Shown here: piece after piece, positions 1 to 64,000 of the stretch
How the letters are laid out: every line of letters starts with the position of its first letter
Position numbering within the stretch: the first letter of the stretch is position 1
Assembly (NCBI GenBank): GCA_003604995.1
Contig: QZJD01000005.1
Coordinates: 1 to 64,000 of the forward strand
From: Desulfobulbus sp.
GTDB taxonomy: Bacteria > Desulfobacterota > Desulfobulbia > Desulfobulbales > Desulfobulbaceae
Reading direction: 5' to 3'
DNA: 64,000 nucleotides
The notes under the pieces: generated by a model
The model's input: the letters and a program-made list of their open reading frames with translations, nothing else
Told to the model about the DNA's origin: nothing
Database searches by the model: none
Position numbers and translations under genes: made by a program

Positions 1-39
1 ATTTATCATTAAATTTTTCGAACGCGGAACACGGCGCAT

Positions 40-246
40 TTGTATACGGGTGCTACACCTGACCTTCCGGAAATTGCATTGGACGTATTTGTCAGGCCGG
101 CAGATGGCACCCGGCTGATCCCGGTCATCCTTGTACTTTTTGAAATTACGGTGACTGAGGCTCAGTACGTTGAGATTTGCGAGGTGCTCATCGCCGGAGA
201 TTTTGTACGTGCCGGGAAATGCCCATTGCGAGCTTATCAACCTTGA
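40..246 (+). CDS. possible small ORF upstream of fabL, unrecognised
   Basis: A 68-codon open frame starts at a TTG and stops 14 bases before the fabL start. The product has a hydrophobic stretch (LIPVILVLFEI) but no domain I recognise. No clear ribosome binding site precedes the TTG. The frame is open back to position 13, so the true start could differ. It may be a small gene transcribed with fabL, or simply the fabL leader. Confidence 0.2.
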   Translation: MYTGATPDLPEIALDVFVRPADGTRLIPVILVLFEITVTEAQYVEICEVLIAGDFVRAGKCPLRAYQP

Positions 247-260
247 GGGGTGGAGAAGAC

Positions 261-1013
261 ATGTTCAGACTTGATGGAAAGGTTGCCCTGATCACCGGCG
301 GCTCAAGGGGAATCGGCCGGGCCATTGCCATCCGGCTGGCCGAGTACGGAGCCGATGTGGTGGTCAACTATGTGCGGCATCGGGGCGATGCGGAAGAAAC
401 GGTCGCTGCCATTGAACAAAAAGGGGTGCGCTGCCTGGCGGTCAAGGCCAATGTCGCCCAGGAAGAGGATGTGGTGAGGATGTTTGCGGAAATCCGCACC
501 CGCCATGACCGGCTGGATATCGTGGTCAGCAATGCCGCTTCCGGCGTGCTCAAGCCTGCCATGGAGCTGACCACTCGGCACTGGAACTGGGCCATGGACA
601 TCAATGCCCGGGCCCTGCTCACCCTGAGTCAGCATGCCGTGCCGATGATGCGGGTCGGCGGCCGGATTCTCGCGGTGTCAAGCCTGGGCGCGGTGCGGGC
701 GGTACCCAACTATACGGTGGTCGGCGCCTCCAAGGCCGCTCTGGAATCGCTGGTCAGGCATCTGGCCGTGGAGCTTGGTCCCAAGGGGATCAACGTCAAT
801 ACCATCAGCGCCGGGGTGGTGGACACCGATGCCCTGAAAAAATTTCCCAACCGCGACACAATCATCAATCAGTCTCTGGCCCGGACCCCCCTGGGGCGAC
901 TGACGACCCCGGATGATGTGGCGGATCTGGCCCTTTTTCTTTGCAGCGATCTGGCAACCATGATCCATGGGCAGACCGTGGTGGTAGACGGGGGCTATGC
1001 CATTCAGGGGTGA
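261..1013 (+). CDS. fabL: enoyl-[acyl-carrier-protein] reductase, FabL type (NADPH)
   Basis: This 250-residue short-chain dehydrogenase probably carries out the last step of the fatty-acid elongation cycle, reducing trans-2-enoyl-ACP. The nucleotide-binding motif TGGSRGIG is at residues 12-19. The catalytic pair is Y151 and K158, spaced Tyr-X6-Lys as in FabI/FabL enoyl reductases, whereas ordinary short-chain dehydrogenases have Tyr-X3-Lys. The blocks NAASGVLKPAMEL (91-103) and HWNWAMDINARALL (107-120) match what I recall of Bacillus FabL. I chose ATG 261 because GGGGTGGAG lies just upstream and the fold begins at MFRLDGKVAL; an upstream in-frame start at 177 adds non-homologous residues. No other fatty-acid gene is adjacent. 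A generic 3-oxoacyl-ACP reductase is the alternative, made less likely by the Tyr-X6-Lys spacing. Confidence 0.8.
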   Translation: MFRLDGKVALITGGSRGIGRAIAIRLAEYGADVVVNYVRHRGDAEETVAAIEQKGVRCLAVKANVAQEEDVVRMFAEIRTRHDRLDIVVSNAASGVLKPAMELTTRHWNWAMDINARALLTLSQHAVPMMRVGGRILAVSSLGAVRAVPNYTVVGASKAALESLVRHLAVELGPKGINVNTISAGVVDTDALKKFPNRDTIINQSLARTPLGRLTTPDDVADLALFLCSDLATMIHGQTVVVDGGYAIQG

Positions 1014-1230
1014 TCTCGCTTCGCGTCCGAAACAGCAGTTCGAACATCCCTGCCGCACCGCAATAGAGAAACAGGGCGCTGACCAGTGACGGCCAGCCGC
1101 TGCCGGCCGTACCGAAAAGGTACTGGATCGGCCGGTAAAGAGTCGCCATGAATCCTTCGGCATGCAAAACCCAGAAGATGGGGAAGCTGAAGCCGAACAG
1201 CAGATAAAAACCCCTTCGCAACGTCGTCAT
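865..1230 (-). CDS. small membrane protein, unrecognised, overlapping the fabL 3' end
   Basis: The first 70 or so residues look like a real small membrane protein, with two hydrophobic segments (about residues 7-22 and 42-62). The gene follows the ABC permease on the same strand. ATG 1230 is used here; a TTG at 1257 would overlap the permease stop by 4 bases. The C-terminal third runs about 149 bases antisense into the end of fabL and is rich in Pro, Arg and His. That tail looks like shadow sequence rather than selected protein. A natural stop may have been lost by frameshift near 1010-1030, or the overlap may be genuine. The function is unknown, with a possible link to the ABC system upstream. 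Confidence 0.4.
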   Translation of the reverse strand: MTTLRRGFYLLFGFSFPIFWVLHAEGFMATLYRPIQYLFGTAGSGWPSLVSALFLYCGAAGMFELLFRTRSEITPEWHSPRLPPRSAHGSWLPDRCKEKGPDPPHHPGSSVAPGGSGPETD

Positions 1231-1253
1231 TTCAAGGCATCTCACCCTGTTTT

Positions 1254-2909
1254 TCAATGAAAGTTTTCCGCCATCTTTTGGGCGCCCTTGCGGAGGCTGA
1301 TCATGGCAATCAGCCCGCCGACCAGCATGATCAGCAGCAGGAGCGCCGCCGTCTGGGCCATGATCGGGTTGGAAAAATGCAGCCCCCAGCGCCAGCTTCG
1401 CACCAGCCGGTAGGCAGGGATGGAGGCGGCAAGGATGGTCAGGAGCTCAAAGGAGATGGCGGTGAAGAGAAAGATGATCGCCCCGAATCCCCCTAGAACC
1501 GCTGCCTGGCTTTCCGCCTTGAAATCCGCGTACATGGAGCCGAAGCCCAGGGCCATGGCCAGCACCGACCAGGTAATGACGAGGCCGGTGCTCAGGGAAA
1601 TCCACCACATCGGTCCGCTGATTTTGAGCAGGTGATTGCTTGCTGCAAGGAGGGTGACGGTCAGAACGGTGAAGGGGACGAAATAAAAGAGGTATTTGTA
1701 GAACAGGTAGCGCCGGATCGAAATGGGCGCGGTGAGGATCAGGCCGAAGGCGCCCCCTTCCGAGCCGACGGCCGGATAGACGAAGCGGGCGCACAGGGAG
1801 GCGATGATGAAGCCGGTCAGGCCGATGTTGGCGTAGGCGATGATGTTGGCCACGGCCTCAGCCGGGAGAGGAGATCGTTCCAGCGGCAGAACCTTGAAGT
1901 TGTAGAGATAGACCACTACAAGAGCGCCGATCAGAAAGAGCTGCGACCACTGGGTGGAATCCCGGATGAAGATTTTCATCTCCTTACGGAAGAACCAGCG
2001 CATGGGGCTGGGGCTGTATTTCCGGGGGCGGAAGCGGCGGGAACCGCCAAACGATTCCTGGGCCTTGGAGAACCCGGCAAAAAAGAGTCTGACCATGGCC
2101 CACTCTCCGGCAAAATAGATCACCACCGGGGTAAGGAGCAGGAGCGCGGCCAACAGCCAGTCAAGGGTGTGGTCCTGGAGGTAGCCGGTGAGCAGGTCCG
2201 ACGCCCAACTTGACGGCAGCAGCGGGGAGACCGGCGTGGACATCCGGGAAAGGTAGGCGATGAAATCAGGAAAGCGCTCCGGATCTGCCAGGTCCTCAGG
2301 ACGCAGCAGGCGGATGACCAGATAGAGCAGGATGCCGAACAGCAGCGAGAGGTAGACGACGATATCCTTGGTCCGCCGAGCAGGAAAGAGGTGGACCAGG
2401 ATGATCGTGCTTGCCAGGCCGATGCCGGTGGCGATGGCGGCGGTGGCCATCACCGTCGGTACCAGGAGCAGGAGGTAAAGCGGGCCGGTCTCGAAGATCC
2501 TTCCGTAGGCCCCAAAGACCGGGAGGGAAAAAACGACCACCATCCACGAGGTATAGAAAGTGGTGGTCAGATAGCGCATCAGGTACAGTTCCGCCGTGGA
2601 GACCGGCGAGGCGAAGATGATCTCGTTGTCCTGGGACAGAAACAGCGCCGAGACCCCGGAAACCATGCTGGAAAAGATCAGCATGGTGAAGAGGAGCATC
2701 CAGGCCATCTCGAAGATCTTCAGGCTGAGGATCACTCCCAGTTCGTTCTGACTGTGAAAGTAGAAGATCGTCTTCAGGCTCACCAGGTAGAGGGCAGTGA
2801 AGAGCAGGACGCCGAAGGCGAAAATCAGCGCGGTTCTCGAGGAAATGCGGCCGCCCGGAAAGAAGCGGTTGCGCAGCCCATGGAAAAACGGCTGGAAAAG
2901 AGGGGTCAT
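1254..2909 (-). CDS. ABC-2-type exporter permease, about 12 membrane segments
   Basis: This 551-residue integral membrane protein has roughly a dozen hydrophobic segments spread along its whole length. Its start overlaps the stop of the ATPase gene by 4 bases (2906-2909), so the two are translationally coupled subunits of one transporter. The double-length hydrophobic pattern without an ATPase domain resembles putative ABC exporter permeases, in which two six-helix halves are fused. The segment just after the first helices (MVSGVSALFLSQDNEIIF) resembles the cytoplasmic coupling region of such permeases. The substrate cannot be read from sequence. The order transglutaminase-like protein, ATPase, permease suggests export or envelope maintenance. 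Confidence 0.75.
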   Translation of the reverse strand: MTPLFQPFFHGLRNRFFPGGRISSRTALIFAFGVLLFTALYLVSLKTIFYFHSQNELGVILSLKIFEMAWMLLFTMLIFSSMVSGVSALFLSQDNEIIFASPVSTAELYLMRYLTTTFYTSWMVVVFSLPVFGAYGRIFETGPLYLLLLVPTVMATAAIATGIGLASTIILVHLFPARRTKDIVVYLSLLFGILLYLVIRLLRPEDLADPERFPDFIAYLSRMSTPVSPLLPSSWASDLLTGYLQDHTLDWLLAALLLLTPVVIYFAGEWAMVRLFFAGFSKAQESFGGSRRFRPRKYSPSPMRWFFRKEMKIFIRDSTQWSQLFLIGALVVVYLYNFKVLPLERSPLPAEAVANIIAYANIGLTGFIIASLCARFVYPAVGSEGGAFGLILTAPISIRRYLFYKYLFYFVPFTVLTVTLLAASNHLLKISGPMWWISLSTGLVITWSVLAMALGFGSMYADFKAESQAAVLGGFGAIIFLFTAISFELLTILAASIPAYRLVRSWRWGLHFSNPIMAQTAALLLLIMLVGGLIAMISLRKGAQKMAENFH

Positions 2910-3700
2910 CGCGTCGCCTCGGTTGCTGCCGCAGGGGCCATTTTGAGGGCGGCGATCACCTCCTTCAGTTCCCAGGCGCCGGTCAGCTCCAGGAAGATGT
3001 CTTCCAGGTCGGAGTCATGCCGGCCGGCTTCGGCCCGCAGGGTCTCCATACTGCCGGTGATCCTGATTTTTCCCTCGGTGATGATGGTGATCCGGTGACA
3101 CAGTTCCTCGGCGATCTCCAGGGAGTGGGTGGAGAGGAAGATGGTCGTGCCTTCCCGCGCCTTCTGCTTGAAGATCTCCTTGACCAGGCGGGCGGACTTC
3201 GGATCCAGGCCGACCATGGGTTCGTCGATGACCAGAAGAGGCTGGTCCTGCATGAGGACCGAGGTCATGATCAATTTCTGGCGCATGCCGTGGGAGTAGC
3301 TCTCGATCAGATGGTCCTGCCAGTCAAGCAGGTCGAAAAGCTTCAGATAGTGCGGAACGGCCGAGGCGAATCGTTCCGGGTCGAGGCGGTAGAGACTGGC
3401 GATGAACTGGAGAAATTCCATGCCGGTCAGCTTTTCATAGAGCCAGGGCCGATCCGGGATATAGCCGGTCCGCTCCTTGCAAAGATTGGGCTGTTCGGCA
3501 AGGCTTGTCCCGTTGATCCGGATCTCGCCGCTGTCCGGCTGGAGCAGGCCGGCGATCATCTTGATGGTCGTGGTCTTGCCGGCGCCGTTCGGGCCGAGAA
3601 AACCGTAGATTTCGCCCTGCTGCACGCTCAGCGAGATATCGTCCACGGCCTGGTGGTGGCCGAAGCGTTTGCTGAGGTGTTCGATTCGAAGCATTTCCAT
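2906..3700 (-). CDS. ABC transporter ATP-binding protein
   Basis: This 264-residue nucleotide-binding subunit pairs with the permease encoded directly downstream. Walker A GPNGAGKTT is at residues 36-44, a degenerate signature YSHGMRQ at 135-141, Walker B LLVIDEP at 155-161 and the switch histidine H192 in STHS. The signature has SHGM in place of LSGGQ, a pattern common in DrrA/CcmA-type ATPases of ABC-2 exporters. The start is 3 bases after the stop of the transglutaminase-like gene, so all three genes form one minus-strand operon. Confidence 0.9.
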   Translation of the reverse strand: MEMLRIEHLSKRFGHHQAVDDISLSVQQGEIYGFLGPNGAGKTTTIKMIAGLLQPDSGEIRINGTSLAEQPNLCKERTGYIPDRPWLYEKLTGMEFLQFIASLYRLDPERFASAVPHYLKLFDLLDWQDHLIESYSHGMRQKLIMTSVLMQDQPLLVIDEPMVGLDPKSARLVKEIFKQKAREGTTIFLSTHSLEIAEELCHRITIITEGKIRITGSMETLRAEAGRHDSDLEDIFLELTGAWELKEVIAALKMAPAAATEATR

Positions 3701-3703
3701 GGG

Positions 3704-5152
3704 TTATTCCTTTTGCGGAATGATTTCTATCCGCAGCTTGCCCAGCAGGCCGCCGATCTTCAGCCCCTGATCCAGATCGCCGCGGCCGAAGCGGATATGG
3801 TACAGGTCGGCGGGCAGCTGGTCCGTGGTGGTGTCCAGGCTGTACCAGCGGCCGCCGAGGCAGACCTCGTTCCAGGCATGGTAGTACATGGCCTCGTCCA
3901 AGCGGGTCACACCCGTGGCGATTGCGGTGGGAATGCCCAGGCTCCGGGCCAGGGCGGCGAAGAGCGATGCATGCTCGTTGCAGTCGCCCATTTTGGACTT
4001 CAGGGTGGTCAGGGCGTCCGGCAGGCCGATGACCGGCCGTTTTTCCAGGTTTTCAAAAACCCAGGAGGCAAGGAGCCGGACCCGGTCGGCCTGATCCGGC
4101 TCGTCGCCGACGATTTCGCGGGCCAGCTCGATGATCGCCGGGTGGTTGGCCTGGATGTAGCGGCTGGCGGAAAGATGTGCGGTATCGGTGCAATCGTGGG
4201 TGGCTGGTTCAGGAATGCCGGCCGGCAGCGGGTCCAGGGTGACGGTGAGCAGATCGCCGCGCAGGGTCTGGCGACCGCCCGGCAGGTCAAGGTCCAGGTC
4301 CGGGGGGAGGGTGAGCCGATAGGTGACCATTGTTGCATTTTCAGGCGGCAGCGGTCCCCGGAGGGGAACGGCCACCGCGCTGAGCAGCTCGCTGCCGGAG
4401 CCGGTGATATCCTTGGCCCTGAATTCCGGCTCGGCGATGAACTGGAAACCGGCCGGCGATTCTTCCTTGACCACCCGGCCGCTCTCATCCAGCCAGAAGC
4501 TGGTGCGCATGCCTGCGAAATGCTCGGTGAAATGGTGCAGGAACTGCAACCTCCTCCGGACAAGGGTCTTCTCCTGGCCATGATAGGTGATGAGCGATTC
4601 ACGTCCGGACAGGGAGATAGGGTCAAAGGAAGGGAGCTTTATTTTTTGGCCCGGCTGGGTCAGCCTGGTCAACAGGTAGGCCCGCTCGTTGACGGAGAGC
4701 AGCGGCGGTTCAGGCAGGGTGATCGTATCGTTGATGACCGTCTCCCCCGTATCCAGGCGAAAGGTGACCAGGTTGCCCTCCGCGCTCCCTTCCGCCGCCA
4801 TGGTGGAAAAGGGGGAGGTGAAGCGGAAGGTAAAATCCCGCAGCAGCAGGTTGCTGGACAGCCGGGCCTGGAGTTGCATGTCGATGGGCTGTGTCGTTTC
4901 CAGGACATTAAGGAGGAGGTGGGCCTCCTGGTCCAGAATAAAATCCTCGCCCTGGGGCCGCAGGGTCTCCGCCACATAGCCGATCCGCCGCTCTTCAAAC
5001 CACACCCCGTAAAAACGTTCCTCCTTGGATTTCTGCAAGAGGGTCACCTCCCGGCTGTCGATTTCCGGGACAAACAGGTCACGGGTGACCAGCAACCCGA
5101 GCAGCACCAGCCAGGTGGCGATTACGATAATTTTGAAGCCTCTGAGGGACAT
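3704..5152 (-). CDS. membrane-anchored transglutaminase-like protein
   Basis: A 482-residue protein with one N-terminal membrane segment (about residues 8-24), a long beta-rich extracytoplasmic region (30-330) and a C-terminal transglutaminase-like domain. The papain-like triad is intact: C391 in MGDCNEHA, H425 in YYHAWNEV and D440 in WYSLDTT. The frame is open up to 5239, but I prefer ATG 5152 because the next residues form a normal signal anchor, whereas the upstream extension is polar and unusual. No strong ribosome binding site supports either start. It is the first gene of the operon with the ABC pair. Family members act as proteases, amidases or cross-linking enzymes, and the substrate here is unknown. 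Confidence 0.75.
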   Translation of the reverse strand: MSLRGFKIIVIATWLVLLGLLVTRDLFVPEIDSREVTLLQKSKEERFYGVWFEERRIGYVAETLRPQGEDFILDQEAHLLLNVLETTQPIDMQLQARLSSNLLLRDFTFRFTSPFSTMAAEGSAEGNLVTFRLDTGETVINDTITLPEPPLLSVNERAYLLTRLTQPGQKIKLPSFDPISLSGRESLITYHGQEKTLVRRRLQFLHHFTEHFAGMRTSFWLDESGRVVKEESPAGFQFIAEPEFRAKDITGSGSELLSAVAVPLRGPLPPENATMVTYRLTLPPDLDLDLPGGRQTLRGDLLTVTLDPLPAGIPEPATHDCTDTAHLSASRYIQANHPAIIELAREIVGDEPDQADRVRLLASWVFENLEKRPVIGLPDALTTLKSKMGDCNEHASLFAALARSLGIPTAIATGVTRLDEAMYYHAWNEVCLGGRWYSLDTTTDQLPADLYHIRFGRGDLDQGLKIGGLLGKLRIEIIPQKE

Positions 5153-5327
5153 GAATACCCGTTGCTCGTTTCGTGAAGAGAAATATGACGTATAGTAATA
5201 ATCATTCCGTGAGAAATGCACCACATTGCAGATGATCATTTTGTACGGACTCGTCAGCCATGCTGAAAATCGAGGGGATCGGAATTTATTTTTGAGGTTG
5301 GCGCATCATTTTCTGAACGCATCAATT

Positions 5328-5349
5328 GCCTGGTCCAGGCCATTTTTTT
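5328..5349 (+). terminator. terminator-like hairpin in the ilvC leader (distal)
   Basis: GCCTG and CAGGC (5328-5340) flank a three-base loop and are followed by CCA and seven T residues (5343-5349). The shape is that of a short Rho-independent terminator. It points along the plus strand about 104 bases before ilvC, with no plus-strand gene ending there. The nearest upstream gene is divergent, so it is more likely a leader attenuator than an ordinary gene terminator. Confidence 0.45.
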
Positions 5350-5416
5350 GCTATTTTTATTGAATTCGTGCCGCTGGTTGGGTACTTATATAAGCTTACC
5401 TCTTTTGCTTATCCAT

Positions 5417-5435
5417 CGCCGATGGCGTTTTTTTT
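5417..5435 (+). terminator. second terminator-like hairpin just before the ilvC ribosome binding site
   Basis: CGCC-GAT-GGCG (5417-5427) is followed directly by eight T residues (5428-5435). The flanking CCATC/GATGG can form an alternative pairing. It ends 10 bases before the GGAGG of ilvC. The stem is short, so the energy is modest. Together with the hairpin at 5328 it gives the ilvC leader two stem-plus-T-run structures. Confidence 0.4.
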
Positions 5436-5437
5436 GA

Positions 5438-6931
<1,494 letters not shown>

Positions 6932-6934
6932 TGA

Positions 6935-6962
6935 CGGCGTTCGCCGCGGTGGTGATTTTTTT
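6935..6962 (+). terminator. weak hairpin with T-run after ilvC
   Basis: CGGCG-TT-CGCCG (6935-6946) starts 3 bases after the ilvC stop codon, and a run of seven T (6956-6962) follows nine bases later. The gap before the T-run makes it a poor terminator. It may only reduce read-through into the methionine-cycle genes, which begin 35 bases further on. Confidence 0.25.
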
Positions 6963-6997
6963 CTTGCCGGTCAGGCTGCAGGCCAAGGGTGGTATTC

Positions 6998-8896
6998 GTG
7001 AAGCCTCCTTTTCTTGAATACCTGCGCGATCATGTGGTCCTGGCCGACGGCGCCCTGGGATCCTACCTTTATGAAAGGGGGGTCGAGCGGGGGCGCAACC
7101 TGGATCTGCTGAACCTGCAGGCCCCGGACCTGGTCTTCAGCGCCCATGAAGAATATATCCGGGCCGGCAGCCAGCTCATCGAAACCAACACCTTCGGGGC
7201 CAACCTGTTCAAGCTTCGCGAGGCCGGCGTCGAGGAACAGGTGCGCGAGGTCAACCGCGCCGGCGCGGTGGTCGCGGTTAAGGCTGCCGGCCATCAGGTC
7301 TATGTGGCCGGGTCGGTGGGGCCGTCCGGGATCAAGTTTCCCCTGGACGAGGCGGAGGTTTCGGCCGACGATATCAGCCACGCCTTTCAGGAGCAGATGG
7401 CCGGCCTGGTTGAGGGCGGGGTTGACCTGTTGATCGTCGAGACTTTTTCCAGTCTGGAAGAGGTGCTGCTGGCGATCCGGGCGGCCAGGGCCGTGGCGCC
7501 GGCTCTGCCCCTGGTGGCCCAGATGGTTTTTCCGGCCCGCGGAATGACCGTCCGCGGCAAGGATGCCTTCAGCTGCGGCAAGGCCATGGCCGAAGCCGGC
7601 GCCGACGTGGTGGGGACAAACTGCGGCCGGGGCATCGACGCAATGGTGACCGCGGTGGGACTGATGATGCCGCTGGCCAGCGAGGGGATCCTGCTCTCCG
7701 CCTTTCCCAACGCCGGCATGCCGGAGATGGTCGGCGACCGGATGATCTATCCGGCCCAGCCTGCATACATGGCGGCGCGGGTCGGTGAGATGATCAAGCT
7801 CGGCGTGCACCTGATCGGCGGCTGCTGCGGCACAAATCCGGCGCATATCGAGGAGTTTCGTTCCCGGCTCAAAATCCGCCCGGTAAGGATCCGCGGCGAG
7901 AGTCAGGCGGAGCCGAGGGAGAGCGTACCGCACCGGGAAGTTGAAGACCGGCCCGGTGGATTTCTTGCAGGCCTCAAGCCGGGGCGGCTGCCGATCATCG
8001 TCGAACTGGATCCTCCAACCCACCTTGACGTCGAACCGGTGCTTGTCGGCGCGGAGGAATTGGCCAAGGCCGGCGCTGATGCAATTTCCCTGGGCGAGAA
8101 CCCCCTGGCCATTCTGCGCACAGGCAATCTCGGGGTGGCGACCCTGATGCGCCGCCGCACCGGGATCCAGACCATTATTCATCAGACCGGCCGCGATCTG
8201 AACGCCCTGGGTTTGCAGTCCAGGATGATGGAGGCGCATCTGCTCGGAATCGAGGCGGTACTGGCGGTGAGCGGCGATTCGGCGAGCGCCACCGATCAGC
8301 CCGGGGTGAGCGGGGTGTTTGACTTGCGATCCTACGGCCTGCTTCGAATGCTGCGCAACCTGAACAATGGGTTGAATCTGGCCGGCCGCTCCATCAAGCA
8401 GCAGACTAATTTTTCCGTGGGCGCTGCCTTCAGCTTCCGGGCGGAAAGTCCGGGACTGCAGATCCAGCGCCTGGAAAAAAAAGCCGAACTGGGCGCGCGC
8501 TTTGCCATGACCCAGCCGCTTTTCACCAGAGAGGCGGTGGAGCGGATGATTGAAATGACCAGGCATATTGACATTCTGATTTTTCCGGGTATTTTTCCGG
8601 TCATTTCCGCCCGCAATGCCGATTTTTTGCACAACGAGGTGCCGGGGATCAGCGTTCCCGGCGAGCTTCGCCGGCTGCTGGCCGCCTACGAGCAGGCGGC
8701 GGACCAGCGCAAGGCGGCCCTGGAATATACCCGACAACTGGTGGAAAGTATTGCCCCGGTGGTGGACGGGTTGTATTTTGTCAGCCCGCTCAACAAATGG
8801 GAGATCGCCCTGGAGTTCGTCCGGCAGGTGCGTGCCGGCAATTGCCGGGGCAGCGGCCGGGCGGACCGGCTGTGCGAATCAAGGTCCACTAACTGA
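6998..8896 (+). CDS. bifunctional homocysteine S-methyltransferase / methylenetetrahydrofolate reductase
   Basis: This fusion joins two steps that remake methionine. The N-terminal half (about 1-305) is a BHMT/MHT-type homocysteine methyltransferase. Its zinc cysteines are the Cys in GTNCGRG (near residue 209) and the pair in GGCCGTNP (near 276-277). The C-terminal half (about 320-620) is MetF, which reduces methylene-THF to methyl-THF, with the ELDPP and RDLNALGLQS blocks typical of that family. The architecture matches Bacillus YitJ. GTG 6998 is preferred because AGGGTGG lies about 6 bases upstream; GTG 6989 is also possible. metK follows after 21 bases, which places the enzyme in the activated-methyl cycle. 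Confidence 0.88.
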   Translation: MKPPFLEYLRDHVVLADGALGSYLYERGVERGRNLDLLNLQAPDLVFSAHEEYIRAGSQLIETNTFGANLFKLREAGVEEQVREVNRAGAVVAVKAAGHQVYVAGSVGPSGIKFPLDEAEVSADDISHAFQEQMAGLVEGGVDLLIVETFSSLEEVLLAIRAARAVAPALPLVAQMVFPARGMTVRGKDAFSCGKAMAEAGADVVGTNCGRGIDAMVTAVGLMMPLASEGILLSAFPNAGMPEMVGDRMIYPAQPAYMAARVGEMIKLGVHLIGGCCGTNPAHIEEFRSRLKIRPVRIRGESQAEPRESVPHREVEDRPGGFLAGLKPGRLPIIVELDPPTHLDVEPVLVGAEELAKAGADAISLGENPLAILRTGNLGVATLMRRRTGIQTIIHQTGRDLNALGLQSRMMEAHLLGIEAVLAVSGDSASATDQPGVSGVFDLRSYGLLRMLRNLNNGLNLAGRSIKQQTNFSVGAAFSFRAESPGLQIQRLEKKAELGARFAMTQPLFTREAVERMIEMTRHIDILIFPGIFPVISARNADFLHNEVPGISVPGELRRLLAAYEQAADQRKAALEYTRQLVESIAPVVDGLYFVSPLNKWEIALEFVRQVRAGNCRGSGRADRLCESRSTN

Positions 8897-8917
8897 ACCT
8901 TTTATAGGAGAGAACAT

Positions 8918-10096
8918 ATGGCAACTCATCTTTTTACCTCTGAATCCGTTTCGGAAGGCCATCCGGACAAGGTGGCCGACCAGATATCCGATGCGGTGCT
9001 TGACGCCATCCTTGCCCAGGATACCAAGGCCCGGGTCGCCTGCGAAAGCCTGGTCACCACCGGCATGGCCGTTATTGCCGGCGAGATCACCACTTCGGCC
9101 TGGGTGGATATGCCGAATATCGTCCGGCAGACCATTCGGGAGATCGGCTACAATTCCTCGGACATGGGTTTTGACTGGCAGTCCTGCGCGGTGCTCACCT
9201 CCATTGACAAGCAATCCCCTGACATCGCCCAGGGCGTGGACGAGGGCAAGGGGATCGACCTGGACCAGGGTGCGGGCGACCAGGGATCGATGTTCGGCTA
9301 TGCCTGTACCGAGACCAGGGTGCTGATGCCCATGCCGATTACCTATGCCCACCGGCTGATGAAACGCCAGTCTGAAGTGCGCAAGGCCGGTCTGCTGCCC
9401 TGGTTGCGGCCGGATGCCAAGAGCCAGGTGACCATCGAGTACCTGGACAAGAAACCGAAACGCATCGAGGCGGTGGTCCTTTCCACCCAGCACAGTCCGG
9501 ACGTGGATTACAATGACTTGAAGGAAGCGGTCATGGAGGAGATCATCAAGCCCATCCTGCCCGCAGAGATGGTGGACGCCAACACCAAATATTACATCAA
9601 TCCCACCGGCCGGTTCGTCATCGGCGGCCCGGTAGGCGACTGCGGGGTGACCGGGCGCAAAATTATCGTCGACACCTATGGCGGCAAAGGTTCCCACGGC
9701 GGCGGCGCTTTTTCCGGCAAGGATCCGTCCAAGGTGGACCGCTCTTCCTCCTACATGGGCCGCTATGTAGCCAAGAATCTGGTGGCCGCGGGTCTTGCCA
9801 CCGAGCTGGAAGTGCAGGTTGCTTACGCCATCGGCATTTCCAAGCCGGTGTCCGTCAATGTCAATACCTTCGGCACCGGCCTGATCGACGATGACAAGAT
9901 CGTCAAGCTGATCCTCCAGTTCTTTGACCTGCGGCCCAAAGCGATCATTCAACAGCTCGATCTGCTGCGGCCGATCTACAAGTCCACCGCCGCCTACGGC
10001 CACTTCGGCCGCGAGCGAGAGGATTTCACCTGGGAACGCACCGACAAGGCCGCGGAAATCAGGGAAGCCGCGGGCTTGAAGGAATGTGCTAAATAA
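8918..10096 (+). CDS. metK: S-adenosylmethionine synthetase
   Basis: MetK makes SAM from methionine and ATP. The 392-residue length is normal. The ATP motif GHPDK is at residues 14-18, and the other signature blocks are [12 protein letters not shown] and [19 protein letters not shown] 8918 follows AGGAGAG. The gene lies 21 bases after the homocysteine methyltransferase-MetF fusion and upstream of ahcY, so synthesis of SAM, use of its product and re-methylation sit together. The ahcY gene is separated from it by a 259-base gap with inverted repeats. Confidence 0.97.
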
Positions 10097-10164
10097 TGAC
10101 CCGGTGATGCGGGGTTTGCAGTTCGGGGTTTGGGGTTAGAGGTACGGGTGTAGTCTATAACTTT

Positions 10165-10250
10165 ATCGGGGTCGGTGTCGGTCTCGGTATCGAAAAAGGT
10201 ATCGTTGTTGACGACTCGACCCCGATAGCGATACCGACCCCGACCCCGAT
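10165..10250. repeat. long inverted repeat built from GTCGGT-like hexamers
   Basis: The left arm (10165-10192) reads ATCGGGGTCGG then TGTCGGTCTCGGTATCG. The right arm (10229-10250) is the reverse complement of the same pattern, one hexamer shorter. The 36-base spacer contains a second GACCCCGAT-like piece and a second GGTATCG. The arms are periodic in six bases. It lies in the metK-ahcY gap and would form a strong hairpin in RNA or DNA. It looks like a dispersed REP-type element, though no second copy is present in the window. Confidence 0.7.
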
Positions 10251-10272
10251 GAGATGGCTTGACGAACTTATT

Positions 10273-10303
10273 GTTGGGTTACGGCCTGGCGGCCTAACCC
10301 GAC
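10273..10303. repeat. GTTGGGTTA...TAACCCGAC hairpin element
   Basis: Arms GTTGGGTTA (10273-10281) and TAACCCGAC (10295-10303) enclose GGCC (10283-10286), a TGGC loop and GGCC (10291-10294), giving a stem of 13 pairs with one bulged C and one G-T pair. The following CTTACGG is part of a common intergenic pattern in proteobacterial genomes (GTTGGGTTnCG...TAACCCAACCTACG). The element sits 53 bases before the ahcY start. Confidence 0.65.
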
Positions 10304-10355
10304 TTACGGCTCGAAAAACTTGATGAACTTTAAGCAGAGCTTTCAGGAGAATTCG

Positions 10356-11645
10356 ATGACACAGGATTACAAGGTGGCCGACATGGCCCTGGCCGAATGG
10401 GGCCGCAAGGAGATCGCCATCGCCGAGACGGAGATGCCGGGACTCATGGCCCTACGTGAAGAGTTTGCCGGCAAGAAGCCCCTGGCCGGGGCGCGCATCG
10501 GCGGTTGCCTGCACATGACCATCCAGACCGCGGTGCTGATGGAAACCCTGGTTCAACTCGGCGCCGAGATCCGCTGGTCGTCCTGCAATATCTTTTCCAC
10601 CCAGGATCATGCCGCCGCGGCCATGGCCGCGGCCGGCATTCCCACCTTCGCCTGGAAAGGGGAGAACGAGGAGGAATTCTGGTGGTGCATTGATCAGACC
10701 ATTTTCGGACCGGACGGCTGGCGACCCAACATGATCCTGGACGACGGCGGTGACCTGACCCAGGTGATGCACGAGAAGTATCCCGAGCTGATGCGGGATG
10801 TACGCGGGATCAGCGAGGAAACGACCACCGGCGTCCACCGTCTGAACGAGATGGCGAAAGAGGGACGGCTCATGGCCCCGGCGATCAATGTCAACGATTC
10901 GGTGACCAAGTCCAAGTTCGACAATCTCTATGGCTGTCGCGAGTCCCTCATTGACGGGATCAAACGGGCCACCGACGTGATGATTGCCGGTAAACATGCG
11001 GTGGTGGTCGGCTACGGCGACGTGGGCAAGGGCTGCGCCCAGGCCCTGCGCGGTATGGGCGCCACGGTCCTGATCACCGAGATCGACCCGATTTGCGCCC
11101 TGCAGGCAGCCATGGAAGGTTTCCGGGTGGTGACCATGGAGGAGGCCGCCCCCATCGGGGATATCTTCGTCACCTGTACCGGTAATGTCCGGGTGATCAC
11201 CCGGGCGCACATGGACGTGATGAAGGACCAGGCGATTGTCTGCAACATCGGCCATTTTGATTCGGAGATCGACATCGCCGGCATCCGCGAACTTACCTGG
11301 GAGAACATTAAACCCCAGGTGGACCATGTGATCTTCCCCGACGGGAAAAGGATTATCGTCCTGGCCGAGGGGCGGCTCGTCAATCTTGGCTGCGCCACCG
11401 GTCATCCCAGCTTTGTCATGTCCAATTCCTTCACCAATCAGGTGCTCGCCCAGGTCGAGTTGTGGAACAACAGCGGACAGTACGAGAAGGAGGTCTATTT
11501 CCTTCCGAAGAAACTGGACGAGAAGGTGGCCATGCTCCACTTGCGGAAGATCGGCGCCAAGTTGACCACGCTGACCCCGGAGCAGGCGAAATATATCGGC
11601 GTGGACGTGAACGGTCCCTTTAAGCCGGAATACTATCGTTACTAA
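10356..11645 (+). CDS. ahcY: adenosylhomocysteinase
   Basis: AhcY hydrolyses S-adenosylhomocysteine to adenosine and homocysteine, removing the inhibitor of methyltransferases and feeding homocysteine back to the fusion enzyme upstream. It has 429 residues. Visible marks are the substrate-site blocks [11 protein letters not shown] and [13 protein letters not shown], the NAD-binding loop [10 protein letters not shown] and the C-terminal lysine/tyrosine tail (PEYYRY). ATG 10356 is chosen because AGGAGAATTCG precedes it and the [10 protein letters not shown] start is typical; in-frame starts at 10320 and 10323 add only a short tail. The 3D-domain lipoprotein follows closely on the same strand. 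Confidence 0.96.
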
Positions 11646-11669
11646 CGCGTGGACGTGCTGCGGAAAGGC

Positions 11670-12206
11670 ATGATGGGCAGGCCGGGGATTCTCCTGCCTG
11701 CCCTTTTGCTTTTATTGGTTCTGCTGCTCGGCGGCTGCGCCAGCCGGCAGGCGCGGATCATGGAGACCACCGCCTATTGCGGTTGCGGCCAGTGCTGCTC
11801 CTGGGAACGGGGAAGCTGGGCCTTTTTCAAGCTCGATTTCTGGAATCGTTACGTGAGCGAGGGACAGGGCCGGGGGAGGGTCTACACCGGCCTCACCGCC
11901 AGCGGCACCGACCCCGCCGAACCGGTCCCCGGCCTCTTTTCCCTGGACAGTTTCCAGCGGCCATGGCTGATTCCGGTGCGGCTGGTTTTTCCCTGGCTGT
12001 GGCTGCGGCAGGACGGGACCATTGCCGCGGACACCGAGTATTACCCCTTCGGCACCCGAATGCATGTGCCCGGCTACGGCTGGGGAATGGTCCAGGATCG
12101 GGGTGGGGCGATCAAGGGACCGGACCGCATCGACCTGTATTTTGAATCGCACCAGGAAGCGCTGAACTGGGGCCGGCGGCGGCTCAAGGTGGAAATCGAG
12201 CGATGA
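11670..12206 (+). CDS. lipoprotein with C-terminal 3D (double-psi barrel) domain
   Basis: A 178-residue predicted lipoprotein with a lipobox LLGGC and the acylated cysteine at residue 23. The C-terminal part carries a 3D-domain pattern ([35 protein letters not shown]) with three aspartates. This domain occurs in MltA and RpfB/YocH-type wall enzymes, which suggests peptidoglycan binding or cleavage in the periplasm. After the lipid cysteine there is an unusual cluster, AYCGCGQCC, that could bind metal or form disulphides. The start is uncertain: ATG 11670 or 11673 follows GGAAAGG, while GTG 11649 lacks a binding site. The stop overlaps the trmFO start by 4 bases, so trmFO translation is probably coupled to it. 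Confidence 0.7.
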
Positions 12207-13528
12207 AGGGCAATGAAATTGTGATCATCGGCGGCGGGCTGGCCGGCTGCGAAGCAGCCTGGCAGGCGGCTCGCCGCGGCGTGCCGGTCAGGCTTTACGA
12301 GATGAAGCCCATGCGTTTCAGTCCGGCTCATGAAATGCAGGAACTGGCCGAGCTGGTCTGTTCCAATTCCCTGCGCTCCAACGAGATTACCTCGGCGGTG
12401 GGCCTGCTCAAGGAAGAGATGCGCCGCCTCGGTTCGCTGATCATGCAGGTTGCCGATGAAACCGCGGTCCCGGCCGGCAAGGCCCTGGCCGTGGACCGGC
12501 GTCATTTTGCCGAGCGGATCAGCCAACTCGTGCAGAGCCATCCCTTGATCAGCGTGCTCCGCGAGGAAGTTATTGCTCTGCCGCAACCTTCTGAAAATCC
12601 GGTGATCCTGGCCACCGGCCCCTTGACCTCCGATCCTCTGGCCGCAAGTCTTGCGGAATTCACCGGCGCCGGTCATCTCGCCTTCTACGACGCCATTGCC
12701 CCGATTATCGCCGCCGAATCCCTGGACAGGGCGATCATCTATCGGAAGTCCCGCTGGGACGACGACGGGCCCGGCGACTATCTGAATTGCCCCTTCGATC
12801 GTGAGCAGTACGAACGCTTTATCGCCCTGCTGGCCGGGGCGCAAACCGTGCCCTTGAAGTCTTTCGAGGATCCGAAGTATTTCGAAGGGTGCCTGCCCGT
12901 GGAGGTGATGCTCGCCCGCGGACCGCAGACCCTGCGCTTCGGGCCGATGAAGCCGGTGGGGCTCATGGATCCCCGCTCCGGCAAGGTGCCGTATGCGGTG
13001 GTCCAGCTGCGCGCTGAGAACCGGGAGCAAACCATGTACAACATGGTCGGCTTCCAGACCAAACTCACCTATCCGGAGCAGAAACGGGTTTTCCGGACCA
13101 TACCCGGACTGGAGCATGCCGAGTTCGTACGCCTGGGCTCCATCCACCGCAACACTTTTGTCTGCGCGCCGGAGGTCCTGCTGCCGACCCTCCAGACCAG
13201 GGTCCGGCCGGATCTTTTCCTGGCCGGCCAGCTCTCAGGGGTGGAGGGATATGTCGAATCGGCGGCCATGGGGCTGCTTGCCGGCTGCAATGCCGCGCGT
13301 ATCGCTAAAGGGAAAGCACCGGTGGTGCCGCCGCCGGATACGGCGCACGGCGCCCTGATCAACCACCTCACCGCTACTGATCCGGCCCATTTCCAACCGT
13401 CCAATGTCACCTTCGGCCTTTTCCCGCCGCTGATCGGCAGGGTGAAAAAGGGCGACCGCGGCCAAGTTCGCTCGCAACAGGCCCTGTCGGCAATCGGTTC
13501 CTGGCGGGATGCTCTTGAGCGGAACTGA
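12203..13528 (+). CDS. trmFO: methylenetetrahydrofolate--tRNA-(uracil-5-)-methyltransferase
   Basis: TrmFO methylates U54 in the T-loop of tRNA, taking the carbon from methylene-THF and the electrons from FAD/NAD(P)H instead of using SAM. The 441-residue length is normal. The FAD motif GGGLAG is at 10-15. The two functionally important cysteines known in the Bacillus enzyme are here at C53 ([10 protein letters not shown]) and C230 ([10 protein letters not shown]). It competes with the MetF fusion in the same gene run for methylene-THF. The enzyme is found in Firmicutes, Cyanobacteria, Deltaproteobacteria and others, in place of SAM-dependent TrmA. Confidence 0.95.
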
Positions 13529-13530
13529 CC

Positions 13531-13552
13531 GCTCCCTTAAGGGGAAGGGAGC
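13531..13552. terminator. hairpin between convergent trmFO and the Wzy-like gene
   Basis: GCTCCCTT (13531-13538) and AAGGGAGC (13545-13552) form a perfect 8-bp stem with a 6-base loop. It begins 3 bases after the trmFO stop and includes the stop codon of the opposite gene. No T-run follows on either strand, so it may act as a bidirectional 3'-end stabiliser or a weak terminator. Confidence 0.5.
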
Positions 13553-15951
13553 TTGTCGCTGTCCGCCGCAAGATTTTCTATTTTTTTCAGTATGTTGCGG
13601 TTATTCGGTTCGAGCCTGAGAGCCTGTTGATATTCCTCCATTGCCCGGTACGGAATATTCTGCCTGACGTAATGGTCGCCCAGCAGAATCCTGAACGGCG
13701 CGTGATCGGGCAGGGCTTGCACGCCGCGCCTGAGGAGGGCAAGGGCATCGCCCTCCTGGCCGCCGCGCCGGTAAAGGGCATAAGGTCTGCTGAAGTATTC
13801 GGGCCGCGCATCCTCACCGTGTAAGAGTTCAATGGCCCGGAGATAGTACAATTCCGCCTCTTCCGGCCAGCCTTTTTCCAGCCGTTTTCCGGCTTCATGC
13901 CAGGCTGCGGCCACGGGTGGAAGCATACCTTTGAGTTCCTCGGGGGTAATGCCCCGTCGTAGCAGGAATCGCAGAGTATCGGTGGTCCGCCAGGGGATGA
14001 GGAGCATGGCCCGGGCCAGGACCGTCCGTGCTTCATCCTTCAATTGGCGGTCCAGGAGCCAGTCGCCGTATGTGAGGTAACGTTCGATAACCAGTGGTTC
14101 GCGCCGCAGGCTCAGATTGAACAGCTCTTTGGCCCGGTTCGCCTCGGAGAGCGGGAGCGATGCGGCCAGTTGTTGCAGATAAGGGCCGGCAGAGGGTTGG
14201 CGCAGGGCAGCCCGCAGGAATTCCTGCTGAGCCCGTTCAGGGGCCAAAAGCAGGGCGGAGAGTTGTCCCATGGCTGAAGGATAGCGGGGGGAGAGCGGAT
14301 CGCGTTCCTCGGCAAACCCTGCGCGTTGGTGCAATTCCCGCAGTCGTTCGGAAGGGATGTGCCGGTTGAGAAAGAGGGCGTTCATGGACGTGACCATATG
14401 TTCCGCCCGGCTGGATTGCGTCCGGTACCAGCAAGACCCGGCCAGCAGGACAATTGCCAGCAGGGCCGGGAGGATCAGGTACTGACGGCGGGTTTCAGGC
14501 AGATAGGTGGGGCTGCTCCGGTAGAGATGGCGGGTGTTGACCGCCGACACGGTCAGGCCGCAGAGAAAGAAGAAATAAAGGCCGTTGGCGCCGTTGTACA
14601 TCTGAAAATCGGCCAGGCTGTGAAAAAGAAGGGCGAGCATGCCGGTCAGCGAGGCACTGGTCAGAAGGATGGCATAGCGGTCGCGTCGGCGAATCAGGGC
14701 GCGGACGGCATGGGTCAGTACCGCCAGAACGAACCAGCCGCAGAGGATGAAGCCGATGACCCCGCCGTCGGCCAGGATTTCGATATAGTCGTTGTGGGCA
14801 TGGTCGAATATCGCATCACCCGGAACGGTGCGAACCATGGGATAGACATGGATGAAGGCGCCGAAGCCGGCGCCGGTCAGGGGAAACGTTCGGAGCAGGG
14901 CCAGGCTGTCCTGGAAAACCGGCAACCGGCCGCTGGTGTCGAGTCCCTCCTCCCCCCATAGATTGCCGAATTTTCCGATAATAGGTTCCCAACCGAACCA
15001 GGTGATCAGAAGCAGGACCAGGATGGTCAGGACCGCGGCCCACCTGTTCCTCGGAGACGCGGCGGTCCGTGCTGAAAAGAGAACGAAAAAGAGAAAGGCC
15101 AGCGCAAGGGTGATGATGCCGCCCCGGGAAATGCTCAGCAGAATGGAGGCGGCCATGAGAACCGCGCCGCTCCCCAGAAGGAGGTGGCTGTTTGCGCCAG
15201 GCATGGTCAGGGTTGCCAGACATTTCTCCCGAAAGGAAAGACCGTAATCGATCCGAGGCCGGTAGTAGAGAAAGAGCGCCACGGCCAGGGGAAAGAGCAT
15301 TTCCATGAAGCCGGCAAAATGGTTGCTGTAGACCCAGGGGCCCACGGGGGTGGAGTTGGGGGTCGCCCTGAACCAGTAAATAGTGCCGCCCGCGGTAAAT
15401 TTCTGGAGAATTGCCACCACGGCGATGATGATGCCAAGCGTGACGACAATGGTGGTCGTTCTTTTCAGACAAGCAGTTCCGGAGCAGTGCTGAACGGTGA
15501 GAAAATAGACGAGGGTATAGGCCCCGAAGGTGAAAAATTGCAGAAGGGTTCCTTTGCCGTTCAGGCTGAGGGGAATGGAGCTGATGGCTGGATCGAGTTC
15601 GAGAAGGGGCCGGTACATCTCAAAGGTTGCCGGTGAAAGGAATTTGACCAGGGGAGCGGGGAGGGGCAGCAGGTGGAGCAGCATATAGCAAAGCAGGAGG
15701 AACAGGGGAAGCGCGCCGGGCACCGCAAGGGGTCTTCCGGCTCCCTTTGCCAGAGCGGCACAGGCCAGCAGACCGGATAAGGCGGCCGCGGTTTCCATGA
15801 TGAGGTAGGACCAGTTTTCCACGGTCCCGAAGGCAAGTGGACAGAACAGCAAGACAAAGATCAGCAGAGCGCAGGAGATCTTTTGCAGAATGGCCATGCG
15901 CATGAGGAGGTGGCGTCCGCTGAGGTTATTCGGCGGGAGCGGCGAGGTCAC
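13537..15951 (-). CDS. O-antigen ligase/polymerase (Wzy/WaaL-like) membrane protein with C-terminal TPR-like repeats
   Basis: An 804-residue protein. The first 500 residues hold about a dozen membrane segments and a periplasmic loop of Wzy_C type (GAGFGAFIHVYP and DHAHNDYIEILADGG), as in O-antigen ligases and polysaccharide polymerases. The C-terminal 300 residues are helical repeats of TPR character, ending in YRAMEEYQQALRLEPNNRNIL. The probable role is polymerisation or transfer of the polysaccharide made by this locus. The start is uncertain: GTG 15951 overlaps the phosphatase gene by 26 bases, and ATG 15903 or 15897 gives a shorter N terminus before the first membrane segment. It is the last gene of the export module. 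Confidence 0.8.
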   Translation of the reverse strand: MTSPLPPNNLSGRHLLMRMAILQKISCALLIFVLLFCPLAFGTVENWSYLIMETAAALSGLLACAALAKGAGRPLAVPGALPLFLLLCYMLLHLLPLPAPLVKFLSPATFEMYRPLLELDPAISSIPLSLNGKGTLLQFFTFGAYTLVYFLTVQHCSGTACLKRTTTIVVTLGIIIAVVAILQKFTAGGTIYWFRATPNSTPVGPWVYSNHFAGFMEMLFPLAVALFLYYRPRIDYGLSFREKCLATLTMPGANSHLLLGSGAVLMAASILLSISRGGIITLALAFLFFVLFSARTAASPRNRWAAVLTILVLLLITWFGWEPIIGKFGNLWGEEGLDTSGRLPVFQDSLALLRTFPLTGAGFGAFIHVYPMVRTVPGDAIFDHAHNDYIEILADGGVIGFILCGWFVLAVLTHAVRALIRRRDRYAILLTSASLTGMLALLFHSLADFQMYNGANGLYFFFLCGLTVSAVNTRHLYRSSPTYLPETRRQYLILPALLAIVLLAGSCWYRTQSSRAEHMVTSMNALFLNRHIPSERLRELHQRAGFAEERDPLSPRYPSAMGQLSALLLAPERAQQEFLRAALRQPSAGPYLQQLAASLPLSEANRAKELFNLSLRREPLVIERYLTYGDWLLDRQLKDEARTVLARAMLLIPWRTTDTLRFLLRRGITPEELKGMLPPVAAAWHEAGKRLEKGWPEEAELYYLRAIELLHGEDARPEYFSRPYALYRRGGQEGDALALLRRGVQALPDHAPFRILLGDHYVRQNIPYRAMEEYQQALRLEPNNRNILKKIENLAADSDKLPSP

Positions 15952-16633
15952 CGACTATTTTCAGGGGGTTGCCGTCGGTGAGCAGAGCAGCCTGTTCCGG
16001 GCCGAGCAATTTTTCAACAAGGGTTCTGGCTTTTCTCAAAACCGGGGTTCTGAAAGAAGGCGAGTGGGAATCCGTGGCGATGTAATGGGTAAGCCCCCGG
16101 GTCAGTAAATAATGGGCGCAACGCTGGCAGTCAGGGCCGAAATCGCCGGTGACGCTGGCCGCGGTCAACTGGATCTGGGCGCCGGCCTCAACCAGTTCAA
16201 CCAGACGACCCGGTGCGGCAAGGACATCTCCGTTGCGTTCGGGGTGGGCGATTATGGGTTGATAACCGCGATTGACCAGATCAGTGATCAGACGGACGGC
16301 CCCGGCGGGCAGGTAGGCATGGGGAAACTCGATAAGGAGATACCCGCTGCCTGCCAGGGTATGGGTTGCGGCCAGGTCCAGGGCCAGAGAGTGGGGAATT
16401 TCGAAGCCGGGGACAATGACCACCGAAAGACGGCGGGAACTGATTTCCCGGTTCAAATTGCCTACCTCGAGCGCCAGTCGTTCCGGGGTGGGAAATACCC
16501 CGTTGGTGTGCGGGGTGGCGATGATGACCCTAATCCCGTCAGCGGCGGCTCTTTCGGCCATGACCAGCGAGGTGGCGAGATCCTGTGATCCATCATCCAG
16601 GCCCGGAGCAATATGACAGTGAATATCGATCAC
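15926..16633 (-). CDS. PHP-type protein-tyrosine phosphatase (CpsB/YwqE family)
   Basis: A 235-residue PHP-fold metalloenzyme. The N-terminal metal motif is MIDIHCHIAPGLDDG (H5, H7), with further ligands in TPHTNG, GFEIP, AHPERN and the final TDSHS. This family dephosphorylates the tyrosine autokinase that controls chain length in polysaccharide export. Its start overlaps the kinase stop by 4 bases (16630-16633), so the opposing enzymes are made together. Gram-negative Wzc systems typically use a low-molecular-weight phosphatase (Wzb) instead; a PHP enzyme paired with a single-chain Wzc-like kinase is a mixed arrangement. Confidence 0.85.
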   Translation of the reverse strand: MIDIHCHIAPGLDDGSQDLATSLVMAERAAADGIRVIIATPHTNGVFPTPERLALEVGNLNREISSRRLSVVIVPGFEIPHSLALDLAATHTLAGSGYLLIEFPHAYLPAGAVRLITDLVNRGYQPIIAHPERNGDVLAAPGRLVELVEAGAQIQLTAASVTGDFGPDCQRCAHYLLTRGLTHYIATDSHSPSFRTPVLRKARTLVEKLLGPEQAALLTDGNPLKIVGDLAAPAE

Positions 16634-18894
16634 TTCGGAGCCTGATTCCCCCTGTCCTTGCTGTAATATTCATAATAGTCGTGATAGGAGTGCAGTCCGG
16701 CAAAGCGGGGAACGATGGCATTGAGAATCACTCCAAGGATATGCGGATTGACGTCCTGCAGTTTTTTGATACCCGCGCTGAACTCCTCGAATGTCGTCTT
16801 GCCGCTTCTGGCAACCAGCACGGTGCCGTCCACCAGAGTGCTGAGGATCATGCCGTCGGCCAGGTGGGACAGAGGGGGGGAGTCGATGATGATGAATGAA
16901 TATTCTTTGGCCAGCTCCTTGAGCAGGAGTTTCATGCGCTGGGAGCTGATCAGCTCCGCGGGGTTGGGTGGAACAGGCCCTGCCGGAATCACCTTGATTT
17001 TTTCGTCATGGGTGGCCAGGATGACCGTTTCGCTGATGTTTCCCGAAAGGAAGCTTGAAAGGCCTGCACTGTTGTCAAGATTGAGAATCTGATGGACACG
17101 GGGTTTGCGCATGTCCGCATCGATGATCAGTACGCTGTCCGAGACCTGGGCCAAGGTTCTCGCCAGATTGATCGTGGTGGAGGTTTTCCCTTCCTGAGAC
17201 ATCATACTGGTGATCAGGATAAGTTGCGGCGGGTGGTCGGCAGAGGAGAGAAGAAGGCTTGAACGGATTATCCGGTAGTTTTCCGCGATGGCCGACTGAT
17301 TGTTGTCCGAAATGATATTCTCGATGGGATCATTTTTTTTGGCTTGCAGCACGCCGCCCAGGACGGTCAAGCCGTAGCGTTTTTCGATGTCATCAACGGA
17401 TTTGAGTGTATTGTCCAGATATTCGACAAGGAGCGCGATACCGATTCCTGACGCAAGGGCCAGGATCAGGCCGATGAAAAGATTGCGGCGCAGCTTCTGG
17501 TTTGAGGGGCTTTGCGGGAGGGATGCATCGTGCATGACCCAGATATTCACGTTCTGGGACTCTTCGGTCACGCTCGCCTGTTTCAGGCTGGAGGTCAGTG
17601 CCTCATAGAGGGCCCGGCTCGATTCGACCTCCCGCTTCATGATCGAGTACTGGATGAATCGCTCGTTGACATCGAGCAGATCCTCCTTGGTGGAATTCAG
17701 CAGGTCAGTGAGATTTTTCTCTTGGGATCTGGCCAGTTCATACGACGTCTGAACTGATTCGATGATCCGCCTGATTTCCTGGTCTTTTTCCCGGATCAGA
17801 ATATCACGGTCCTCGACTGCTTTGATCATCGAGGGATGCTTGGGCCCATATTTCTGTGAAAGTTCCTTGATTCGTTGCTCGGCCTTCAGGATCTGGTCGC
17901 GCAGCGACTGGAGGGTGGCGTTTTCAGCAAAGAAGGGGATAGATTCCAGTGCCTGCGATGACCCCTTCAAGTTGCTGATCTGCCCGCGCAGGGATTCGAG
18001 CTGCTTTCGCTTTGACTCGGCCGAGGAGAGTTCCGTGCTGAATTGGCTCAGTTTCTCCGGGAAGATGGCCAACCGGTTTTCCAGGGTAACCAGGTTGTGC
18101 TCCCGCATATACTCTTGCAGCTTTCGTTCGGCCTCTTCAAGCTTTTTGCGTTCATCTTCCGCCTTACTGGTCATCCATTTGAGGGATTGTTTGGTGCCGC
18201 TCAGTTTGATTTCGAGATTCTCATCGATATAAGCCTGAACCAGTGCATCGGTGATCAGCCTGGCGAGTTGGGGGTCTGTGTCGGTATACAGGATGTTGAC
18301 CACCCTCGTTTCCTTAACCGGCTGGACATCGATATTTGCTTTAATGATATCGGCGATGATATCTTTCTCGGCGGCCGGATCAGGGGAAATAGCAGAAGCA
18401 GTGCCGGTTGCCTGGTTCTCCTCATTGTCGCTCGCTGCGGGCAGCAGGCCGCTGATAAAATGTATCGCTGATGCAAGGATGGATTCTTCCGGTGGGTCAG
18501 GATTCAGGAAGTGATTTCGATACTTGACGTCCAGTCCGAGATTATCAACCAGCTTCAGGGCGACTTTTTTGCTTTTGATAATTTCTGTCTGGGTGGGAAG
18601 AAATTCAGGATCCCAGTAGTAAGAGGTCCCAAGCCCCGAATTGTTGATCCCGAAGTTGCGTTCCAGAAGAATGGTGGCGATGGATGTGTAGCGAGGAACG
18701 TCCTGCTTCAGTCCCATGACGAGGCTGATCACAAAAACGATCGAAAAAATGGTGAAAACAGTCAGCCGTCGCTTGGTGAGGATGTTGATGTAATCCCGCA
18801 GGCTCAGGCCCTGCTCGAGGTCGGCCTGATCAAAGCTCTGCTGTTTTGAAATGGCGGCGGTTGACCGTGGGTGAGCTGTTTCCGTTGGGTCCAT
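16630..18894 (-). CDS. polysaccharide chain-length regulator / tyrosine autokinase (Wzc-like)
   Basis: A 754-residue BY-kinase with the single-chain Gram-negative layout. A Wzz-like N-terminal region has membrane helices near residues 40-60 and 435-455 and a long coiled coil between them. The cytoplasmic ATPase follows, with Walker A in SQEGKTST, Walker A' LIIDADMRKP and Walker B IIIDSPP. The C terminus carries a tyrosine cluster (SYHDYYEYYSKD) as autophosphorylation target. ATG 18894 is preferred because GGAAGGGA precedes it; the frame is open to 18948, which would overlap the wza-like gene. It should control chain length and opening of the Wza-type channel. Confidence 0.9.
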   Translation of the reverse strand: MDPTETAHPRSTAAISKQQSFDQADLEQGLSLRDYINILTKRRLTVFTIFSIVFVISLVMGLKQDVPRYTSIATILLERNFGINNSGLGTSYYWDPEFLPTQTEIIKSKKVALKLVDNLGLDVKYRNHFLNPDPPEESILASAIHFISGLLPAASDNEENQATGTASAISPDPAAEKDIIADIIKANIDVQPVKETRVVNILYTDTDPQLARLITDALVQAYIDENLEIKLSGTKQSLKWMTSKAEDERKKLEEAERKLQEYMREHNLVTLENRLAIFPEKLSQFSTELSSAESKRKQLESLRGQISNLKGSSQALESIPFFAENATLQSLRDQILKAEQRIKELSQKYGPKHPSMIKAVEDRDILIREKDQEIRRIIESVQTSYELARSQEKNLTDLLNSTKEDLLDVNERFIQYSIMKREVESSRALYEALTSSLKQASVTEESQNVNIWVMHDASLPQSPSNQKLRRNLFIGLILALASGIGIALLVEYLDNTLKSVDDIEKRYGLTVLGGVLQAKKNDPIENIISDNNQSAIAENYRIIRSSLLLSSADHPPQLILITSMMSQEGKTSTTINLARTLAQVSDSVLIIDADMRKPRVHQILNLDNSAGLSSFLSGNISETVILATHDEKIKVIPAGPVPPNPAELISSQRMKLLLKELAKEYSFIIIDSPPLSHLADGMILSTLVDGTVLVARSGKTTFEEFSAGIKKLQDVNPHILGVILNAIVPRFAGLHSYHDYYEYYSKDRGNQAPK

Positions 18895-18913
18895 TATCCG
18901 TCCCTTCCGCGGG

Positions 18914-19726
18914 TTAAAAGAAACTTTCGGGGACGACGATGACATCATCCGGCCGTACGGTCATGTCGAGGGACACGTTTTCGAGGACGGTCTCGGCCCC
19001 GTCAACCATACGAACTATCCTGACCTTGGATTTGGATGCCTTGCCGGTGAAGCCGCCTGCCAAGGTGATCAGTTTGAGGACGGTCATCTGATCGCTGCAC
19101 TTATATGCATTCGGCGACTCGACCTCGCCGGTGACATAACACATTCCGGCCTTGCCGACATAAATAGTGTCGCCGTCGCGAATGTCGATATTTTCTCTCA
19201 TAACCCCACCTTCGATCAGAGATTTCAGGTCGACTTGGATGACATGGTCCTTGCCGTTCTCCAATCGCTTGATCGTCGCCTTTTCACCGAAATCATCCTT
19301 CAGACCCCCCGCTTGGGAGATCAGTTCGAGCAGGGTGACCGGCCCGCGTATTTCTATCAACCCCGGGCGGTTAATGCTGCCGAGAATGACGGCTTTTTTG
19401 CTTCTGAACTCCTGGATGAAAATATTGACCTGCGGATTAATGATGTAGCCATCCGCAAGAAGGGCTCTGATGTGATCCGAGGCGTGATCAACCGTCATTC
19501 CGGAAAGATTGACCGGGCCAAGGAGGGGCATGATGATGACGCCTTCGGCTCCTATCCGGGCTTCGGTCCGCAGATCGTCGTTGTCATAGACCGTTATCCG
19601 GATAACGTCGCCGGGGCCGAGCAGATATTCTGCGGCGTTGCTTGGGTGAACAGTGACGATCAAGAGTGAAATACCAAATGACAGGGAAAGCAGCAGGTTA
19701 AGGAGCAGGGTGGATCTTCCGTGCAT
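18914..19726 (-). CDS. polysaccharide export protein, Wza/OtnA family
   Basis: A 270-residue secreted protein with an N-terminal signal sequence (hydrophobic run LLLNLLLSLSFGISLLIV). It carries the Poly_export motif YLLGPGDVIRITVYDNDDL and then two SLBB-type units (around SINRPGLIEIRGP and GEVESPNAYKCSDQMTV). It is shorter than E. coli Wza and lacks an obvious lipobox and the long C-terminal amphipathic helix, so it may need the beta-barrel protein encoded upstream to cross the outer membrane. ATG 19726 is chosen since the signal peptide starts there. The kinase follows 19 bases later. Confidence 0.85.
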   Translation of the reverse strand: MHGRSTLLLNLLLSLSFGISLLIVTVHPSNAAEYLLGPGDVIRITVYDNDDLRTEARIGAEGVIIMPLLGPVNLSGMTVDHASDHIRALLADGYIINPQVNIFIQEFRSKKAVILGSINRPGLIEIRGPVTLLELISQAGGLKDDFGEKATIKRLENGKDHVIQVDLKSLIEGGVMRENIDIRDGDTIYVGKAGMCYVTGEVESPNAYKCSDQMTVLKLITLAGGFTGKASKSKVRIVRMVDGAETVLENVSLDMTVRPDDVIVVPESFF

Positions 19727-19848
19727 TATACGGGTACCGAAAGGCCTAGGCAATGATCGCATTGATCCGCATGTTCAGGGAGTCTGTTGTACTTTTCTTA
19801 GTATGATACGCTGTGCAACAGTTTTTGTCATCCCCTCAATTCACCCAA

Positions 19849-21369
19849 TCAAAGGGCAAACTTCAGTCCTAGAAAAACGGTCTGAGTGGAAAAATCGTAT
19901 TCGATGTCGCTGGAATCACGATTGTCATAGGTATAGGACAGTTCGGCCGTCAGCCAGTCACGGAAAATATACCTCAAGGCCGGCCTGATGGAATATGTTC
20001 TATCCAGGCGAGGTTCACCTGTTCGGCTTGATCCGTACTCCAGGAAGTCGGAGTGGTCATTCTCCTCGTACGCCAATTCACAGGATCCGGCCAACCGGTA
20101 AGTAAAGCGCTGTTCGTATCGCAGTTTGCCGGCGATGGTATCCATGCCGCTGATGCCCAGGATGCTTGTTTCTTCCAGTGCCTTGTACGCAATAAAGGAT
20201 ATTTTGGTTTTGTCGCTGATCAAATAATCGAAAACAGCCTCCATGGAAAAGGCACTGCTGTCTGAAACATCGATGTTCTTGTATTCTTTAGTTTGGTATC
20301 CGCCTTTGGCTGAAATGGAAGTCCTGGAACCACTCTTCCAGGTCACCCCTCCATAGTAAAAGGCGTTGATGCTGTCGTTGTTCGTTTCTTCGTCATAGGA
20401 GACAAGCCCGTACGAGTATTCGGCGAAAAAGGAGGTTTTCGGGCTCAAATGGTAGGTAGCGGAAAGGGTATAGGTATTGTCCGACCGGCTCAACCAGTCA
20501 TTTTCATCGTCATAGGCTAAAATGAAATTGGTGTAGGAAACGGCAAGCGTATAGTATTTCCGCAATTCGTACTTCAGACCGCTGTTGAACAGGTTGGCGG
20601 TGTAGTCTCGAATGTATGCGGGCTGGAGAGAATCCGAGATGTCCGGCTGGGCAGCGGTGTCCTGGTCTGCCGGAAAACTTCCCCTGTCGAAACGGTCACG
20701 ATCCGAGGAAAAGTTGTCAAGGATGTGGAAAGAAAGGCCGGAAGGCATATTGTAGCGTGCGAATGCCAAGGCCTGCCAGAAGGTTTCGTTCAGGTCGCTA
20801 TCGGCCGAATAGAGTTTATAATCCAGCGTGCCGGCCAGATAGGCCTGGAAACGTTCAAATGATTTGCTGTCGGTGATCAGGAAACGGTATCCCCCGACGG
20901 CACCGTTGTTGAGGGTGAGGTTGAGAGGGGCTTCCTCCATGCGGGGAAATCCCAACCAGATGCCGGGCGAGACAACGGTAAGGAAATTGCTTTTCTTGCC
21001 GTCACGGATATTGTAGAGGTTGTCGGTCCACTCTTCTTTGAGCAGCAGGGAGGGGTGGAGAAAGCCCCCGCGTAATCCGAAAAGGCGGTCAGGGTCATCG
21101 GACCCGAACAGGTAGCCGGGACCGGATACCGGCCCGTTGTTCGCGTCCGGGACAATGATGGATTCAGAAAGGACGGGATCAGGGGCTTCGGGCGGTAGGC
21201 CGGGGCCATTTTCCCGGGCAGCCGCATCCGGCTGGTCTGCGTCGACGGTGATGGCGAGGGGCTTGGTGTCCCCCGCATGAAGTTGAGATGCGGCGGGAAG
21301 GGCTGCAAGGGCCAGACAGGTAAAGCACACTGCGCAGGCCTGCACCATGTCAAAGGATGAAACAATCAT
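19849..21369 (-). CDS. outer-membrane beta-barrel protein of the polysaccharide locus
   Basis: A 506-residue secreted protein with a signal peptide (VQACAVCFTCLALAALPAASQLHAG). Most of the protein is alternating aromatic/polar strands (for example YTLAVSYTNFILAY and TAELSYTYDNRD), and the last residues, TQTVFLGLKFAL, form a typical outer-membrane terminal strand. It resembles beta-barrel porin-2 or EpsL-like proteins of exopolysaccharide loci. ATG 21369 is selected because it opens the signal peptide and lies 28 bases after the previous gene; the frame is open to 21606. The probable role is an outer-membrane conduit or organiser for the polymer. Confidence 0.75.
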   Translation of the reverse strand: MIVSSFDMVQACAVCFTCLALAALPAASQLHAGDTKPLAITVDADQPDAAARENGPGLPPEAPDPVLSESIIVPDANNGPVSGPGYLFGSDDPDRLFGLRGGFLHPSLLLKEEWTDNLYNIRDGKKSNFLTVVSPGIWLGFPRMEEAPLNLTLNNGAVGGYRFLITDSKSFERFQAYLAGTLDYKLYSADSDLNETFWQALAFARYNMPSGLSFHILDNFSSDRDRFDRGSFPADQDTAAQPDISDSLQPAYIRDYTANLFNSGLKYELRKYYTLAVSYTNFILAYDDENDWLSRSDNTYTLSATYHLSPKTSFFAEYSYGLVSYDEETNNDSINAFYYGGVTWKSGSRTSISAKGGYQTKEYKNIDVSDSSAFSMEAVFDYLISDKTKISFIAYKALEETSILGISGMDTIAGKLRYEQRFTYRLAGSCELAYEENDHSDFLEYGSSRTGEPRLDRTYSIRPALRYIFRDWLTAELSYTYDNRDSSDIEYDFSTQTVFLGLKFAL

Positions 21370-21397
21370 GAGGCCGTTGGCAGAGTGTGGTTTGTCG

Positions 21398-21838
21398 CTA
21401 TTCGAAGGTCGAAGGGCTTGCCGTAACGGATCTTCCTCCAGGGGATGAAGCGTTCCCCGGAATAAATGCCGGTGCGGCATTGGCTTTTTCTTCCATCTCC
21501 TCGGCACACTGGGCCAGGGCAAGTTCATACCCCTGCTGCACGGTTTCCACGGGAATGTCGTTGGCCGCGGCCGCGTCCTGAATATAGGCCGGCGGAACCA
21601 AGGCACAGTAAAGGGCTTTGATCAATTCCTCGGGCTTGAGGTCCTCAAGGGGAAGCGAGGTTTGGATGAGCTGGTCCGGAGAGACGCCTAAGCTCAGGGC
21701 GTTGACCACCGCCTCGTCGATACCCCTGACCGAGTAGGTCTCGCGGAATTCTCTGACCCAGTCTTGTGCCAGGGCCACGCTGCAGCTGACGAGGAGCAGG
21801 AGCAGGGCAATACTCTTTTTTATCATGATTTTTCTCAT
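21398..21838 (-). CDS. secreted small protein at the head of the polysaccharide operon, unrecognised
   Basis: A 146-residue protein with a signal peptide (KKSIALLLLLVSCSVALA, cleaved near QDW) and an all-helical mature part. Two phrases, VNALSLGVSPDQLIQTSLPLE and IKALYCALVPPAYIQDAA, look like two copies of a short helical unit. Two cysteines (CALVPP and AQCAEE) could form a disulphide. ATG 21838 is used; ATG 21826 is nearly as good. It is probably the first gene of the operon and may be a periplasmic accessory. I recognise no family. Confidence 0.6.
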   Translation of the reverse strand: MRKIMIKKSIALLLLLVSCSVALAQDWVREFRETYSVRGIDEAVVNALSLGVSPDQLIQTSLPLEDLKPEELIKALYCALVPPAYIQDAAAANDIPVETVQQGYELALAQCAEEMEEKANAAPAFIPGNASSPGGRSVTASPSTFE

Positions 21839-21967
21839 AAAATAGTTGGCGGCGTTTCGATGGTTTATGTTCGTGAATCCCTCGGCATCATTTCCCGTCA
21901 TCAAGGAGTGGTTTCCCCAAGGATGACAATAAGGCTAAGTTTATGAATACAGCGTGTAATCTATATT

Positions 21968-21997
21968 TTTATATACTAACTTGCCGGTTTTTTGCAA
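21968..21997 (-). promoter_or_regulatory. candidate sigma-70 promoter for the polysaccharide operon
   Basis: On the minus strand TTGCAA (21992-21997) and TATAAA (21968-21973) are separated by 18 bases inside an AT-rich stretch about 130 bases upstream of the first gene of the operon. Spacing and composition are right, but the call rests on pattern alone. Confidence 0.4.
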
Positions 21998-22066
21998 AGT
22001 AATATCATTTTTGAATATGATAATCAATCCTAAAAAATAATCAACTCTTTATTCTGCTGGCAACTT

Positions 22067-24595
22067 TCAGGAAGCAGACGCGGTTGCTGATGCGATCAAT
22101 TGAGAGAGCTGATCCCTGCTCATCGGCTTGAGGGCGAAAGCCTTGATCCCTGCGGCCTTGGCGGTATCCTCGTTGACAAGGTTGCTGTAGCCGGTACAGA
22201 GAATTATCGGGATGTCGGGACGGAGTTGGAGCAGATTTCTGGCCAGGTCGATACCGGTCATTTCCGGCATGGTCTGGTCGGTGATCACCAGATCGAATTG
22301 GGAAGGTTCCTTCCGGAAGGCTTCCAGGGCATCCAGGCTCCCGCTGAACAGGGTAACTCTGTATCCAAGCCGTTCCAGAAGGGTTTTGCCCATCTCGCCA
22401 AGCATTTGTTCATCGTCCACCAGCAGAACATGCCCCTTTCCCGGCAACAGGGCTGGCCCTGGTTTTGTTTCGCTGTTGCACTCCATTTCGTCGCAACAGG
22501 GAAAATAGAGATAAAATGTCGTGCCGTTGCCCGGGAGGCTGTCGACAAGAATCGTACCTCCGTAATCGTGAACAATTCCGTACACCATGGACAGTCCCAT
22601 GCCGGTGCCTTTTCCCAGCTCTTTGGTGGTGAAAAATGGATCGAAAATTTTGTCCATGATCTCCGGGCTGATCCCGCAACCTGTGTCCTGGACGGTGAGC
22701 ATCACGAACCTTTTATGTGCACCGCCCTCTTTTCGGAGAAGCGTTTCCGGCAGGGTGTCCGCATTTTTCATCGTTACCCGCAGGATGCCGCCGGATCTTT
22801 CCATGGCATGAAATGCGTTGGTCCCAAGATTCATGATGATCTGGTGCAGTTGGATAGGGTCGGCGCAAATTACGCCGCAGTCCACGGCCAGGTCTTCCTG
22901 GAAGGAGATGGTGGATGGCAGGGATGCACGGAGCATGGTTAGCGCCTCACTGATAATGGGGCCAGGGCGAAGCGGTATCCGCTCCACCGGGGCCTGCCGA
23001 CTGAAGGCCAGGATTCTCTGAACCAGATCCCTGGCCCGGAAGCCGGCGGCAATGACCTTGTCCAGGTCTTTGCGGGCGGGGGAATCAGGTGGGGAATCAT
23101 CCCGGGCGATTTCGGCATAGCCGAGGATCACTCCCAGGATATTGTTGAAATCATGTGCAATGCCGCCGGCAAGGGTCCCGATGGCCTCCATTTTCTGGGC
23201 ACGGCGGATCTGTCCCTCCAGCTGGTGTTTTTCCTTTTCCGCCAGCAGGCGCTCCGAGATATCCTTGGCATAGGCGAAATTGTAGACCTGACCTTCATAG
23301 ACGTGATAATTGGCGGTTACTTCGACGGGAATGAGGGAACCGTCCTTGCGCCGATGTCTGGACTGGATGGACACCGTGCCCTTGCTGCGCAGGATCTCCC
23401 AGTGGTGCGTCCACATCTCCCTGGTGAAATCCGGGTCGATGTCGAACACGGTGAGGGCCAGCAGTTCGTTCCTGTCGTACCCGAGGAGCTGGCAGGCATA
23501 TTCATTGACATAGATGAAGTGCGCATTCTCGGTGATCCAGAATATCTCCATGGCGGTTTTTTCGATGGAAAAAAACGCCATCCGTAGCTGTTGCAGGGCA
23601 TTTTTCAGTTCGGTAATGTCCTGGAGGGTGCCGGCCAGGCGACGGTGATTGTCCGGCCCGTCGAGGGTCGGTCGCCCCCGCCCGCGGAACCAGCGGTATC
23701 CCATCTGCTTGCTGCGCAGGCGCAGTTCGAGATCAATAGGTTCCAGGCGGGCGAGGTGTTCACGGAGAGTCTGTTCGACCCTTTCCCGATCGTCGGGATG
23801 GACGATTTCCCGCCAGGCGGAAATCCCGCTGCACAGTTCACCGGGTGAGTACCCCAGCATCTGATAGATCCGGGGCGAACACCAGAGCGTATCGCCGCGG
23901 CGTTCCTCCCAATCCCAGATGCCGTCACTGGAGCCTTGAACCGCGAGGTCGTACCGCTCCTCATTTTGCGCCAGGGCTTCCCGGGTCGCTTCAAAATAAA
24001 TGAGGAGCATGCCGATGGCGACGACGATTTCCAAAGTCGCGGAAAGGAGGTATCCCCAGGGCGCAAACCAGGCCACCGGCCGCAGGAAGGGGTAGTCAAA
24101 CTTGTGCAGGCCCCAGAGAATGAAGGCGCCGGCAGTGAAATGAATCCCGGGTCCCCTGACCTGAAAATGTTTTTTAATGACGAGACCGGTCCAGATATAA
24201 ACGAAGCCCTGGAAAAAATATGAGGGAGTGGTGAGGACGGTGAAGCCGACGGCGGTGAAGGAACCGATGATGATCCAGGAGACGTTCAGCAGGGCGAAGA
24301 TCAGCCAGCCCGACGGCAGCTTTCTGCGGATGAAGATGTAGGTTCCCCAGAGGAGCAGCAGCCCGCTGACGAGCGCGGCCAGTTGATTGGCGATGAAAAA
24401 GGGCGATAGCTGGAAAACAGGGGAAGGGGCAATGCACAGAAGCATGAACAGGTCTCTGAAGGCATGAACCAGCCAGGCGATTCCCCATACCAACAGATAT
24501 TTCCGCCGGTCATGAAAATAGAGATAGAGATAGGTTCCGGTTAAAACGACGGTGCCGGCGAGAGTTGCGGCGACTGAGGGGAACAGCCAGTCCAT
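22067..24595 (-). CDS. membrane-bound hybrid sensor histidine kinase: 7TM-PAS-PAS-HisKA-HATPase-REC
   Basis: An 842-residue sensor. Residues 1-210 contain about seven membrane helices, two PAS domains follow (about 215-335 and 345-460), and the phospho-accepting histidine is H481 in [12 protein letters not shown]. The ATPase domain has the motifs [17 protein letters not shown] and [13 protein letters not shown]-terminal receiver carries [14 protein letters not shown]. Phosphate probably passes from H481 to the attached receiver and then to a separate phosphotransfer partner or back. It lies 3 bases after the next kinase on the same strand, so the two are cotranscribed. No DNA-binding output is encoded in this protein. 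Confidence 0.88.
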
Positions 24596-24598
24596 CTG

Positions 24599-26545
24599 TT
24601 ACGCGGTCCCGGGAGGGAGCACGCCGTTTTCGCCGAGCACTTGTCTGATCACCTTGGCGATTTCGCTTTTGAGGAGAGGTTTCATAATGAATGCGCGGAT
24701 GCCGAGGGATCTGGCATTGGCCTCGTTGATCTGCTTGCTGAAACCGGTACAGAGGATGATCGGCAAGTCGGGTCTGATGGCCAGGAGTTCCCTGGCAAGT
24801 TCCACCCCGGTCATGTTGGGCATGGCCTGATCAGTGATCACCAGGTCAAATTTCATCGGATTGGCCCGGAAGGCTTGCAGGGCCTCGATGCTGCTGACCC
24901 GGGACTCCACATGGTAACCGAGTCGTTCAAGGATGCGCTGTTCCATCTCCGCCAGCACCTTTTCATCATCCACCAGCAGGATGGTTTCGTCGCCGGCGAC
25001 ATTGGCATCTTCCTGCGGTTGAACAGCGGGAGCGGGTATTTCGACCCTGGGGAAATAGACCTGGAAAACGCTCCCCTGGCCCGGGGTGCTCTGCGCCGTC
25101 ACGATCCCCCCGTGATTTTTTACGATGCCATGGACCACCGAGAGGCCCATGCCGGTCCCTTCGCCTTTTTTTTTGGTGGTGAAATAGGGGTCGAAAATTC
25201 GCTTGATGATTTCGGCGTCCATGCCGGTTCCGGTGTCGGCCACCCGGAGCAGGACATAGTGTCCTGGTTCGGTTCCGGGATGACGGGCCGTATCCGCAGC
25301 GGAGAGGGTGACCCTGCTCAACCCGACCTCCAGGATGCCGCCGTGCTGTTCCATGGCATGTGCTGCATTGGTACAGAGGTTCATCACGATTTGATGGATC
25401 TCCGTCGGATCTGACAGGACAGTGCCGCACTTCGGATCGATGTCCTGGCGGATTTCGATATTGGCCGGGATGACGGCGCGCATGAGTTTCAGGGCTTCCT
25501 TGACGAAGAGATGAACCTGCAGCGGTCCGTGATCACGTTCCGACTGCCGGCTGAACTGGAGGATGTGGCGGACCAGATCCCGGGCCCTGCGGCCTGCCCT
25601 CAGAACCTGCTCGATGTCCTGGCCTGCCTGGCTGTCCGGAGTAAGGGTTTCGCGGACCATATCGGCATAGCCAAGGATTGCGGTCAGGATATTGTTGAAG
25701 TCATGGGCGATGCCGCCGGCCAGGGTACCGATGGCCTCCATTTTATTTGCCTGGCGGAGTCTTTCCTCAAGGGCGATCCGTTCCTGCTCAGCTTTTTTCA
25801 ACTCAGTGATGTCTTTGGCGTACTCGATGAGCTGGACGATTTCCCCCTGCTTGTCGAACACGGGATAGCCGCTGACCTCCATGTAACGCATTTCCCCCTG
25901 ATGGGTGTAGTGGATATGTTCGGTGGTGACCGGTTTGCGGGTGCGCAGAACCTCCTGCAAGGGGCAGACATGCTCTGCTCCACCGCAGGGAGTTTCGCTG
26001 TGATGCGTCAGCTGGTAACAGGTTCGGCCCTGCCAGCTGTCGTCAGGGCTGAGGCATGAGTTGGCCATGACGATGGAATAGTCCCGGACGTCGATTACGT
26101 AAAAGGGGTAGGGCAGGGATTCGACAATGGTGCGGAGAAAAGATGTCTGGCCGGCAAGGAATTCTTCGGTTCGCTTCTGCTCGCTGATATCGGTGACGAT
26201 GCCGACGATTCCGGCAATGGTCCCGTCCGCTGCCGGGAAGGTCGCCTTGTTGAACAGAACATGGTGCTCGTTGCCCGCCAGGTCAGCCACTCGGGATTCA
26301 TAGGCCAGGCTCCCGTTTTTTTTCAGCAGGTCCCGGTCACTGGCCTGATACACGGTGGCTGTTTTCGGCGGGGCTACTTCCCGGGCGGTCCTGCCGATGA
26401 TCCGTTCGCGGGGCAGGTCGAGGAACTCGGCAAAGGCACGGTTGCAGCCCAGGTAGCGGCCATGGACATCCTTATAAAAAATGGGGCTCGGAATGGCATC
26501 CAGCAGGGTCTGGCAGAAATGGGGATCGTTTTCGCAACAGGTCAT
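24599..26545 (-). CDS. soluble hybrid sensor histidine kinase: PAS-PAS-HisKA-HATPase-REC
   Basis: A 648-residue cytoplasmic hybrid kinase with no membrane segment. PAS 1 is near residues 10-130. PAS 2 is near 140-260 and contains the cysteine pattern GRTCYQL...[12 protein letters not shown]. The histidine is H281 in [14 protein letters not shown]. The ATPase motifs are [10 protein letters not shown] and [11 protein letters not shown], and the receiver has [14 protein letters not shown]. The start is firm, with AGGAGGAAGA directly before ATG 26545. Its receiver is very similar to those of the neighbouring kinases at 22067 and 35272. The PAS cysteines suggest redox or metal sensing, which is an inference. 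Confidence 0.88.
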
Positions 26546-26558
26546 TCTTCCTCCTGAT

Positions 26559-27623
26559 TCACAATATCAGTTCCGGGCCCGGCGCTAGCGGACGGTCATG
26601 ATGTCTCGCCCTGATCCCCCTGATCTCCCGGAGATTTTTGATGAAGCAATCAAGCACCTCCGGATTGAAATGGGACTCGCGGCCGGCGGTCATGATCGCC
26701 AGGACCTGTTCTTCCGGCAGGGCGTTCCGGTAGACCCGGTCATTGCTCAGGGCGTCGTACACGTCAGCTACGGCGACGATCTGCGCGGCCGGGGGAATGG
26801 CATCGCCGGCAAGGCCGAAGGGGTAGCCGGAACCATCCCACTTTTCATGATGATACAGAGCAATGTCATGGGCCATGGCCAGAAGGGGGATCTCCGTGTC
26901 GCCGAGAATCTGGGCGCCGATGAGAGGATGTTTCTTGATGATCGCAAATTCATCGTCGTTCAGGCGCCCGGGTTTGCGCAGGATGCTGTCCGGAATCCCG
27001 ATTTTTCCGACATCGTGCATGGGGGCGGCAATGCGGATATTGTCCGCCTCATCCTGGCTCCAGCCCAACTCCCTGGCCAGTACGGCGCTGAACAGGCCGA
27101 TTCGGCGGATGTGCTCGCCGGTTTCCTCGTCTCGATAGCCCGAGGCGGAGATGAGGTGCAGGGCGATCTGTTCCTCCCGGTTTCGGATATCCGCGGTCCG
27201 ATCCCGTACTTCCTGCTCCAGCCGCCTGGAGTAATCGGCATGGACGAGGATGATCCGGCGCCGTTCCAGGGCATTGAGGACATTGATTACCAGTTCGTTT
27301 CGATCAAAGGGCTTGATGATGTAGCCGAAGGCGCCTTTCTCCAGGGTTGCCACCGCTGTCTCCCTGCTGCCGATCGCGGTGGCCATGATGATCGCCGTAG
27401 CAGGAAACCTCCGCCGAACAATGTCGAGAAGGTCGATGCCCGACTGGCCGGGCATCATGATGTCGGTCACCACCAGGTCGTATTGATGTTCTTCCAGCCT
27501 GGATACCGCCTGAAGAACATTGTGGGCTGTATCGCAGGCAATCCCCTCCCGGTTCAGCCAGATGGCGATCATTCGGCACAGGTCGGGTTCATCGTCCACA
27601 GCGAGCACCCTGACCGCAGCCAT
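26559..27623 (-). CDS. response regulator with HD-GYP cyclic-di-GMP phosphodiesterase domain
   Basis: A 354-residue two-domain regulator. The receiver is at about 5-120, with phosphorylation site D54 in VVTDIMMPG, followed by a short coiled linker. The HD-GYP output domain has HDVGKIGIPD, HHEKWDGSGYP and VADVYDALSNDRVYR, so all catalytic and GYP signature residues are present. It should hydrolyse c-di-GMP under control of a partner kinase, probably one of the two kinases encoded directly downstream. ATG 27623 is preferred because AGGA lies 8 bases upstream; ATG 27656 is in frame but has no binding site. With a polysaccharide locus next door, an effect on biofilm formation is plausible. Confidence 0.88.
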   Translation of the reverse strand: MAAVRVLAVDDEPDLCRMIAIWLNREGIACDTAHNVLQAVSRLEEHQYDLVVTDIMMPGQSGIDLLDIVRRRFPATAIIMATAIGSRETAVATLEKGAFGYIIKPFDRNELVINVLNALERRRIILVHADYSRRLEQEVRDRTADIRNREEQIALHLISASGYRDEETGEHIRRIGLFSAVLARELGWSQDEADNIRIAAPMHDVGKIGIPDSILRKPGRLNDDEFAIIKKHPLIGAQILGDTEIPLLAMAHDIALYHHEKWDGSGYPFGLAGDAIPPAAQIVAVADVYDALSNDRVYRNALPEEQVLAIMTAGRESHFNPEVLDCFIKNLREIRGIRARHHDRPLAPGPELIL

Positions 27624-27656
27624 GTCGATGGTCCTGGGGTCATTGTAGATATTCAT

Positions 27657-28150
27657 ACGCGGTTGCCGGTTCAGTATCTCATAGTTTCTTTTTATCTAGA
27701 TCCTTTGGCCGAAAAAACGTGAGCGTATGCACTGCAACACCGATTTGGCGCTTCGGGCCTGACGTCTCACTGAGGTCCTAACTATTGATTATTGCGTGGC
27801 GGTATGGACAAAGTCAAGGTAATTCAACCCGCTGCGCGGGCATATTCCCATTTCTGCGTTAAGGAGCAATTGCCGACGTAAGGGATGGTGTGCGACCGTT
27901 CCTTGACAAATTATATTTTTGATGATTTCATTTTAATGATTCCTGTTCTTTCCTGTCATTGCACCATGATGAATGGTGCTCCCGAAGCCGCTTCCCGACG
28001 CGCACCGGGGCCCGTGCGATGGGGTGGCGAAGAGCTGGTTCCGGTGAAAGCCCACCGGCATACCTTCATTGAGTTTACCCGGGACAGAGACAAAGACCAG
28101 GGAACCTCACTTTACCCTGCTGTTGACTATACTCATTGCAAAAAGGGCAT
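27657..28150. other. 494-base intergenic region between divergent signalling genes
   Basis: No convincing gene lies here. Visible elements are a CCCGC-TGC-GCGGG hairpin (27828-27840) and a TTGACA box at 27903-27908 without a good -10 partner. There is also a perfect 7-bp inverted repeat (27961-27979) described separately, and a TATACT box at 28128-28133 shortly before the plus-strand kinase. An open frame from 27885 has unusual composition and no binding site, so I did not call it. Confidence 0.5.
27961..27979. promoter_or_regulatory. perfect 7-bp inverted repeat, possible operator
   Basis: GCACCAT-GATGA-ATGGTGC lies in the divergent gap, 53 bases after a TTGACA box and 171 bases before the kinase start. 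Size and symmetry suit a dimeric regulator site or a small RNA hairpin. Nothing else ties it to a function. Confidence 0.35.
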
Positions 28151-30133
28151 ATGGCTGAAACGATCCGAATTCTGCTGGTGGAAGATCTGCCCACGGACGC
28201 GGAGCTTGTTGAGAGGGAAGTCCGGGGCGGCCTGCCCGGGAGCCAGATTTTATGGGTAGATAACCCGCGCGACTATCTCGCTGCCCTCAACACCTTTCAG
28301 CCGGACGCCATCCTGTCCGACTACTCACTGCCTGGTTTTGACGGGATGAACGCCCTGCTTCTGGCGATGGAACGGATGCCGGAAACGCCTTTTATTCTGG
28401 TCACGGGCGCCATGAACGAGGAGACGGCGGTGGCGTGCATGAAGGCCGGGGCCTGGGATTATATCCTCAAAGACCATTTGCAACGCCTGGTGCCCGCGAT
28501 TTTGAATTCGCTGGAGCGTGGCCGTCAACGCCGGGCACGCAAGGAGGCCGAGGAGGCGCTGGCGGCCAGCGAGGGTGAGTACCGCCGTCTCTCCCATGAA
28601 TTTCAGAGTCTGCTCGATGCATTACCCGACAGCCTTACCTTGATGGATAAAGACCTGAAGGTCCACTGGGCCAACAGTGCAGCATTGAAGTTGTTCGGAA
28701 AAAGGAAGGAGGGTCTGATTGGCCATCGATGTTTCTCTCTGCACAGCCAGGGTGCCGAACCCTGTCAGGACTGCCCGGTAACGGCGAGCTTTGCAAGCGG
28801 AGAACCCGCGAGCCTCGTCACCCCCACTGCCGACGGCAGAATCTGGGACCTCCGGAGCATCCCTCTGCGCGACGACCACGGGGAAATCTCCAGGGTAATC
28901 GAACTCGGCCGTGATATCACCGAGCACCGGAAACTTGAAGCCCAGCTTCGTCAGGCGCAGAAAATGGAATCAGTGGGCAGGCTCGCTGGAGGAATTGCTC
29001 ATGATTTCAATAATATGTTGACGATCATGATCGGCTACGGCGAGCAGGTGATGAGCCAGCTCAAGGAAGAGAACCAGGCGCGGAGCGACATTGCGGAAAT
29101 GGTAAAAGCAGCCCGTCGCTCGGCGGAACTGACCCGTCAGTTGCTGGCGTTTTCCCGCCAACAGGCTGTTTTGCCCCAGGTGATCGATCTGAACAAGCGA
29201 ATCAACAGCGGTCTGAAGATGCTGAAACGCCTGGTGGGGGAGGATATCGATCTCCATTTTATCCCGGCCGTCAAGCTCGACATGATTTACATTGATCCTG
29301 GCCAGATCGAGCAGATCCTCGCCAACCTGACGGTTAATGCCAGAGACGCCATCGTCGGCACGGGACTGATTCGCATCGAAACCGGCAACATCGTTCTTGA
29401 CGAATCATACTGTACTTTTCACGAAGGATTTGTGCCCGGCGATTATGTTGTGGTAACATTCAGTGATACCGGTTCGGGCATGGACCAGGATACCCAGCAG
29501 AAAATTTTTGAGCCGTTTTTCACCACCAAGGAGGAGGGCAAGGGAACCGGTTTGGGGTTGGCGACGGTGTACGGCATCGTCAAGCAGAACAACGGATTTA
29601 TCAACGTCTACAGCGAGCCGGGGGAAGGGACGACCTTTAAAATTTATTTTCCGCGCCATAGAGGATCGGCCGGCGGGAGAAAAGAGGTGCGGATGGAGCA
29701 GGTCAGCGGCGGGTCCGAAACGCTGTTGCTCGTCGAGGATGAGGGTCAGATTTTGGCCATGTGCAAGCGCCTTCTGGAAAAACAGGGTTACCGTGTCCTG
29801 GCCGCCGGTTCGCCCGAGGAGGCTCTGACTCTGTCTCGGCAATTTGCCGGGGAGATTCATCTGCTGGTGAGTGATCTGATCATGCCGCACATGAACGGCC
29901 GGGAGCTCTACGAACAGATTCACGGTTGCCGGCCCGGCATCAGACTTCTGATCATGTCAGGATATACGGCGGATATCATCGCCAAAAGGGGCGGTCTGGT
30001 CGAAGGCGACCATTTCATCCAGAAGCCGTTCACCAACACGGATTTCATCGGCAAGGTGGCGCAGGTCCTCGCTCAGGGCCAGAACGGAGAAGGGCTGCCG
30101 AGCGGCAATGAGGAGGGGCGCCATGACGGCTGA
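28151..30133 (+). CDS. hybrid histidine kinase: REC-PAS-HisKA-HATPase-REC
   Basis: A 660-residue soluble protein with receivers at both ends. REC 1 (1-120) starts TIRILLVEDLPTDAELV and has its Asp in AILSDYSLPG. The PAS domain (about 145-265) carries GHRCFSL...EPCQDCPV. H284 sits in [13 protein letters not shown], the ATPase has NLTVNARDAI and GTGLGLATVYG, and REC 2 has LLVSDLIMPHMNG. It receives phosphate at its N-terminal receiver from another kinase, or is regulated by it. ATG 28151 follows AAAAAGGG; a TTG at 28136 is the alternative. The next gene starts 11 bases before this one ends. REC 2 belongs to a different subfamily from the other local receivers. Confidence 0.88.
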   Translation: MAETIRILLVEDLPTDAELVEREVRGGLPGSQILWVDNPRDYLAALNTFQPDAILSDYSLPGFDGMNALLLAMERMPETPFILVTGAMNEETAVACMKAGAWDYILKDHLQRLVPAILNSLERGRQRRARKEAEEALAASEGEYRRLSHEFQSLLDALPDSLTLMDKDLKVHWANSAALKLFGKRKEGLIGHRCFSLHSQGAEPCQDCPVTASFASGEPASLVTPTADGRIWDLRSIPLRDDHGEISRVIELGRDITEHRKLEAQLRQAQKMESVGRLAGGIAHDFNNMLTIMIGYGEQVMSQLKEENQARSDIAEMVKAARRSAELTRQLLAFSRQQAVLPQVIDLNKRINSGLKMLKRLVGEDIDLHFIPAVKLDMIYIDPGQIEQILANLTVNARDAIVGTGLIRIETGNIVLDESYCTFHEGFVPGDYVVVTFSDTGSGMDQDTQQKIFEPFFTTKEEGKGTGLGLATVYGIVKQNNGFINVYSEPGEGTTFKIYFPRHRGSAGGRKEVRMEQVSGGSETLLLVEDEGQILAMCKRLLEKQGYRVLAAGSPEEALTLSRQFAGEIHLLVSDLIMPHMNGRELYEQIHGCRPGIRLLIMSGYTADIIAKRGGLVEGDHFIQKPFTNTDFIGKVAQVLAQGQNGEGLPSGNEEGRHDG

Positions 30134-30821
30134 CCGGGAAAAACAGGCTGAATGCGCCAAGGTTTGTGAAAAAGAGTCTGCAGGCGGGACGATGCGGGAG
30201 ATTGTCCACTCTCTCAACAATGTTCTGGCGGTGATCCAACTCAATGCCTCCATGGCGCTGGAAAGCAGGGCCGGGGAAGATGCCATGGAGGAAATCGGGG
30301 AAATACTGGACGCTGTTGCCCGGGGCAGGGAACTGGTCAGGGATCTGTCCGATATGCAGCATCCCGGCCCGGCCGTGTGCCGGGCTGAAGAGAGCGCGTC
30401 TCGGGTTTCTCCTGCCCTGAACATGTCCGGTGGCATGGCTGCCGATCGGTCAGGAGAGGGAGCGAAGATCCTGTTTGTTGATGATGAAGTCGAGTTGGCC
30501 CGGCTGGGACAGAGGCTCCTGATAAAAAATGGGTATCAGGTAGAATTTTTCACGGACAGCCAGGCCGCTTTAGAGAGATTCGCGGCCAATCCTCAAGAAT
30601 ATGCCCTGGTGATCACCGATCAGAATATGCCGGGTTTGAAAGGGTCGGAACTTGCGCACCGGATTTTGCAGGTCCGGCCGGAGATGCCGATCCTCCTCTG
30701 CACCGGTTTCAGTGCGGGCATTGCTCGCCGGAACTTGCTGGAACAGGGCTTTTGCGGCTTGCTGGTAAAGCCGTACCAGCCGAAGGAATTGCTCTCCGCG
30801 GTTCGTGGCGTTATTGCGTGA
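30123..30821 (+). CDS. kinase-like dimerisation helix pair fused to a receiver, no ATPase domain
   Basis: A 232-residue protein. Residues 20-85 look like a HisKA dimerisation domain with H29 in MREIVHSLNNVLAVIQ, comparable to [11 protein letters not shown] in the neighbouring kinases. A linker leads directly to a receiver (about 115-230) with D166 in LVITDQNMPGLKG. The catalytic ATPase domain between them is absent, with no trace of N, G1 or G2 boxes. It could accept phosphate at H29 from a partner kinase in trans, act as a phosphotransfer protein, or form mixed dimers. ATG 30123 follows GGAGGGG and overlaps the upstream hybrid kinase by 11 bases, so partnership with it is likely. Confidence 0.8.
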   Translation: MTADREKQAECAKVCEKESAGGTMREIVHSLNNVLAVIQLNASMALESRAGEDAMEEIGEILDAVARGRELVRDLSDMQHPGPAVCRAEESASRVSPALNMSGGMAADRSGEGAKILFVDDEVELARLGQRLLIKNGYQVEFFTDSQAALERFAANPQEYALVITDQNMPGLKGSELAHRILQVRPEMPILLCTGFSAGIARRNLLEQGFCGLLVKPYQPKELLSAVRGVIA

Positions 30822-30822
30822 A

Positions 30823-30880
30823 GCGGTGAGGTGCAGGGACGTGATCCCTTTTCTCATCCCTGCCGCCGATCGCTCACCGC
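30823..30880. terminator. nested inverted repeat between convergent genes
   Basis: Outer arms GCGGTGAG (30823-30830) and CTCACCGC (30873-30880) enclose inner arms GCAGGGA (30833-30839) and TCCCTGC (30857-30863). The structure starts just after the stop of the receiver gene and covers the last codons of the convergent REC-PAS gene. There is no long T-run. It is a plausible bidirectional terminator or 3' stabiliser. Confidence 0.45.
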
Positions 30881-31699
30881 ACGAGCTATGTACACCCCTC
30901 CGACCACTGTTTTTTCATCTACATCCAGATACGGCGTCATGTTTACTTCGAACTCTGCTTGCAGCCGTTCGTCATAAAAAATTCCCTTTTGAGAAACTCC
31001 GGCAAGAAGTGCCTCCATGTTCCGCCTGGCCGCATCCTGGTCGCTGAAGCCCTGCGTGCTCAGGTAACAGGTTCTGCCGACTATTTCCGAGGGTCCCTTA
31101 CCCAGCATGGCCGCCATTGCCTTGTTCACCCTGACCAGGCAATGTCTTCGGTCGATCAGGGCAATCTGTTCGGTCAGGGAATCCACGGTACGTTCCCATT
31201 CCCGTTTGGCGTGGATGATCATTTTTTCCAGCCGTTGTTTGGCCTCCAGCTCTTTTTTCAAGGCGTTATTGGCTTTGCGCAGGGCATTCTCCATGGTTTC
31301 GTTATAGCCGTACGTCATTTGCGCCTGCATCAGAGCTCGCTCGATCCGATTCATCAGAAACTCTATGTTTTCGATGGGTTTGGTAATATAATCCCATGCC
31401 CCGGAACGAAGGGCGTTAATGATGTCCTCCTTGGCGCCGACGCCGGAAAAGATGATTACGGGTGTTTTAGGCGATTCCATCACGATTTCTTCGAGCAGGT
31501 CAAAGCCGTCCATGACCGGCATGCGAAGATCGGTCAGAATCAGTGCCGGCCGGTTCTTGCGGAATAAGGAGAGCGCTTCTTCGCCGTTTCGGGCCTCCAG
31601 GGTTTCATAGCCTTTTTGTTTGATGAACTTGGCTACGGATTTACGTAAATACTCATCGTCTTCCGCGATCAGAATTTTTGTCTCAGCATTTTCCAGCAT
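30854..31699 (-). CDS. response regulator with PAS output (REC-coiled coil-PAS)
   Basis: A 281-residue protein. The receiver is at 5-120 with D57 in [13 protein letters not shown], a charged coiled coil spans about 130-170, and a PAS domain covers about 170-278 (TEQIALIDRRHCLVRVNKAM, then EIVGRTCYLS). There is no DNA-binding or enzymatic output, so it is probably an adaptor that passes a signal through protein contact. The PAS domain keeps the first cysteine (GRTC) of the local cysteine-PAS family but not the later CxxCP pair. ATG 31699 is chosen because the receiver begins at once; the frame is open to 31732. Confidence 0.8.
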   Translation of the reverse strand: MLENAETKILIAEDDEYLRKSVAKFIKQKGYETLEARNGEEALSLFRKNRPALILTDLRMPVMDGFDLLEEIVMESPKTPVIIFSGVGAKEDIINALRSGAWDYITKPIENIEFLMNRIERALMQAQMTYGYNETMENALRKANNALKKELEAKQRLEKMIIHAKREWERTVDSLTEQIALIDRRHCLVRVNKAMAAMLGKGPSEIVGRTCYLSTQGFSDQDAARRNMEALLAGVSQKGIFYDERLQAEFEVNMTPYLDVDEKTVVGGVYIARAVSDRRQG

Positions 31700-31762
31700 G
31701 GTGGACGCTCCGTTCGTATTTGTTGAAAGCACGGGTTGGTTTCAAGGCAATCCCGCTCCTGG

Positions 31763-32635
31763 TTACTGCAACATCACCTTGAGCCACTGCATGTCTCTGC
31801 TGTTGACGTTGCCTTTTTCCGCTTGATCCTGAGTCATTACGTCGTACAGGGGGAGTTGTGCCTGTGCCTTGCAATCGGGGCAAAGGCTGGATGAAATCTC
31901 CACTTCAGCGTGTTCCTGAAGGTACGATTCGATCTGTTCCCAATATCCCTTGTCATCGCGAACCTGTTTACAGGAAGGGCAGATGGGCAGCATGCCCTTC
32001 AGTTGCTTGACCTGTTCCAGGGATGCGCGCAGTTCATCAATCAGGCGCTGCTTGTCCTGTTCGAGCCTTTTTCTTTCGGTGATGTCGTTGTAGGATTCAA
32101 TGATACCGACCAGATCGCCGAAGGCGTTTCTAACGGGTTTTGCCTTGATGAGGAAGTGGCGGCGGATTCCGTCAAGAATTCTTGCTCCTTCGCTGGTGAC
32201 CTCTTTTTCGCCTTTTTTGATCCGATCAAGAGGGGAGTTGGTGATTCTGCACGCCTCATCCTCTTGACCCGAACGGCCATTGCCTTTTATTTCGTCGTGC
32301 ATGGCCCTGCCCAATGTTTCCAGGTAGGGGGTGTTGGCATCGATGATATTCCCCTTGAAATCGATGATGCACATCGGAAAGGAATGGTTGAAGGCGTTCC
32401 TGAGGAGCTTCTGTTCCTTTTCATAAAAAAATATCCTGAAGAGGATCATATAGAGGAGGATGCTGAATGACACGATCAGGATTCGGGTATAAACGTTTTC
32501 GAAGATTTTGTTGAACGTTTCCGAATCCTCAGCAAATATGCCGGGGATGAACATGGAGGCAACAAGGGAATTGACCACCCAGATCAACAATCCGAAGATG
32601 AAGAGAAACGGGAGGCTTTGCAGTATGCGTTTCAT
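31763..32635 (-). CDS. membrane PAS protein with C-terminal four-cysteine motif
   Basis: A 290-residue protein with two membrane helices (about 8-30 and 52-71), a PAS domain (about 80-185) ending in a short coiled coil, and a compact tail. The tail begins CPSCKQVRDDKGYWEQIE near residue 216 and ends SSLCPDC near 254, giving two CxxC pairs about 33 residues apart that look like a zinc site. This tail occurs at the ends of many PAS and receiver proteins of anaerobes and has no established function that I know of. There is no kinase, cyclase or DNA-binding domain. ATG 32635 follows AAAAGGAAACGCACC. The REC-PAS gene is 63 bases downstream. Confidence 0.75.
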   Translation of the reverse strand: MKRILQSLPFLFIFGLLIWVVNSLVASMFIPGIFAEDSETFNKIFENVYTRILIVSFSILLYMILFRIFFYEKEQKLLRNAFNHSFPMCIIDFKGNIIDANTPYLETLGRAMHDEIKGNGRSGQEDEACRITNSPLDRIKKGEKEVTSEGARILDGIRRHFLIKAKPVRNAFGDLVGIIESYNDITERKRLEQDKQRLIDELRASLEQVKQLKGMLPICPSCKQVRDDKGYWEQIESYLQEHAEVEISSSLCPDCKAQAQLPLYDVMTQDQAEKGNVNSRDMQWLKVMLQ

Positions 32636-32657
32636 GGTGCGTTTCCTTTTAATTTGT

Positions 32658-32687
32658 ATTTTATGCGTACAGTATTGAGGATATCAA
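32658..32687 (-). promoter_or_regulatory. candidate promoter for the PAS four-cysteine gene
   Basis: On the minus strand TTGATA (32682-32687) and TAAAAT (32658-32663) are 18 bases apart, 22 bases before the start codon at 32635. The leader would be short. Pattern evidence only. Confidence 0.4.
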
Positions 32688-32703
32688 GTATTTTTCAAGG
32701 TCG

Positions 32704-33204
32704 TCAGAAAACGATTAGTTCAGGTTTGTGAAATTTACCGCGGTAGAATTCATTTTTTTGAGCCTCCCAGAAGACGACCTCACGATTCTCGTTGACGAAA
32801 ACATTGGCCACGTGACGCTCGCCTCGCGCCGTGGTGATGTACATGACGCCGAAGGCATAGTTTCGCATCGGCACCATGGCAGCGATGGCGTAATCGTCGC
32901 AATCCCAGTCTGGTCGGACATGAAACCGGCTCATGGCAGCCACCTTGTCGTTATCGGCAAGGGCGTATTTGGCATCACTCAGCTTGATGAACACGTTGCC
33001 GAAATAGCCGGTCAGGATTTTGTGCAGTTCATGGGCGCTGATCTCTGTCCCCCTGCCGCGGTTTTCCGTGGAAACGGACACAAACATGTCAACATCGGTC
33101 CGGTGGTAGCTGCACGCGGCCGTCAGGACGAGCTGAGTCATAATGAAAACAACGGTCAGGGCGCGGGCAACAGTCTGTCGTTCATGGCGCATCATCCTTT
33201 TCAT
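32704..33204 (-). CDS. lipoprotein with cysteine-peptidase-like DCDDYA motif
   Basis: A 166-residue predicted lipoprotein with signal FIMTQLVLTAAC and lipid cysteine C31. The mature part has WDCDDYAIAAM, then NYAFGVMYITTARGERHVANVFVNEN and VVFWEAQKNEFY. A Cys in an acidic DCDDYA helix, a later His before a strand and a Glu/Gln on the next strand follow the order of papain or transglutaminase-like folds. They recall the peptidase domain of MOA-type agglutinins. Activity is an inference. The start overlaps the stop of the upstream small gene by 4 bases, so they form a pair. The region is lower in GC than its surroundings. Confidence 0.6.
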   Translation of the reverse strand: MKRMMRHERQTVARALTVVFIMTQLVLTAACSYHRTDVDMFVSVSTENRGRGTEISAHELHKILTGYFGNVFIKLSDAKYALADNDKVAAMSRFHVRPDWDCDDYAIAAMVPMRNYAFGVMYITTARGERHVANVFVNENREVVFWEAQKNEFYRGKFHKPELIVF

Positions 33205-33632
33205 AACCCACCTCCGTGATCAAGACGTTCGCAATGATACAAATGATTCGGATAGGAATGTTTGGTGCTGTATCCTGATAATTTATTGATTATCTCCGTA
33301 ATCTGTTGATAGTCGTTGTGGGCAAATTCGATAAAACGGGGATGGAGGAGATATGATTTATGAATCATTTCCTTGTTGTCGTTACATAGGATGATAATGA
33401 CACGATTTCCGGTAAAAATATCTTTAATTTTAATTAATAAATCAATATCATGTAATTTAGTAATTACTAAAATGAAAAGCTCGGCCAGGTCTGAAGGAAA
33501 TTTTGAATATTTATTTTTATTATCAATAGTATGGATAACAAAATTATCTTGACAATTTCTTGCAGTATTGATGCATCGTATGAGCCTTGATGCCTCATCA
33601 GCCGACTCTGACGTATAAAGATGAATGTTCAT
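33201..33632 (-). CDS. small AT-rich gene, possible degenerate receiver-like fold, unrecognised
   Basis: A 143-residue protein without signal peptide or membrane helix. Alternating hydrophobic strands and helices (DLAELFILVITKLHD, NRVIIILCNDNKEM, HPRFIEFAHNDY) resemble a flavodoxin/receiver-like fold, but no phosphorylatable Asp pocket is visible. Base composition is clearly richer in A and T than the neighbours, which suggests recent acquisition. ATG 33632 is preferred because GGGAG lies about 9 bases upstream; the frame is open to 33719. It is coupled to the cysteine-peptidase-like lipoprotein. The upstream gap holds a strong palindrome. Confidence 0.55.
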   Translation of the reverse strand: MNIHLYTSESADEASRLIRCINTARNCQDNFVIHTIDNKNKYSKFPSDLAELFILVITKLHDIDLLIKIKDIFTGNRVIIILCNDNKEMIHKSYLLHPRFIEFAHNDYQQITEIINKLSGYSTKHSYPNHLYHCERLDHGGGL

Positions 33633-33793
33633 GCTCTGTTCTCCCGCCAATACTTCAAAGGGATTGCTGTATGTGTTCTCTGTCCTATGGTAAAGCAGGA
33701 TGCGTGCCAGCTTGCACAAATGGAACTTAGTGACGATAATTCAGTATGTTGAACGAATAACAGATTCTCTGGCTGGTCAAAGGGGAGATGCGA

Positions 33794-33834
33794 TTTGTTT
33801 ACAAAAGTTGACAGTGTTCACATTTGTGAACACT
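33794..33834. promoter_or_regulatory. double palindrome in the gap upstream of the small AT-rich gene
   Basis: TTTGT-TT-ACAAA (33794-33805) is followed by AGTGTTCACA-TT-TGTGAACACT (33813-33834), a perfect 10-bp inverted repeat with a 2-base centre. A plus-strand TTGACA (33808-33813) touches the larger palindrome. The 252-base gap (33633-33884) separates the end of the NtrC-type regulator from the start of the small AT-rich gene. The form is that of an operator for a dimeric transcription factor, about 165 bases upstream of that gene. Confidence 0.6.
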
Positions 33835-33884
33835 ATGTGCGGGATTGTGTACAGGATGAGAAGGGGATCGTAGAAAAAGATGTG

Positions 33885-35279
33885 TTATCTGCTGGCGGGT
33901 TCGTGTTTTTTAAGGAGCTGATAGAGGCGGGTGCGGGAGAGGCCGGATATGCGGCAGGCGTCCGTTACGCTGTTGCGGGCAAACGTCATCAGGTCGCGAA
34001 GATAGGCCCTTTCAGCCGCGGATTTGTACTCGGACCAGGACGGCGGCGGGGTTGTGTCGTCTGCGGAGAATTGAGCAGGGGGTGCCGCGGGCGTTGGGCG
34101 AATGGCCGCCTGGGCCTGCAGGACGCGGAGATGCTCGGGCAGGTGCCTGGTGAAGAGGGTGTGATGGTTGACGGCGTTGACAAAGGCATGCTCAATAACC
34201 TGAAATAACTCTCGAATATTTCCAGGCCAGGGGTAATTCGTCAGCGCGTTGATAAAATCCGGCGCCATGCCTTTTGTATCGAGCCCGTGGCGCTGGCAGA
34301 GTTTTTCCAGATACGCGACGGTCAGATCCTTGACGTCCCCTTGCCGGTCTCGCAGAGGAGGAAGATGGATCCAAATCCCCTGCAGCCGAAAGAGAAGATC
34401 GCTGCGGAATATGCCGTTACGAACTCCTTCGTCGAGGTTGCGATTGGTCGCGGCCACCACCCTGAAATCACTTTTGATTTCCCTGGTGTCACCCACCGGG
34501 CGATAGCGATGCTCCTGGAGTACCCGCAGGAAGTTTTTTTGCAAGCCGATGGGCAATTCGCCGATCTCGTCGAGAAAAAGGGTCCCGCCGTCGGCATGTC
34601 TGATCAAGCCGTCTCTCGCCTTGTCCGCTCCGGTAAATGCGCCCCGGGCGTGACCGAACAGGGTGCTTTCGATGAGTGTTTCCGGGAGGGCCGCGCAGTC
34701 GACCACCACGAAGTTGCCCCCGGCACGCTGGCTGTTGTCGTGAATGACCCGAGCAAAAACTTCCTTGCCTGTGCCGGTTTCACCGGACAGCAGGACGCTG
34801 GTGTCGCAGGCGGCGGCCTTGGCGACCAGGTCGAGGCTGGCGAGCAACTGCGGGCTGTTACCGATGATGCCGCCTCGTTTCAGGGCCACCGGTATGGTTT
34901 TGATTCGTTGTTTTTCCGCCCGGTATTCGAGGGCGCGGGTCAGGTGCAGCAAAAGCTCCCGCACAACGTTCGGTTTTTCAATATAGCTCCAGGCTCCGCT
35001 GGAGATGGCCTGTTGGGCGCCGTTGGGGTCTCCCTTGCCGGTGATGATGATGACTTCGGGTGCGGAGGGGACGGTTTTGAACCCGGGCAAAAAGTCCAGG
35101 CCGTTGCCGTCTGGCATCTGGACGTCAAGGAACACCACGTCAAAGGCATTCTCGCGAGCCATGCGCAGCCCCTCGTTCAGGGTCACCGTCCCGCGGGCAT
35201 GGTGACCGGCTCGCCGCAGGTGCTCGGTCAGCATCCCGCAAAGGACCTGATCGTCATCTACGACCAGGACGTCAGCCAT
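33885..35279 (-). CDS. NtrC-family sigma-54 response regulator (REC-AAA+-HTH)
   Basis: A 464-residue activator of sigma-54 RNA polymerase. The receiver (1-115) has D52 in VVFLDVQMPDG. The AAA+ domain (about 135-370) has Walker A GETGTGKE, the sigma-54 contact loop GAFTGA and Walker [12 protein letters not shown]. The C-terminal Fis-type helix-turn-helix ends SVTDACRISGLSRTRLYQLLKK. ATG 35279 overlaps the stop of the hybrid kinase by 8 bases, making this kinase its natural partner. The frame is open to 35309, but the receiver begins right at 35279. It is one of two DNA-binding regulators in the window. Confidence 0.92.
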   Translation of the reverse strand: MADVLVVDDDQVLCGMLTEHLRRAGHHARGTVTLNEGLRMARENAFDVVFLDVQMPDGNGLDFLPGFKTVPSAPEVIIITGKGDPNGAQQAISSGAWSYIEKPNVVRELLLHLTRALEYRAEKQRIKTIPVALKRGGIIGNSPQLLASLDLVAKAAACDTSVLLSGETGTGKEVFARVIHDNSQRAGGNFVVVDCAALPETLIESTLFGHARGAFTGADKARDGLIRHADGGTLFLDEIGELPIGLQKNFLRVLQEHRYRPVGDTREIKSDFRVVAATNRNLDEGVRNGIFRSDLLFRLQGIWIHLPPLRDRQGDVKDLTVAYLEKLCQRHGLDTKGMAPDFINALTNYPWPGNIRELFQVIEHAFVNAVNHHTLFTRHLPEHLRVLQAQAAIRPTPAAPPAQFSADDTTPPPSWSEYKSAAERAYLRDLMTFARNSVTDACRISGLSRTRLYQLLKKHEPASR

Positions 35280-36861
35280 GATCAAGAACCTTCCTGACGA
35301 TTTCGGCAAGTTCCCGCCTGACCACCGGCTTCATGATATATTCCCGGATGCCCAGGGCCAGGGCCTGCTTCCGGTCCAGGTTCTCGCTGAAACCGGTGCA
35401 CATGATGACGGGCATCTTCGGTCGGAGAGCAAGGATCTCCCGGGCGAGTTCCTTGCCGGTCAACCCGGGCATGGTCATGTCAGTGATGATCAGGTCGAAG
35501 GAATCAGGGGCGGCCTGAAACGCTTCAAGGGCTGCCCGGCTGTCACTGTGGGCGGTTACCTGGTAGCCGAGCTCATGGAGGCAGCGTTTCAGCCATGCGA
35601 CAAGCTCGGATTCGTCATCAATGACCAGAATCTGCTCCTCGCCGCGAGGGAGAGGCCCGGTGGGCGGAAGAGTCGCCGCTGCCTCCTCGGTCAGCGCCGG
35701 CAGGATAATCTGAAAATCAGCGCCCTTGCCTTTTTCGCTGCTGACCCAGATATCACCTCCCAGCGACTTGACTATGCCGTGCACCACCGACAGGCCAAGT
35801 CCGGTTCCTTCGCTCAGCGGCTTGGTTGTAAAAAAAGGTTCGAATACCCGATCCAGATTATCCCGGTCAATGCCATGCCCGGTGTCCTTGACCCGCAGAA
35901 GCAGGTAACCGGCGATGTTTCGCCCCCCGTCCCTGGGTCGGTAACCGCTCGGCAGACTTTGTAGATGAGAGAGGGAAACGGTCAGCTCTCCACCGCTTTC
36001 CCGCATGGCATATCTGGCGTTGGTGCAGAGGTTCATGAGCACTTGATGGATCCTTCCCGGGTCAGCCAGCACTGGTGGGCATTCGGCATCCACCCAGTCC
36101 CTGATGACTATGGTTGCCGGGAAGGACGCCTTGAGTAATTTCAGGATTTCCTTGAGGATGAACTGGATGTATACCGGTTTGGATTCATGATCGTCCTGCC
36201 GGCTGAAGGTGAGGATCTGCCTGACCAGTTCCGTGGCTCGGTTCGCCGCCTGGAGCACCTTGTCGAGATCCTGGCTGGGTTGGCTTTCCGCGGGGAGTTC
36301 CGCCTGCGCCATCTGGGCATAGCCATTGATGATCGCCAGGATGTTGTTGAAGTCGTGGGCAATCCCTCCAGCCAGGGTCCCGATGGCCTCCATTTTCTGG
36401 GAATGGTGCAGTTCTTCTGTTCGTTTTTTGATTTCCTCCTCGAGATAGTGCTGATAGCGCTTGTTTTCCCGGATAAGGTCGATTCGTTCCAGCGCACGGT
36501 TGATGGCATGCTCCAGAACGGAGACGTCCAGGATCGGTTTGACCAGGTAATCGGAAGCACCGAGCTGCAGGGTTTTCAGGGCGTCGTTGATACCGCCGGC
36601 CCCGGAAACGATGATCACTGGAAATTTTTCCAGATCGGTTCCCAGCTCGGCCAGGACCTCAAAGCCGTCCATGACCGGCATGCGCAGATCAAGCAGCATC
36701 AGGTCCGGCCGTTCCCGCCGGTACTTTTCCATTCCTTCCCGGCCGTTTCCAGCGGAAACGACATCGTAACCGAGATCCTTGAGAAGCTTGGTCGCACTTT
36801 TGCGCATCAGCAGGTCATCGTCGATGAGCAGAATTTTCTTGGTGCCGTCCGATTCGGTCAT
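35272..36861 (-). CDS. hybrid histidine kinase: REC-HisKA-HATPase-REC
   Basis: A 529-residue soluble kinase. The N-terminal receiver (about 8-125) has its Asp in [13 protein letters not shown], a coiled linker follows, and the histidine is H169 in [13 protein letters not shown]. The ATPase has [17 protein letters not shown] and [11 protein letters not shown]. The C-terminal receiver has [14 protein letters not shown] and belongs to the same paralogous set as those at 22067, 24599 and 30123. There is no sensor domain, so input probably arrives through the first receiver, perhaps from the five-PAS kinase encoded directly upstream. ATG 36861 is chosen by the start of the receiver; the frame is open to 36957 and no start has a strong binding site. 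Confidence 0.87.
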
Positions 36862-37020
36862 GTCGCGGTCCGTGGCTTTCAGCGGTTTGTCTTGTGATAC
36901 GCAGACCTGTATTCCCGGCATAGGGAGGCTCATGTCTGTCCGTGCGGGCTGAGGCATGCAACGGCTGGAGCGTATCGGTCAGTTTCCGGATGGTTTTTTG
37001 CAAGGCTTTATCTAGAGGAA

Positions 37021-39750
37021 TTATAAAACCTCTTTTTTGTCAATGGGTATTTTGATGATGAATTTGGCCCCTTGGCCGGGTACGGATTCGACTTCAATGA
37101 CGCCGTGATGCTTGTCATGGATGATTGCAAATGAGACGGACAGGCCAAGGCCGGTACCTATTCCGACTTCTTTCGTAGTATAGAAGGGATCGAAAATGTG
37201 TTTCTGTACGTCTTCCGGAATGCCCGGCCCGTTGTCTTCAATCTCGATCCGGGCCAGGTTTTCATCCCGTGCCGTCCGCAGAATGAGAAGGGGCTTCCGG
37301 TGACCGCCTCCATCCACCACGGCCTGGACCGCATTCTTGACCAGATTAAGGATAACCTGCTCGATTTCCATGGGTACGCAGGTGACCGGCGGCAGTTCAG
37401 GGTCATACTCCCGCTCAATGGTGAAGTTGAGGATGTCATATTTTTTCTTGAGATCATAATCTGCCCTGGCCAGATTGATGGCACTGTCCAGCAATTCATT
37501 GAGCTGAACGGTCTTCATCTCGCCCTTTTGCGGCCGGCTGAAATCAAGGAGGCTGGTGATGATATTGGAGGCCTTGACCGCGGATTCCCGCATGCCGTTC
37601 AGGAAGTAATCGATTTCCATCCTCCGGAAATATTCATTGACCCGGTTGAGATCGATCCCGCACTCTTCGGCTATTTTGCTATTTTCAGGTCTGCCCGGGT
37701 CCAGAGAGTTTGTTACCACCAGGATCGACTGGAGGATGGCGCTGAGGGGCGTATTGATCTCATGGGCTACGCCCGCGGCGAGCCCGGCGATGGTTGCGAG
37801 TTTTTCCGACTGAAAGAGTTGCTCCTCAAGCTTTTTGCGCTCGGTGATGTCCTTGACCACCAGGACGATGCTGGCCGCCCCGTTGTTTCTGTCCGGGACC
37901 AGGGAGGAGGTGACCAGAAAGGTTTTGCCCAGCTTTTCATGATGGATTTCCCTGGTGTAGGGTTTGAAGTCCTTCAGAGAGTCGGCGACCGGGCAGTCCG
38001 GGCAGACGGCGCTGGATTCATGAAAGACTTCGTGGCAGCGCTTGCCGACGAGACGGTCGCACGCCTCACCGAACTGGCGACAGCCGGGCTCATTGACTTT
38101 GATGATCCGCAGTTCGGAGTCGAGCAGAAAGACGATGTCGGGTATGGAGTGAAAGGTCTGTTCCCATTGGTCTCTGCTTTGCTGCAGGGCAAATTCGTTC
38201 TCCTTGAGGGCGGTGATGTCTTCGACGATTCCCTGAAAATAGCGAATGGTACCGTTTTCATTGCGCTGGACGGTGGTATATCCGCTAACCCATTTGATTT
38301 CCTTTTTTCGGGTAACGATCCGGTAAGGGGAATGCGCGAGAATGTTCTGCCGCGGATTATCCGCGCAGCTCTTGACCTCTATCATGTACGCGGCCAAGTC
38401 GTCCGGGTGGATGAGGTGGGCGTAGGTTACCTGCCGGGAGGTGAATTCCTCGGGCCGGTATCCGAAGACATGGTGTACGTTTTCGGAAACGTAACGAACC
38501 GGCCATTCCTCCCGGTTTTCCCAGATAAAGGCCACCGAACTGCTGCTGTTGATGATGTCATGGGCGCTTTGCAGCTTATGTTCATATTCCTTACGTTGGG
38601 TGATGTCCAGCGCATGGATGACGTACACGGGGTAAAAAAGGTACTCCGCCGCCTGCACAAAGACATCGGCCGGGTAGGTGGTTCCGTCCTTGCGCCGAAA
38701 AGTCGTCTCAAAGCTGATACGGTCCTGAGCGCCCTCGTTCAGGGATGTGACCAGTTGCCTGAAAAGGCTGCCGGGCAGATCCGGGCAGAGGTCCGTGATG
38801 GTTTTCGTCTTTAGCTCCTCGGCGCTGAACTGGATATTTTCTCTTGCGCCGCGATTGGCCTGCAGAAAGCGCAATCTGTCGCGGATGAGGATATAGGTTT
38901 CGTTCAGCGAATCTTCAATGATTTTGCCGAGACTGGCCCTCTGCTTAAGGGCGAGATGCCGGGGGGTGATATCCCGCGCGATGCTCAGAACCAGGTGCCT
39001 GCCCCGGTCAGTGAGCAGCCCCATGCTGACCTCCACCGGAAAGGTCGAGCCGTCTTTGCGGTGATAAACCGATTCGGTGATCACTGACTTCTTATCCGAA
39101 AGTTTTTGCCAGGCGGTCGAGGAGCTTGTGTGCGACCATGTGTCAGGATCGATTTTGCTCATATGCACGCTTGTTAAAGCGTCATAGTCGTATCCCAGGG
39201 CCTCGCAGGACTTCTGGTTGGCGTCGACGATTTTGCCCCGCATGTCTGCCAGGGTAATGGTGTCCGATGCCTTGTCGATGAGCCGGCGGAATTCTTTTTC
39301 TTTTTCGATCAGGGCGCTTTCATACTGCTTTTCTTTGGTAATGTCCCAGAGGACGGTGAAGACGCCGCTGACCATGTTCCGGTCGTCATGGAGGGGGAAG
39401 CGGATAGCCCTGACGATTTTATGACTGGCGCGGGTGGAATAGTATTCTTCATGTTCTGTTGTGCAGCCGGATTCCAGTACTTCCCGTTCACGTTCCTGAT
39501 ACTGGGCCGCCTGATGGCGAGGAAAGAGTATGGAATCGGTCAGGCCGGGAATCTCATTGACCTGTTTGCCGTGGTCTTTGGCAAACGCCTTGTTGCAGCT
39601 GATGTAGACCCCTTGGCAATCCTTGAGAAATACCCGGTGCGGGAGATTGTCCACCAGCTCCCTGTACTGATGCCTGCTGTCGACTCGTACCTGTCGGGGC
39701 AAGGTGCCGTTCTCCTCGTTCTGATCGGGAAATCCGGTTTTTCTATTCAT
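37021..39750 (-). CDS. sensor histidine kinase with five PAS domains
   Basis: A 909-residue soluble kinase without a receiver. Five PAS domains begin near residues 25, 145, 275, 405 and 535. The last carries GKRCHEVFHESSAVCPDCPV, the cysteine motif also present in neighbouring kinases. The histidine is H663 in GVAHEINTPLSAIL, a different HisKA type from the HDFNN group. The ATPase has NLVKNAVQAV, DNGPGIPEDV and [11 protein letters not shown]. Phosphate probably goes to a separate receiver, and the REC-first hybrid kinase and NtrC regulator directly downstream are good candidates. ATG 39750 is the only reasonable start. Confidence 0.88.
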   Translation of the reverse strand: MNRKTGFPDQNEENGTLPRQVRVDSRHQYRELVDNLPHRVFLKDCQGVYISCNKAFAKDHGKQVNEIPGLTDSILFPRHQAAQYQEREREVLESGCTTEHEEYYSTRASHKIVRAIRFPLHDDRNMVSGVFTVLWDITKEKQYESALIEKEKEFRRLIDKASDTITLADMRGKIVDANQKSCEALGYDYDALTSVHMSKIDPDTWSHTSSSTAWQKLSDKKSVITESVYHRKDGSTFPVEVSMGLLTDRGRHLVLSIARDITPRHLALKQRASLGKIIEDSLNETYILIRDRLRFLQANRGARENIQFSAEELKTKTITDLCPDLPGSLFRQLVTSLNEGAQDRISFETTFRRKDGTTYPADVFVQAAEYLFYPVYVIHALDITQRKEYEHKLQSAHDIINSSSSVAFIWENREEWPVRYVSENVHHVFGYRPEEFTSRQVTYAHLIHPDDLAAYMIEVKSCADNPRQNILAHSPYRIVTRKKEIKWVSGYTTVQRNENGTIRYFQGIVEDITALKENEFALQQSRDQWEQTFHSIPDIVFLLDSELRIIKVNEPGCRQFGEACDRLVGKRCHEVFHESSAVCPDCPVADSLKDFKPYTREIHHEKLGKTFLVTSSLVPDRNNGAASIVLVVKDITERKKLEEQLFQSEKLATIAGLAAGVAHEINTPLSAILQSILVVTNSLDPGRPENSKIAEECGIDLNRVNEYFRRMEIDYFLNGMRESAVKASNIITSLLDFSRPQKGEMKTVQLNELLDSAINLARADYDLKKKYDILNFTIEREYDPELPPVTCVPMEIEQVILNLVKNAVQAVVDGGGHRKPLLILRTARDENLARIEIEDNGPGIPEDVQKHIFDPFYTTKEVGIGTGLGLSVSFAIIHDKHHGVIEVESVPGQGAKFIIKIPIDKKEVL

Positions 39751-39933
39751 GCACGTTTCGATGAAAGGGTTGCGGAGGCTCCGGCATGGGACCGGCTTCC
39801 TCTGCCGCCGGGCGGATATCTCCGGTTTTCGGGTTCAGGTCAACCGAAACGTCGTTCGCTGGAGGTAAACAGGAGGATCGGCAAGCGGTTTGACCCGGTT
39901 TCAAATCGTTTTCTTTGCCAATAAGGTCCATTA

Positions 39934-39944
39934 TATACTAGTAT
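39934..39944. promoter_or_regulatory. TATACT box with overlapping ATACTAGTAT palindrome
   Basis: In the divergent gap between the five-PAS kinase and the ABC exporter, a consensus-like -10 TATACT (39934-39939) overlaps a perfect 10-bp palindrome ATACTAGTAT (39935-39944). No good -35 lies at 17 bases. It may be a controlled promoter for the plus-strand exporter. Confidence 0.3.
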
Positions 39945-40039
39945 CGCGGGGAAGGAAAATTTTTAACCGGAGGGAGCGGCGGTACGGACCGGCAGGTATT
40001 TTATGCTCCGGCTCCGTAAGCTCGGGACGCGGCGGCGCT

Positions 40040-41884
40040 GTGAAATCAAAGAAGCACATATTGGCATCGGCAATCAATGCCTGGCTGAAATTGCTGCCCT
40101 GCTTTGCCAGGGCCTGCCGACTGCTCTGGAATACGGCTCCGGGCTGGCTTATTCTCTGGGGAGCGCTACTGCTCGCATCCGGTCTGTTGCCTGTTGCAAC
40201 GGTATATTTAAGTCGCGAGATCGTTGATCGTCTGGCGGCGTCCCTGGGTTCCGGAGCCCATTTTCAAGTCATGCTGCCGGTCATCTGGCCGTTGGCCGCC
40301 CTTGTCGCCATTCAGCTGTTGCTGGTGGCCCTGGGCTCTGCATCGGGCCTGATCCGCATGCAGCTCTCCCAGTTGATACAGGACAGGATTAGTATTCTCA
40401 TCCAGGAGAAGTCCTCTGCCCTTGACCTTTCCTTTTACGACCGGTCCGAGTACTTCGATAAGCTGCACAGGGCGAGAAGTGATGCCGGGTACAGGCCGAT
40501 TGAGCTGATGGAATCCATGGGCACCCTGTTCCGCAACGCCATTACTCTCGCGGCCATGGCCTCCGTGCTGGTGCCCTACAGTATTTTAGCGCCTGTGGCT
40601 CTGCTGATCAGCACGCTTCCGGCGTTGTATGTCGTGCTGGCCCACCGGCTGGCGCAATATTCCTTGAACCTGCGCAATACCGAGCCGCAACGGCGCGCCT
40701 GGTACTGCGAATGGGTTCTTGCCAGCAGGGAGCATGCGGCTGAGATTCGCGTCTTTGACCTCTCCCGGTATTTTCAGATGACATTCGCTGCGCTTCGCCA
40801 CCGTCTCAGAAACGAGTCGTTTGCGCTCTTCAGGTCGCAAACCGTTGCTGAACTCGTTTCATCCTGCTTCGCCATGCTCGTCATGGGACTGGCCATGGGC
40901 TGGATGGTCTGGCGGGCGATTGCGGGAGCCGTGACCATGGGGGATCTGGCTTTTTTTTATCAGGCGTTCCATCAGGGGCAACGACTGCTGCACTCCCTGC
41001 TCAATGATGTGGGGCAGATGTACAGCAGCAGTCTTTTCCTTGCCGATTTTTTTGCCTTTCTCGACCTGGCTCCGCGGATTGTCTCTCCTCTCCGGCCAGT
41101 GGCGCTGCCCCCGCGTCTTGAGGAGGGAATCCGCTTCACTGACGTTTCGTTTTGCTATCCGGATGAACAACGGGCCGTTGTGGAACATTTTAACCTGTTT
41201 ATTCCGGCCAACCGCATTACCGCCCTTGTCGGCGCCAACGGCGCCGGCAAGAGCACCCTGGTCAAGCTTATCTGCCGGCTCTACGACCCTGATCAGGGCA
41301 TGGTGACCATGGATGGAATTGATATCCGGCACGCAGCAATCCCTGACTTGCGCAGGATGGTGAGCGTGCTGTTTCAGGAACCGGTGCGCTACAATCTCAC
41401 CGTTGCCGAAAACATAAGACTCGGCGATCTGACCGTGGCCGAGGATGATCCGGCGATCATGGCGGCGGCCGTGTCCGCGGGGGCGTTGGAGTTCATCGAT
41501 CGTCTGCCGGCAAAGGAAAAAACCGTGCTCGGCCGCTGGTTTCCAGGCAGCACTGATCTCAGCGGCGGCGAGTGGCAACGTCTTGCCCTGGCCCGCTCTT
41601 TTCTGCGCGGATCACCGATCATCGTCCTGGACGAACCAACCAGTGCCATGGATTCATGGAGCGAGGGGGATTGGCTGCAACGTTTCCGGGAGCTGGCCAG
41701 GGGCCGGACCGTTCTTCTCATCACCCACCGGTTCACCACGGCCATGCAGGCGGATGTGATCCAGGTCATGGACAACGGCCGGATCGTGGAAAGCGGCTCC
41801 CATGACGAGCTGTTCGCACGGGGCGGGCGCTATGCCGCCTCCTGGCACAGACAGATGCAGGGGGTGGCGGCTGGGGAAAATTGA
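40040..41884 (+). CDS. ABC exporter (membrane domain fused to ATPase)
   Basis: A 614-residue half-transporter that should work as a homodimer. Six membrane helices span about residues 20-310. The ATPase follows with Walker A GANGAGKST, signature LSGGEWQRLALA, Walker B IIVLDEPTSAMD and switch histidine in LLITHRF. All catalytic residues are present. The start is unclear: GTG 40040 gives a normal N terminus before the first helix, while the frame is open to 39890 with unlikely sequence. A GGAGGG at 39968 has no fitting in-frame start nearby. kdsB lies 81 bases downstream behind its own promoter-like element. A lipid or peptide substrate is possible but cannot be read from the sequence. Confidence 0.82.
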   Translation: MKSKKHILASAINAWLKLLPCFARACRLLWNTAPGWLILWGALLLASGLLPVATVYLSREIVDRLAASLGSGAHFQVMLPVIWPLAALVAIQLLLVALGSASGLIRMQLSQLIQDRISILIQEKSSALDLSFYDRSEYFDKLHRARSDAGYRPIELMESMGTLFRNAITLAAMASVLVPYSILAPVALLISTLPALYVVLAHRLAQYSLNLRNTEPQRRAWYCEWVLASREHAAEIRVFDLSRYFQMTFAALRHRLRNESFALFRSQTVAELVSSCFAMLVMGLAMGWMVWRAIAGAVTMGDLAFFYQAFHQGQRLLHSLLNDVGQMYSSSLFLADFFAFLDLAPRIVSPLRPVALPPRLEEGIRFTDVSFCYPDEQRAVVEHFNLFIPANRITALVGANGAGKSTLVKLICRLYDPDQGMVTMDGIDIRHAAIPDLRRMVSVLFQEPVRYNLTVAENIRLGDLTVAEDDPAIMAAAVSAGALEFIDRLPAKEKTVLGRWFPGSTDLSGGEWQRLALARSFLRGSPIIVLDEPTSAMDSWSEGDWLQRFRELARGRTVLLITHRFTTAMQADVIQVMDNGRIVESGSHDELFARGGRYAASWHRQMQGVAAGEN

Positions 41885-41906
41885 CCAGGGAAGATGTCAT
41901 TGGGCG

Positions 41907-41936
41907 TTGCCAATCTCCATCGGAAAAGAGTATATT
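41907..41936 (+). promoter_or_regulatory. candidate sigma-70 promoter upstream of kdsB
   Basis: TTGCCA (41907-41912) and TATATT (41931-41936) are 18 bases apart, and the kdsB start is 29 bases further on. The box pair is among the better matches in the window. It would let kdsB be expressed independently of the exporter. Confidence 0.45.
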
Positions 41937-41965
41937 CAACATTTTAGTCCCAAAAAGGAATTACC

Positions 41966-42727
41966 ATGCAGACCAGTCCGCCAAAGGTTGTCGCCATTAT
42001 TCCGGCGCGCTATCATTCCAATCGCTTCGAAGGCAAGCCGCTCGCCCGCATCATGGGCAAGCCCATGATTCAGCACGTGGTGGAGCGGGCACGGAAGGTT
42101 GCACTTCTGTCCCGGGTGGTGGTGGCCACCGATGATGAGCGGATCGCCGCAGCCGTGCGTTCTTTCGGAGGCGAGGTGGTTTTGACCCGCAGCGACCACG
42201 CCACCGGCACGGACCGTCTGGCAGAGGCGGCCAGCCTGCTGGATATTGCTGAACAGGACATCATCGTCAACATCCAGGGCGACCAGCCTCTGTTTTCCGC
42301 CGAGATCGTCGGCCAGGTCGCCGGGCCCCTCCTGGACGACCCAGCCCTGCCCATGGCCACCCTGATTTACAAGATCGTCCGCCCCGAGGAAATCGATGAT
42401 CCCAACCATGTGAAGACGGTCTTTGACCGGCACGGCAACGCCCTTTATTTCTCACGGGCCTCCATTCCCTTTCAGCGCAATCCGGAGGAATTGGTGCGGC
42501 CGACCTACTACAAGCATCTCGGCTTTTATGCCTACCGCAAGGGGTTCTTGCTCACATTCGTCGGTCTGCCGGAAGGGGAATGGGAGCGATTCGAGAAACT
42601 GGAGCAGCTCAGGGCGCTGGAATACGGGTACCGGATCCAGGTGGTTCTCACCAATCACGATTCCATTGAGGTCGATACCCCCAGGGATATTGAACGGGTC
42701 GAAGAGGTGCTGGCCGGGAAGGGCTGA
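41966..42727 (+). CDS. kdsB: 3-deoxy-manno-octulosonate cytidylyltransferase
   Basis: KdsB activates KDO as CMP-KDO for the inner core of lipopolysaccharide. The 253-residue length is normal. Marks are the nucleotide-binding start IIPARYHSNRFEGKPL, HATGTDRLAEA, NIQGDQPL and YKHLGFYAYRKGFLL. ATG 41966 follows AAAAAGGAATTACC. It shows that the host builds LPS with KDO. No kdsA, kdsC or kdsD is adjacent, and its neighbours are an exporter and malate dehydrogenase. Confidence 0.95.
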   Translation: MQTSPPKVVAIIPARYHSNRFEGKPLARIMGKPMIQHVVERARKVALLSRVVVATDDERIAAAVRSFGGEVVLTRSDHATGTDRLAEAASLLDIAEQDIIVNIQGDQPLFSAEIVGQVAGPLLDDPALPMATLIYKIVRPEEIDDPNHVKTVFDRHGNALYFSRASIPFQRNPEELVRPTYYKHLGFYAYRKGFLLTFVGLPEGEWERFEKLEQLRALEYGYRIQVVLTNHDSIEVDTPRDIERVEEVLAGKG

Positions 42728-42803
42728 ACGCTTCGCCGAAATAGAAATAACTCATTGAAAATGAAGGAATATTGCAACCGCAACCACACCTTATGAGGCA
42801 ACC

Positions 42804-43730
42804 ATGAAAAAGAAGATAACGATCATCGGCGCCGGCAATGTCGGCGCCACCGCGGCCCACTGGGCGATGAGCAGACGGCTGGGCGACGTGGTCCTCCTTG
42901 ATGTCATGGAAGGCGTGCCCCAGGGCAAGGCCCTGGATCTCTGGCAGGCGGGTCCGTTGGACGGCTTCAGCGGCAGGGTTGTCGGCAGCAATGATTATGC
43001 CGATACCGCCGGTTCCGACGTGGTGATCATCACCGCCGGCCTGGCCAGAAAACCGGGCATGTCGCGGGACGATCTCCTGGCCAAAAACGTGGCCATCGTC
43101 AAGGCCTGCGCCGAGTCGGCGGTCCGTTTTTCCCCCGACTGTTTCATGATCGTGGTGACCAATCCCATCGATGCCATGGTGCACACCGCCTTCAAAGTCA
43201 GCGGGCTGCCCCGGCATCGGATCATCGGCATGGCCGGGGTGCTGGATTCGGCTCGCTACCGGACCTTTCTTGCGGAGGCCATTGGCGTCGCGCCCTGTGA
43301 TGTGAACGCACTGGTCATGGGCATTCACGGCGACAACATGCTGCCGCTGATTCGGCTGGCGAATGTGGGCGGCGTCCCGGTGACGGATCTCCTTTCTCCG
43401 GAAAAAATCGCGGAAATCGTCAAGCGGACCCAGCTGGGCGGCATCGAAATCGTCAACCATCTGAAAACCGGCAGCGCATTTTACACCCCTGGTCTGGCCG
43501 CGGTGGAGATGGCCGAGGCGGTCCTCACCGACAGCCGCAGGGTGATGGCCTGCGCCGCCTACCTGGACGGCGAGTTCGGTATTTCCGGCTATTTCCTCGG
43601 GGTGCCGGTGGTGCTTGGAGAAAAGGGCGTGGAGCGGATCATCGAGTTCAATCTGACCTCCGAAGAACGCGCCGCCCTGGAACAGTCGGTTCAGGCCGTG
43701 GCCGGGCAGATGGCAGCCACCGGGCTGTAA
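42804..43730 (+). CDS. mdh: malate dehydrogenase (LDH-like type)
   Basis: Mdh interconverts malate and oxaloacetate with NAD(H). It has 308 residues and begins with the dinucleotide motif GAGNVG (9-14). The substrate loop carries R82 and R88 in [11 protein letters not shown]. An arginine rather than glutamine at the specificity position points to malate, not lactate. The catalytic histidine is in [11 protein letters not shown] 42804 follows TGAGGCAACC. The CofD-like gene begins 22 bases after its stop, so a shared transcript is likely, linking a TCA-cycle enzyme to a gene family known for control of gluconeogenic growth. Confidence 0.93.
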
Positions 43731-43752
43731 TTAGGGCCGGTAGAGGAGAATT

Positions 43753-46110
43753 GTGGTCGAATCCCGCGATCTTCGGCAATGCCTGGAACTGCTGACCAGC
43801 CATGAACTGGCGCCTCTGGATTTCCTTGGAGACGGCAGTCGGCTGGAGAAGATGATCGGCTTGGTCCTGGCGGGTCCGCCCGTGGGCGGTTCCTCGCAAT
43901 TGACCGGACTGTTCCGGGAGACGCGGACCCGCCTCCGGGAGATCGACACCCGGCAGCTCAGGGTGGTAACCCTGGGCGGCGGAACCGGCCTGTCCAACAT
44001 TATCGGCGGCGACTCTCGAAGACCGGATTGGGCTGACGATCCATTCACCGGCCTGAAGGAGATATTTCCCCGGACGACCAGCATCGTCTGCGTCACCGAT
44101 GACGGCGGTTCCACCGGCGAGCTGCTCAAGGAGCTTCCTCTGATAGCCCTGGGCGATCTGCGCCACGTTCTCCTGTCCTCCATCCGCCGGGATCTGCTGC
44201 GCACCGGCTACAACCTGGATGACGACGGAGCGCGACAGGTCGCGTTCCTTCTGCACGGTGTGTTCAACCATCGTTTCGGCGCCGCGCCGGCAACTCCCGA
44301 GCAGATGGCTGTAGAGAGCGGACTCCACGCCCCGGGTATTCCCGCCGGCCTACGCGAGTATCTGACGCGGCTTATTGGTCTGCTTTACAGCGATCCTCGC
44401 CTCAGGCTGACGCTGGCCCATCCCCAGTGCCTCGGCAATCTGCTGCTGGCCGGCGCGATCTTCAACAACATTGATCCCGGCTTGTCCTGCGCCGAAGTGG
44501 CCGATGACCAGGTGCTCCTGCACCGGGCGACCATGAGCGGCCTGGCGGAAATCACCGAACGCATCGGGGCGGCCAGGGGGTCGGTGCTGCCGTGCAGTAC
44601 CTCGCCGGCCCAACTGCAATTTTTGTATGTCAACGGGGTTCTGGTTACCGGTGAGTATAAATCCGGTCACGCCCGGCGCAGTTATCCGGTGGACCGGACC
44701 ATGGTGGAGTTTTTCCGGCCGCCGATCATGCCCGACGAAGTGCAAAACGCCATCCGCGAGGCGGATATCATCGTTTTTGCGCCAGGCAGCCTGTACTCTT
44801 CCATCATTCCGGTTCTGCAGGTCCCGAACCTGCCCGAACTGATTCGGGCGAACAGCCATGCCCTGAAGATCCTGGTGGCCAACATCTGGGTGCAGAAGGG
44901 AGAGACCGACGCAACCCGTGACGCTCCGGAGCGCAAGTTTCATGTTTCCGATTTGATGCGAGCCTATAATCGCAATATTCCGGGCGGGGTGGACGGCCTG
45001 TTTTCCCATATCCTCACCCTGGGGTTGGGCGAGATTCCCGGTTCCATTCTGCAAAGCTATGCCCTGGAGGACAAGGAGCCCATCTATCTCGACCGGCAAC
45101 CCTTGCGGGAGATCGGTTTTGAACCGGTGGAGGCGGCTATTTTTTCAGCGGAACTCCTGCGCCGGCGCCGGGTGATCCAGCATGATCCGGCGGCGGTGGC
45201 CCAGGCGATTCGCACTCTCTGGTGCCTGCGGGAGTTTGATCTGCCGCGCGAAAATTTTTCCGGCAGCGGAGCTCTCGCACCGGTCGCAGTGGTCCAGTCC
45301 CGGACCCGGGAGGATTTCAGCCATCCCTGCCGGAAGCTGCACACCATTCGGGAATGGCTTACCGGCCTGCCGATCCTGGGCGCGGATAACGGAATCGGGA
45401 GCCGGCACCCCCTTGCTGAAAGACGGCGCCAACGGTTGCTGGCTGACCTTCAGGCTGTCCTGTGGCGCCATCCGGACATCCTCCTTGCCCATCTCCGGTT
45501 TGTGCGCGGGATGATTCTGGTGGATCCCGTTCACTGGTCTCGCTGCCAGGAGTGGGACAACGTCTTCTCCTTTTATGCCCCGGAAGACAAGATGATTGTC
45601 CTGCGCGCCGATCAGGCCGAACAGGCCGCCCGCCTGGAAATGGCGTTTCTGGTAGCGCTCGGGCAATCCCTGCTGGGCAACTACGCGGCAGAAAAAGATA
45701 TGCGCCCCATTCGCGAGGGAGGTGAACGGATCGGCAGGATCTATCAGCTCACTCTCCGGCCGCCCGGCGATCGCGTCTGTTTTTTTGAACCAGCGGAACT
45801 TGACACTTATCTCCGGCTTGCTCGCATGCGCCGGTCGGAAACAAATTCACTGTTCTACACGCGTCTGGTCAACGCCGAGGAGGGGTTTACCCCCCCGGGG
45901 CTCCTTTTCGGCCTCTTCTATACCTGGTATCTGGACAATCGCCATGCCTCTCATATAGAATACAAGATGTCCATCATGCGCAATACCGTCTCCGACCTGA
46001 TTCCGGAACAGGTCAAAATCGTCGGCCGCAGGGAAGGACTCATTGATTTTTTCAGGGAAATCGTGTTCCGGCATCAGCGTACATTCCTTGCGCCGGGCCG
46101 ACGGTCATGA
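43753..46110 (+). CDS. YvcK/CofD-like protein with long C-terminal extension
   Basis: A 785-residue protein, about twice the length of usual YvcK or CofD proteins. The CofD-type core (about 68-450) has GGGTG at 75-79, DDGGSTGEL at 116-124, GDLRH at 134-138 and IIVFAPGSLYSSIIPVL. YvcK proteins bind UDP-sugars and are needed for growth on gluconeogenic carbon and for cell shape; CofD transfers lactyl phosphate in F420 synthesis. Residues from about 480 to 785 form a second region I do not recognise, with EMAFLVALGQSLLGNYA and NAEEGFTPPGLLFGLFYTWY. Start GTG 43753 follows GAGGAG. Its stop overlaps the kinase start by 4 bases. CofD-like members of the GAK gene set are another comparison. Confidence 0.75.
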   Translation: MVESRDLRQCLELLTSHELAPLDFLGDGSRLEKMIGLVLAGPPVGGSSQLTGLFRETRTRLREIDTRQLRVVTLGGGTGLSNIIGGDSRRPDWADDPFTGLKEIFPRTTSIVCVTDDGGSTGELLKELPLIALGDLRHVLLSSIRRDLLRTGYNLDDDGARQVAFLLHGVFNHRFGAAPATPEQMAVESGLHAPGIPAGLREYLTRLIGLLYSDPRLRLTLAHPQCLGNLLLAGAIFNNIDPGLSCAEVADDQVLLHRATMSGLAEITERIGAARGSVLPCSTSPAQLQFLYVNGVLVTGEYKSGHARRSYPVDRTMVEFFRPPIMPDEVQNAIREADIIVFAPGSLYSSIIPVLQVPNLPELIRANSHALKILVANIWVQKGETDATRDAPERKFHVSDLMRAYNRNIPGGVDGLFSHILTLGLGEIPGSILQSYALEDKEPIYLDRQPLREIGFEPVEAAIFSAELLRRRRVIQHDPAAVAQAIRTLWCLREFDLPRENFSGSGALAPVAVVQSRTREDFSHPCRKLHTIREWLTGLPILGADNGIGSRHPLAERRRQRLLADLQAVLWRHPDILLAHLRFVRGMILVDPVHWSRCQEWDNVFSFYAPEDKMIVLRADQAEQAARLEMAFLVALGQSLLGNYAAEKDMRPIREGGERIGRIYQLTLRPPGDRVCFFEPAELDTYLRLARMRRSETNSLFYTRLVNAEEGFTPPGLLFGLFYTWYLDNRHASHIEYKMSIMRNTVSDLIPEQVKIVGRREGLIDFFREIVFRHQRTFLAPGRRS

Positions 46111-48782
46111 GCCATATGCTGCATATTCGTTCCAAAACCATAACCGCCATCCTGCTGGTCATCCTGTCGGTCTCCCTGTGTTATCTCTATTTTTTCATGC
46201 GGGTGCAGGTGGAGAACCGGCGGCTGCTCATCGACAGCAAAACAATGATGGTCAGTACCCTGGTCGGTGCATTGACCGAGCAGGCTGACAAGCTGTACGG
46301 AGCCCGGATCATCAGCATGTGCCAATTGCGTACGGGCCTGGTCCGGTCTTTTGCCGAACGGGATGTTGAAAGTCTGCGCGAATTTGTCCAGCCCATTTTC
46401 ACGGTTCTCCAGCAGGAAAACAACCATTTTGACCATATAAATTTCGTCCTGCCCGACAACACGATCCTGCTCAGGGTTCAGGATCCGTCACAGCGCTCGG
46501 ATACGGCGGAACATTTGTGTCAGGTCACCTTGGGCATGCCCCGGGACGAGATGAGTTTCCGGAGCGGTTTCGTTTATGGCGATTGCGGACTGCTCTACCG
46601 GATCATGCAGCCCATCCATGACCAGGGCCGCTACATCGGCAATATCATATTCGGGATTCGCATCGGGGCTTTTATTGAGAATATCGCCAAGGTCCTGGGC
46701 ATGCATACGGCTCTCGCTCTGCGTTCGGATATCGTCGGAGACGGCGCCGGCAAAAACGCCTACGCCATCCGTTCCGGCGAATATCTTCTCTATCCCTATG
46801 ACGATGTCTTTTTCACCGAAAAGGGGGCGAAGATCAGCTATTCCGGGAATGACCAGGAATTTCACGATCAGGACGGCATCCATCTCGTTTTCCCTTCTTT
46901 TCAGATCAAAGATACGAAAGGGGCGGAAATAGGGAGTATTTTACAGGCCCTCGAGATCAGCGCCATCGAGTCCGCCGCTAAGCGGGATGTCATGCGTCTG
47001 ATTCTGATCACCGTAGGAGTGCTGCTGACCGCCTCCTTGATCCTCTATCTTGCCTTCAGCTCCCTGTATCGGCAGTTGATGGAGTTGAACGAGACCCTCA
47101 ATGAAAAGAATGAAGAGCTGAGTAAGGCCAGCCACCAGCTGGAAGAGCAGGTTGCCGCGCGGACCGCCGAGTTGGCCGAGGCGAACGCCCGACTCCAGGA
47201 TGAAATAAAACTGCGCCGGGAGGCCAATCTTTCTTTGACCAGGTCCATTGAGGAATGGCAAAGCACCTTTGACGCCATTACCGATCCGGTCACCATTCTT
47301 GACAAAAATTTGGAAGTGGTGATCGCCAATAAGGCGGCACAGGCCCTGCTCAGCCAGGGAGAACAGGAAATCGTCGGCCGGACCTGCCACGAACTGTATG
47401 CCGGCTCCCGGGAAAGGTGTCCCGATTGTCCCGCCGGTACCGTGTTTACCCAGGGCATCACCAAGGTCTATGAGGTAGAACATCAGTATCTGGGCAAGAG
47501 TTTACTGGTTTCCTGTTCAGCCATCAATGACGGCCAGGATGTCCTTGGCTTTGTCCATACCGCCAAGGACATCACCGAGGAAAAGGGTCTGAAAAAACAG
47601 CTCGCCCAGGCCCAGAAAATGGAGGCGATCGCCACCTTGGCCGGCGGCATAGCCCATGATTTCAACAATATCCTTGGAGCGATCCTTGGCAATGCCGATC
47701 TTCTCCTGTTCAGGCTTACCCCTAAAGCCGCCGACAGCGAGGCCAAGAGACCCGAGCTGACCCGCGAGGATATAGAATCCCACATCCAGGCGATCAAGAA
47801 GGCTGGCAACCGGGCCAAGGACCTGGTCGGCCAGATCCTGGCATTCAGCCGTCAGGGAAAGACCCAGCGGCAGAATGCGGTCATTACCCCGGCGATCAAG
47901 GAGGCGGTGAAGCTGCTGCGTTCCTCCCTGCCCGCGAACATCGATATCAGGGCGGACCTGGCCCAGGACCTCTGTCCCGTTTACTGCGACCTGACCCAGA
48001 TTCACCAGGTATTCATGAATCTCTGTACCAACGCCGCCCAAGCCATGGCGGAAAAGGGAGGAATTCTGGCGGTTACCCTGAAGAATTTCGAGGCCGGCGT
48101 CGAAGATCGCCAGCGCTATCCTCATCTGAAGGCGGGTCGCTATGTACTCATGGCCGTTGAGGACACCGGGCACGGGATGTCGCCGGAGGTCATGGACCGG
48201 ATTTTTGACCCCTTTTTCACCACCCGGGACGTGGGGGTGGGGACAGGCATGGGCCTGGCGGTCATCCACGGCATCATATCCGCGCACGACGGTATTCTTG
48301 ACGTCAAATCAGAAGTCGACAAGGGGTCTGTCTTTTCGGTTTTCTTCCCCTGTGTGCCGGTCAGCGGTGAGGCTTCTCAGGATATCATTCTCGGTATGCC
48401 CCGCGGTAACGAAAAAATTCTCTTTGTCGACGACGAGGAGGATATTGTCAGGATGTCATCACGCATGCTGGAATATCTGGGGTACACCGTGTATCCGGCC
48501 ACCAGCGGCGAACAGGCGCTTGCCCTGCTTGGCCGGGAAAATTTTTCCATTGATTTGCTGATAACCGACTATTCCATGCCGAAAATGTCCGGGGTGCAGT
48601 TGGCCAGAGAAGTTCTGCGCCTGCGGCCGGCCCTGCCGATCATGCTCTGTTCGGGATTCAGCGAATCGGTGATCGAGGAGGACGTGAAAAAGCTTATCAG
48701 CAGGTTCATGTCCAAGCCTCTGGATATGAAAAAACTGGCGGTGGCCATCCGGGAAATTCTGGCAAGCCGGCCTGGAGAGTAA
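46107..48782 (+). CDS. hybrid sensor histidine kinase: periplasmic Cache-PAS-HisKA-HATPase-REC
   Basis: An 891-residue membrane sensor. One helix at about 11-30 and another near 295-318 bracket a 260-residue periplasmic domain. The phrase FDHINFVLPDNTILLRVQDP resembles double-Cache ligand domains. A coiled coil and a PAS domain (about 375-490) follow, the latter with GRTCHELYAGSRERCPDCPA. H517 sits in [14 protein letters not shown], and the ATPase has NLCTNAAQAM and GTGMGLAVIHG. The C-terminal receiver has DLLITDYSMPKMSG. Translation is coupled to the CofD-like gene by a 4-base overlap, and a stand-alone receiver starts 1 base after its stop. This context suggests it senses a small molecule related to carbon supply. 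Confidence 0.87.
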   Translation: MSHMLHIRSKTITAILLVILSVSLCYLYFFMRVQVENRRLLIDSKTMMVSTLVGALTEQADKLYGARIISMCQLRTGLVRSFAERDVESLREFVQPIFTVLQQENNHFDHINFVLPDNTILLRVQDPSQRSDTAEHLCQVTLGMPRDEMSFRSGFVYGDCGLLYRIMQPIHDQGRYIGNIIFGIRIGAFIENIAKVLGMHTALALRSDIVGDGAGKNAYAIRSGEYLLYPYDDVFFTEKGAKISYSGNDQEFHDQDGIHLVFPSFQIKDTKGAEIGSILQALEISAIESAAKRDVMRLILITVGVLLTASLILYLAFSSLYRQLMELNETLNEKNEELSKASHQLEEQVAARTAELAEANARLQDEIKLRREANLSLTRSIEEWQSTFDAITDPVTILDKNLEVVIANKAAQALLSQGEQEIVGRTCHELYAGSRERCPDCPAGTVFTQGITKVYEVEHQYLGKSLLVSCSAINDGQDVLGFVHTAKDITEEKGLKKQLAQAQKMEAIATLAGGIAHDFNNILGAILGNADLLLFRLTPKAADSEAKRPELTREDIESHIQAIKKAGNRAKDLVGQILAFSRQGKTQRQNAVITPAIKEAVKLLRSSLPANIDIRADLAQDLCPVYCDLTQIHQVFMNLCTNAAQAMAEKGGILAVTLKNFEAGVEDRQRYPHLKAGRYVLMAVEDTGHGMSPEVMDRIFDPFFTTRDVGVGTGMGLAVIHGIISAHDGILDVKSEVDKGSVFSVFFPCVPVSGEASQDIILGMPRGNEKILFVDDEEDIVRMSSRMLEYLGYTVYPATSGEQALALLGRENFSIDLLITDYSMPKMSGVQLAREVLRLRPALPIMLCSGFSESVIEEDVKKLISRFMSKPLDMKKLAVAIREILASRPGE

Positions 48783-48783
48783 T

Positions 48784-49155
48784 ATGCGGGTTCTGATTAT
48801 TGACGACGACGAGCAGATTCGGGTGCTCCTTGAGCAGATGATGCACTGGGCCGGTTTTGAGGTCATGGTCGCGGAGAACGGCAAGGTGGCCATGCAGCTC
48901 CAGCGAGAAAGACCGGCGGATCTGGTGATCACCGATCTGATCATGCCCGAGCAGGAGGGACTGGAGACCATCTCCCGGCTGAAGAAGGACTACGGCGGGA
49001 TCAAGATCATCGCCATCTCGGGCGGCGGCCGCATCGGCCCCGAGGCCTATCTGCCGGCGGCCCTGGAACTTGGCGCGGACCGGGTCTTCAGCAAGCCGTT
49101 CGACGTGCAGGAGATTGTGGATACGGTCAGGGAGATGCTCAGGCCGGGGCTATGA
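48784..49155 (+). CDS. single-domain response regulator (CheY-like)
   Basis: A 123-residue receiver with no output domain. The acidic pocket is IIDDDE at the start, D51 in LVITDLIMPEQEG is the phosphorylation site, and the lysine is in FSKPFD. It starts 1 base after the hybrid kinase stop and is presumably phosphorylated by it. It may carry phosphate to another protein or act by direct binding. The J-domain gene begins 21 bases later. Confidence 0.9.
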   Translation: MRVLIIDDDEQIRVLLEQMMHWAGFEVMVAENGKVAMQLQRERPADLVITDLIMPEQEGLETISRLKKDYGGIKIIAISGGGRIGPEAYLPAALELGADRVFSKPFDVQEIVDTVREMLRPGL

Positions 49156-49176
49156 CACCGGGGCATCAGGGAATTT

Positions 49177-50190
49177 ATGTATCTAGCCCGGCACAGCGTC
49201 CGCAATCATATCAGGTATTCCATCAGGGAAACCTACCAGGATGGCGAGGTTCTGCGCAGCAGAGAATTGCTCTCTCTGGGAGAGGCCCCGCAGCAATTCA
49301 TTCTGTATTCGGGCGGCACATCTTTTGCCATCGATGACCGGGTGACTTCCGGACTGCGCAGGGCCGGCGTGGAGCCTGATCCCTTTGTCCTGGAGGAACT
49401 TTTTTTTCCCTTTCTGGATCCCCGCATCCGAGCCCGCATCGAGTCCTTTGCCGACCGCCGCCAACATCGAAGGTGGCGGCCCCTCTCGCCCCGGCAGCGT
49501 GAGCAGATCATCACCCAGACCCATGAGTTCGACCGGCGCCGGGCGCACTTCCTCCGGTTTGGCCAGACCGACCAGCGCCGCCTGAACAGTTGCGCGGTTC
49601 TCTACCGGCCTTTTTCCGGAAAATCGAGGGACGAACTGGAGCAGTATTTCCTCGCCCAGGAACAGGTGCTCAGGCCTGGTGAATTCAAGCGCTATATCTA
49701 TGCAATCTTTGACCTGCAGCGTTTTTTCACCGAGAGTTATGCCCAGACCATGCCCGAGGCTCTGGACGAGGATCGGATGGACGAGTTTTTTTTGTGCCGG
49801 CTCTGCCGCCTGGACAGCGACCAAACCTTCTGGGCGGGCATGGAGCGGAGCGAACGGATGCCGGAGTATCTGCTGCGGTATCTGATCATGTATTTTGACT
49901 ACGCCTTTCCGGCCCATGATGGCTTCCAGGACTATCTCCGCGGCTTCATGGATTCCCGGCGCCGCTTTGCCCCGCCCCGGTCGACGGGCAGGGTCACTCT
50001 TGCCGCAGCGGCCACGGTTTTCGGGATCAGCCGGGCGGAACTTACGGACCTGGGGAGAAAAGAGCTGAAGAAACTTTTCCGCAAGAAGGCCAGGGAGCTG
50101 CATCCTGATCAGGGCGGTGACCACGAGCGGTTTATCGCCCTGGCCGAGGCCTACCAGGACATGCTCAGGACCAAGGCGGGCAAACCATGA
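49177..50190 (+). CDS. C-terminal J-domain protein with unrecognised N-terminal region
   Basis: A 337-residue cytoplasmic protein. The last 60 residues (about 275-332) form a J-domain with LKKLFRKKARELHPDQGGD, so the HPD tripeptide needed to stimulate DnaK is present, followed by FIALAEAYQDML. Residues 1-270 are charged and aromatic-rich (HEFDRRRAHFLRFGQTDQRR, SRDELEQYFLAQEQ). They match no family I know and contain no zinc-finger or Gly/Phe region of DnaJ. ATG 49177 follows AGGGA. It should deliver a particular client to the Hsp70 machine. Its position after a kinase and receiver suggests the client belongs to the same system. Confidence 0.7.
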   Translation: MYLARHSVRNHIRYSIRETYQDGEVLRSRELLSLGEAPQQFILYSGGTSFAIDDRVTSGLRRAGVEPDPFVLEELFFPFLDPRIRARIESFADRRQHRRWRPLSPRQREQIITQTHEFDRRRAHFLRFGQTDQRRLNSCAVLYRPFSGKSRDELEQYFLAQEQVLRPGEFKRYIYAIFDLQRFFTESYAQTMPEALDEDRMDEFFLCRLCRLDSDQTFWAGMERSERMPEYLLRYLIMYFDYAFPAHDGFQDYLRGFMDSRRRFAPPRSTGRVTLAAAATVFGISRAELTDLGRKELKKLFRKKARELHPDQGGDHERFIALAEAYQDMLRTKAGKP

Positions 50191-50295
50191 CAACCTCACT
50201 TAAGGATCCCGCATGACCATCCGGCGCGGCGTGAGCCGCTCCTTTGCCGACCTGCCGGCAACCAGATTTTTTCGTTGCCTTTGCGGGGACCGGTG

Positions 50296-52098
50296 ATGGT
50301 CGGGACCACAAAACAGCGCGATTTGCCCGTTGTTCACCGGCAATTTCGCGCGGTGCGGGATGTGCTCCTGCCGCTTTTCCGTCGATACGGGATCAGGCTG
50401 CTTCTGGGATTCGCCGCCCTGGCCGGCGTGGATTTCCTACAGCTCCTCATCCCCAGATTCCTGAAAAGCGCGGTGGACAGTCTGGCCGCGGCCAGCGCCA
50501 GTCAGCAGTCCCTTGCCAGGTTCAGCGTGCTGATCATTGTTGTCGCGGTGGCGGCCGCCCTGCTGCGCTTCTGCTGGCGCTATCTGATCATCGGTTTTTC
50601 CCGCCTGGTGGAACGCGATATCCGCAACCGGATCTACGGCCATGTCCTCAAGATGGACCGGCCTTTTTTTGAAAAACATACCACCGGCGACATCATGGCC
50701 CATGTGAGCAACGATCTGACCGCGGTCCAGATGGCCTGCGGCATCGGCCTGGTCTCAGCGGTGGACGCGCTGGTCATGACCTCGGCGGCCATCGGCTTCA
50801 TGCTCTATATCAATGTGCCCCTGACCCTGCTTGCCCTGGTGCCGATGCCTCTATTGGCCGTCGCCACCCTGATCCTGACCGGCCGCCTGCATCAACGATT
50901 CAACCTGGTGCAGGAGCAGTTTTCCCTGATGACCGAATTCGTCCGCAGTGCCCTTGTCTCCATCCGCCTGCTCAAGGCCTATACCATGGAAGGTCTGCAG
51001 AAAAGGGAATTCGAGAAGCTGGGCCGACGCTATGTGCGCGGCAATATCCGCGTGGCAATGATTCAAGGCCTGCTGGCGCCCCTGGCCACCCTGGTGGGCA
51101 ACCTGGGTATGCTCATGGTCCTCTATTTCGGCGGCCGCTTTGTCATTCAGGAAATTATTTCCCTGGGTGACTTTGTCGCGGTGGTTACCTATCTGGCCAT
51201 GCTGGTCTGGCCGATGATGGCCATCGGCTGGGTGATCAGCCTGGCCCAGCGCGGCTTGACCTCGCTTGGCCGGATCCATACCCTGTTGACCAGAGAGCCG
51301 GTGCTGCGTGAGCGACCGGCGACCACCGCCCGGATTGCCGCCGAACCCTCCTTTCGCCTGGTGCATTTGACCTTTGCCTACAGCCAGGCCTCCCATCCGG
51401 CCCTGCGCGATATCTGCCTGGAATTTACGCCCGGGGTGTACGGGCTGACCGGCCGGACCGGCTGCGGCAAGTCAACTCTGGCCAAGCTCCTGGTCAGACT
51501 TTATCCGGTGCCGGACAACAGCCTGTTCATGAACGGCCTCGATGTCAACACCCTCTCCCTGGACGAGGTGCGCGGCCGCATTGCCTACGTGGGGCAGGAC
51601 GCGGTCCTCTTTTCCGAGTCCATAGCCGAAAACATCGCCTACGGCCTGCCCGGGGCGACGCCGGCGCAAATTGAAGCAGCCGCTCGCGCCGCGGCCATCC
51701 ATGAGGAAATTCTCGCCTTTTCGCACGGCTACGAAACGGTTATCGGCGAGCGAGGGGTGACCCTCTCCGGTGGCCAGCGCCAGCGCCTGGCCCTGGCCCG
51801 GGCACTGATCAGTGAGCGGCCGGTCTTGATCGTTGACGACGCTCTGGCCGCTCTCGATGTGGAGACCGAGCATGAGGTTCTCGGCGCCATTCGGACTTCG
51901 GGCCGGCGGAAGCTGATCCTCATCGTTTCCCAGCGGATCAAGCTCCTTTCCGAAACCGACGAGATCATCATCCTGGAACAGGGGGAGGTGGCCGACCGGG
52001 GGGGGCACCAGGACCTGTTGCTCCGCAATGCGTTCTATCAGACCATGCACGCCAAGCAGGCCCGGAAAGGGACCGCGCCGACGGGGGAAAGGACATGA
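50296..52098 (+). CDS. ABC exporter half, degenerate ATPase subunit (MdlA-like)
   Basis: A 600-residue ABC half-transporter with six membrane helices (about 25-310) and a C-terminal ATPase. Walker A GRTGCGKST and signature LSGGQRQRLALA are normal. The catalytic Glu after Walker B is Asp (LIVDDALAALD), and the switch His is Gln (LIVSQRI). These two substitutions mark the degenerate partner in heterodimeric exporters such as TM287/288. The partner is the gene 116 bases downstream. ATG 50296 follows GCGGGGACCGGTG; an in-frame TTG at 50275 is less likely. Lipids, peptides or drugs are possible substrates. Confidence 0.87.
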   Translation: MVGTTKQRDLPVVHRQFRAVRDVLLPLFRRYGIRLLLGFAALAGVDFLQLLIPRFLKSAVDSLAAASASQQSLARFSVLIIVVAVAAALLRFCWRYLIIGFSRLVERDIRNRIYGHVLKMDRPFFEKHTTGDIMAHVSNDLTAVQMACGIGLVSAVDALVMTSAAIGFMLYINVPLTLLALVPMPLLAVATLILTGRLHQRFNLVQEQFSLMTEFVRSALVSIRLLKAYTMEGLQKREFEKLGRRYVRGNIRVAMIQGLLAPLATLVGNLGMLMVLYFGGRFVIQEIISLGDFVAVVTYLAMLVWPMMAIGWVISLAQRGLTSLGRIHTLLTREPVLRERPATTARIAAEPSFRLVHLTFAYSQASHPALRDICLEFTPGVYGLTGRTGCGKSTLAKLLVRLYPVPDNSLFMNGLDVNTLSLDEVRGRIAYVGQDAVLFSESIAENIAYGLPGATPAQIEAAARAAAIHEEILAFSHGYETVIGERGVTLSGGQRQRLALARALISERPVLIVDDALAALDVETEHEVLGAIRTSGRRKLILIVSQRIKLLSETDEIIILEQGEVADRGGHQDLLLRNAFYQTMHAKQARKGTAPTGERT

Positions 52099-52214
52099 CC
52101 TCGCTTCAACGGACATTTTCGATCCCTATCCCGTTTTTGATTTCGACGGGTAGCGGACTGCCGGGTTGCCTGACAAGAGCCGCGAGCCCGCGCGGCGGGA
52201 TACAGGGCTGAGAA

Positions 52215-54026
52215 ATGCATAATTTCGGGTACGATGAGGAAGGGTGGACCGGCACGCTGGCCGAGCACCGGATCTGGCAGCGAATCCTGTGCTACTGCGC
52301 CAGCCACATAGCGGGCCTTGTCTTTGCGGTGCTCCTTTCCCTGTTGGTAACTGCGGGAACCCTTGCCCTGCCCAGACTGATGCAGATCGGCATCGACCGC
52401 TATCTCATGGCTGCGGAACTTTCAGGAATCGAACGTCTCGATGGCCTGACCCTGGTCGTGGTCGGCTACGGCCTGGTGGTGGTCGCCGTTTTTTTGGCCG
52501 GGTTCCTGCAGGTGGTCGTCCTGGAACGAGCAGGCCAATCCATCATGCACGTGATGCGCGGCGACCTCTTCGCCCATCTGCTGGACCTGGATCTTGCCTT
52601 TTTCAACCGTAATGCGGTGGGCCGGCTGGTGACCAGGCTGACCAATGATATTCAGAACATGTACGAGATGTTCACCTCGGTGATGGTCACCCTGTTCAAT
52701 GATTTTCTGAAGCTTCTGGGCATCCTGGTCCTGCTCTATTCGATGAACGCCAGGCTGGCCCTGTTGATGACCCTGTTCGTGCCGCTGTCTCTGTACAGCA
52801 CCCATATTTTTTCACGCCTCGCCCGCAAGCAGTTCCGGGCCATTCGAAAGCAGCTGGCCAGGCTGAACACTTTTCTCCAGGAATCGATCTCCGGCCTCAG
52901 CATCATCCAGCTTTTTGCAAGGCAGCAGGACAGTTTCCGCAGGTTCGTCGATCTGAGCCAGGGCTATCTGGAGCGGACCATGGGCCAGATCCGCCTGTTC
53001 GGTGTCTTCATGCCTCTTACCGAATTCATGAGTTCGCTGGCCATTGCGGTCATCGTCTGGTACGGAGGCGGCGAGGTCGTCCGGCAGAAAATGACCTTGG
53101 GCGAGCTGGTCGCCTTTCTATCCTACATGCGTCTCTTTTTTCAGCCCATGCGCGAACTTTCGCAGAAATATTCCATTGTCCAGTCCGCCCTTGCCTCGGC
53201 GGAGAGGATTTTCGATCTGCTCGACACCCGCGCCGAGATCTGTTCGCCGGCGGAAGCGATCATGCCCGAGGTCGTGCGAGGCGCCATTGTTTTTGAAGGA
53301 GTGGGTTTCGGATACGGGGCCGGGCAACAAACCCTGAAGGAGATCAACCTGGCCATCCGGCCCGGCGAGACCGTGGCGGTGGTCGGCTCCACCGGCGCCG
53401 GCAAGAGTACCCTCATCAATCTGCTGATCAGATTCTATGACCCGCAGCAGGGACGGATCCTGCTCGACGGCGTTGACCTGCGCCGGTACGGCATCCAGGA
53501 TCTACGCACCATTGTCGGGGTGGTCATGCAGGACGCCTTTATCCTGCCGGAAACCCTTTTTGCCAACATTGTTCTGGAAACCGGAGCCAGCCGCGCACGG
53601 GTGGAAGAGATCATCAGCAAGACCGGGATGACCGCCTTTGTCGCCGGGCTCCCCGCCGGGCTGGATACCCTGATCGGCGAGGGCAACCTGGAACTTTCCG
53701 GAGGGGAAAAACAACTGCTTTCCTTTGCCCGGGTCCTCTGTCGTGATCCGGCGGTACTGGTGCTGGATGAGGCCACCGCCTCGGTGGACACCGCCACCGA
53801 GAACATCCTGGAGCAGACGGTGGCCGCCAGCTTCCGCAACCGGACCTCCCTGGTCATCGCCCACCGTCTGTCCACCATCCGCCGGGCCGACCGGATAATC
53901 GTCATGGACGACGGGATGATCAGGGAGGAGGGGACCCATGCCCAGCTGATGGCGAGGGGCGGACTCTATCACAACCTGGTGCGCCTGGATGTGCAGAGCG
54001 TGGGAGGAGAGAGGGAAGGGCAATGA
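52215..54026 (+). CDS. ABC exporter half, catalytic subunit (MdlB-like)
   Basis: A 603-residue ABC half-transporter. Membrane helices span about 30-320. The ATPase has Walker A GSTGAGKST, signature LSGGEKQLLSFA, Walker B VLVLDEATASVD with an intact catalytic Glu, and switch His in LVIAHRLSTI. With the degenerate subunit upstream it makes a heterodimer with one active ATP site. ATG 52215 follows CTGAGAA. The 116-base gap before it has no terminator-like structure. The convergent stress-protein gene ends 7 bases past the stop. Confidence 0.88.
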   Translation: MHNFGYDEEGWTGTLAEHRIWQRILCYCASHIAGLVFAVLLSLLVTAGTLALPRLMQIGIDRYLMAAELSGIERLDGLTLVVVGYGLVVVAVFLAGFLQVVVLERAGQSIMHVMRGDLFAHLLDLDLAFFNRNAVGRLVTRLTNDIQNMYEMFTSVMVTLFNDFLKLLGILVLLYSMNARLALLMTLFVPLSLYSTHIFSRLARKQFRAIRKQLARLNTFLQESISGLSIIQLFARQQDSFRRFVDLSQGYLERTMGQIRLFGVFMPLTEFMSSLAIAVIVWYGGGEVVRQKMTLGELVAFLSYMRLFFQPMRELSQKYSIVQSALASAERIFDLLDTRAEICSPAEAIMPEVVRGAIVFEGVGFGYGAGQQTLKEINLAIRPGETVAVVGSTGAGKSTLINLLIRFYDPQQGRILLDGVDLRRYGIQDLRTIVGVVMQDAFILPETLFANIVLETGASRARVEEIISKTGMTAFVAGLPAGLDTLIGEGNLELSGGEKQLLSFARVLCRDPAVLVLDEATASVDTATENILEQTVAASFRNRTSLVIAHRLSTIRRADRIIVMDDGMIREEGTHAQLMARGGLYHNLVRLDVQSVGGEREGQ

Positions 54027-54033
54027 TCAGCGG

Positions 54034-54960
54034 TCAGCCCACCAGCCACAGGGCCAGGTTCTGGGCCTGGCTCAGAGCCCGGTCGGAGACGCCGCCGAGC
54101 AGGCCTTTGGCGGCTTCCCTTGGCCGGCGGCCGATGACGATGGTGCCGCAGTCGTGCTTTTTGGCCTGTTTGATCAGATCCCGGCTGATATCCAGATTCC
54201 ACTCCATTTTCAACTGGGTGATCCGCTTGGGCGAGACGCCGTGATCCTTGAGTACCTGGGCATGGGCATAGAACAGATAGTTTTCGATGTCCAGGTACTG
54301 GTCGCACCACTTCTTGCCCCAGATCGGGTGAAAATCCTCGGGTGCGGCTGTTTCCTCGCTCCCGAACAGCGTGCTGGAGTGATAGAGTAAAATCTCCACT
54401 TCCGGATGGGTGCCGGCGATGTAGGCCAGGTGATCCGCCGCCAGCAGGGATTGCGGTTTGCAGTGCACGGCCAGGAGATAGCGGCTGGAGGTTACCTCGC
54501 CGTCGATGACCCAGAGCGGCACGTCGTGGCATTGCTCGATGAGGAAGGCGGAAACACTGCCGAAAAAGAACTCGCCGACCTTGCCCATGCCGCGCCGGCC
54601 GATGACCAGCGCGTCGTAGATCCCCCGGCTCGCCTCCTGATGAATCGCCGCCGCCGCCTTGAGCTGGCTTACCTCAGCGGCAAAGGTGAGCCGTTCCTCA
54701 CTGAACCCGTTGCGGACCATGCGGGCAAATGCGTCGCGGAGGAATTTTTCCGCGGTGATCCGCCGCCGTTCGGTGAGCGGGGTGTGTTCGCGCAGGGGAT
54801 CGACCTCGTACATCCAGTTCTGACCGCTGCCGGCCTCGGAGACCACGGCATGCAGATGCAGGTTGATCGTTGCATCATCCTTGAACAGACGGGCCAGGTA
54901 ATCAAGGCTGTTCAGACTGTATGGCGACCCGTCGACGGCGACCATGATTTTCTTTTCCAT
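54034..54960 (-). CDS. tandem universal stress protein
   Basis: A 308-residue protein with two UspA domains in series. The first (about 1-155) begins MEKKIMVAVDGSPYS and ends with the ATP-loop pattern VIGRRGMGKVGEFFFGSVSAF. The second (about 160-308) has TIVIGRRPREAAKGLLGGVS, a related but altered loop. Domain 1 keeps the Gly-X2-Gly-X9-Gly-Ser/Thr type of ATP motif; domain 2 is looser and may not bind ATP. The frame is open to 55185, but ATG 54960 has AAGGA about 7 bases upstream and opens a standard Usp strand. It diverges from pepN over a 122-base gap. Confidence 0.85.
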   Translation of the reverse strand: MEKKIMVAVDGSPYSLNSLDYLARLFKDDATINLHLHAVVSEAGSGQNWMYEVDPLREHTPLTERRRITAEKFLRDAFARMVRNGFSEERLTFAAEVSQLKAAAAIHQEASRGIYDALVIGRRGMGKVGEFFFGSVSAFLIEQCHDVPLWVIDGEVTSSRYLLAVHCKPQSLLAADHLAYIAGTHPEVEILLYHSSTLFGSEETAAPEDFHPIWGKKWCDQYLDIENYLFYAHAQVLKDHGVSPKRITQLKMEWNLDISRDLIKQAKKHDCGTIVIGRRPREAAKGLLGGVSDRALSQAQNLALWLVG

Positions 54961-55082
54961 GTTCATTCCTTGCAGGGGTGAAGTGATCCGGTGGACTCCA
55001 GAATGAACGCCCGTGCTCTTGCCTCTGGAATTTTTTCCGGGAACTGGGTATTCTTGCCCCGAATTCCAACCAGGGGAGCAGC

Positions 55083-57782
55083 ATGAGCGATAAACAGCAT
55101 ACGACCATATATTTACAGGATTATACACCACCACCCTATCTGGTGACAACCGTCCAGCTTCGTTTTGAGCTCGATGCGAGTTCAACCAGGGTCTCCAGCC
55201 GGATGGAGGTCATGCGCAACCCCGAGTTCCAGGGGAAATGTCCTCCCCTGGAACTCGACGGCGAAAATCTGGCCTCTCTTATTGTGCGGCTGGACGGTGT
55301 TGCGCTCAAGCCGGGACGTTTCACCTATGACGGCAAAAAACTGAGGATCGATACCGTGCCGGACCGTTTTGTCCTGGAGGTGGAGAACTTCATCAACCCC
55401 GCGGCAAATACCGAACTGGAAGGCCTCTATCTGTCAAGCGGCAACTTCTGCACCCAATGCGAGGCCGAGGGATTCCGGCGCATTACCTGTTTTCCGGACC
55501 GGCCGGACGTGATGGCCGTCTATACCACCACCATTGTCGCGGACCGGAGGAAATATCCGGTGCTGCTTGCCAACGGCAACCTGCGAGAGAAAGGGTTCCT
55601 TGACGACGGCCGCCATTTCGCGGTATGGCACGATCCTTTTCCCAAGCCCTGCTATCTGTTCGCCCTGGTGGCCGGGGATCTGGTCCGGATCGAGGACCGG
55701 TTCCGCACCCGCTCCGGCCGTGAGGTGGATCTGCACATCTTTGTTGAGCCGCGCAATCGCGAGCAGTGCGATCATGCCATGGCGGCGCTGAAAAAGGCCA
55801 TGCGCTGGGACGAGGAGACCTACGGCCTGGAATACGACCTGGACGTGTACATGATCGTGGCCGTGGACGACTTCAACATGGGGGCCATGGAAAACAAGGG
55901 GCTCAACGTCTTTAACTCCAAATACGTGCTGGCCCGGCCGGAAACAGCCACCGACGCCGATTTTGAGGGGATAGAGCGGGTCATTGCCCACGAGTATTTT
56001 CACAACTGGACCGGCAACCGGGTCACCTGCCGCGACTGGTTCCAGCTGAGCCTCAAGGAGGGGTTGACCGTATTCCGGGACCAGGAGTTCACCAGCGATA
56101 TCACCTCCAGGCCGGTCAAGCGGATCGAGGATGTGCAGATCATGCGCAACTATCAGTTCCGCGAGGACGCCGGCCCCCTTGCCCATCCGGTCCGTCCGTC
56201 CGCCTATATGGCCATCAACAATTTTTATACCCTGACCGTCTATGACAAGGGCGCGGAGGTGATCCGCATGCTGCACACCCTCCTGGGCCGGGAAGGGTTT
56301 CGCAAGGGGCTTGACCTCTATTTCCAGCGCCACGACGGCCAGGCGGTGACCTGCGACGATTTTGTCGCGGCCATGCTGGCTGCCAACGATACTGACCTGC
56401 CCGGCTTCAAGCTCTGGTACAGTCAGGCCGGCACTCCGGTACTCCGGGTCGCCGAACACTATGACGAGAGCCGGCGCGAATACCGCCTCACCCTGCATCA
56501 GAGTTGTCCGCCGACTCCGGGCCAGGAGCGCAAGGAACCGCTGCCCATACCGGTGGCCGTCGGGCTCCTCGCCAGCGACGGCCGGGACATGGACCTGGGC
56601 GGCGCGGCTGAACCGGAGACCACCAGAATTTTGCACCTGCGGGAGACGGAAGAGACCTTTGTCTTCCCCGCCATTCGGGAAAAGCCGGTTTTGTCCCTGC
56701 TGCGCAATTTCTCCGCGCCGGTGAAGGTGGAGCATGTCCGCCCCGACCAGGAACTTGCCTTTATCATGGCCCATGACGCCGATCCGTTCAATCGTTGGGA
56801 TGCCGGTCAGCAGCTGGCGCTTAAGTGCATTCTTGCGGGGCTGGAGGGACGGGGGCAGGGGAAAGAGACCGAGGTGCCGGAACTTTTTGTCGACTCATTC
56901 CAACAGGTTCTTCTCGACCAGGAGGCGGATCCGGCCTTTGTCGCCCTGGCGCTGGCCCTGCCACAGGAAAACTGGATCGGCCAGCAGTTGCCGGTGATCG
57001 ATCCGCTGGCCATCTTTTCGGTGTTACAGGCCTTCCGCCGTGGCTTGCGGCGCAGCCTGCGCGCCCAGTTGGAGAAGGTGTACGAGCGCAACCAGCCCTC
57101 GGGACCGTATCGCTATACTTCGGCGGAGGCCGGCCGGCGCAGCCTGAAAAACACCTGTCTTGCCTATCTCCTGGCCCCCGATGAGGGAGGCGGAATCGAC
57201 TCTGATCTGCTGGCGCTGGCCCGGCGCCAGTATGCGAACGCGGACAACATGACCGATCGGTTTTCCGCCCTGCGGGCGATCGTCAATGCCGACCGGGCCG
57301 CCGGCGACCGTCTGCTTGAGAGTTTTTACCAGCAATGGCGGCAAGACCCCCTGGTGGTGGATAAGTGGCTTTCCCTGCAGGCCCTGTGCACCCTGCCGGG
57401 CACCCTGGAGCGGGTCAAGGCCCTGACCGCCCATCCGGCGTTTGTGCTCAAAAATCCCAACAAGGTCCGGGCATTGATCGGCGCCTTCTGCGCGGGCAAT
57501 CAGGCGGGGTTCCATGAATCCGGCGGGGCGGGCTACGCATTTCTGGCGGATTACGTCCTGCGCCTGGACGCCATGAACCCGCAGATCGCGGCCCGGCAAT
57601 TGACGCCGCTGACCACCTGGCAACGGTATGATCCGGAGCGGCAAACGCTGATGCGAGGCCAGCTCGAGCGGATCATGGCCAGCAGCAGTCTGTCCGGAGA
57701 GCTCGCCGAGGTGGTGGGTAAGAGTTTACGGAGGGCAAAGCAGGAGGAATCGGCACTGGAAGGAACGCAGGGCGTTCAGTAA
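55083..57782 (+). CDS. pepN: aminopeptidase N (M1 family)
   Basis: An 899-residue zinc aminopeptidase that trims N-terminal residues from peptides in the cytoplasm. The exopeptidase motif GAMEN is at 267-271, and zinc site HEYFH is at 303-307 with the third ligand Glu in SLKEGLTVFRDQEF. Length and the C-terminal helical region match the E. coli PepN type with four domains. No signal peptide is present. ATG 55083 follows AGGGGAGC. No gene cluster partner is evident. Confidence 0.95.
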   Translation: MSDKQHTTIYLQDYTPPPYLVTTVQLRFELDASSTRVSSRMEVMRNPEFQGKCPPLELDGENLASLIVRLDGVALKPGRFTYDGKKLRIDTVPDRFVLEVENFINPAANTELEGLYLSSGNFCTQCEAEGFRRITCFPDRPDVMAVYTTTIVADRRKYPVLLANGNLREKGFLDDGRHFAVWHDPFPKPCYLFALVAGDLVRIEDRFRTRSGREVDLHIFVEPRNREQCDHAMAALKKAMRWDEETYGLEYDLDVYMIVAVDDFNMGAMENKGLNVFNSKYVLARPETATDADFEGIERVIAHEYFHNWTGNRVTCRDWFQLSLKEGLTVFRDQEFTSDITSRPVKRIEDVQIMRNYQFREDAGPLAHPVRPSAYMAINNFYTLTVYDKGAEVIRMLHTLLGREGFRKGLDLYFQRHDGQAVTCDDFVAAMLAANDTDLPGFKLWYSQAGTPVLRVAEHYDESRREYRLTLHQSCPPTPGQERKEPLPIPVAVGLLASDGRDMDLGGAAEPETTRILHLRETEETFVFPAIREKPVLSLLRNFSAPVKVEHVRPDQELAFIMAHDADPFNRWDAGQQLALKCILAGLEGRGQGKETEVPELFVDSFQQVLLDQEADPAFVALALALPQENWIGQQLPVIDPLAIFSVLQAFRRGLRRSLRAQLEKVYERNQPSGPYRYTSAEAGRRSLKNTCLAYLLAPDEGGGIDSDLLALARRQYANADNMTDRFSALRAIVNADRAAGDRLLESFYQQWRQDPLVVDKWLSLQALCTLPGTLERVKALTAHPAFVLKNPNKVRALIGAFCAGNQAGFHESGGAGYAFLADYVLRLDAMNPQIAARQLTPLTTWQRYDPERQTLMRGQLERIMASSSLSGELAEVVGKSLRRAKQEESALEGTQGVQ

Positions 57783-57789
57783 GCAGTGA

Positions 57790-59178
57790 CTATCCTTTCT
57801 TGCGCTGCAAATGGTATTTTTTCATTTTGTACTGGAGAAGGCTTTTGGTGATTCCCAGCTGTTCCGCCGCCCTCGCCTGGACATAATTCGCCTCATCCAG
57901 GGCCTGGCGGACAAGTTTTTCCTCGATGCCGTTGAGCACCTCGGCCAGGGGCAGGTCGCTGGGGATGAACTGGTTGAGGTCCAGGGTGGAGCTCCATTCA
58001 TGCCCCTCGGCGAGTTCCGCTGAATCCGGCTGGACGTCTTCCGGCTCGATGCGGTCGTTGTTACAGAGAATAGCGGCCCGCTCGATGGTATTTTCCAGTT
58101 CCCGGACATTGCCCTCCCAGGGCAGGCTGACGAGGAGCCGGAGGGCCTCCGGCGAAATTTCCAGGCTCTTGCCGAGCTGCTTTCTATTTTTTTCCAGAAA
58201 AAAAGAAACCAGAAGGGGGATATCGTCAACCCGCTCCCGCAGGGGCGGCAGATGAATATGAATCACATTGAGCCGGTAGTAAAGGTCTTCCCGGAAGGTT
58301 CCCTTTTCCACCTCATCGCGCAAGTCTTTGTTGGTGGCGGCAAGAATGCGGACATCCACCTGGATGGGCTGGCTGCCGCCGACCCGCTCAAAACTTCGTT
58401 CCTGGAGCACCCGCAACAGCTTGGCCTGCAGGGAGTGGGGCATCTCGCCGATCTCGTCAAGGAACAAGGTGCCGTTACTGGCCAGTTCGAATCGGCCTTT
58501 GCGCATGGCGATGGCGTCGGTGAAGGCGCCTTTCTCGTGGCCGAACAGTTCGCTCTCCAGCAGGGTAGCCGATAGGGCCGCGCAGTTGACCGAGATGAAG
58601 GGCGCATCCTTGCGGGGGCTCAGATTATGAATGGCGCGGGCCACCAGCTCTTTGCCGGTGCCGGATTCACCGGTGATCAGTACCGAGGAGGGAGTGGGCG
58701 CGACCTTTTCGATCAGCTGGTACACCGCTCGCATCCGTTCGTTTTTACCGATCATTCCGCTGAAGCCGGAACGAGGGGTGACCTCGTCGCGCAACCGTCT
58801 GATTTCCCTGACCAGCCCGTAGTGCTCAATGGCCTTGGCCACGGCGGCGAGCAGGGCTTCGTTGGAAAAGGGTTTGGCCAGGTAGGTGAAGGCGCCAAGG
58901 CGCATGGCTTCAACCGCCTTTTCCACCTCGGCATAAGCGGTGATCAGGATAACCGGCAGCTGCCGGTTCAACTTCTTGATGTTGGTAAGAAAATCGATAC
59001 CATCCATGCCCGGCATCTTCATGTCGGAAATCACCAGGTCCAGGTCCGTGCTCTGGACAACGGGCATGCCCTCGGTGCCGCTGTTGGCGGTGAAGACCTC
59101 GTACCCCTCCTCCTTGAGGATTTCGGCTAGGACTACCCGGTAATTGGGTTCATCGTCGACAACTAGAATCGTGTGCAT
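57790..59178 (-). CDS. NtrC-family sigma-54 response regulator with GAFTDA loop
   Basis: A 462-residue activator. The receiver (1-120) has D52 in [13 protein letters not shown]. The AAA+ domain (about 145-380) has Walker A GESGTGKE and Walker [12 protein letters not shown]. The sigma-54 contact loop reads GAFTDA instead of the usual GAFTGA. A Fis-type HTH closes the protein ([21 protein letters not shown]). ATG 59178 is chosen because the receiver begins at once; the frame is open to 59217. No histidine kinase is adjacent; the upstream gene encodes a 63-residue acidic protein. Its partner kinase may be one of the orphans elsewhere in the window. Confidence 0.9.
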
Positions 59179-59234
59179 CGCATTCCGTCCCCTGCATTCA
59201 CGTTGTTGCTCAAACAAAGAGCAAGGGCATATGT

Positions 59235-59426
59235 CTATTCATCATCCTCAAAATCAAAGGGCATCATGTCGTTTGCCGCATTGATGAAGACTTCAAGCGA
59301 TTGGCAGAGATTTTTTATGATTTGGCTGTATTGAACCTTTTCCTCGACGCTTTTGGCCTTGGCCATGGCCTTGAAGGCGGCGTTCAGTTCATCCGTTATG
59401 CCTTCGATCAGTCTGTCCGGTTCCAT
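59235..59426 (-). CDS. small acidic helical protein, unrecognised
   Basis: A 63-residue protein, mostly helical, ending in an acidic tail FDFEDDE. AGGAGAACAA stands just before the ATG, a strong binding site that supports a real gene. It lies between the PHP phosphoesterase (50 bases upstream) and the NtrC-type regulator (56 bases downstream) on the same strand. No domain is recognised. A role as a small partner of the regulator is possible from position only. Confidence 0.7.
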
Positions 59427-59476
59427 TTGTTCTCCTGTTCTATCCTGGGCTGAGGTGCCCGGTCCGTGGCCCGGGA

Positions 59477-60340
59477 TTATTCTGCAGCTGCCGGGACCGT
59501 GATGGTCAGGCGTTGCGCCAGAGACGCGAGGATGCTGTCCGGAGGACAGAATGGCGTCCCTTCGCCGGCCATGACCGACATGTTTTTATTCTTTCCATGA
59601 TAGTCGCTCCCGCCGGTAACAACAAGACCATATTTTTTAGCCAGGGAGAGAAGCCGGCGCTGGATGGAGAGGTGATGGGCGGGATAATAGACCTCCAGAC
59701 CGTCCAGCCCGCGCTCCACAAGTTCGGGGATGAGCAGGGGCAATTTCTTATAATCCGGATCGAGTTGGCCGGGATGCGCCAGGACCGCAATCCCGTCGGC
59801 TTGATGGATCATGTCGATGGTTTCCGTCGCCGAATAGGCAAAACGGCTGAACCAGGCCGGCGCGCCTCGGCGAAGATATTGATAAAAGGCCTGGGGCAGG
59901 GAATCGACGATTCCCTTGTTGAGCAGCAGGCGTGCGATATGCGGCCGGCCGGTCTGGCCGCAGGTGGAGATGGACTGGAGTTCGTCCGGATGAACATCCA
60001 GCCCCAATTCCTGCAATTTTGCGATGATTTTACCGTTGCGCTCCGTTCTGCTCCGCTGCAGGGGAGCAAGCCGTTGCCGGAGTTCGTCGCTCCGATGATC
60101 GATCCCGTATCCGAGGATATGCAGGGATAGGTCGCGATGGACGGCGCCCACCTCCAGGCCGGGAATGGCGGTGAGGCCGAGGCTCTGGCAATGTTTCAGA
60201 AATTCCGGGATACCGTCCACCGTGTCGTGGTCGGACAGGGCCACGGCGGTCAGTCGTCCGCGGGCGGCCATCTCGGCAAGCTCTTGCGGGGTGGCGGAAC
60301 CGTCGGAGTAAAGAGAATGGAGGTGAAGATCAACGCACAT
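59477..60340 (-). CDS. PHP-domain phosphoesterase (RNase AM / TrpH-YciV family)
   Basis: A 287-residue metal-dependent phosphoesterase. The metal motif at the start is DLHLHSLYSDG, followed by ALSDHDTVDGI, PGLEV, TGRPHIARLL, LAHPGQ and GGSDYHG, which together fit the trinuclear PHP site. Characterised relatives hydrolyse 3',5'-nucleotide bisphosphates and short RNA 5' ends. This enzyme would recycle pAp left by sulfur assimilation or process RNA. It is unrelated in role to the PHP phosphatase of the polysaccharide locus. ATG 60340 starts directly at the first metal strand. It is probably first in a three-gene minus-strand transcript. Confidence 0.87.
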   Translation of the reverse strand: MCVDLHLHSLYSDGSATPQELAEMAARGRLTAVALSDHDTVDGIPEFLKHCQSLGLTAIPGLEVGAVHRDLSLHILGYGIDHRSDELRQRLAPLQRSRTERNGKIIAKLQELGLDVHPDELQSISTCGQTGRPHIARLLLNKGIVDSLPQAFYQYLRRGAPAWFSRFAYSATETIDMIHQADGIAVLAHPGQLDPDYKKLPLLIPELVERGLDGLEVYYPAHHLSIQRRLLSLAKKYGLVVTGGSDYHGKNKNMSVMAGEGTPFCPPDSILASLAQRLTITVPAAAE

Positions 60341-60373
60341 TGGAGTTCAGCAACAGTATCAGATTTGCGAGCA

Positions 60374-60413
60374 TTCAATTTTCCGGGACCGGGTTCTCGG
60401 CATGGAAATTGAA
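60374..60413. promoter_or_regulatory. inverted repeat in the divergent gap between the PHP gene and the norQ-like gene
   Basis: TTCAATTTTCC (60374-60384) and GGAAATTGAA (60404-60413) pair with one bulged T around a 19-base loop. It lies 34 bases upstream of the PHP gene start. The 299-base gap between the two divergent genes holds no other structure that I can support; an AAGGAG before ATG 60640 is the norQ-like ribosome binding site. Confidence 0.3.
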
Positions 60414-60639
60414 AAATTGTCTGCGCAGAGGATGCAATCGGTCGATTCCGAAACGTTTCCGACCCCGCGCCTGAGGACAGCCGGTCAGGCGGAGAGGCCT
60501 GTTTTCTGCATTTTGCTGTGAACTCTACCTTTCAAGCGATCGGGATGCAACCACTTCCGGATTGGGAATGATACTCCTTGTCAAAGAAAGGTTCTGTCTT
60601 AGCGTATAAGGACACCTCATTGTGACAAGGAGTTATGGT

Positions 60640-61446
60640 ATGAGCAATACGCGCCTGGATGAACACCGGATTGAAAACGAACCCTATTATCTTACCCAGG
60701 GCCACGAGGTCGCACTGGCTGAGGCCGCCTACCGATCCGGGCTGCCGCTTCTGCTCAAGGGCCCTACCGGCTGCGGCAAGACCAGGTTCATGCAGTATCT
60801 AGCCTGGAAACTGGGCCGCCCCCTGATCACTGTTTCCTGTCATGACGACCTGTCCACCTCGGACCTTGTCGGCCGCTATCTGATCAGGGGCGGGGAGGCG
60901 GTCTGGACCGACGGGCCGCTCACCCTTGCGGTACGGGCGGGGGCGATCTGCTATCTGGATGAGATCGTCGAGGCGCGCAAAGATACCACCGTGGTTATTC
61001 ATCCACTGGCCGATGATCGGCGGGAGCTGCCCATTGAAAAGCGGGGCGAACTGCTGACCGCGCCAGAGGAGTTTATGCTCGCCGTGTCCTATAATCCTGG
61101 TTACCAGAGCGTCCTCAAGGATCTCAAACCCTCAACCCGGCAGCGTTTTGTTGCCCTGTCCTTTTCCTATCCGGATCCGGAGCGGGAGGCGGAGATCGTG
61201 GCCAGGGAGGGGAGAGTCGGGTTTGACGTGGCCCGCGCCCTGGTCAAGCTGGGCGGAATGACCCGGGGCCTGAAGGATTCCGGGCTCCCGGAGGGAGCGA
61301 GCACCAGGCTGCTGATTCAGGCGGGCAAGCTCATGGGCCTGGGCATTGACACCCGGTCCGCCTGCCATCACGGTATCACCGAGGCTCTGACCGATGATCC
61401 CGAACTGCTGCAGGCCATTGATGAAATGGTCAGTTCGATTTTCTGA
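60640..61446 (+). CDS. AAA+ ATPase of the CbbQ/NirQ/NorQ group
   Basis: A 268-residue MoxR-like AAA+ ATPase. Walker A GPTGCGKT is at 41-48, Walker B ICYLDEIVEA near 108-117, and sensor-type ESYNPGY-like residues appear in AVSYNPGYQ. Members form hexamers that, with a VWA partner, remodel or load metal into target enzymes such as RuBisCO (CbbQ/O) or nitric oxide reductase (NorQ/D). The VWA partner starts 3 bases downstream. No cbb, nor or nir gene is in view, so the client is unknown. ATG 60640 follows AAGGAG; GTG 60622 is less likely. Confidence 0.88.
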   Translation: MSNTRLDEHRIENEPYYLTQGHEVALAEAAYRSGLPLLLKGPTGCGKTRFMQYLAWKLGRPLITVSCHDDLSTSDLVGRYLIRGGEAVWTDGPLTLAVRAGAICYLDEIVEARKDTTVVIHPLADDRRELPIEKRGELLTAPEEFMLAVSYNPGYQSVLKDLKPSTRQRFVALSFSYPDPEREAEIVAREGRVGFDVARALVKLGGMTRGLKDSGLPEGASTRLLIQAGKLMGLGIDTRSACHHGITEALTDDPELLQAIDEMVSSIF

Positions 61447-61449
61447 ACC

Positions 61450-63747
61450 ATGAATGCCGATCTGTTGAAAGAAACCTTTTTGTCGCTGGTCGCCCCGGAC
61501 CTCCCGAACGAATGGGACGTGGAGGAGGCGGTGGAGAAGCTGGCCGGACTCGATGAACACCGGTGCCACTCCATCATGAACCAGGTGCCGGTGATCTGGC
61601 CGGTCAGTCATTCTCTGTGCTTTGACTACCTGAAAGCGGCGGCCGACGCTCTGTCCTGCATCGAACCGGTTACCCTGCCCATCTGGGTCAACCGGACCCT
61701 GGACCAGTACGAAAAGAACGGCCTGCACTCCGCGCGCGATTATATGGCCAATGTGGAGGAAAACTTTCTCTGCCCGTTGCGAGGGGAGGCGGGACTGGCC
61801 TTTACCGAAGTCGCCGGCAGGCTGCTCCCCTATCTGCGGGGTTTGAGTGGTGTAAAACTCGACCTGGCCGCCGCTCCGGTAGTCTCCACCGACACCGCCA
61901 CTATTTTTGTTCCCCCGGAAATTTCACTGTTTCGTGAAGGAGGAGACAATTTTCTGCTGTACAAGCTCATCGTCACTTACCAGTGGGCCTTTATTGCCCA
62001 GGGGACCCTGACTGTTACTCCGCCTCAAAACGGCAACCGGGAACCGGAACCGCCGGGCGAAACTCTGTGGTTGCAGGAATTCCTCCATTCCTTTGCTAAT
62101 CCGGTTCTGGCAGGGGATATCTATCATCTTCTGGAAACCGCCCGTATAACCAGGTTTCTTGAAAAGGAACTGCCGGGTTTGATGCGGCGCTGGCGGGATC
62201 TGGGTGCGGAAGGGACAATTGCTGCCGGGGCGGCCGCTTGTTCAAACGAATGCATGGCGGTTCTGCGGAGAATACTTCTTGAGCATCGCGGGGATGCGGC
62301 TGTTTGGCCCCTGTCCGTCCGGGCGTGCCGGGCCGTCGTGGAGGAGCACCGTCAGGCCCGTTCCGCCTATGATTCGATCACGGCGACCACGAAACTCTTT
62401 CCTCTCCTGCATGCCCTTGCTCCGGAATACTCTTCCCAGGCCCCGCCGCTCTTTCAGGGCTATCTGCGTCTCGATGCGGTGCAGGCCGCTCGGCGGGAAC
62501 GGCTTGCCGAACTGGAAGAACGCTTTATCGATGCCCTGGCTACGCGACTTGTCAATTTTTTTCGGAGGAATGGGCAAAGTGTTGAGAACGCTGAATCCTC
62601 TGAAAAACTTGAATCCGCTTCCAATCTTGAGCAGGGTGTTGCGTTGATCATCACCGGCAATGAAAAACAGCAAAACGACCCGGCGGCGCAGACCCTGTTG
62701 CTCACGGTCAACAACGAGGAGGTGGAAACGGGGGAGGAACTGGAAGATCTCGCCAGTTCGATCATCAGTGAACTGGGCTATCTGCCGGAGCGTTATGTGA
62801 GCAGCGCCGCCGGCCGGGCAGGCACGGGTTATGCCCCGGACCAGGGGGGGACGGATGCCACCGGGAGCGGCCTGACCGCACCGGTTACCTATGATGAATG
62901 GGATTTTCGCCGCAATGATTTTCGCAAGAGCTGGGTCATTGTTCAGGAAAAAGAGTTGCCATTGCTCCATTCCTCGTTTGTCCGGGAGACCATCAGTCGC
63001 TATCATGGTCAGATTGTCCGTCTCCGCCATCAGTTTGAGATGCTGCGCCAGTCTGAACGGTTTGTCCGGCGACAACACGACGGCGAGGACATTGATCTGG
63101 ACGCGGTGCTGGAATCGCTGGCCGATGCCCGCGCCGGCCTTGCCCCGAGCGATCGTCTATTTGTTCGCTTGCAGCGGGACCAGCGCGACATTGCTGTGCT
63201 GTTTCTCATCGATATGTCCAATTCCACGCAGGGATGGGTGGCCAGAACGATCAAGGAATCGCTGGTCCTGCTCTGCGAGGCCCTGAGCGTGGTGGGCGAC
63301 CGCTATGGCATTTACGGCTTTTCCGGGATGCGGCGGTTGCGCAGCGAGTTTTTCCATATCAAGGGAATGGACGAACCCTACGACGAGGCTGCACGGCAAC
63401 GCATCGGCAGCATCGCTCCCCGGGAATACACCCGGATGGGGCCGGCGATTCGCCACGCCACCTCTATTTTGCGCAGGGTCGAGGCCAGGACCAGACTGCT
63501 GATCACGTTGTCCGACGGCAAGCCGGAAGATTATGATGACTATAAGGGAGAATACGCCATCGAAGATACCCGTCACGCCCTTCTCGAGGCCCGGGCCGCC
63601 GGTATCCATCCCTTTGGCATTACCATCGATCGGCAGGCCCATGAATACATGGACCACATGTTCGGGGAGCGAAATGCGATTTTCATCGATGATGCGCGAA
63701 AACTGCCCGGCAGAATGCCGGAGTTGTACCGTATGCTGACCAGATGA
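61450..63747 (+). CDS. VWA-domain protein of the NorD/CbbO group
   Basis: A 765-residue partner of the AAA+ protein. The N-terminal 300 residues are helical. The middle is acidic and low-complexity (about 370-470, with VETGEELEDLASS). The C-terminal third is a von Willebrand A domain with the metal motif at D588 in LIDMSNSTQGW, followed by GMRRLRSEFFHIKG, TRMGPAIRHAT and ITLSDGKPEDYDDY. Known partners use the VWA domain to grip the client while the ATPase works. The arrangement matches NorD and CbbO, but no matching client enzyme is nearby. A thioredoxin gene follows 21 bases later. Confidence 0.87.
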   Translation: MNADLLKETFLSLVAPDLPNEWDVEEAVEKLAGLDEHRCHSIMNQVPVIWPVSHSLCFDYLKAAADALSCIEPVTLPIWVNRTLDQYEKNGLHSARDYMANVEENFLCPLRGEAGLAFTEVAGRLLPYLRGLSGVKLDLAAAPVVSTDTATIFVPPEISLFREGGDNFLLYKLIVTYQWAFIAQGTLTVTPPQNGNREPEPPGETLWLQEFLHSFANPVLAGDIYHLLETARITRFLEKELPGLMRRWRDLGAEGTIAAGAAACSNECMAVLRRILLEHRGDAAVWPLSVRACRAVVEEHRQARSAYDSITATTKLFPLLHALAPEYSSQAPPLFQGYLRLDAVQAARRERLAELEERFIDALATRLVNFFRRNGQSVENAESSEKLESASNLEQGVALIITGNEKQQNDPAAQTLLLTVNNEEVETGEELEDLASSIISELGYLPERYVSSAAGRAGTGYAPDQGGTDATGSGLTAPVTYDEWDFRRNDFRKSWVIVQEKELPLLHSSFVRETISRYHGQIVRLRHQFEMLRQSERFVRRQHDGEDIDLDAVLESLADARAGLAPSDRLFVRLQRDQRDIAVLFLIDMSNSTQGWVARTIKESLVLLCEALSVVGDRYGIYGFSGMRRLRSEFFHIKGMDEPYDEAARQRIGSIAPREYTRMGPAIRHATSILRRVEARTRLLITLSDGKPEDYDDYKGEYAIEDTRHALLEARAAGIHPFGITIDRQAHEYMDHMFGERNAIFIDDARKLPGRMPELYRMLTR

Positions 63748-63768
63748 CCCAAAAGAAGGTGACAAATC

Positions 63769-64000
63769 ATGAATTCTATTATTCTCCGTTGCCCCTCTTG
63801 CGGGGCGAAAAATCGCATCCCGCCTGATAAAGGGCATCTGCGCCCGAAATGCGGCCGTTGCGGTCACAATCTGCCCAACGCAGGTACAGCGACCGTCGTG
63901 GACGTGGATGATCAGGGCTTTGAACGGCTGGTCCGTGAATCCGCGCTGCCGATCCTTGTTGTTTTCTATTCACCAACCTGCGGTCCCTGTCGGATGCTGG
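63769..64000 (+). CDS. thioredoxin with N-terminal zinc ribbon (TrxC-like), cut by window end
   Basis: Only the first 77 codons are present. The start has a zinc ribbon of two CxxC pairs (CPSC and CGRC, about residues 8-31) with NRIPPDK between them, as in E. coli thioredoxin 2. The thioredoxin fold begins with FERLVRESALPILVVFYSP and shows the active site CGPC, preceded by PT where WA-P-W is usual. It reduces disulphides in the cytoplasm, and the zinc ribbon makes it redox-responsive. It lies 21 bases after the VWA gene and may be cotranscribed. Confidence 0.85.
   Translation, partial: MNSIILRCPSCGAKNRIPPDKGHLRPKCGRCGHNLPNAGTATVVDVDDQGFERLVRESALPILVVFYSPTCGPCRML

What the first reader, a model, noticed from the sequence alone, without database searches (positions are those of the whole stretch)
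30123..30821. ATPase-less DHp-receiver protein beside a REC-first hybrid kinase
The protein keeps a kinase-like dimerisation helix pair with H29 and a receiver with D166, but the ATPase domain is cleanly missing. It overlaps the upstream kinase by 11 bases. It could be a trans-phosphorylated relay, a substitute Hpt protein or a dominant partner in mixed dimers. Hybrid kinases in this island need a histidine relay partner and no classic Hpt domain is visible.
Basis: partly seen in the sequence, partly recalled or inferred. Interest (0 to 1): 0.65.

Follow-up and report, generated by a model that had tools for sequence, protein, structure and literature searches.

The report
Kinase-derived phosphorelay protein without ATPase
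This bacterial gene encodes the leftover half of a sensor kinase: it kept the histidine hinge and the receiver but lost the ATP-burning engine, a loss that happened at least three separate times in related bacteria, so it probably passes on or removes phosphate made by other kinases.

Summary
Confirmed. Window 30123-30821 (+) encodes 232 aa with a HisKA/DHp hairpin (H29), a flexible linker and an intact receiver (D166), and no HATPase domain. It overlaps the complete hybrid kinase 28151-30133 by 11 bp. A same-genus genome, colinear with window 13.6-27.7 kb, carries next to that block an ordinary DHp-CA-REC kinase that is the closest relative of both halves. The protein is therefore best read as a hybrid kinase that lost its CA domain in place. 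Ten of 258 Desulfobulbia genomes encode CA-less DHp-REC proteins. A receiver tree needs three changes for them, i.e. three losses. Seven belong to Desulfobulbus/Desulfogranum and precede an NtrC-type regulator; some are from cultured strains. Of the DHp residues invariant in kinases, only the phospho-His and the +4 Asn survive in all ten. The +1 acid (89/89 in kinases; published as needed only for kinase activity) is gone in eight. The +4 Asn is published as needed only for phosphatase activity. Best reading: an ATP-independent phosphoryl-exchange module, leaning towards phosphatase or sink over forward relay; direction untested. HisKA proteins without HATPase and phosphotransferases derived from kinases are known, so this is a new variant of a known kind.

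The parts
30123..30821 (+). CA-less DHp-REC protein, 232 aa (P0001)
   Evidence: no HATPase match even at E 10
30111..30116 (+). Shine-Dalgarno-like AGGAGG, 6 nt before ATG 30123
   Evidence: read directly from sequence
30195..30359 (+). DHp hairpin (residues 25-79 of helices 2-47 and 52-79)
   Evidence: Pfam HisKA 26-79; AF2 helices
30207..30209 (+). H29 codon, predicted phospho-acceptor
   Evidence: kept in 10/10 CA-less proteins and all kinases
30210..30212 (+). S30 codon, replaces the +1 acid present in 89/89 CA-containing kinases
   Evidence: role of the acid from PMC3510030
30219..30221 (+). N33 codon, +4 Asn (phosphatase residue of HisKA)
   Evidence: kept in 10/10 CA-less proteins
30360..30461 (+). 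Disordered linker where the CA domain would lie (residues 80-113)
   Evidence: pLDDT 46-57 over residues 81-110
30462..30818 (+). Receiver domain with D120/D121, D166, T194, K216 intact
   Evidence: Pfam Response_reg E 2e-20; residues
28151..30133 (+). Upstream hybrid kinase REC-PAS-HisKA-HATPase-REC (P0002), overlaps P0001 by 11 bp
26559..27656 (-). REC-HD-GYP response regulator, divergent neighbour also conserved in the syntenic relative (67% identity); possible output partner
   Evidence: Pfam; synteny
30835..30849 (+). Weak terminator-like hairpin after P0001
   Evidence: 2 found against 3.3 expected in shuffles, so not evidence by itself

Best explanation
P0001 is a hybrid histidine kinase that lost its catalytic ATPase domain in place and now works without ATP as a phosphoryl-exchange module. 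Its DHp hairpin should dimerise and dock receivers. H29 would accept phosphoryl from a receiver, and N33 would let it hydrolyse receiver phosphate. D166 of its own receiver is the ancestral intramolecular partner of H29 and can hold the phosphoryl group. It is co-translated with the complete kinase P0002, so phosphoryl generated by that kinase, or by a kinase acting on the same receivers, would be drained (phosphatase or sink) or passed on through it. I lean to draining over forward relay, about 55:45. Shown: architecture, shared ancestry with a CA-containing kinase, repeated CA loss, residue retention and loss, intact receiver active site. Inferred: dimerisation, docking partners, phosphotransfer and phosphatase activity, direction.
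For:: DHp hairpin plus intact REC, no CA; syntenic CA-containing ortholog in the same genus, REC clade support 100/98, DHp 49% against 38% or less for other kinases, docking residue L at +11 shared only by these two of 75; ten CA-less DHp-REC proteins, three changes needed on the REC tree, 0% of bootstrap trees with a single one. H and +4 N kept 10/10; +1 acid kept in only 2/10 against 89/89 in kinases; no other DHp position invariant in kinases is kept in all ten. PMC3510030: the acid is required only for kinase, the +4 T/N only for phosphatase; the receiver diverges no faster than that of its CA-containing sister (0.438 against 0.429 mean identity to others), and all phospho-site residues are intact; a Desulfobulbus MAG repeats the kinase-overlap-DHp-REC layout (14-bp overlap). 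PMC5898713 (PhyT), PMC3433190 (ChpT): kinases or kinase-like proteins acting as phosphotransferases.
Against: No biochemistry. P0001 itself is seen in one incomplete MAG (74% complete) only. An isolated EnvZ DHp showed no phosphatase activity in mammalian cells (PMC8971529, contrasting with the original report it cites). The DHp has diverged faster than in kinases (0.306 against 0.476 mean identity), which also fits relaxed constraint. Docking residues do not match the upstream kinase, so P0002 as the phosphoryl source is unproven. The window lacks an obvious cognate output gene on the same strand.
Confidence: 0.6

Rival explanations
1. Forward phosphorelay only: H29 is a substitute Hpt taking phosphoryl from the terminal REC of P0002 and passing it to a response regulator such as the divergent REC-HD-GYP, as in CckA-ChpT-CtrA. 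(This is the forward-direction special case of the best explanation, so its confidence overlaps with it.)
For: Co-translation with a hybrid kinase whose terminal receiver needs a histidine partner; no Hpt match on the window's contig; a TR kinase plus PR protein layout is an established phosphorelay (CbbSR/CbbRR1, PMC3018481).
Against: N33 is not needed for phosphotransfer (PMC3510030) yet is kept 10/10; the residue in ChpT that pairs with CckA N326 (H322+4) is Ser (PMC9981736); docking residues differ from P0002; Hpt domains exist elsewhere in the genome.
Confidence: 0.27
2. Split-kinase or mixed-dimer partner: P0001 heterodimerises with P0002 and H29 is phosphorylated in trans by its CA domain, or P0001 acts as a dominant inhibitor.
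For: 11-bp overlap and likely matched expression; CheA3/CheA4 precedent (PMC3591291).
Against: S30 replaces the acid needed for HisKA autokinase (PMC3510030); DHp identity to P0002 is only about 28%; P0002 has its own intact DHp, unlike CheA4, which lacks the phospho-acceptor domain.
Confidence: 0.12
3. Decaying remnant: the CA domain was deleted and the rest persists without function.
For: Seen in a single genome; fast DHp divergence; low-complexity linker.
Against: Intact ORF, ribosome site, normal codon bias, full receiver active site, receiver divergence equal to the sister kinase, H29 and N33 retained, same architecture kept as a diverged family in Desulfobulbus/Desulfogranum.
Confidence: 0.12
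4. DHp is only a dimerisation scaffold and the protein is a dimeric receiver whose phosphorylation state is the output.
For: Galperin et al. propose dimer formation for archaeal REC-PAS-HisKA proteins lacking HATPase (PMC5847659).
Against: H29 and N33 would have no reason to be the only kinase-invariant DHp residues kept in all ten.
Confidence: 0.1

Closest known systems
DHp-type histidine phosphotransferases (Spo0B, ChpT, PhyT)
   Same: DHp-like hairpin with a shuttling His, no autokinase, derived from or resembling histidine kinases (PMC3433190, PMC5898713).
   Different: ChpT keeps a non-ATP-binding CA-like domain and PhyT is thought to have a degenerated one; here the CA is absent and a receiver is fused. 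In the ten proteins the +4 Asn is kept; the equivalent ChpT residue is Ser (PMC9981736).
Archaeal 'HisKA, no HATPase' proteins, including REC-PAS-HisKA (AF_1472)
   Same: HisKA with conserved His but no HATPase, in some cases with a receiver (PMC5847659); unstudied experimentally according to that paper.
   Different: Receiver is N-terminal and PAS/GAF domains intervene; here the order is DHp then REC, in bacteria, with a traceable CA deletion.
Hybrid histidine kinases of HisKA-HATPase-REC type (relative L009 in the same genus)
   Same: Same DHp and REC; closest relatives; ancestral architecture.
   Different: CA domain missing; +1 acid lost.
CbbSR/CbbRR1/CbbRR2 phosphorelay (hybrid kinase plus PR protein)
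   Same: Hybrid kinase gene with a phosphotransfer-plus-receiver protein (PMC3018481).
   Different: Taken from the paper's domain shorthand only; the type of phosphotransfer domain was not compared here.
Split kinases CheA3/CheA4
   Same: Phospho-acceptor protein without a catalytic domain (PMC3591291).
   Different: CheA P1/Hpt type, and the partner lacks its own acceptor; here the neighbouring kinase is complete.

Membership tests
Hybrid histidine kinase | HisKA/DHp with phospho-acceptor His | tested here: met
   (Pfam score just below cut-off, supported by model and alignment)
Hybrid histidine kinase | HATPase_c domain | tested here: not met
   no Pfam match at E 10; disordered linker in its place
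Hybrid histidine kinase | Acidic residue next to His for autokinase | tested here: not met
   S30; 89/89 kinases have D/E
Hpt domain (PF01627) | Pfam Hpt match | tested here: not met
   absent from hits up to E 10
DHp-type histidine phosphotransferase (Spo0B/ChpT/PhyT) | DHp-like hairpin with shuttling His, no autokinase machinery | tested here: met
   (sequence and model only)
DHp-type histidine phosphotransferase (Spo0B/ChpT/PhyT) | Degenerate CA-like second domain | tested here: not met
   absent
DHp-type histidine phosphotransferase (Spo0B/ChpT/PhyT) | Demonstrated REC-His-REC transfer | not testable with these tools
   needs biochemistry
HisKA-without-HATPase proteins | HisKA with conserved His, no HATPase | tested here: met
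HisKA phosphatase | H-x-x-x-N/T with the T/N retained | tested here: met
   H29/N33; 10/10 CA-less proteins
HisKA phosphatase | Phosphatase activity on a receiver | not testable with these tools
   needs biochemistry
Split histidine kinase | Partner kinase lacking its own acceptor domain | tested here: not met
   P0002 has complete HisKA and HATPase

The most novel reading that the evidence does not exclude
Excision of the CA domain from hybrid kinases is a repeated evolutionary route to a distinct class of ATP-free DHp-REC phosphatases or phosphoryl sinks. It would have a convergent residue signature: +1 acid lost in two of three lineages; GG before His lost, His and +4 Asn kept, and Ala-to-Gly after the alpha2 Arg in all three. 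Such a protein would be controlled by the phosphorylation of its own receiver and would act on an adjacent regulator.
Probability: 0.33. Interest if true: 0.7.

Novelty: new variant of a known kind. Interest (0 to 1): 0.5.

Why it matters
It gives a clean natural experiment: the same signalling protein with and without its ATPase domain at the same chromosomal position, plus two further independent losses, some in cultured strains (Desulfobulbus elongatus DSM 2908, D. rhabdoformis DSM 8777, Desulfogranum japonicum DSM 18378). It makes testable whether a DHp domain freed of its kinase becomes a relay, a phosphatase or a sink, and it shows which DHp residues selection keeps once kinase activity is gone.

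Tried and rejected
Assembly artefact: considered unlikely, because both halves have the same syntenic ortholog, the linker between them is not HATPase sequence that repeats could collapse on, and the architecture recurs in cultured isolates. Missed HATPase: rejected, no match at E 10 and no fold in the linker. Hpt: rejected. Single origin of all CA-less proteins: rejected on the receiver tree (117 columns, so deep forks are weak, but 0% of bootstrap trees need only one change; three changes could formally be one gain and two losses, which would mean regaining a CA domain). P0002-P0001 as a conserved pair: rejected; none of six close P0002 homologues shows a DHp-REC gene within its fetched flanks. 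A phylum sample of 395 genomes gave no further member at E <= 1e-48. The genome-contig scan with the Desulfobulbus-type DHp found only five loci, all Desulfobulbus/Desulfogranum; that pattern cannot see other CA-less types, so wider rarity is not established. Fold search against PDB matched mainly receivers and says nothing about the hairpin; a sequence search with the DHp gave only a weak hit to a histidine kinase, 5idj (E 0.26). Plasmid tblastn was uninformative (receiver matches). Papers on HisKA proteins without HATPase were searched for prior art.

Full report
What is there. Pfam sees HisKA (26-79, marginal score) and Response_reg (116-228) and no HATPase. AlphaFold2 on an alignment of 73 rows gives two long helices (2-47, 52-79), a disordered stretch (80-113) and a receiver fold (115-231), mean pLDDT 85.6. 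A diverged homologue, from the genome identified below as Desulfogranum japonicum, gives the same layout (helices 8-35 and 40-64, receiver from 86, pLDDT 86.7).

Where it comes from. A genome of the same genus (G002) has a contig colinear with window 13.6-27.7 kb. The next gene there, in the place of P0002-P0001, is a 436-aa HisKA-HATPase-REC kinase (L028:14325-15635, also L009). Its REC is the closest REC to that of P0001 (53-54% identity, clade support 100/98) and its DHp the closest DHp (49%, others at most 38%). Within the first 22 residues from the His they share 14 positions, the next best kinase 10, and a Leu at the +11 docking position is found only in these two of 75 DHps. So P0001 is most simply this kinase with its CA domain removed; P0002 was gained upstream in this lineage or lost in the other. 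The contig of the relative ends 329 bp downstream, so synteny on that side could not be tested.

It is not alone. Profile searches of 258 Desulfobulbia genomes find ten CA-less DHp-REC proteins. Besides P0001 there are seven from two genera of the same family and two TM-PAS-DHp-REC proteins from another family (f14). The two genera are Desulfobulbus and Desulfogranum, judged from named loci and from an equal contig length (89,907) linking G034 to D. japonicum DSM 18378. In all seven an NtrC-type sigma-54 regulator follows downstream; in D. japonicum and D. rhabdoformis, where more of the flank was read, a small protein and a CheW-like protein follow too. In the window itself the related regulator (33885-35309, 50% identical) is preceded by a complete REC-HisKA-HATPase-REC kinase (35272-36957), so in Desulfobulbus/Desulfogranum the DHp-REC protein sits where this genus has a full kinase. 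On the receiver tree the ten need three changes, with 0% of bootstrap trees allowing one: three losses of the CA domain. In one Desulfobulbus MAG (L102) the DHp-REC gene again overlaps an upstream gene ending in a HATPase domain, by 14 bp.

What selection kept. Among 89 CA-containing kinase ORFs the residue after the His is D/E in 89 and the +4 residue is Asn in 89. In the ten CA-less proteins the acid survives in two (one lineage) and Asn in ten. Eleven DHp positions are invariant in the 32 kinase DHps of the alignment; only H29 and N33 are kept by all ten (R67 and L71 by nine). [quoted passage not shown] The rows are related, so these counts are not independent; they stand for three lineages, two of which lost the acid. 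The DHp of P0001 has diverged more than that of its ortholog (mean identity to other kinases 0.306 against 0.476) while its receiver has not (0.438 against 0.429), and all receiver active-site residues are intact.

How it most likely works. With no ATPase and no acid, neither autokinase nor trans-phosphorylation by a CA domain is likely. What remains is a receiver-docking His hairpin that can exchange phosphoryl with receivers and probably hydrolyse it, tethered by a flexible linker to its ancestral receiver partner. I put 0.6 on this ATP-independent exchange module and lean slightly to net draining because the phosphatase Asn is kept although transfer does not need it. Forward relay is the main rival: the gene is co-translated with a complete hybrid kinase, the contig shows no Hpt, and hybrid kinase plus phosphotransfer-receiver protein is an established relay layout (PMC3018481). 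An isolated EnvZ DHp was reported long ago to be a phosphatase but failed to show this in mammalian cells (PMC8971529), so isolated-DHp phosphatase activity cannot be assumed. The divergently transcribed REC-HD-GYP protein (26559-27656) is a stable neighbour across the two genomes (67% identity) and the best guess for an output; this is inference.

Comparison with the known. HisKA proteins lacking HATPase are known from archaea, some with an N-terminal receiver, none studied experimentally according to Galperin et al. (PMC5847659). [quoted passage not shown] ChpT is a histidine phosphotransferase with a kinase-like fold, and PhyT is suspected to be a kinase with a degenerated catalytic domain (PMC3433190, PMC5898713). 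New here are complete excision of the CA domain with the fused receiver retained, its in-place origin, its repetition, and the selective retention of His and +4 Asn. Hence: new variant of a known kind.

Limits. P0001 is known from a single incomplete MAG. The library search for earlier descriptions covered only openly licensed papers. Heterodimer and homodimer modelling was not available. The survey outside the class was one sample of 395 genomes and one pattern scan.

Noticed in passing
window 33201-36957 (-): REC-HisKA-HATPase-REC kinase, NtrC-type regulator and a small protein form the same locus in which Desulfobulbus/Desulfogranum carry a CA-less DHp-REC protein in place of the kinase.
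   Followed up: yes
A6 alignment, P0001 residues 25, 26, 35, 68 (window 30195-30200, 30225-30227, 30324-30326): All three CA-less lineages lost the GG pair before the His, and 9 of 10 proteins have Gly instead of Ala right after the conserved alpha2 Arg. The reason is unexplained.
   Followed up: partly
window 30854-31732 (-): REC-coiled coil-PAS protein with neither transmitter nor output domain, convergent to P0001.
   Followed up: no
window 31763-32635 (-): Membrane PAS protein ending in a Cys-rich segment (CPSCK...CPDC) with no Pfam match there.
   Followed up: no
L014:54-2112 and L034:1489-3589: The TM-PAS-DHp-REC genes of family f14 directly follow a gene that reads like 6-phosphogluconolactonase (10-bp gap in L014, 8-bp overlap in L034), an odd partner for a signalling protein. 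The enzyme name is from memory, not searched.
   Followed up: no
window 30360-30461: The linker starts HPGPAVCRAEE, resembling the CA-REC linker DPGPARDVLVAEE of the ortholog, a weak hint at the deletion end point.
   Followed up: no

Follow-up and report, generated by a model that had tools for sequence, protein, structure and literature searches.

Two small genes on the reverse strand, at positions 32704-33632 of the 64,000-nucleotide window analysed here (the whole stretch of the Desulfobulbus sp. contig), raise the question of whether they form an acquired cassette of their own or the output of the regulatory genes around them. The first, 33201-33632, encodes from its ATG a receiver-like protein of 143 aa without a phospho-acceptor pocket, hereafter the partner, and is the first gene of the predicted operon; the second, 32704-33204, encodes a 166-aa lipoprotein that is a candidate papain-like cysteine peptidase. 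A sequence-only reading of this DNA had described them as an AT-richer two-gene unit in a signalling island, possibly an acquired envelope effector with its cytoplasmic partner. Its account of the layout stands: the genes overlap by four bases (ATGA, 33201-33204), and hybrid kinases, receiver-domain (REC) proteins and an NtrC-type regulator lie around them. A GGAGGTG ribosome site is found ahead of the lipoprotein start. What that reading missed is the sigma-54 promoter, the enhancer sites and the membership of the partner in a widespread, promoter-linked gene family. The unit is defined by its promoter, that is, by a sigma-54 element, two palindromic enhancer sites and the adjacent NtrC-type regulator.

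Scored with sigma-54 consensus weights, the predicted -24/-12 element at 33694-33710 on the reverse strand (CTGGCACG-CATC-CTGCT; in full, CTGGCACGCATCCTGCT) reaches 24 of a possible 25.5, with GG and GC correctly spaced, and lies 61 nt before the partner ATG. It is the better of the two sites in the 64 kb that score at least 22, the other being at 14003-14019. The 252-nt gap between regulator and partner contains this element together with two 18-bp palindromes of the form TGT-N2-AC-N4-GT-N2-ACA, namely TGTTCAC-AAAT-GTGAACA at 33815-33832, 104 nt before the -24 element, and TGTCAAC-TTTT-GTAAACA at 33796-33813, 85 nt before it. These are the only exact matches to the pattern in the window, and of the four in the whole 2.64-Mb genome the remaining two fall within genes of a different contig. 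As the mark of a large regulon the motif was rejected, since exact sites numbered 14 against 8 for a reversed control (G000, G071, G070 and G110; forward counts); accordingly, only sites with an adjacent sigma-54 element were used. The arrangement resembles the sigma-54 regulons of Desulfovibrio as described in the excerpts of PMC4641369 and PMC3333781 considered here, in which the activator adjoins its target operon, activator sites are built from TGT/ACA half-sites (those 12 bp apart being one class reported in PMC4641369) and the promoters serve envelope and exopolysaccharide functions. Neither the partner family nor the lipoprotein is mentioned in these excerpts.

The gene on the far side of the gap (33885-35279, reverse strand) encodes an NtrC-type sigma-54 activator response regulator, with Response_reg and Sigma54_activat by Pfam, a GAFTGA loop in its AAA+ domain and, by eye, a C-terminal helix-turn-helix; its counterpart in the congener G071 is 64% identical. 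The likely cognate kinase is a hybrid histidine kinase with the Pfam make-up REC-HisKA-HATPase-REC (35272-36957, reverse strand), which has an orthologue of 52% identity at the same position in G071. On the other side of the pair, and on the same strand, follow a membrane PAS protein with C-terminal CxxC pairs (31763-32635, by Pfam), probably the third gene of the operon, and a REC-PAS protein (30854-31732, by Pfam), possibly the fourth. In G071 a similar PAS protein comes after the partner (45% over 92 aa), and the island there encodes a protein 53% identical to the REC-PAS protein. The paired CxxC motifs of the PAS protein (CPSCKQVRDDKGYWEQ...CPDC) lie in a C-terminal part that has no Pfam match and recur in its G071 counterpart (L013 3830-4819). 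At 30108-30821, on the forward strand, stands a HisKA-REC protein without an ATPase domain.

We consider it rather probable that the pair belongs to an operon that carries the output of a two-component system, one with its own dedicated sigma-54 activator, and that this operon encodes an adaptor, the partner, and a peptidase lipoprotein. The hybrid kinase (35272-36957) would phosphorylate the regulator (33885-35279), which would bind the tandem palindromes (33796-33832) and drive RNA polymerase-sigma-54 from 33694-33710 into the partner and lipoprotein genes and probably also into the PAS and REC-PAS genes. Of these steps, it is the binding of the palindromes that we infer most firmly, ahead of the adaptor role and of any cleavage in the envelope. 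The sequence itself shows the layout of the operon, its promoter and enhancer sites, the conservation of the family, and the separate promoter and enhancer site that the lipoprotein has in a second genome; the pairing of kinase and regulator for phosphotransfer, the adaptor role, and the peptidase activity with its substrate are inferred. The partner would be a receiver-fold protein incapable of phosphorylation and most likely a protein-protein adaptor or feedback element acting on the regulator, the kinase or the sensor proteins of the operon. The lipoprotein would be anchored in the envelope, most likely as a small cysteine peptidase of the papain superfamily (Cys102-His131-Glu147), and may process an envelope protein while the system is on.

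The lipoprotein is found in three of the 257 class genomes, its own included; the other two are G071 (about 50-54% identical) and G110, which belongs to another family of the same order. A genome_contigs scan over 84,980 species, which may omit records of the own genome, yielded these two again (JAJRTB010000260.1 and DAOVAI010000001.1), both of them MAGs, and relatives were absent from viral_contigs, phages and plasmids. Three sequences were found, the third cut off by a contig end. The one profile match besides the own genome in the scan of 395 genomes of the phylum, in G409 (E 0.003), covers only profile positions 13-80, before the Cys and the His, and was treated as chance. Whether the pair recurs across genomes had been set beforehand as a check on the sequence-only reading, and indeed all three lipoprotein genomes carry the partner on the same contig, always in the same island, with the two genes overlapping here, 13 nt apart in L024 and 4.2 kb apart in G071. 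In the last of these the lipoprotein gene lies beyond the kinase gene and is read in the opposite direction. Before it stands the one exact enhancer palindrome in the 15-kb locus (L013 9448-9465), followed 116 nt further on by TTGGCACACATGATGCA (L013 9582-9598), which is the best sigma-54 element there; the promoter of the G071 partner is weak (19.5), and there is no near-exact enhancer site before that gene, two points that count against the proposed circuit. With an enhancer site and a sigma-54 element of its own in G071, the lipoprotein therefore seems to be targeted by the regulator independently of the partner, and nothing ties it to the sigma-54 system as well as this predicted co-regulation does.

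What the lipoprotein does is a question with two serious answers. Its lipobox, LTAAC, places Cys31 (codon 33112-33114) in a column invariant in 3/3 relatives, and under lipoprotein sorting rules this residue is the expected lipid anchor. Downstream of it comes the Cys-His-Glu/Gln order that had been proposed from the sequence: the candidate nucleophile Cys102 (codon 32899-32901) in a WDCDDYA block and the candidate catalytic His131 (32812-32814), all conserved in 3/3, followed by the candidate Glu147 (32764-32766) in an E-x-Q with Gln149, conserved in both complete sequences. The best Pfam match, Agglutinin_C (PF18021, E 6.6e-5), spans residues 118-153, which include the His and the Glu and not the Cys, and at 23.7 bits is sub-threshold (gathering cut-off 26.8). 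Two further families match at E 0.11, one of them named for the papain fold and the other one of lectin C-termini; PF18022, which is among the three, we take to be a papain-fold family. Agglutinin_C is matched at E <=10 by two of the three lipoprotein relatives, and a PF18021 search of the 257 class genomes returned the own lipoprotein only, again below threshold. A sequence search of the PDB gave one unrelated chain (E 0.39) and profile searches of the PDB gave none. AlphaFold models the lipoprotein poorly (pLDDT 53); Foldseek found no match to this model at E <=0.001, its best VIA matches were designed and NTF2-like proteins (Z 4.2), and the VIA list held no papain-like chain, an absence that at such a pLDDT shows nothing.

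Likenesses to known peptidases bear on the same question. The order Cys-His-Glu-x-Gln is common to the lipoprotein (C102, H131, E147, Q149) and to MOA, the fungal Marasmius oreades agglutinin whose papain-like domain is Agglutinin_C, in the excerpts of PMC8244254 and PMC4764322 considered here; the residues of MOA are Cys215, His257, Glu274 and Gln276 (PMC8244254), so that His and Glu are 17 apart in that numbering and 16 apart in the lipoprotein. MOA is known to be activated by Ca2+/Mn2+, and calcium activates LapG as well as MOA in the same excerpt of PMC8244254; the lipoprotein likewise has acidic residues around its Cys. Seven residues before the Cys, where MOA has its oxyanion-hole Trp, the lipoprotein has His95, with a conserved Trp100 two residues before the Cys and, unlike the fungal lectin, it is a bacterial lipoprotein without a lectin domain. 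With LapG and DvhG, as far as the portions of PMC13090378 and PMC4866520 considered here describe them, it has in common DC[DE]D[YF] around the nucleophile and an envelope location, its membrane anchoring being as in DvhG. Its W-D-C-D-D-Y-A also resembles the D-C-E-D-F of the LapG encoded in the own genome. The triad of LapG/Peptidase_C93 is, however, Cys-His-Asp, with the Asp of the own LapG 17 residues after the His, whereas the third residue here is Glu147; and LapG and DvhG are controlled by a c-di-GMP receptor next door, whereas the lipoprotein is apparently controlled by transcription. We rejected the idea that it is a LapG orthologue: Peptidase_C93 (PF06035) is not among its Pfam matches up to E 10, hhalign against the own LapG aligned only 21 residues around the motif (probability 2.2%), and the true LapG lies on C18. 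Next to this true LapG-type Peptidase_C93 gene (L133, G000:C18, 1345-2082, reverse strand) are genes for a GGDEF-like membrane protein and a TolC-like protein, both named by eye, which suggests that a Lap adhesin-release system is also present in the own genome. The part of the literature that was searched holds no description of a bacterial MOA-like lipoprotein.

Taken together, the residue order and the sub-threshold Agglutinin_C match suggest a papain-like peptidase, and we put the odds of this at about even. The chief alternative keeps the same sigma-54 operon and makes the lipoprotein a non-enzymatic one, metal-binding or structural, for example a periplasmic modulator of the adjacent PAS membrane protein. 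We regard this as well short of an even chance and still a substantial one, for neither model nor fold search yields a papain fold, the Pfam match does not span the Cys, and the genome already has a true LapG peptidase; it sits poorly, however, with the conservation of Cys102 and His131 in 3/3 and of Glu147 and Gln149 in 2/2, and with the three matching Pfam families all being of papain fold, PF18022 presumably so. The peptidase reading of the lipoprotein, within the sigma-54 operon, is the one carried forward here.

The partner, unlike the lipoprotein, belongs to a common family. A profile built from 11 relatives found it in 71 of the 257 class genomes and in 53 of 395 genomes sampled across the phylum, and the part of the literature that was searched contains no description of it. 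The class loci came from 88 sources, four of which (L084, L088, L091 and L111) had no ORF match, leaving 85 ORFs in 84 loci. A regulator lies directly upstream, on the same strand and within 1 kb, in 57 of the 85, and on the opposite strand in 3; of the remainder, 9 are at contig edges and 16 have neither a regulator nor an edge, which counts against the proposed circuit. For the sigma-54 scan start codons were corrected and one ORF with a region shorter than 30 nt was left out, which gave 56 partner genes that follow a regulator and 28 that do not. In the first group 46 of the 56 have an element with a score of 20 or more ahead of them, where dinucleotide shuffles predict 2.84 and the reverse strand gives 1; in the second group 18 of the 28 do, with 1.16 expected. 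Among other genes of these loci the figure is 27 of 320. Raising the threshold to 22 leaves 26/56, 14/28 and 3/320. The enhancer motif TGTNNACNNNNGTNNACA, allowing one mismatch, turns up in 24 of the 56 gaps, where shuffled sequence gives 0.8 and other stretches 0.95. The enrichment of both promoter and enhancer therefore suggests that the partner gene usually opens a sigma-54 operon adjoining its activator. What follows the partner varies: among 73 partners with a close same-strand next gene of at least 150 aa, 27 of these genes cluster as CheW-like and another 26 form a mixed set of large sensors, the representative of which looks like a chemoreceptor. At one locus, L019, Pfam finds three CheW stretches and an MCP domain.

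At the level of the protein, the window member has no match above chance in Pfam, NCBIfam or PHROGs, and none of the 11 members matches Response_reg (PF00072) at E <=1. Its AlphaFold model was made from three sequences and has a pLDDT of 55; at that confidence receiver domains take the first two places among its VIA matches (Z 9.6 and 8.8), it also matches the receiver-like regulatory domain of CsgD (Z 8.6) and CpaE (8.2), and flavodoxins, TIR domains and decarboxylase wing domains score close behind. The receiver pocket comprises an acidic pair after strand 1 and a phospho-acceptor Asp after strand 3. In an alignment of 82 of the 85 ORFs, those of at least 100 aa, the commonest letters are F-F-Y at the end of strand 1 and A-A after strand 3, so that the acidic pair and the phospho-acceptor Asp appear to be missing throughout the family, as had been predicted when the partner was called receiver-like without an Asp pocket. 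Modelling had been proposed as a check on both proteins; it yielded receiver matches for the partner, and for the lipoprotein no papain-like match. The most constant feature of the partner family is L-x-P-R-[FY], with Pro in 99%, Leu in 94% and Arg in 87% of the 82 rows. The degenerate receivers CsgD, CpaE and FrzS (the last as described in an excerpt of PMC1974792) are likewise receiver-like in fold, a predicted one in the case of the partner, and without a phospho-acceptor; the partner differs from them in being a small stand-alone protein, in its L-x-P-R-[FY] motif and in its place as first gene of a sigma-54 operon. It is unlikely, if worth weighing, that the partner is instead a different domain, of flavodoxin-like or Rossmann type, that binds its own ligand. 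The low confidence of the model and the close scores of the other folds leave room for this, but receivers take the best two matches, with CsgD and CpaE also among the matches, and the genes stand among REC proteins.

Composition and synteny speak to the history of the pair. The partner gene, with 33.3% GC and 32% GC3, falls below every 430-nt stretch of the window that was sampled, and here the claim of AT-richness is borne out; it does not extend to the lipoprotein gene, which at 53.5% GC (GC3 67%) is at about the 14th percentile of 500-nt stretches in a window of 57.9% GC and is close to its signalling neighbours (49-60% GC, GC3 61-72%). Two of three congeners share this extreme AT-richness of the partner gene (33% GC here and 27.5% in G070, over the part covered, L014 6017-6325), the third does not (G071, 52.6%), and the adjoining regulator gene is ordinary. 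The island is flanked by kdsB and an MsbA-like transporter (39890-42727; the MsbA name is by eye) and by exopolysaccharide genes (13537-21606: Wzy_C, CpsB, Wzz/AAA, polysaccharide export and beta-barrel). It is syntenic in G071, with identities of 84% for kdsB, 64% for the regulator, 52% for the kinase, 54% for the lipoprotein and 68% for the export protein. In a tree of 53 regulators, the ones from the own genome, G070 and G071 group together (SH-aLRT 98); nearest to them by path, without strong branch support, is the regulator of L024, whose host is of another family. Synteny and tree thus fit vertical inheritance within the genus, not a recent arrival of two genes, with perhaps one transfer of the whole island. 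An acquired two-gene cassette, for instance an envelope effector with its cytoplasmic partner, is very improbable: the partner's GC content and the restriction of the lipoprotein to a few genomes in two families fit it, but the two genes differ in composition, the lipoprotein being neighbour-like, the island is syntenic in G071, the partner family occurs mostly without the lipoprotein (71 class genomes against 3), the G071 lipoprotein keeps its enhancer site and promoter although the genes are no longer adjacent there, and the island may have moved whole.

The output operon of a dedicated two-component system, in which we place the pair, turns a vague couple of unknown genes into a circuit that can be tested, its promoter and enhancer sites predicted and its regulator and candidate enzyme named. 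It also exposes a protein family that lies mostly behind sigma-54 regulators. If the lipoprotein is a peptidase, it would be a transcription-controlled counterpart of the surface proteases LapG and DvhG, which are controlled by c-di-GMP. A wider reading, which in our view falls a little short of an even chance, is that of a phylum-wide module in which an NtrC-type regulator serves one adjacent sigma-54 operon whose first product, a receiver-like protein dead to phosphorylation, acts as a feedback adaptor for varied outputs. In many genomes the output would be a CheW/MCP array and in others sensors; in the window it would be a lipid-anchored, MOA/LapG-like peptidase of a new type, working at the cell surface and encoded next to an exopolysaccharide locus.

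Several further arrangements were seen in these loci. A cluster of HisKA-REC protein, NtrC-type regulator, pseudo-receiver, three-domain CheW and PAS-rich MCP recurs (L019 694-8385; L015, L016 and L020), with no adjoining CheA gene seen, and may represent an unusual chemosensory pathway whose endpoint is sigma-54 transcription. The HisKA-REC protein upstream of the regulator in L019 has the same make-up as the product of 30108-30821, and similar-looking proteins stand in L015 and L016. Two small helical proteins, ferritin-like and alike by eye, are encoded at the two ends of the G071 island (L013 10195-10791, which has no Pfam match, and L156 3074-3634). Elsewhere in the same genome (L157, G071:C58, 3734-7646), a second NtrC-type regulator gene lies near an exact palindrome and a strong sigma-54 element (24.5), perhaps a paralogous island.
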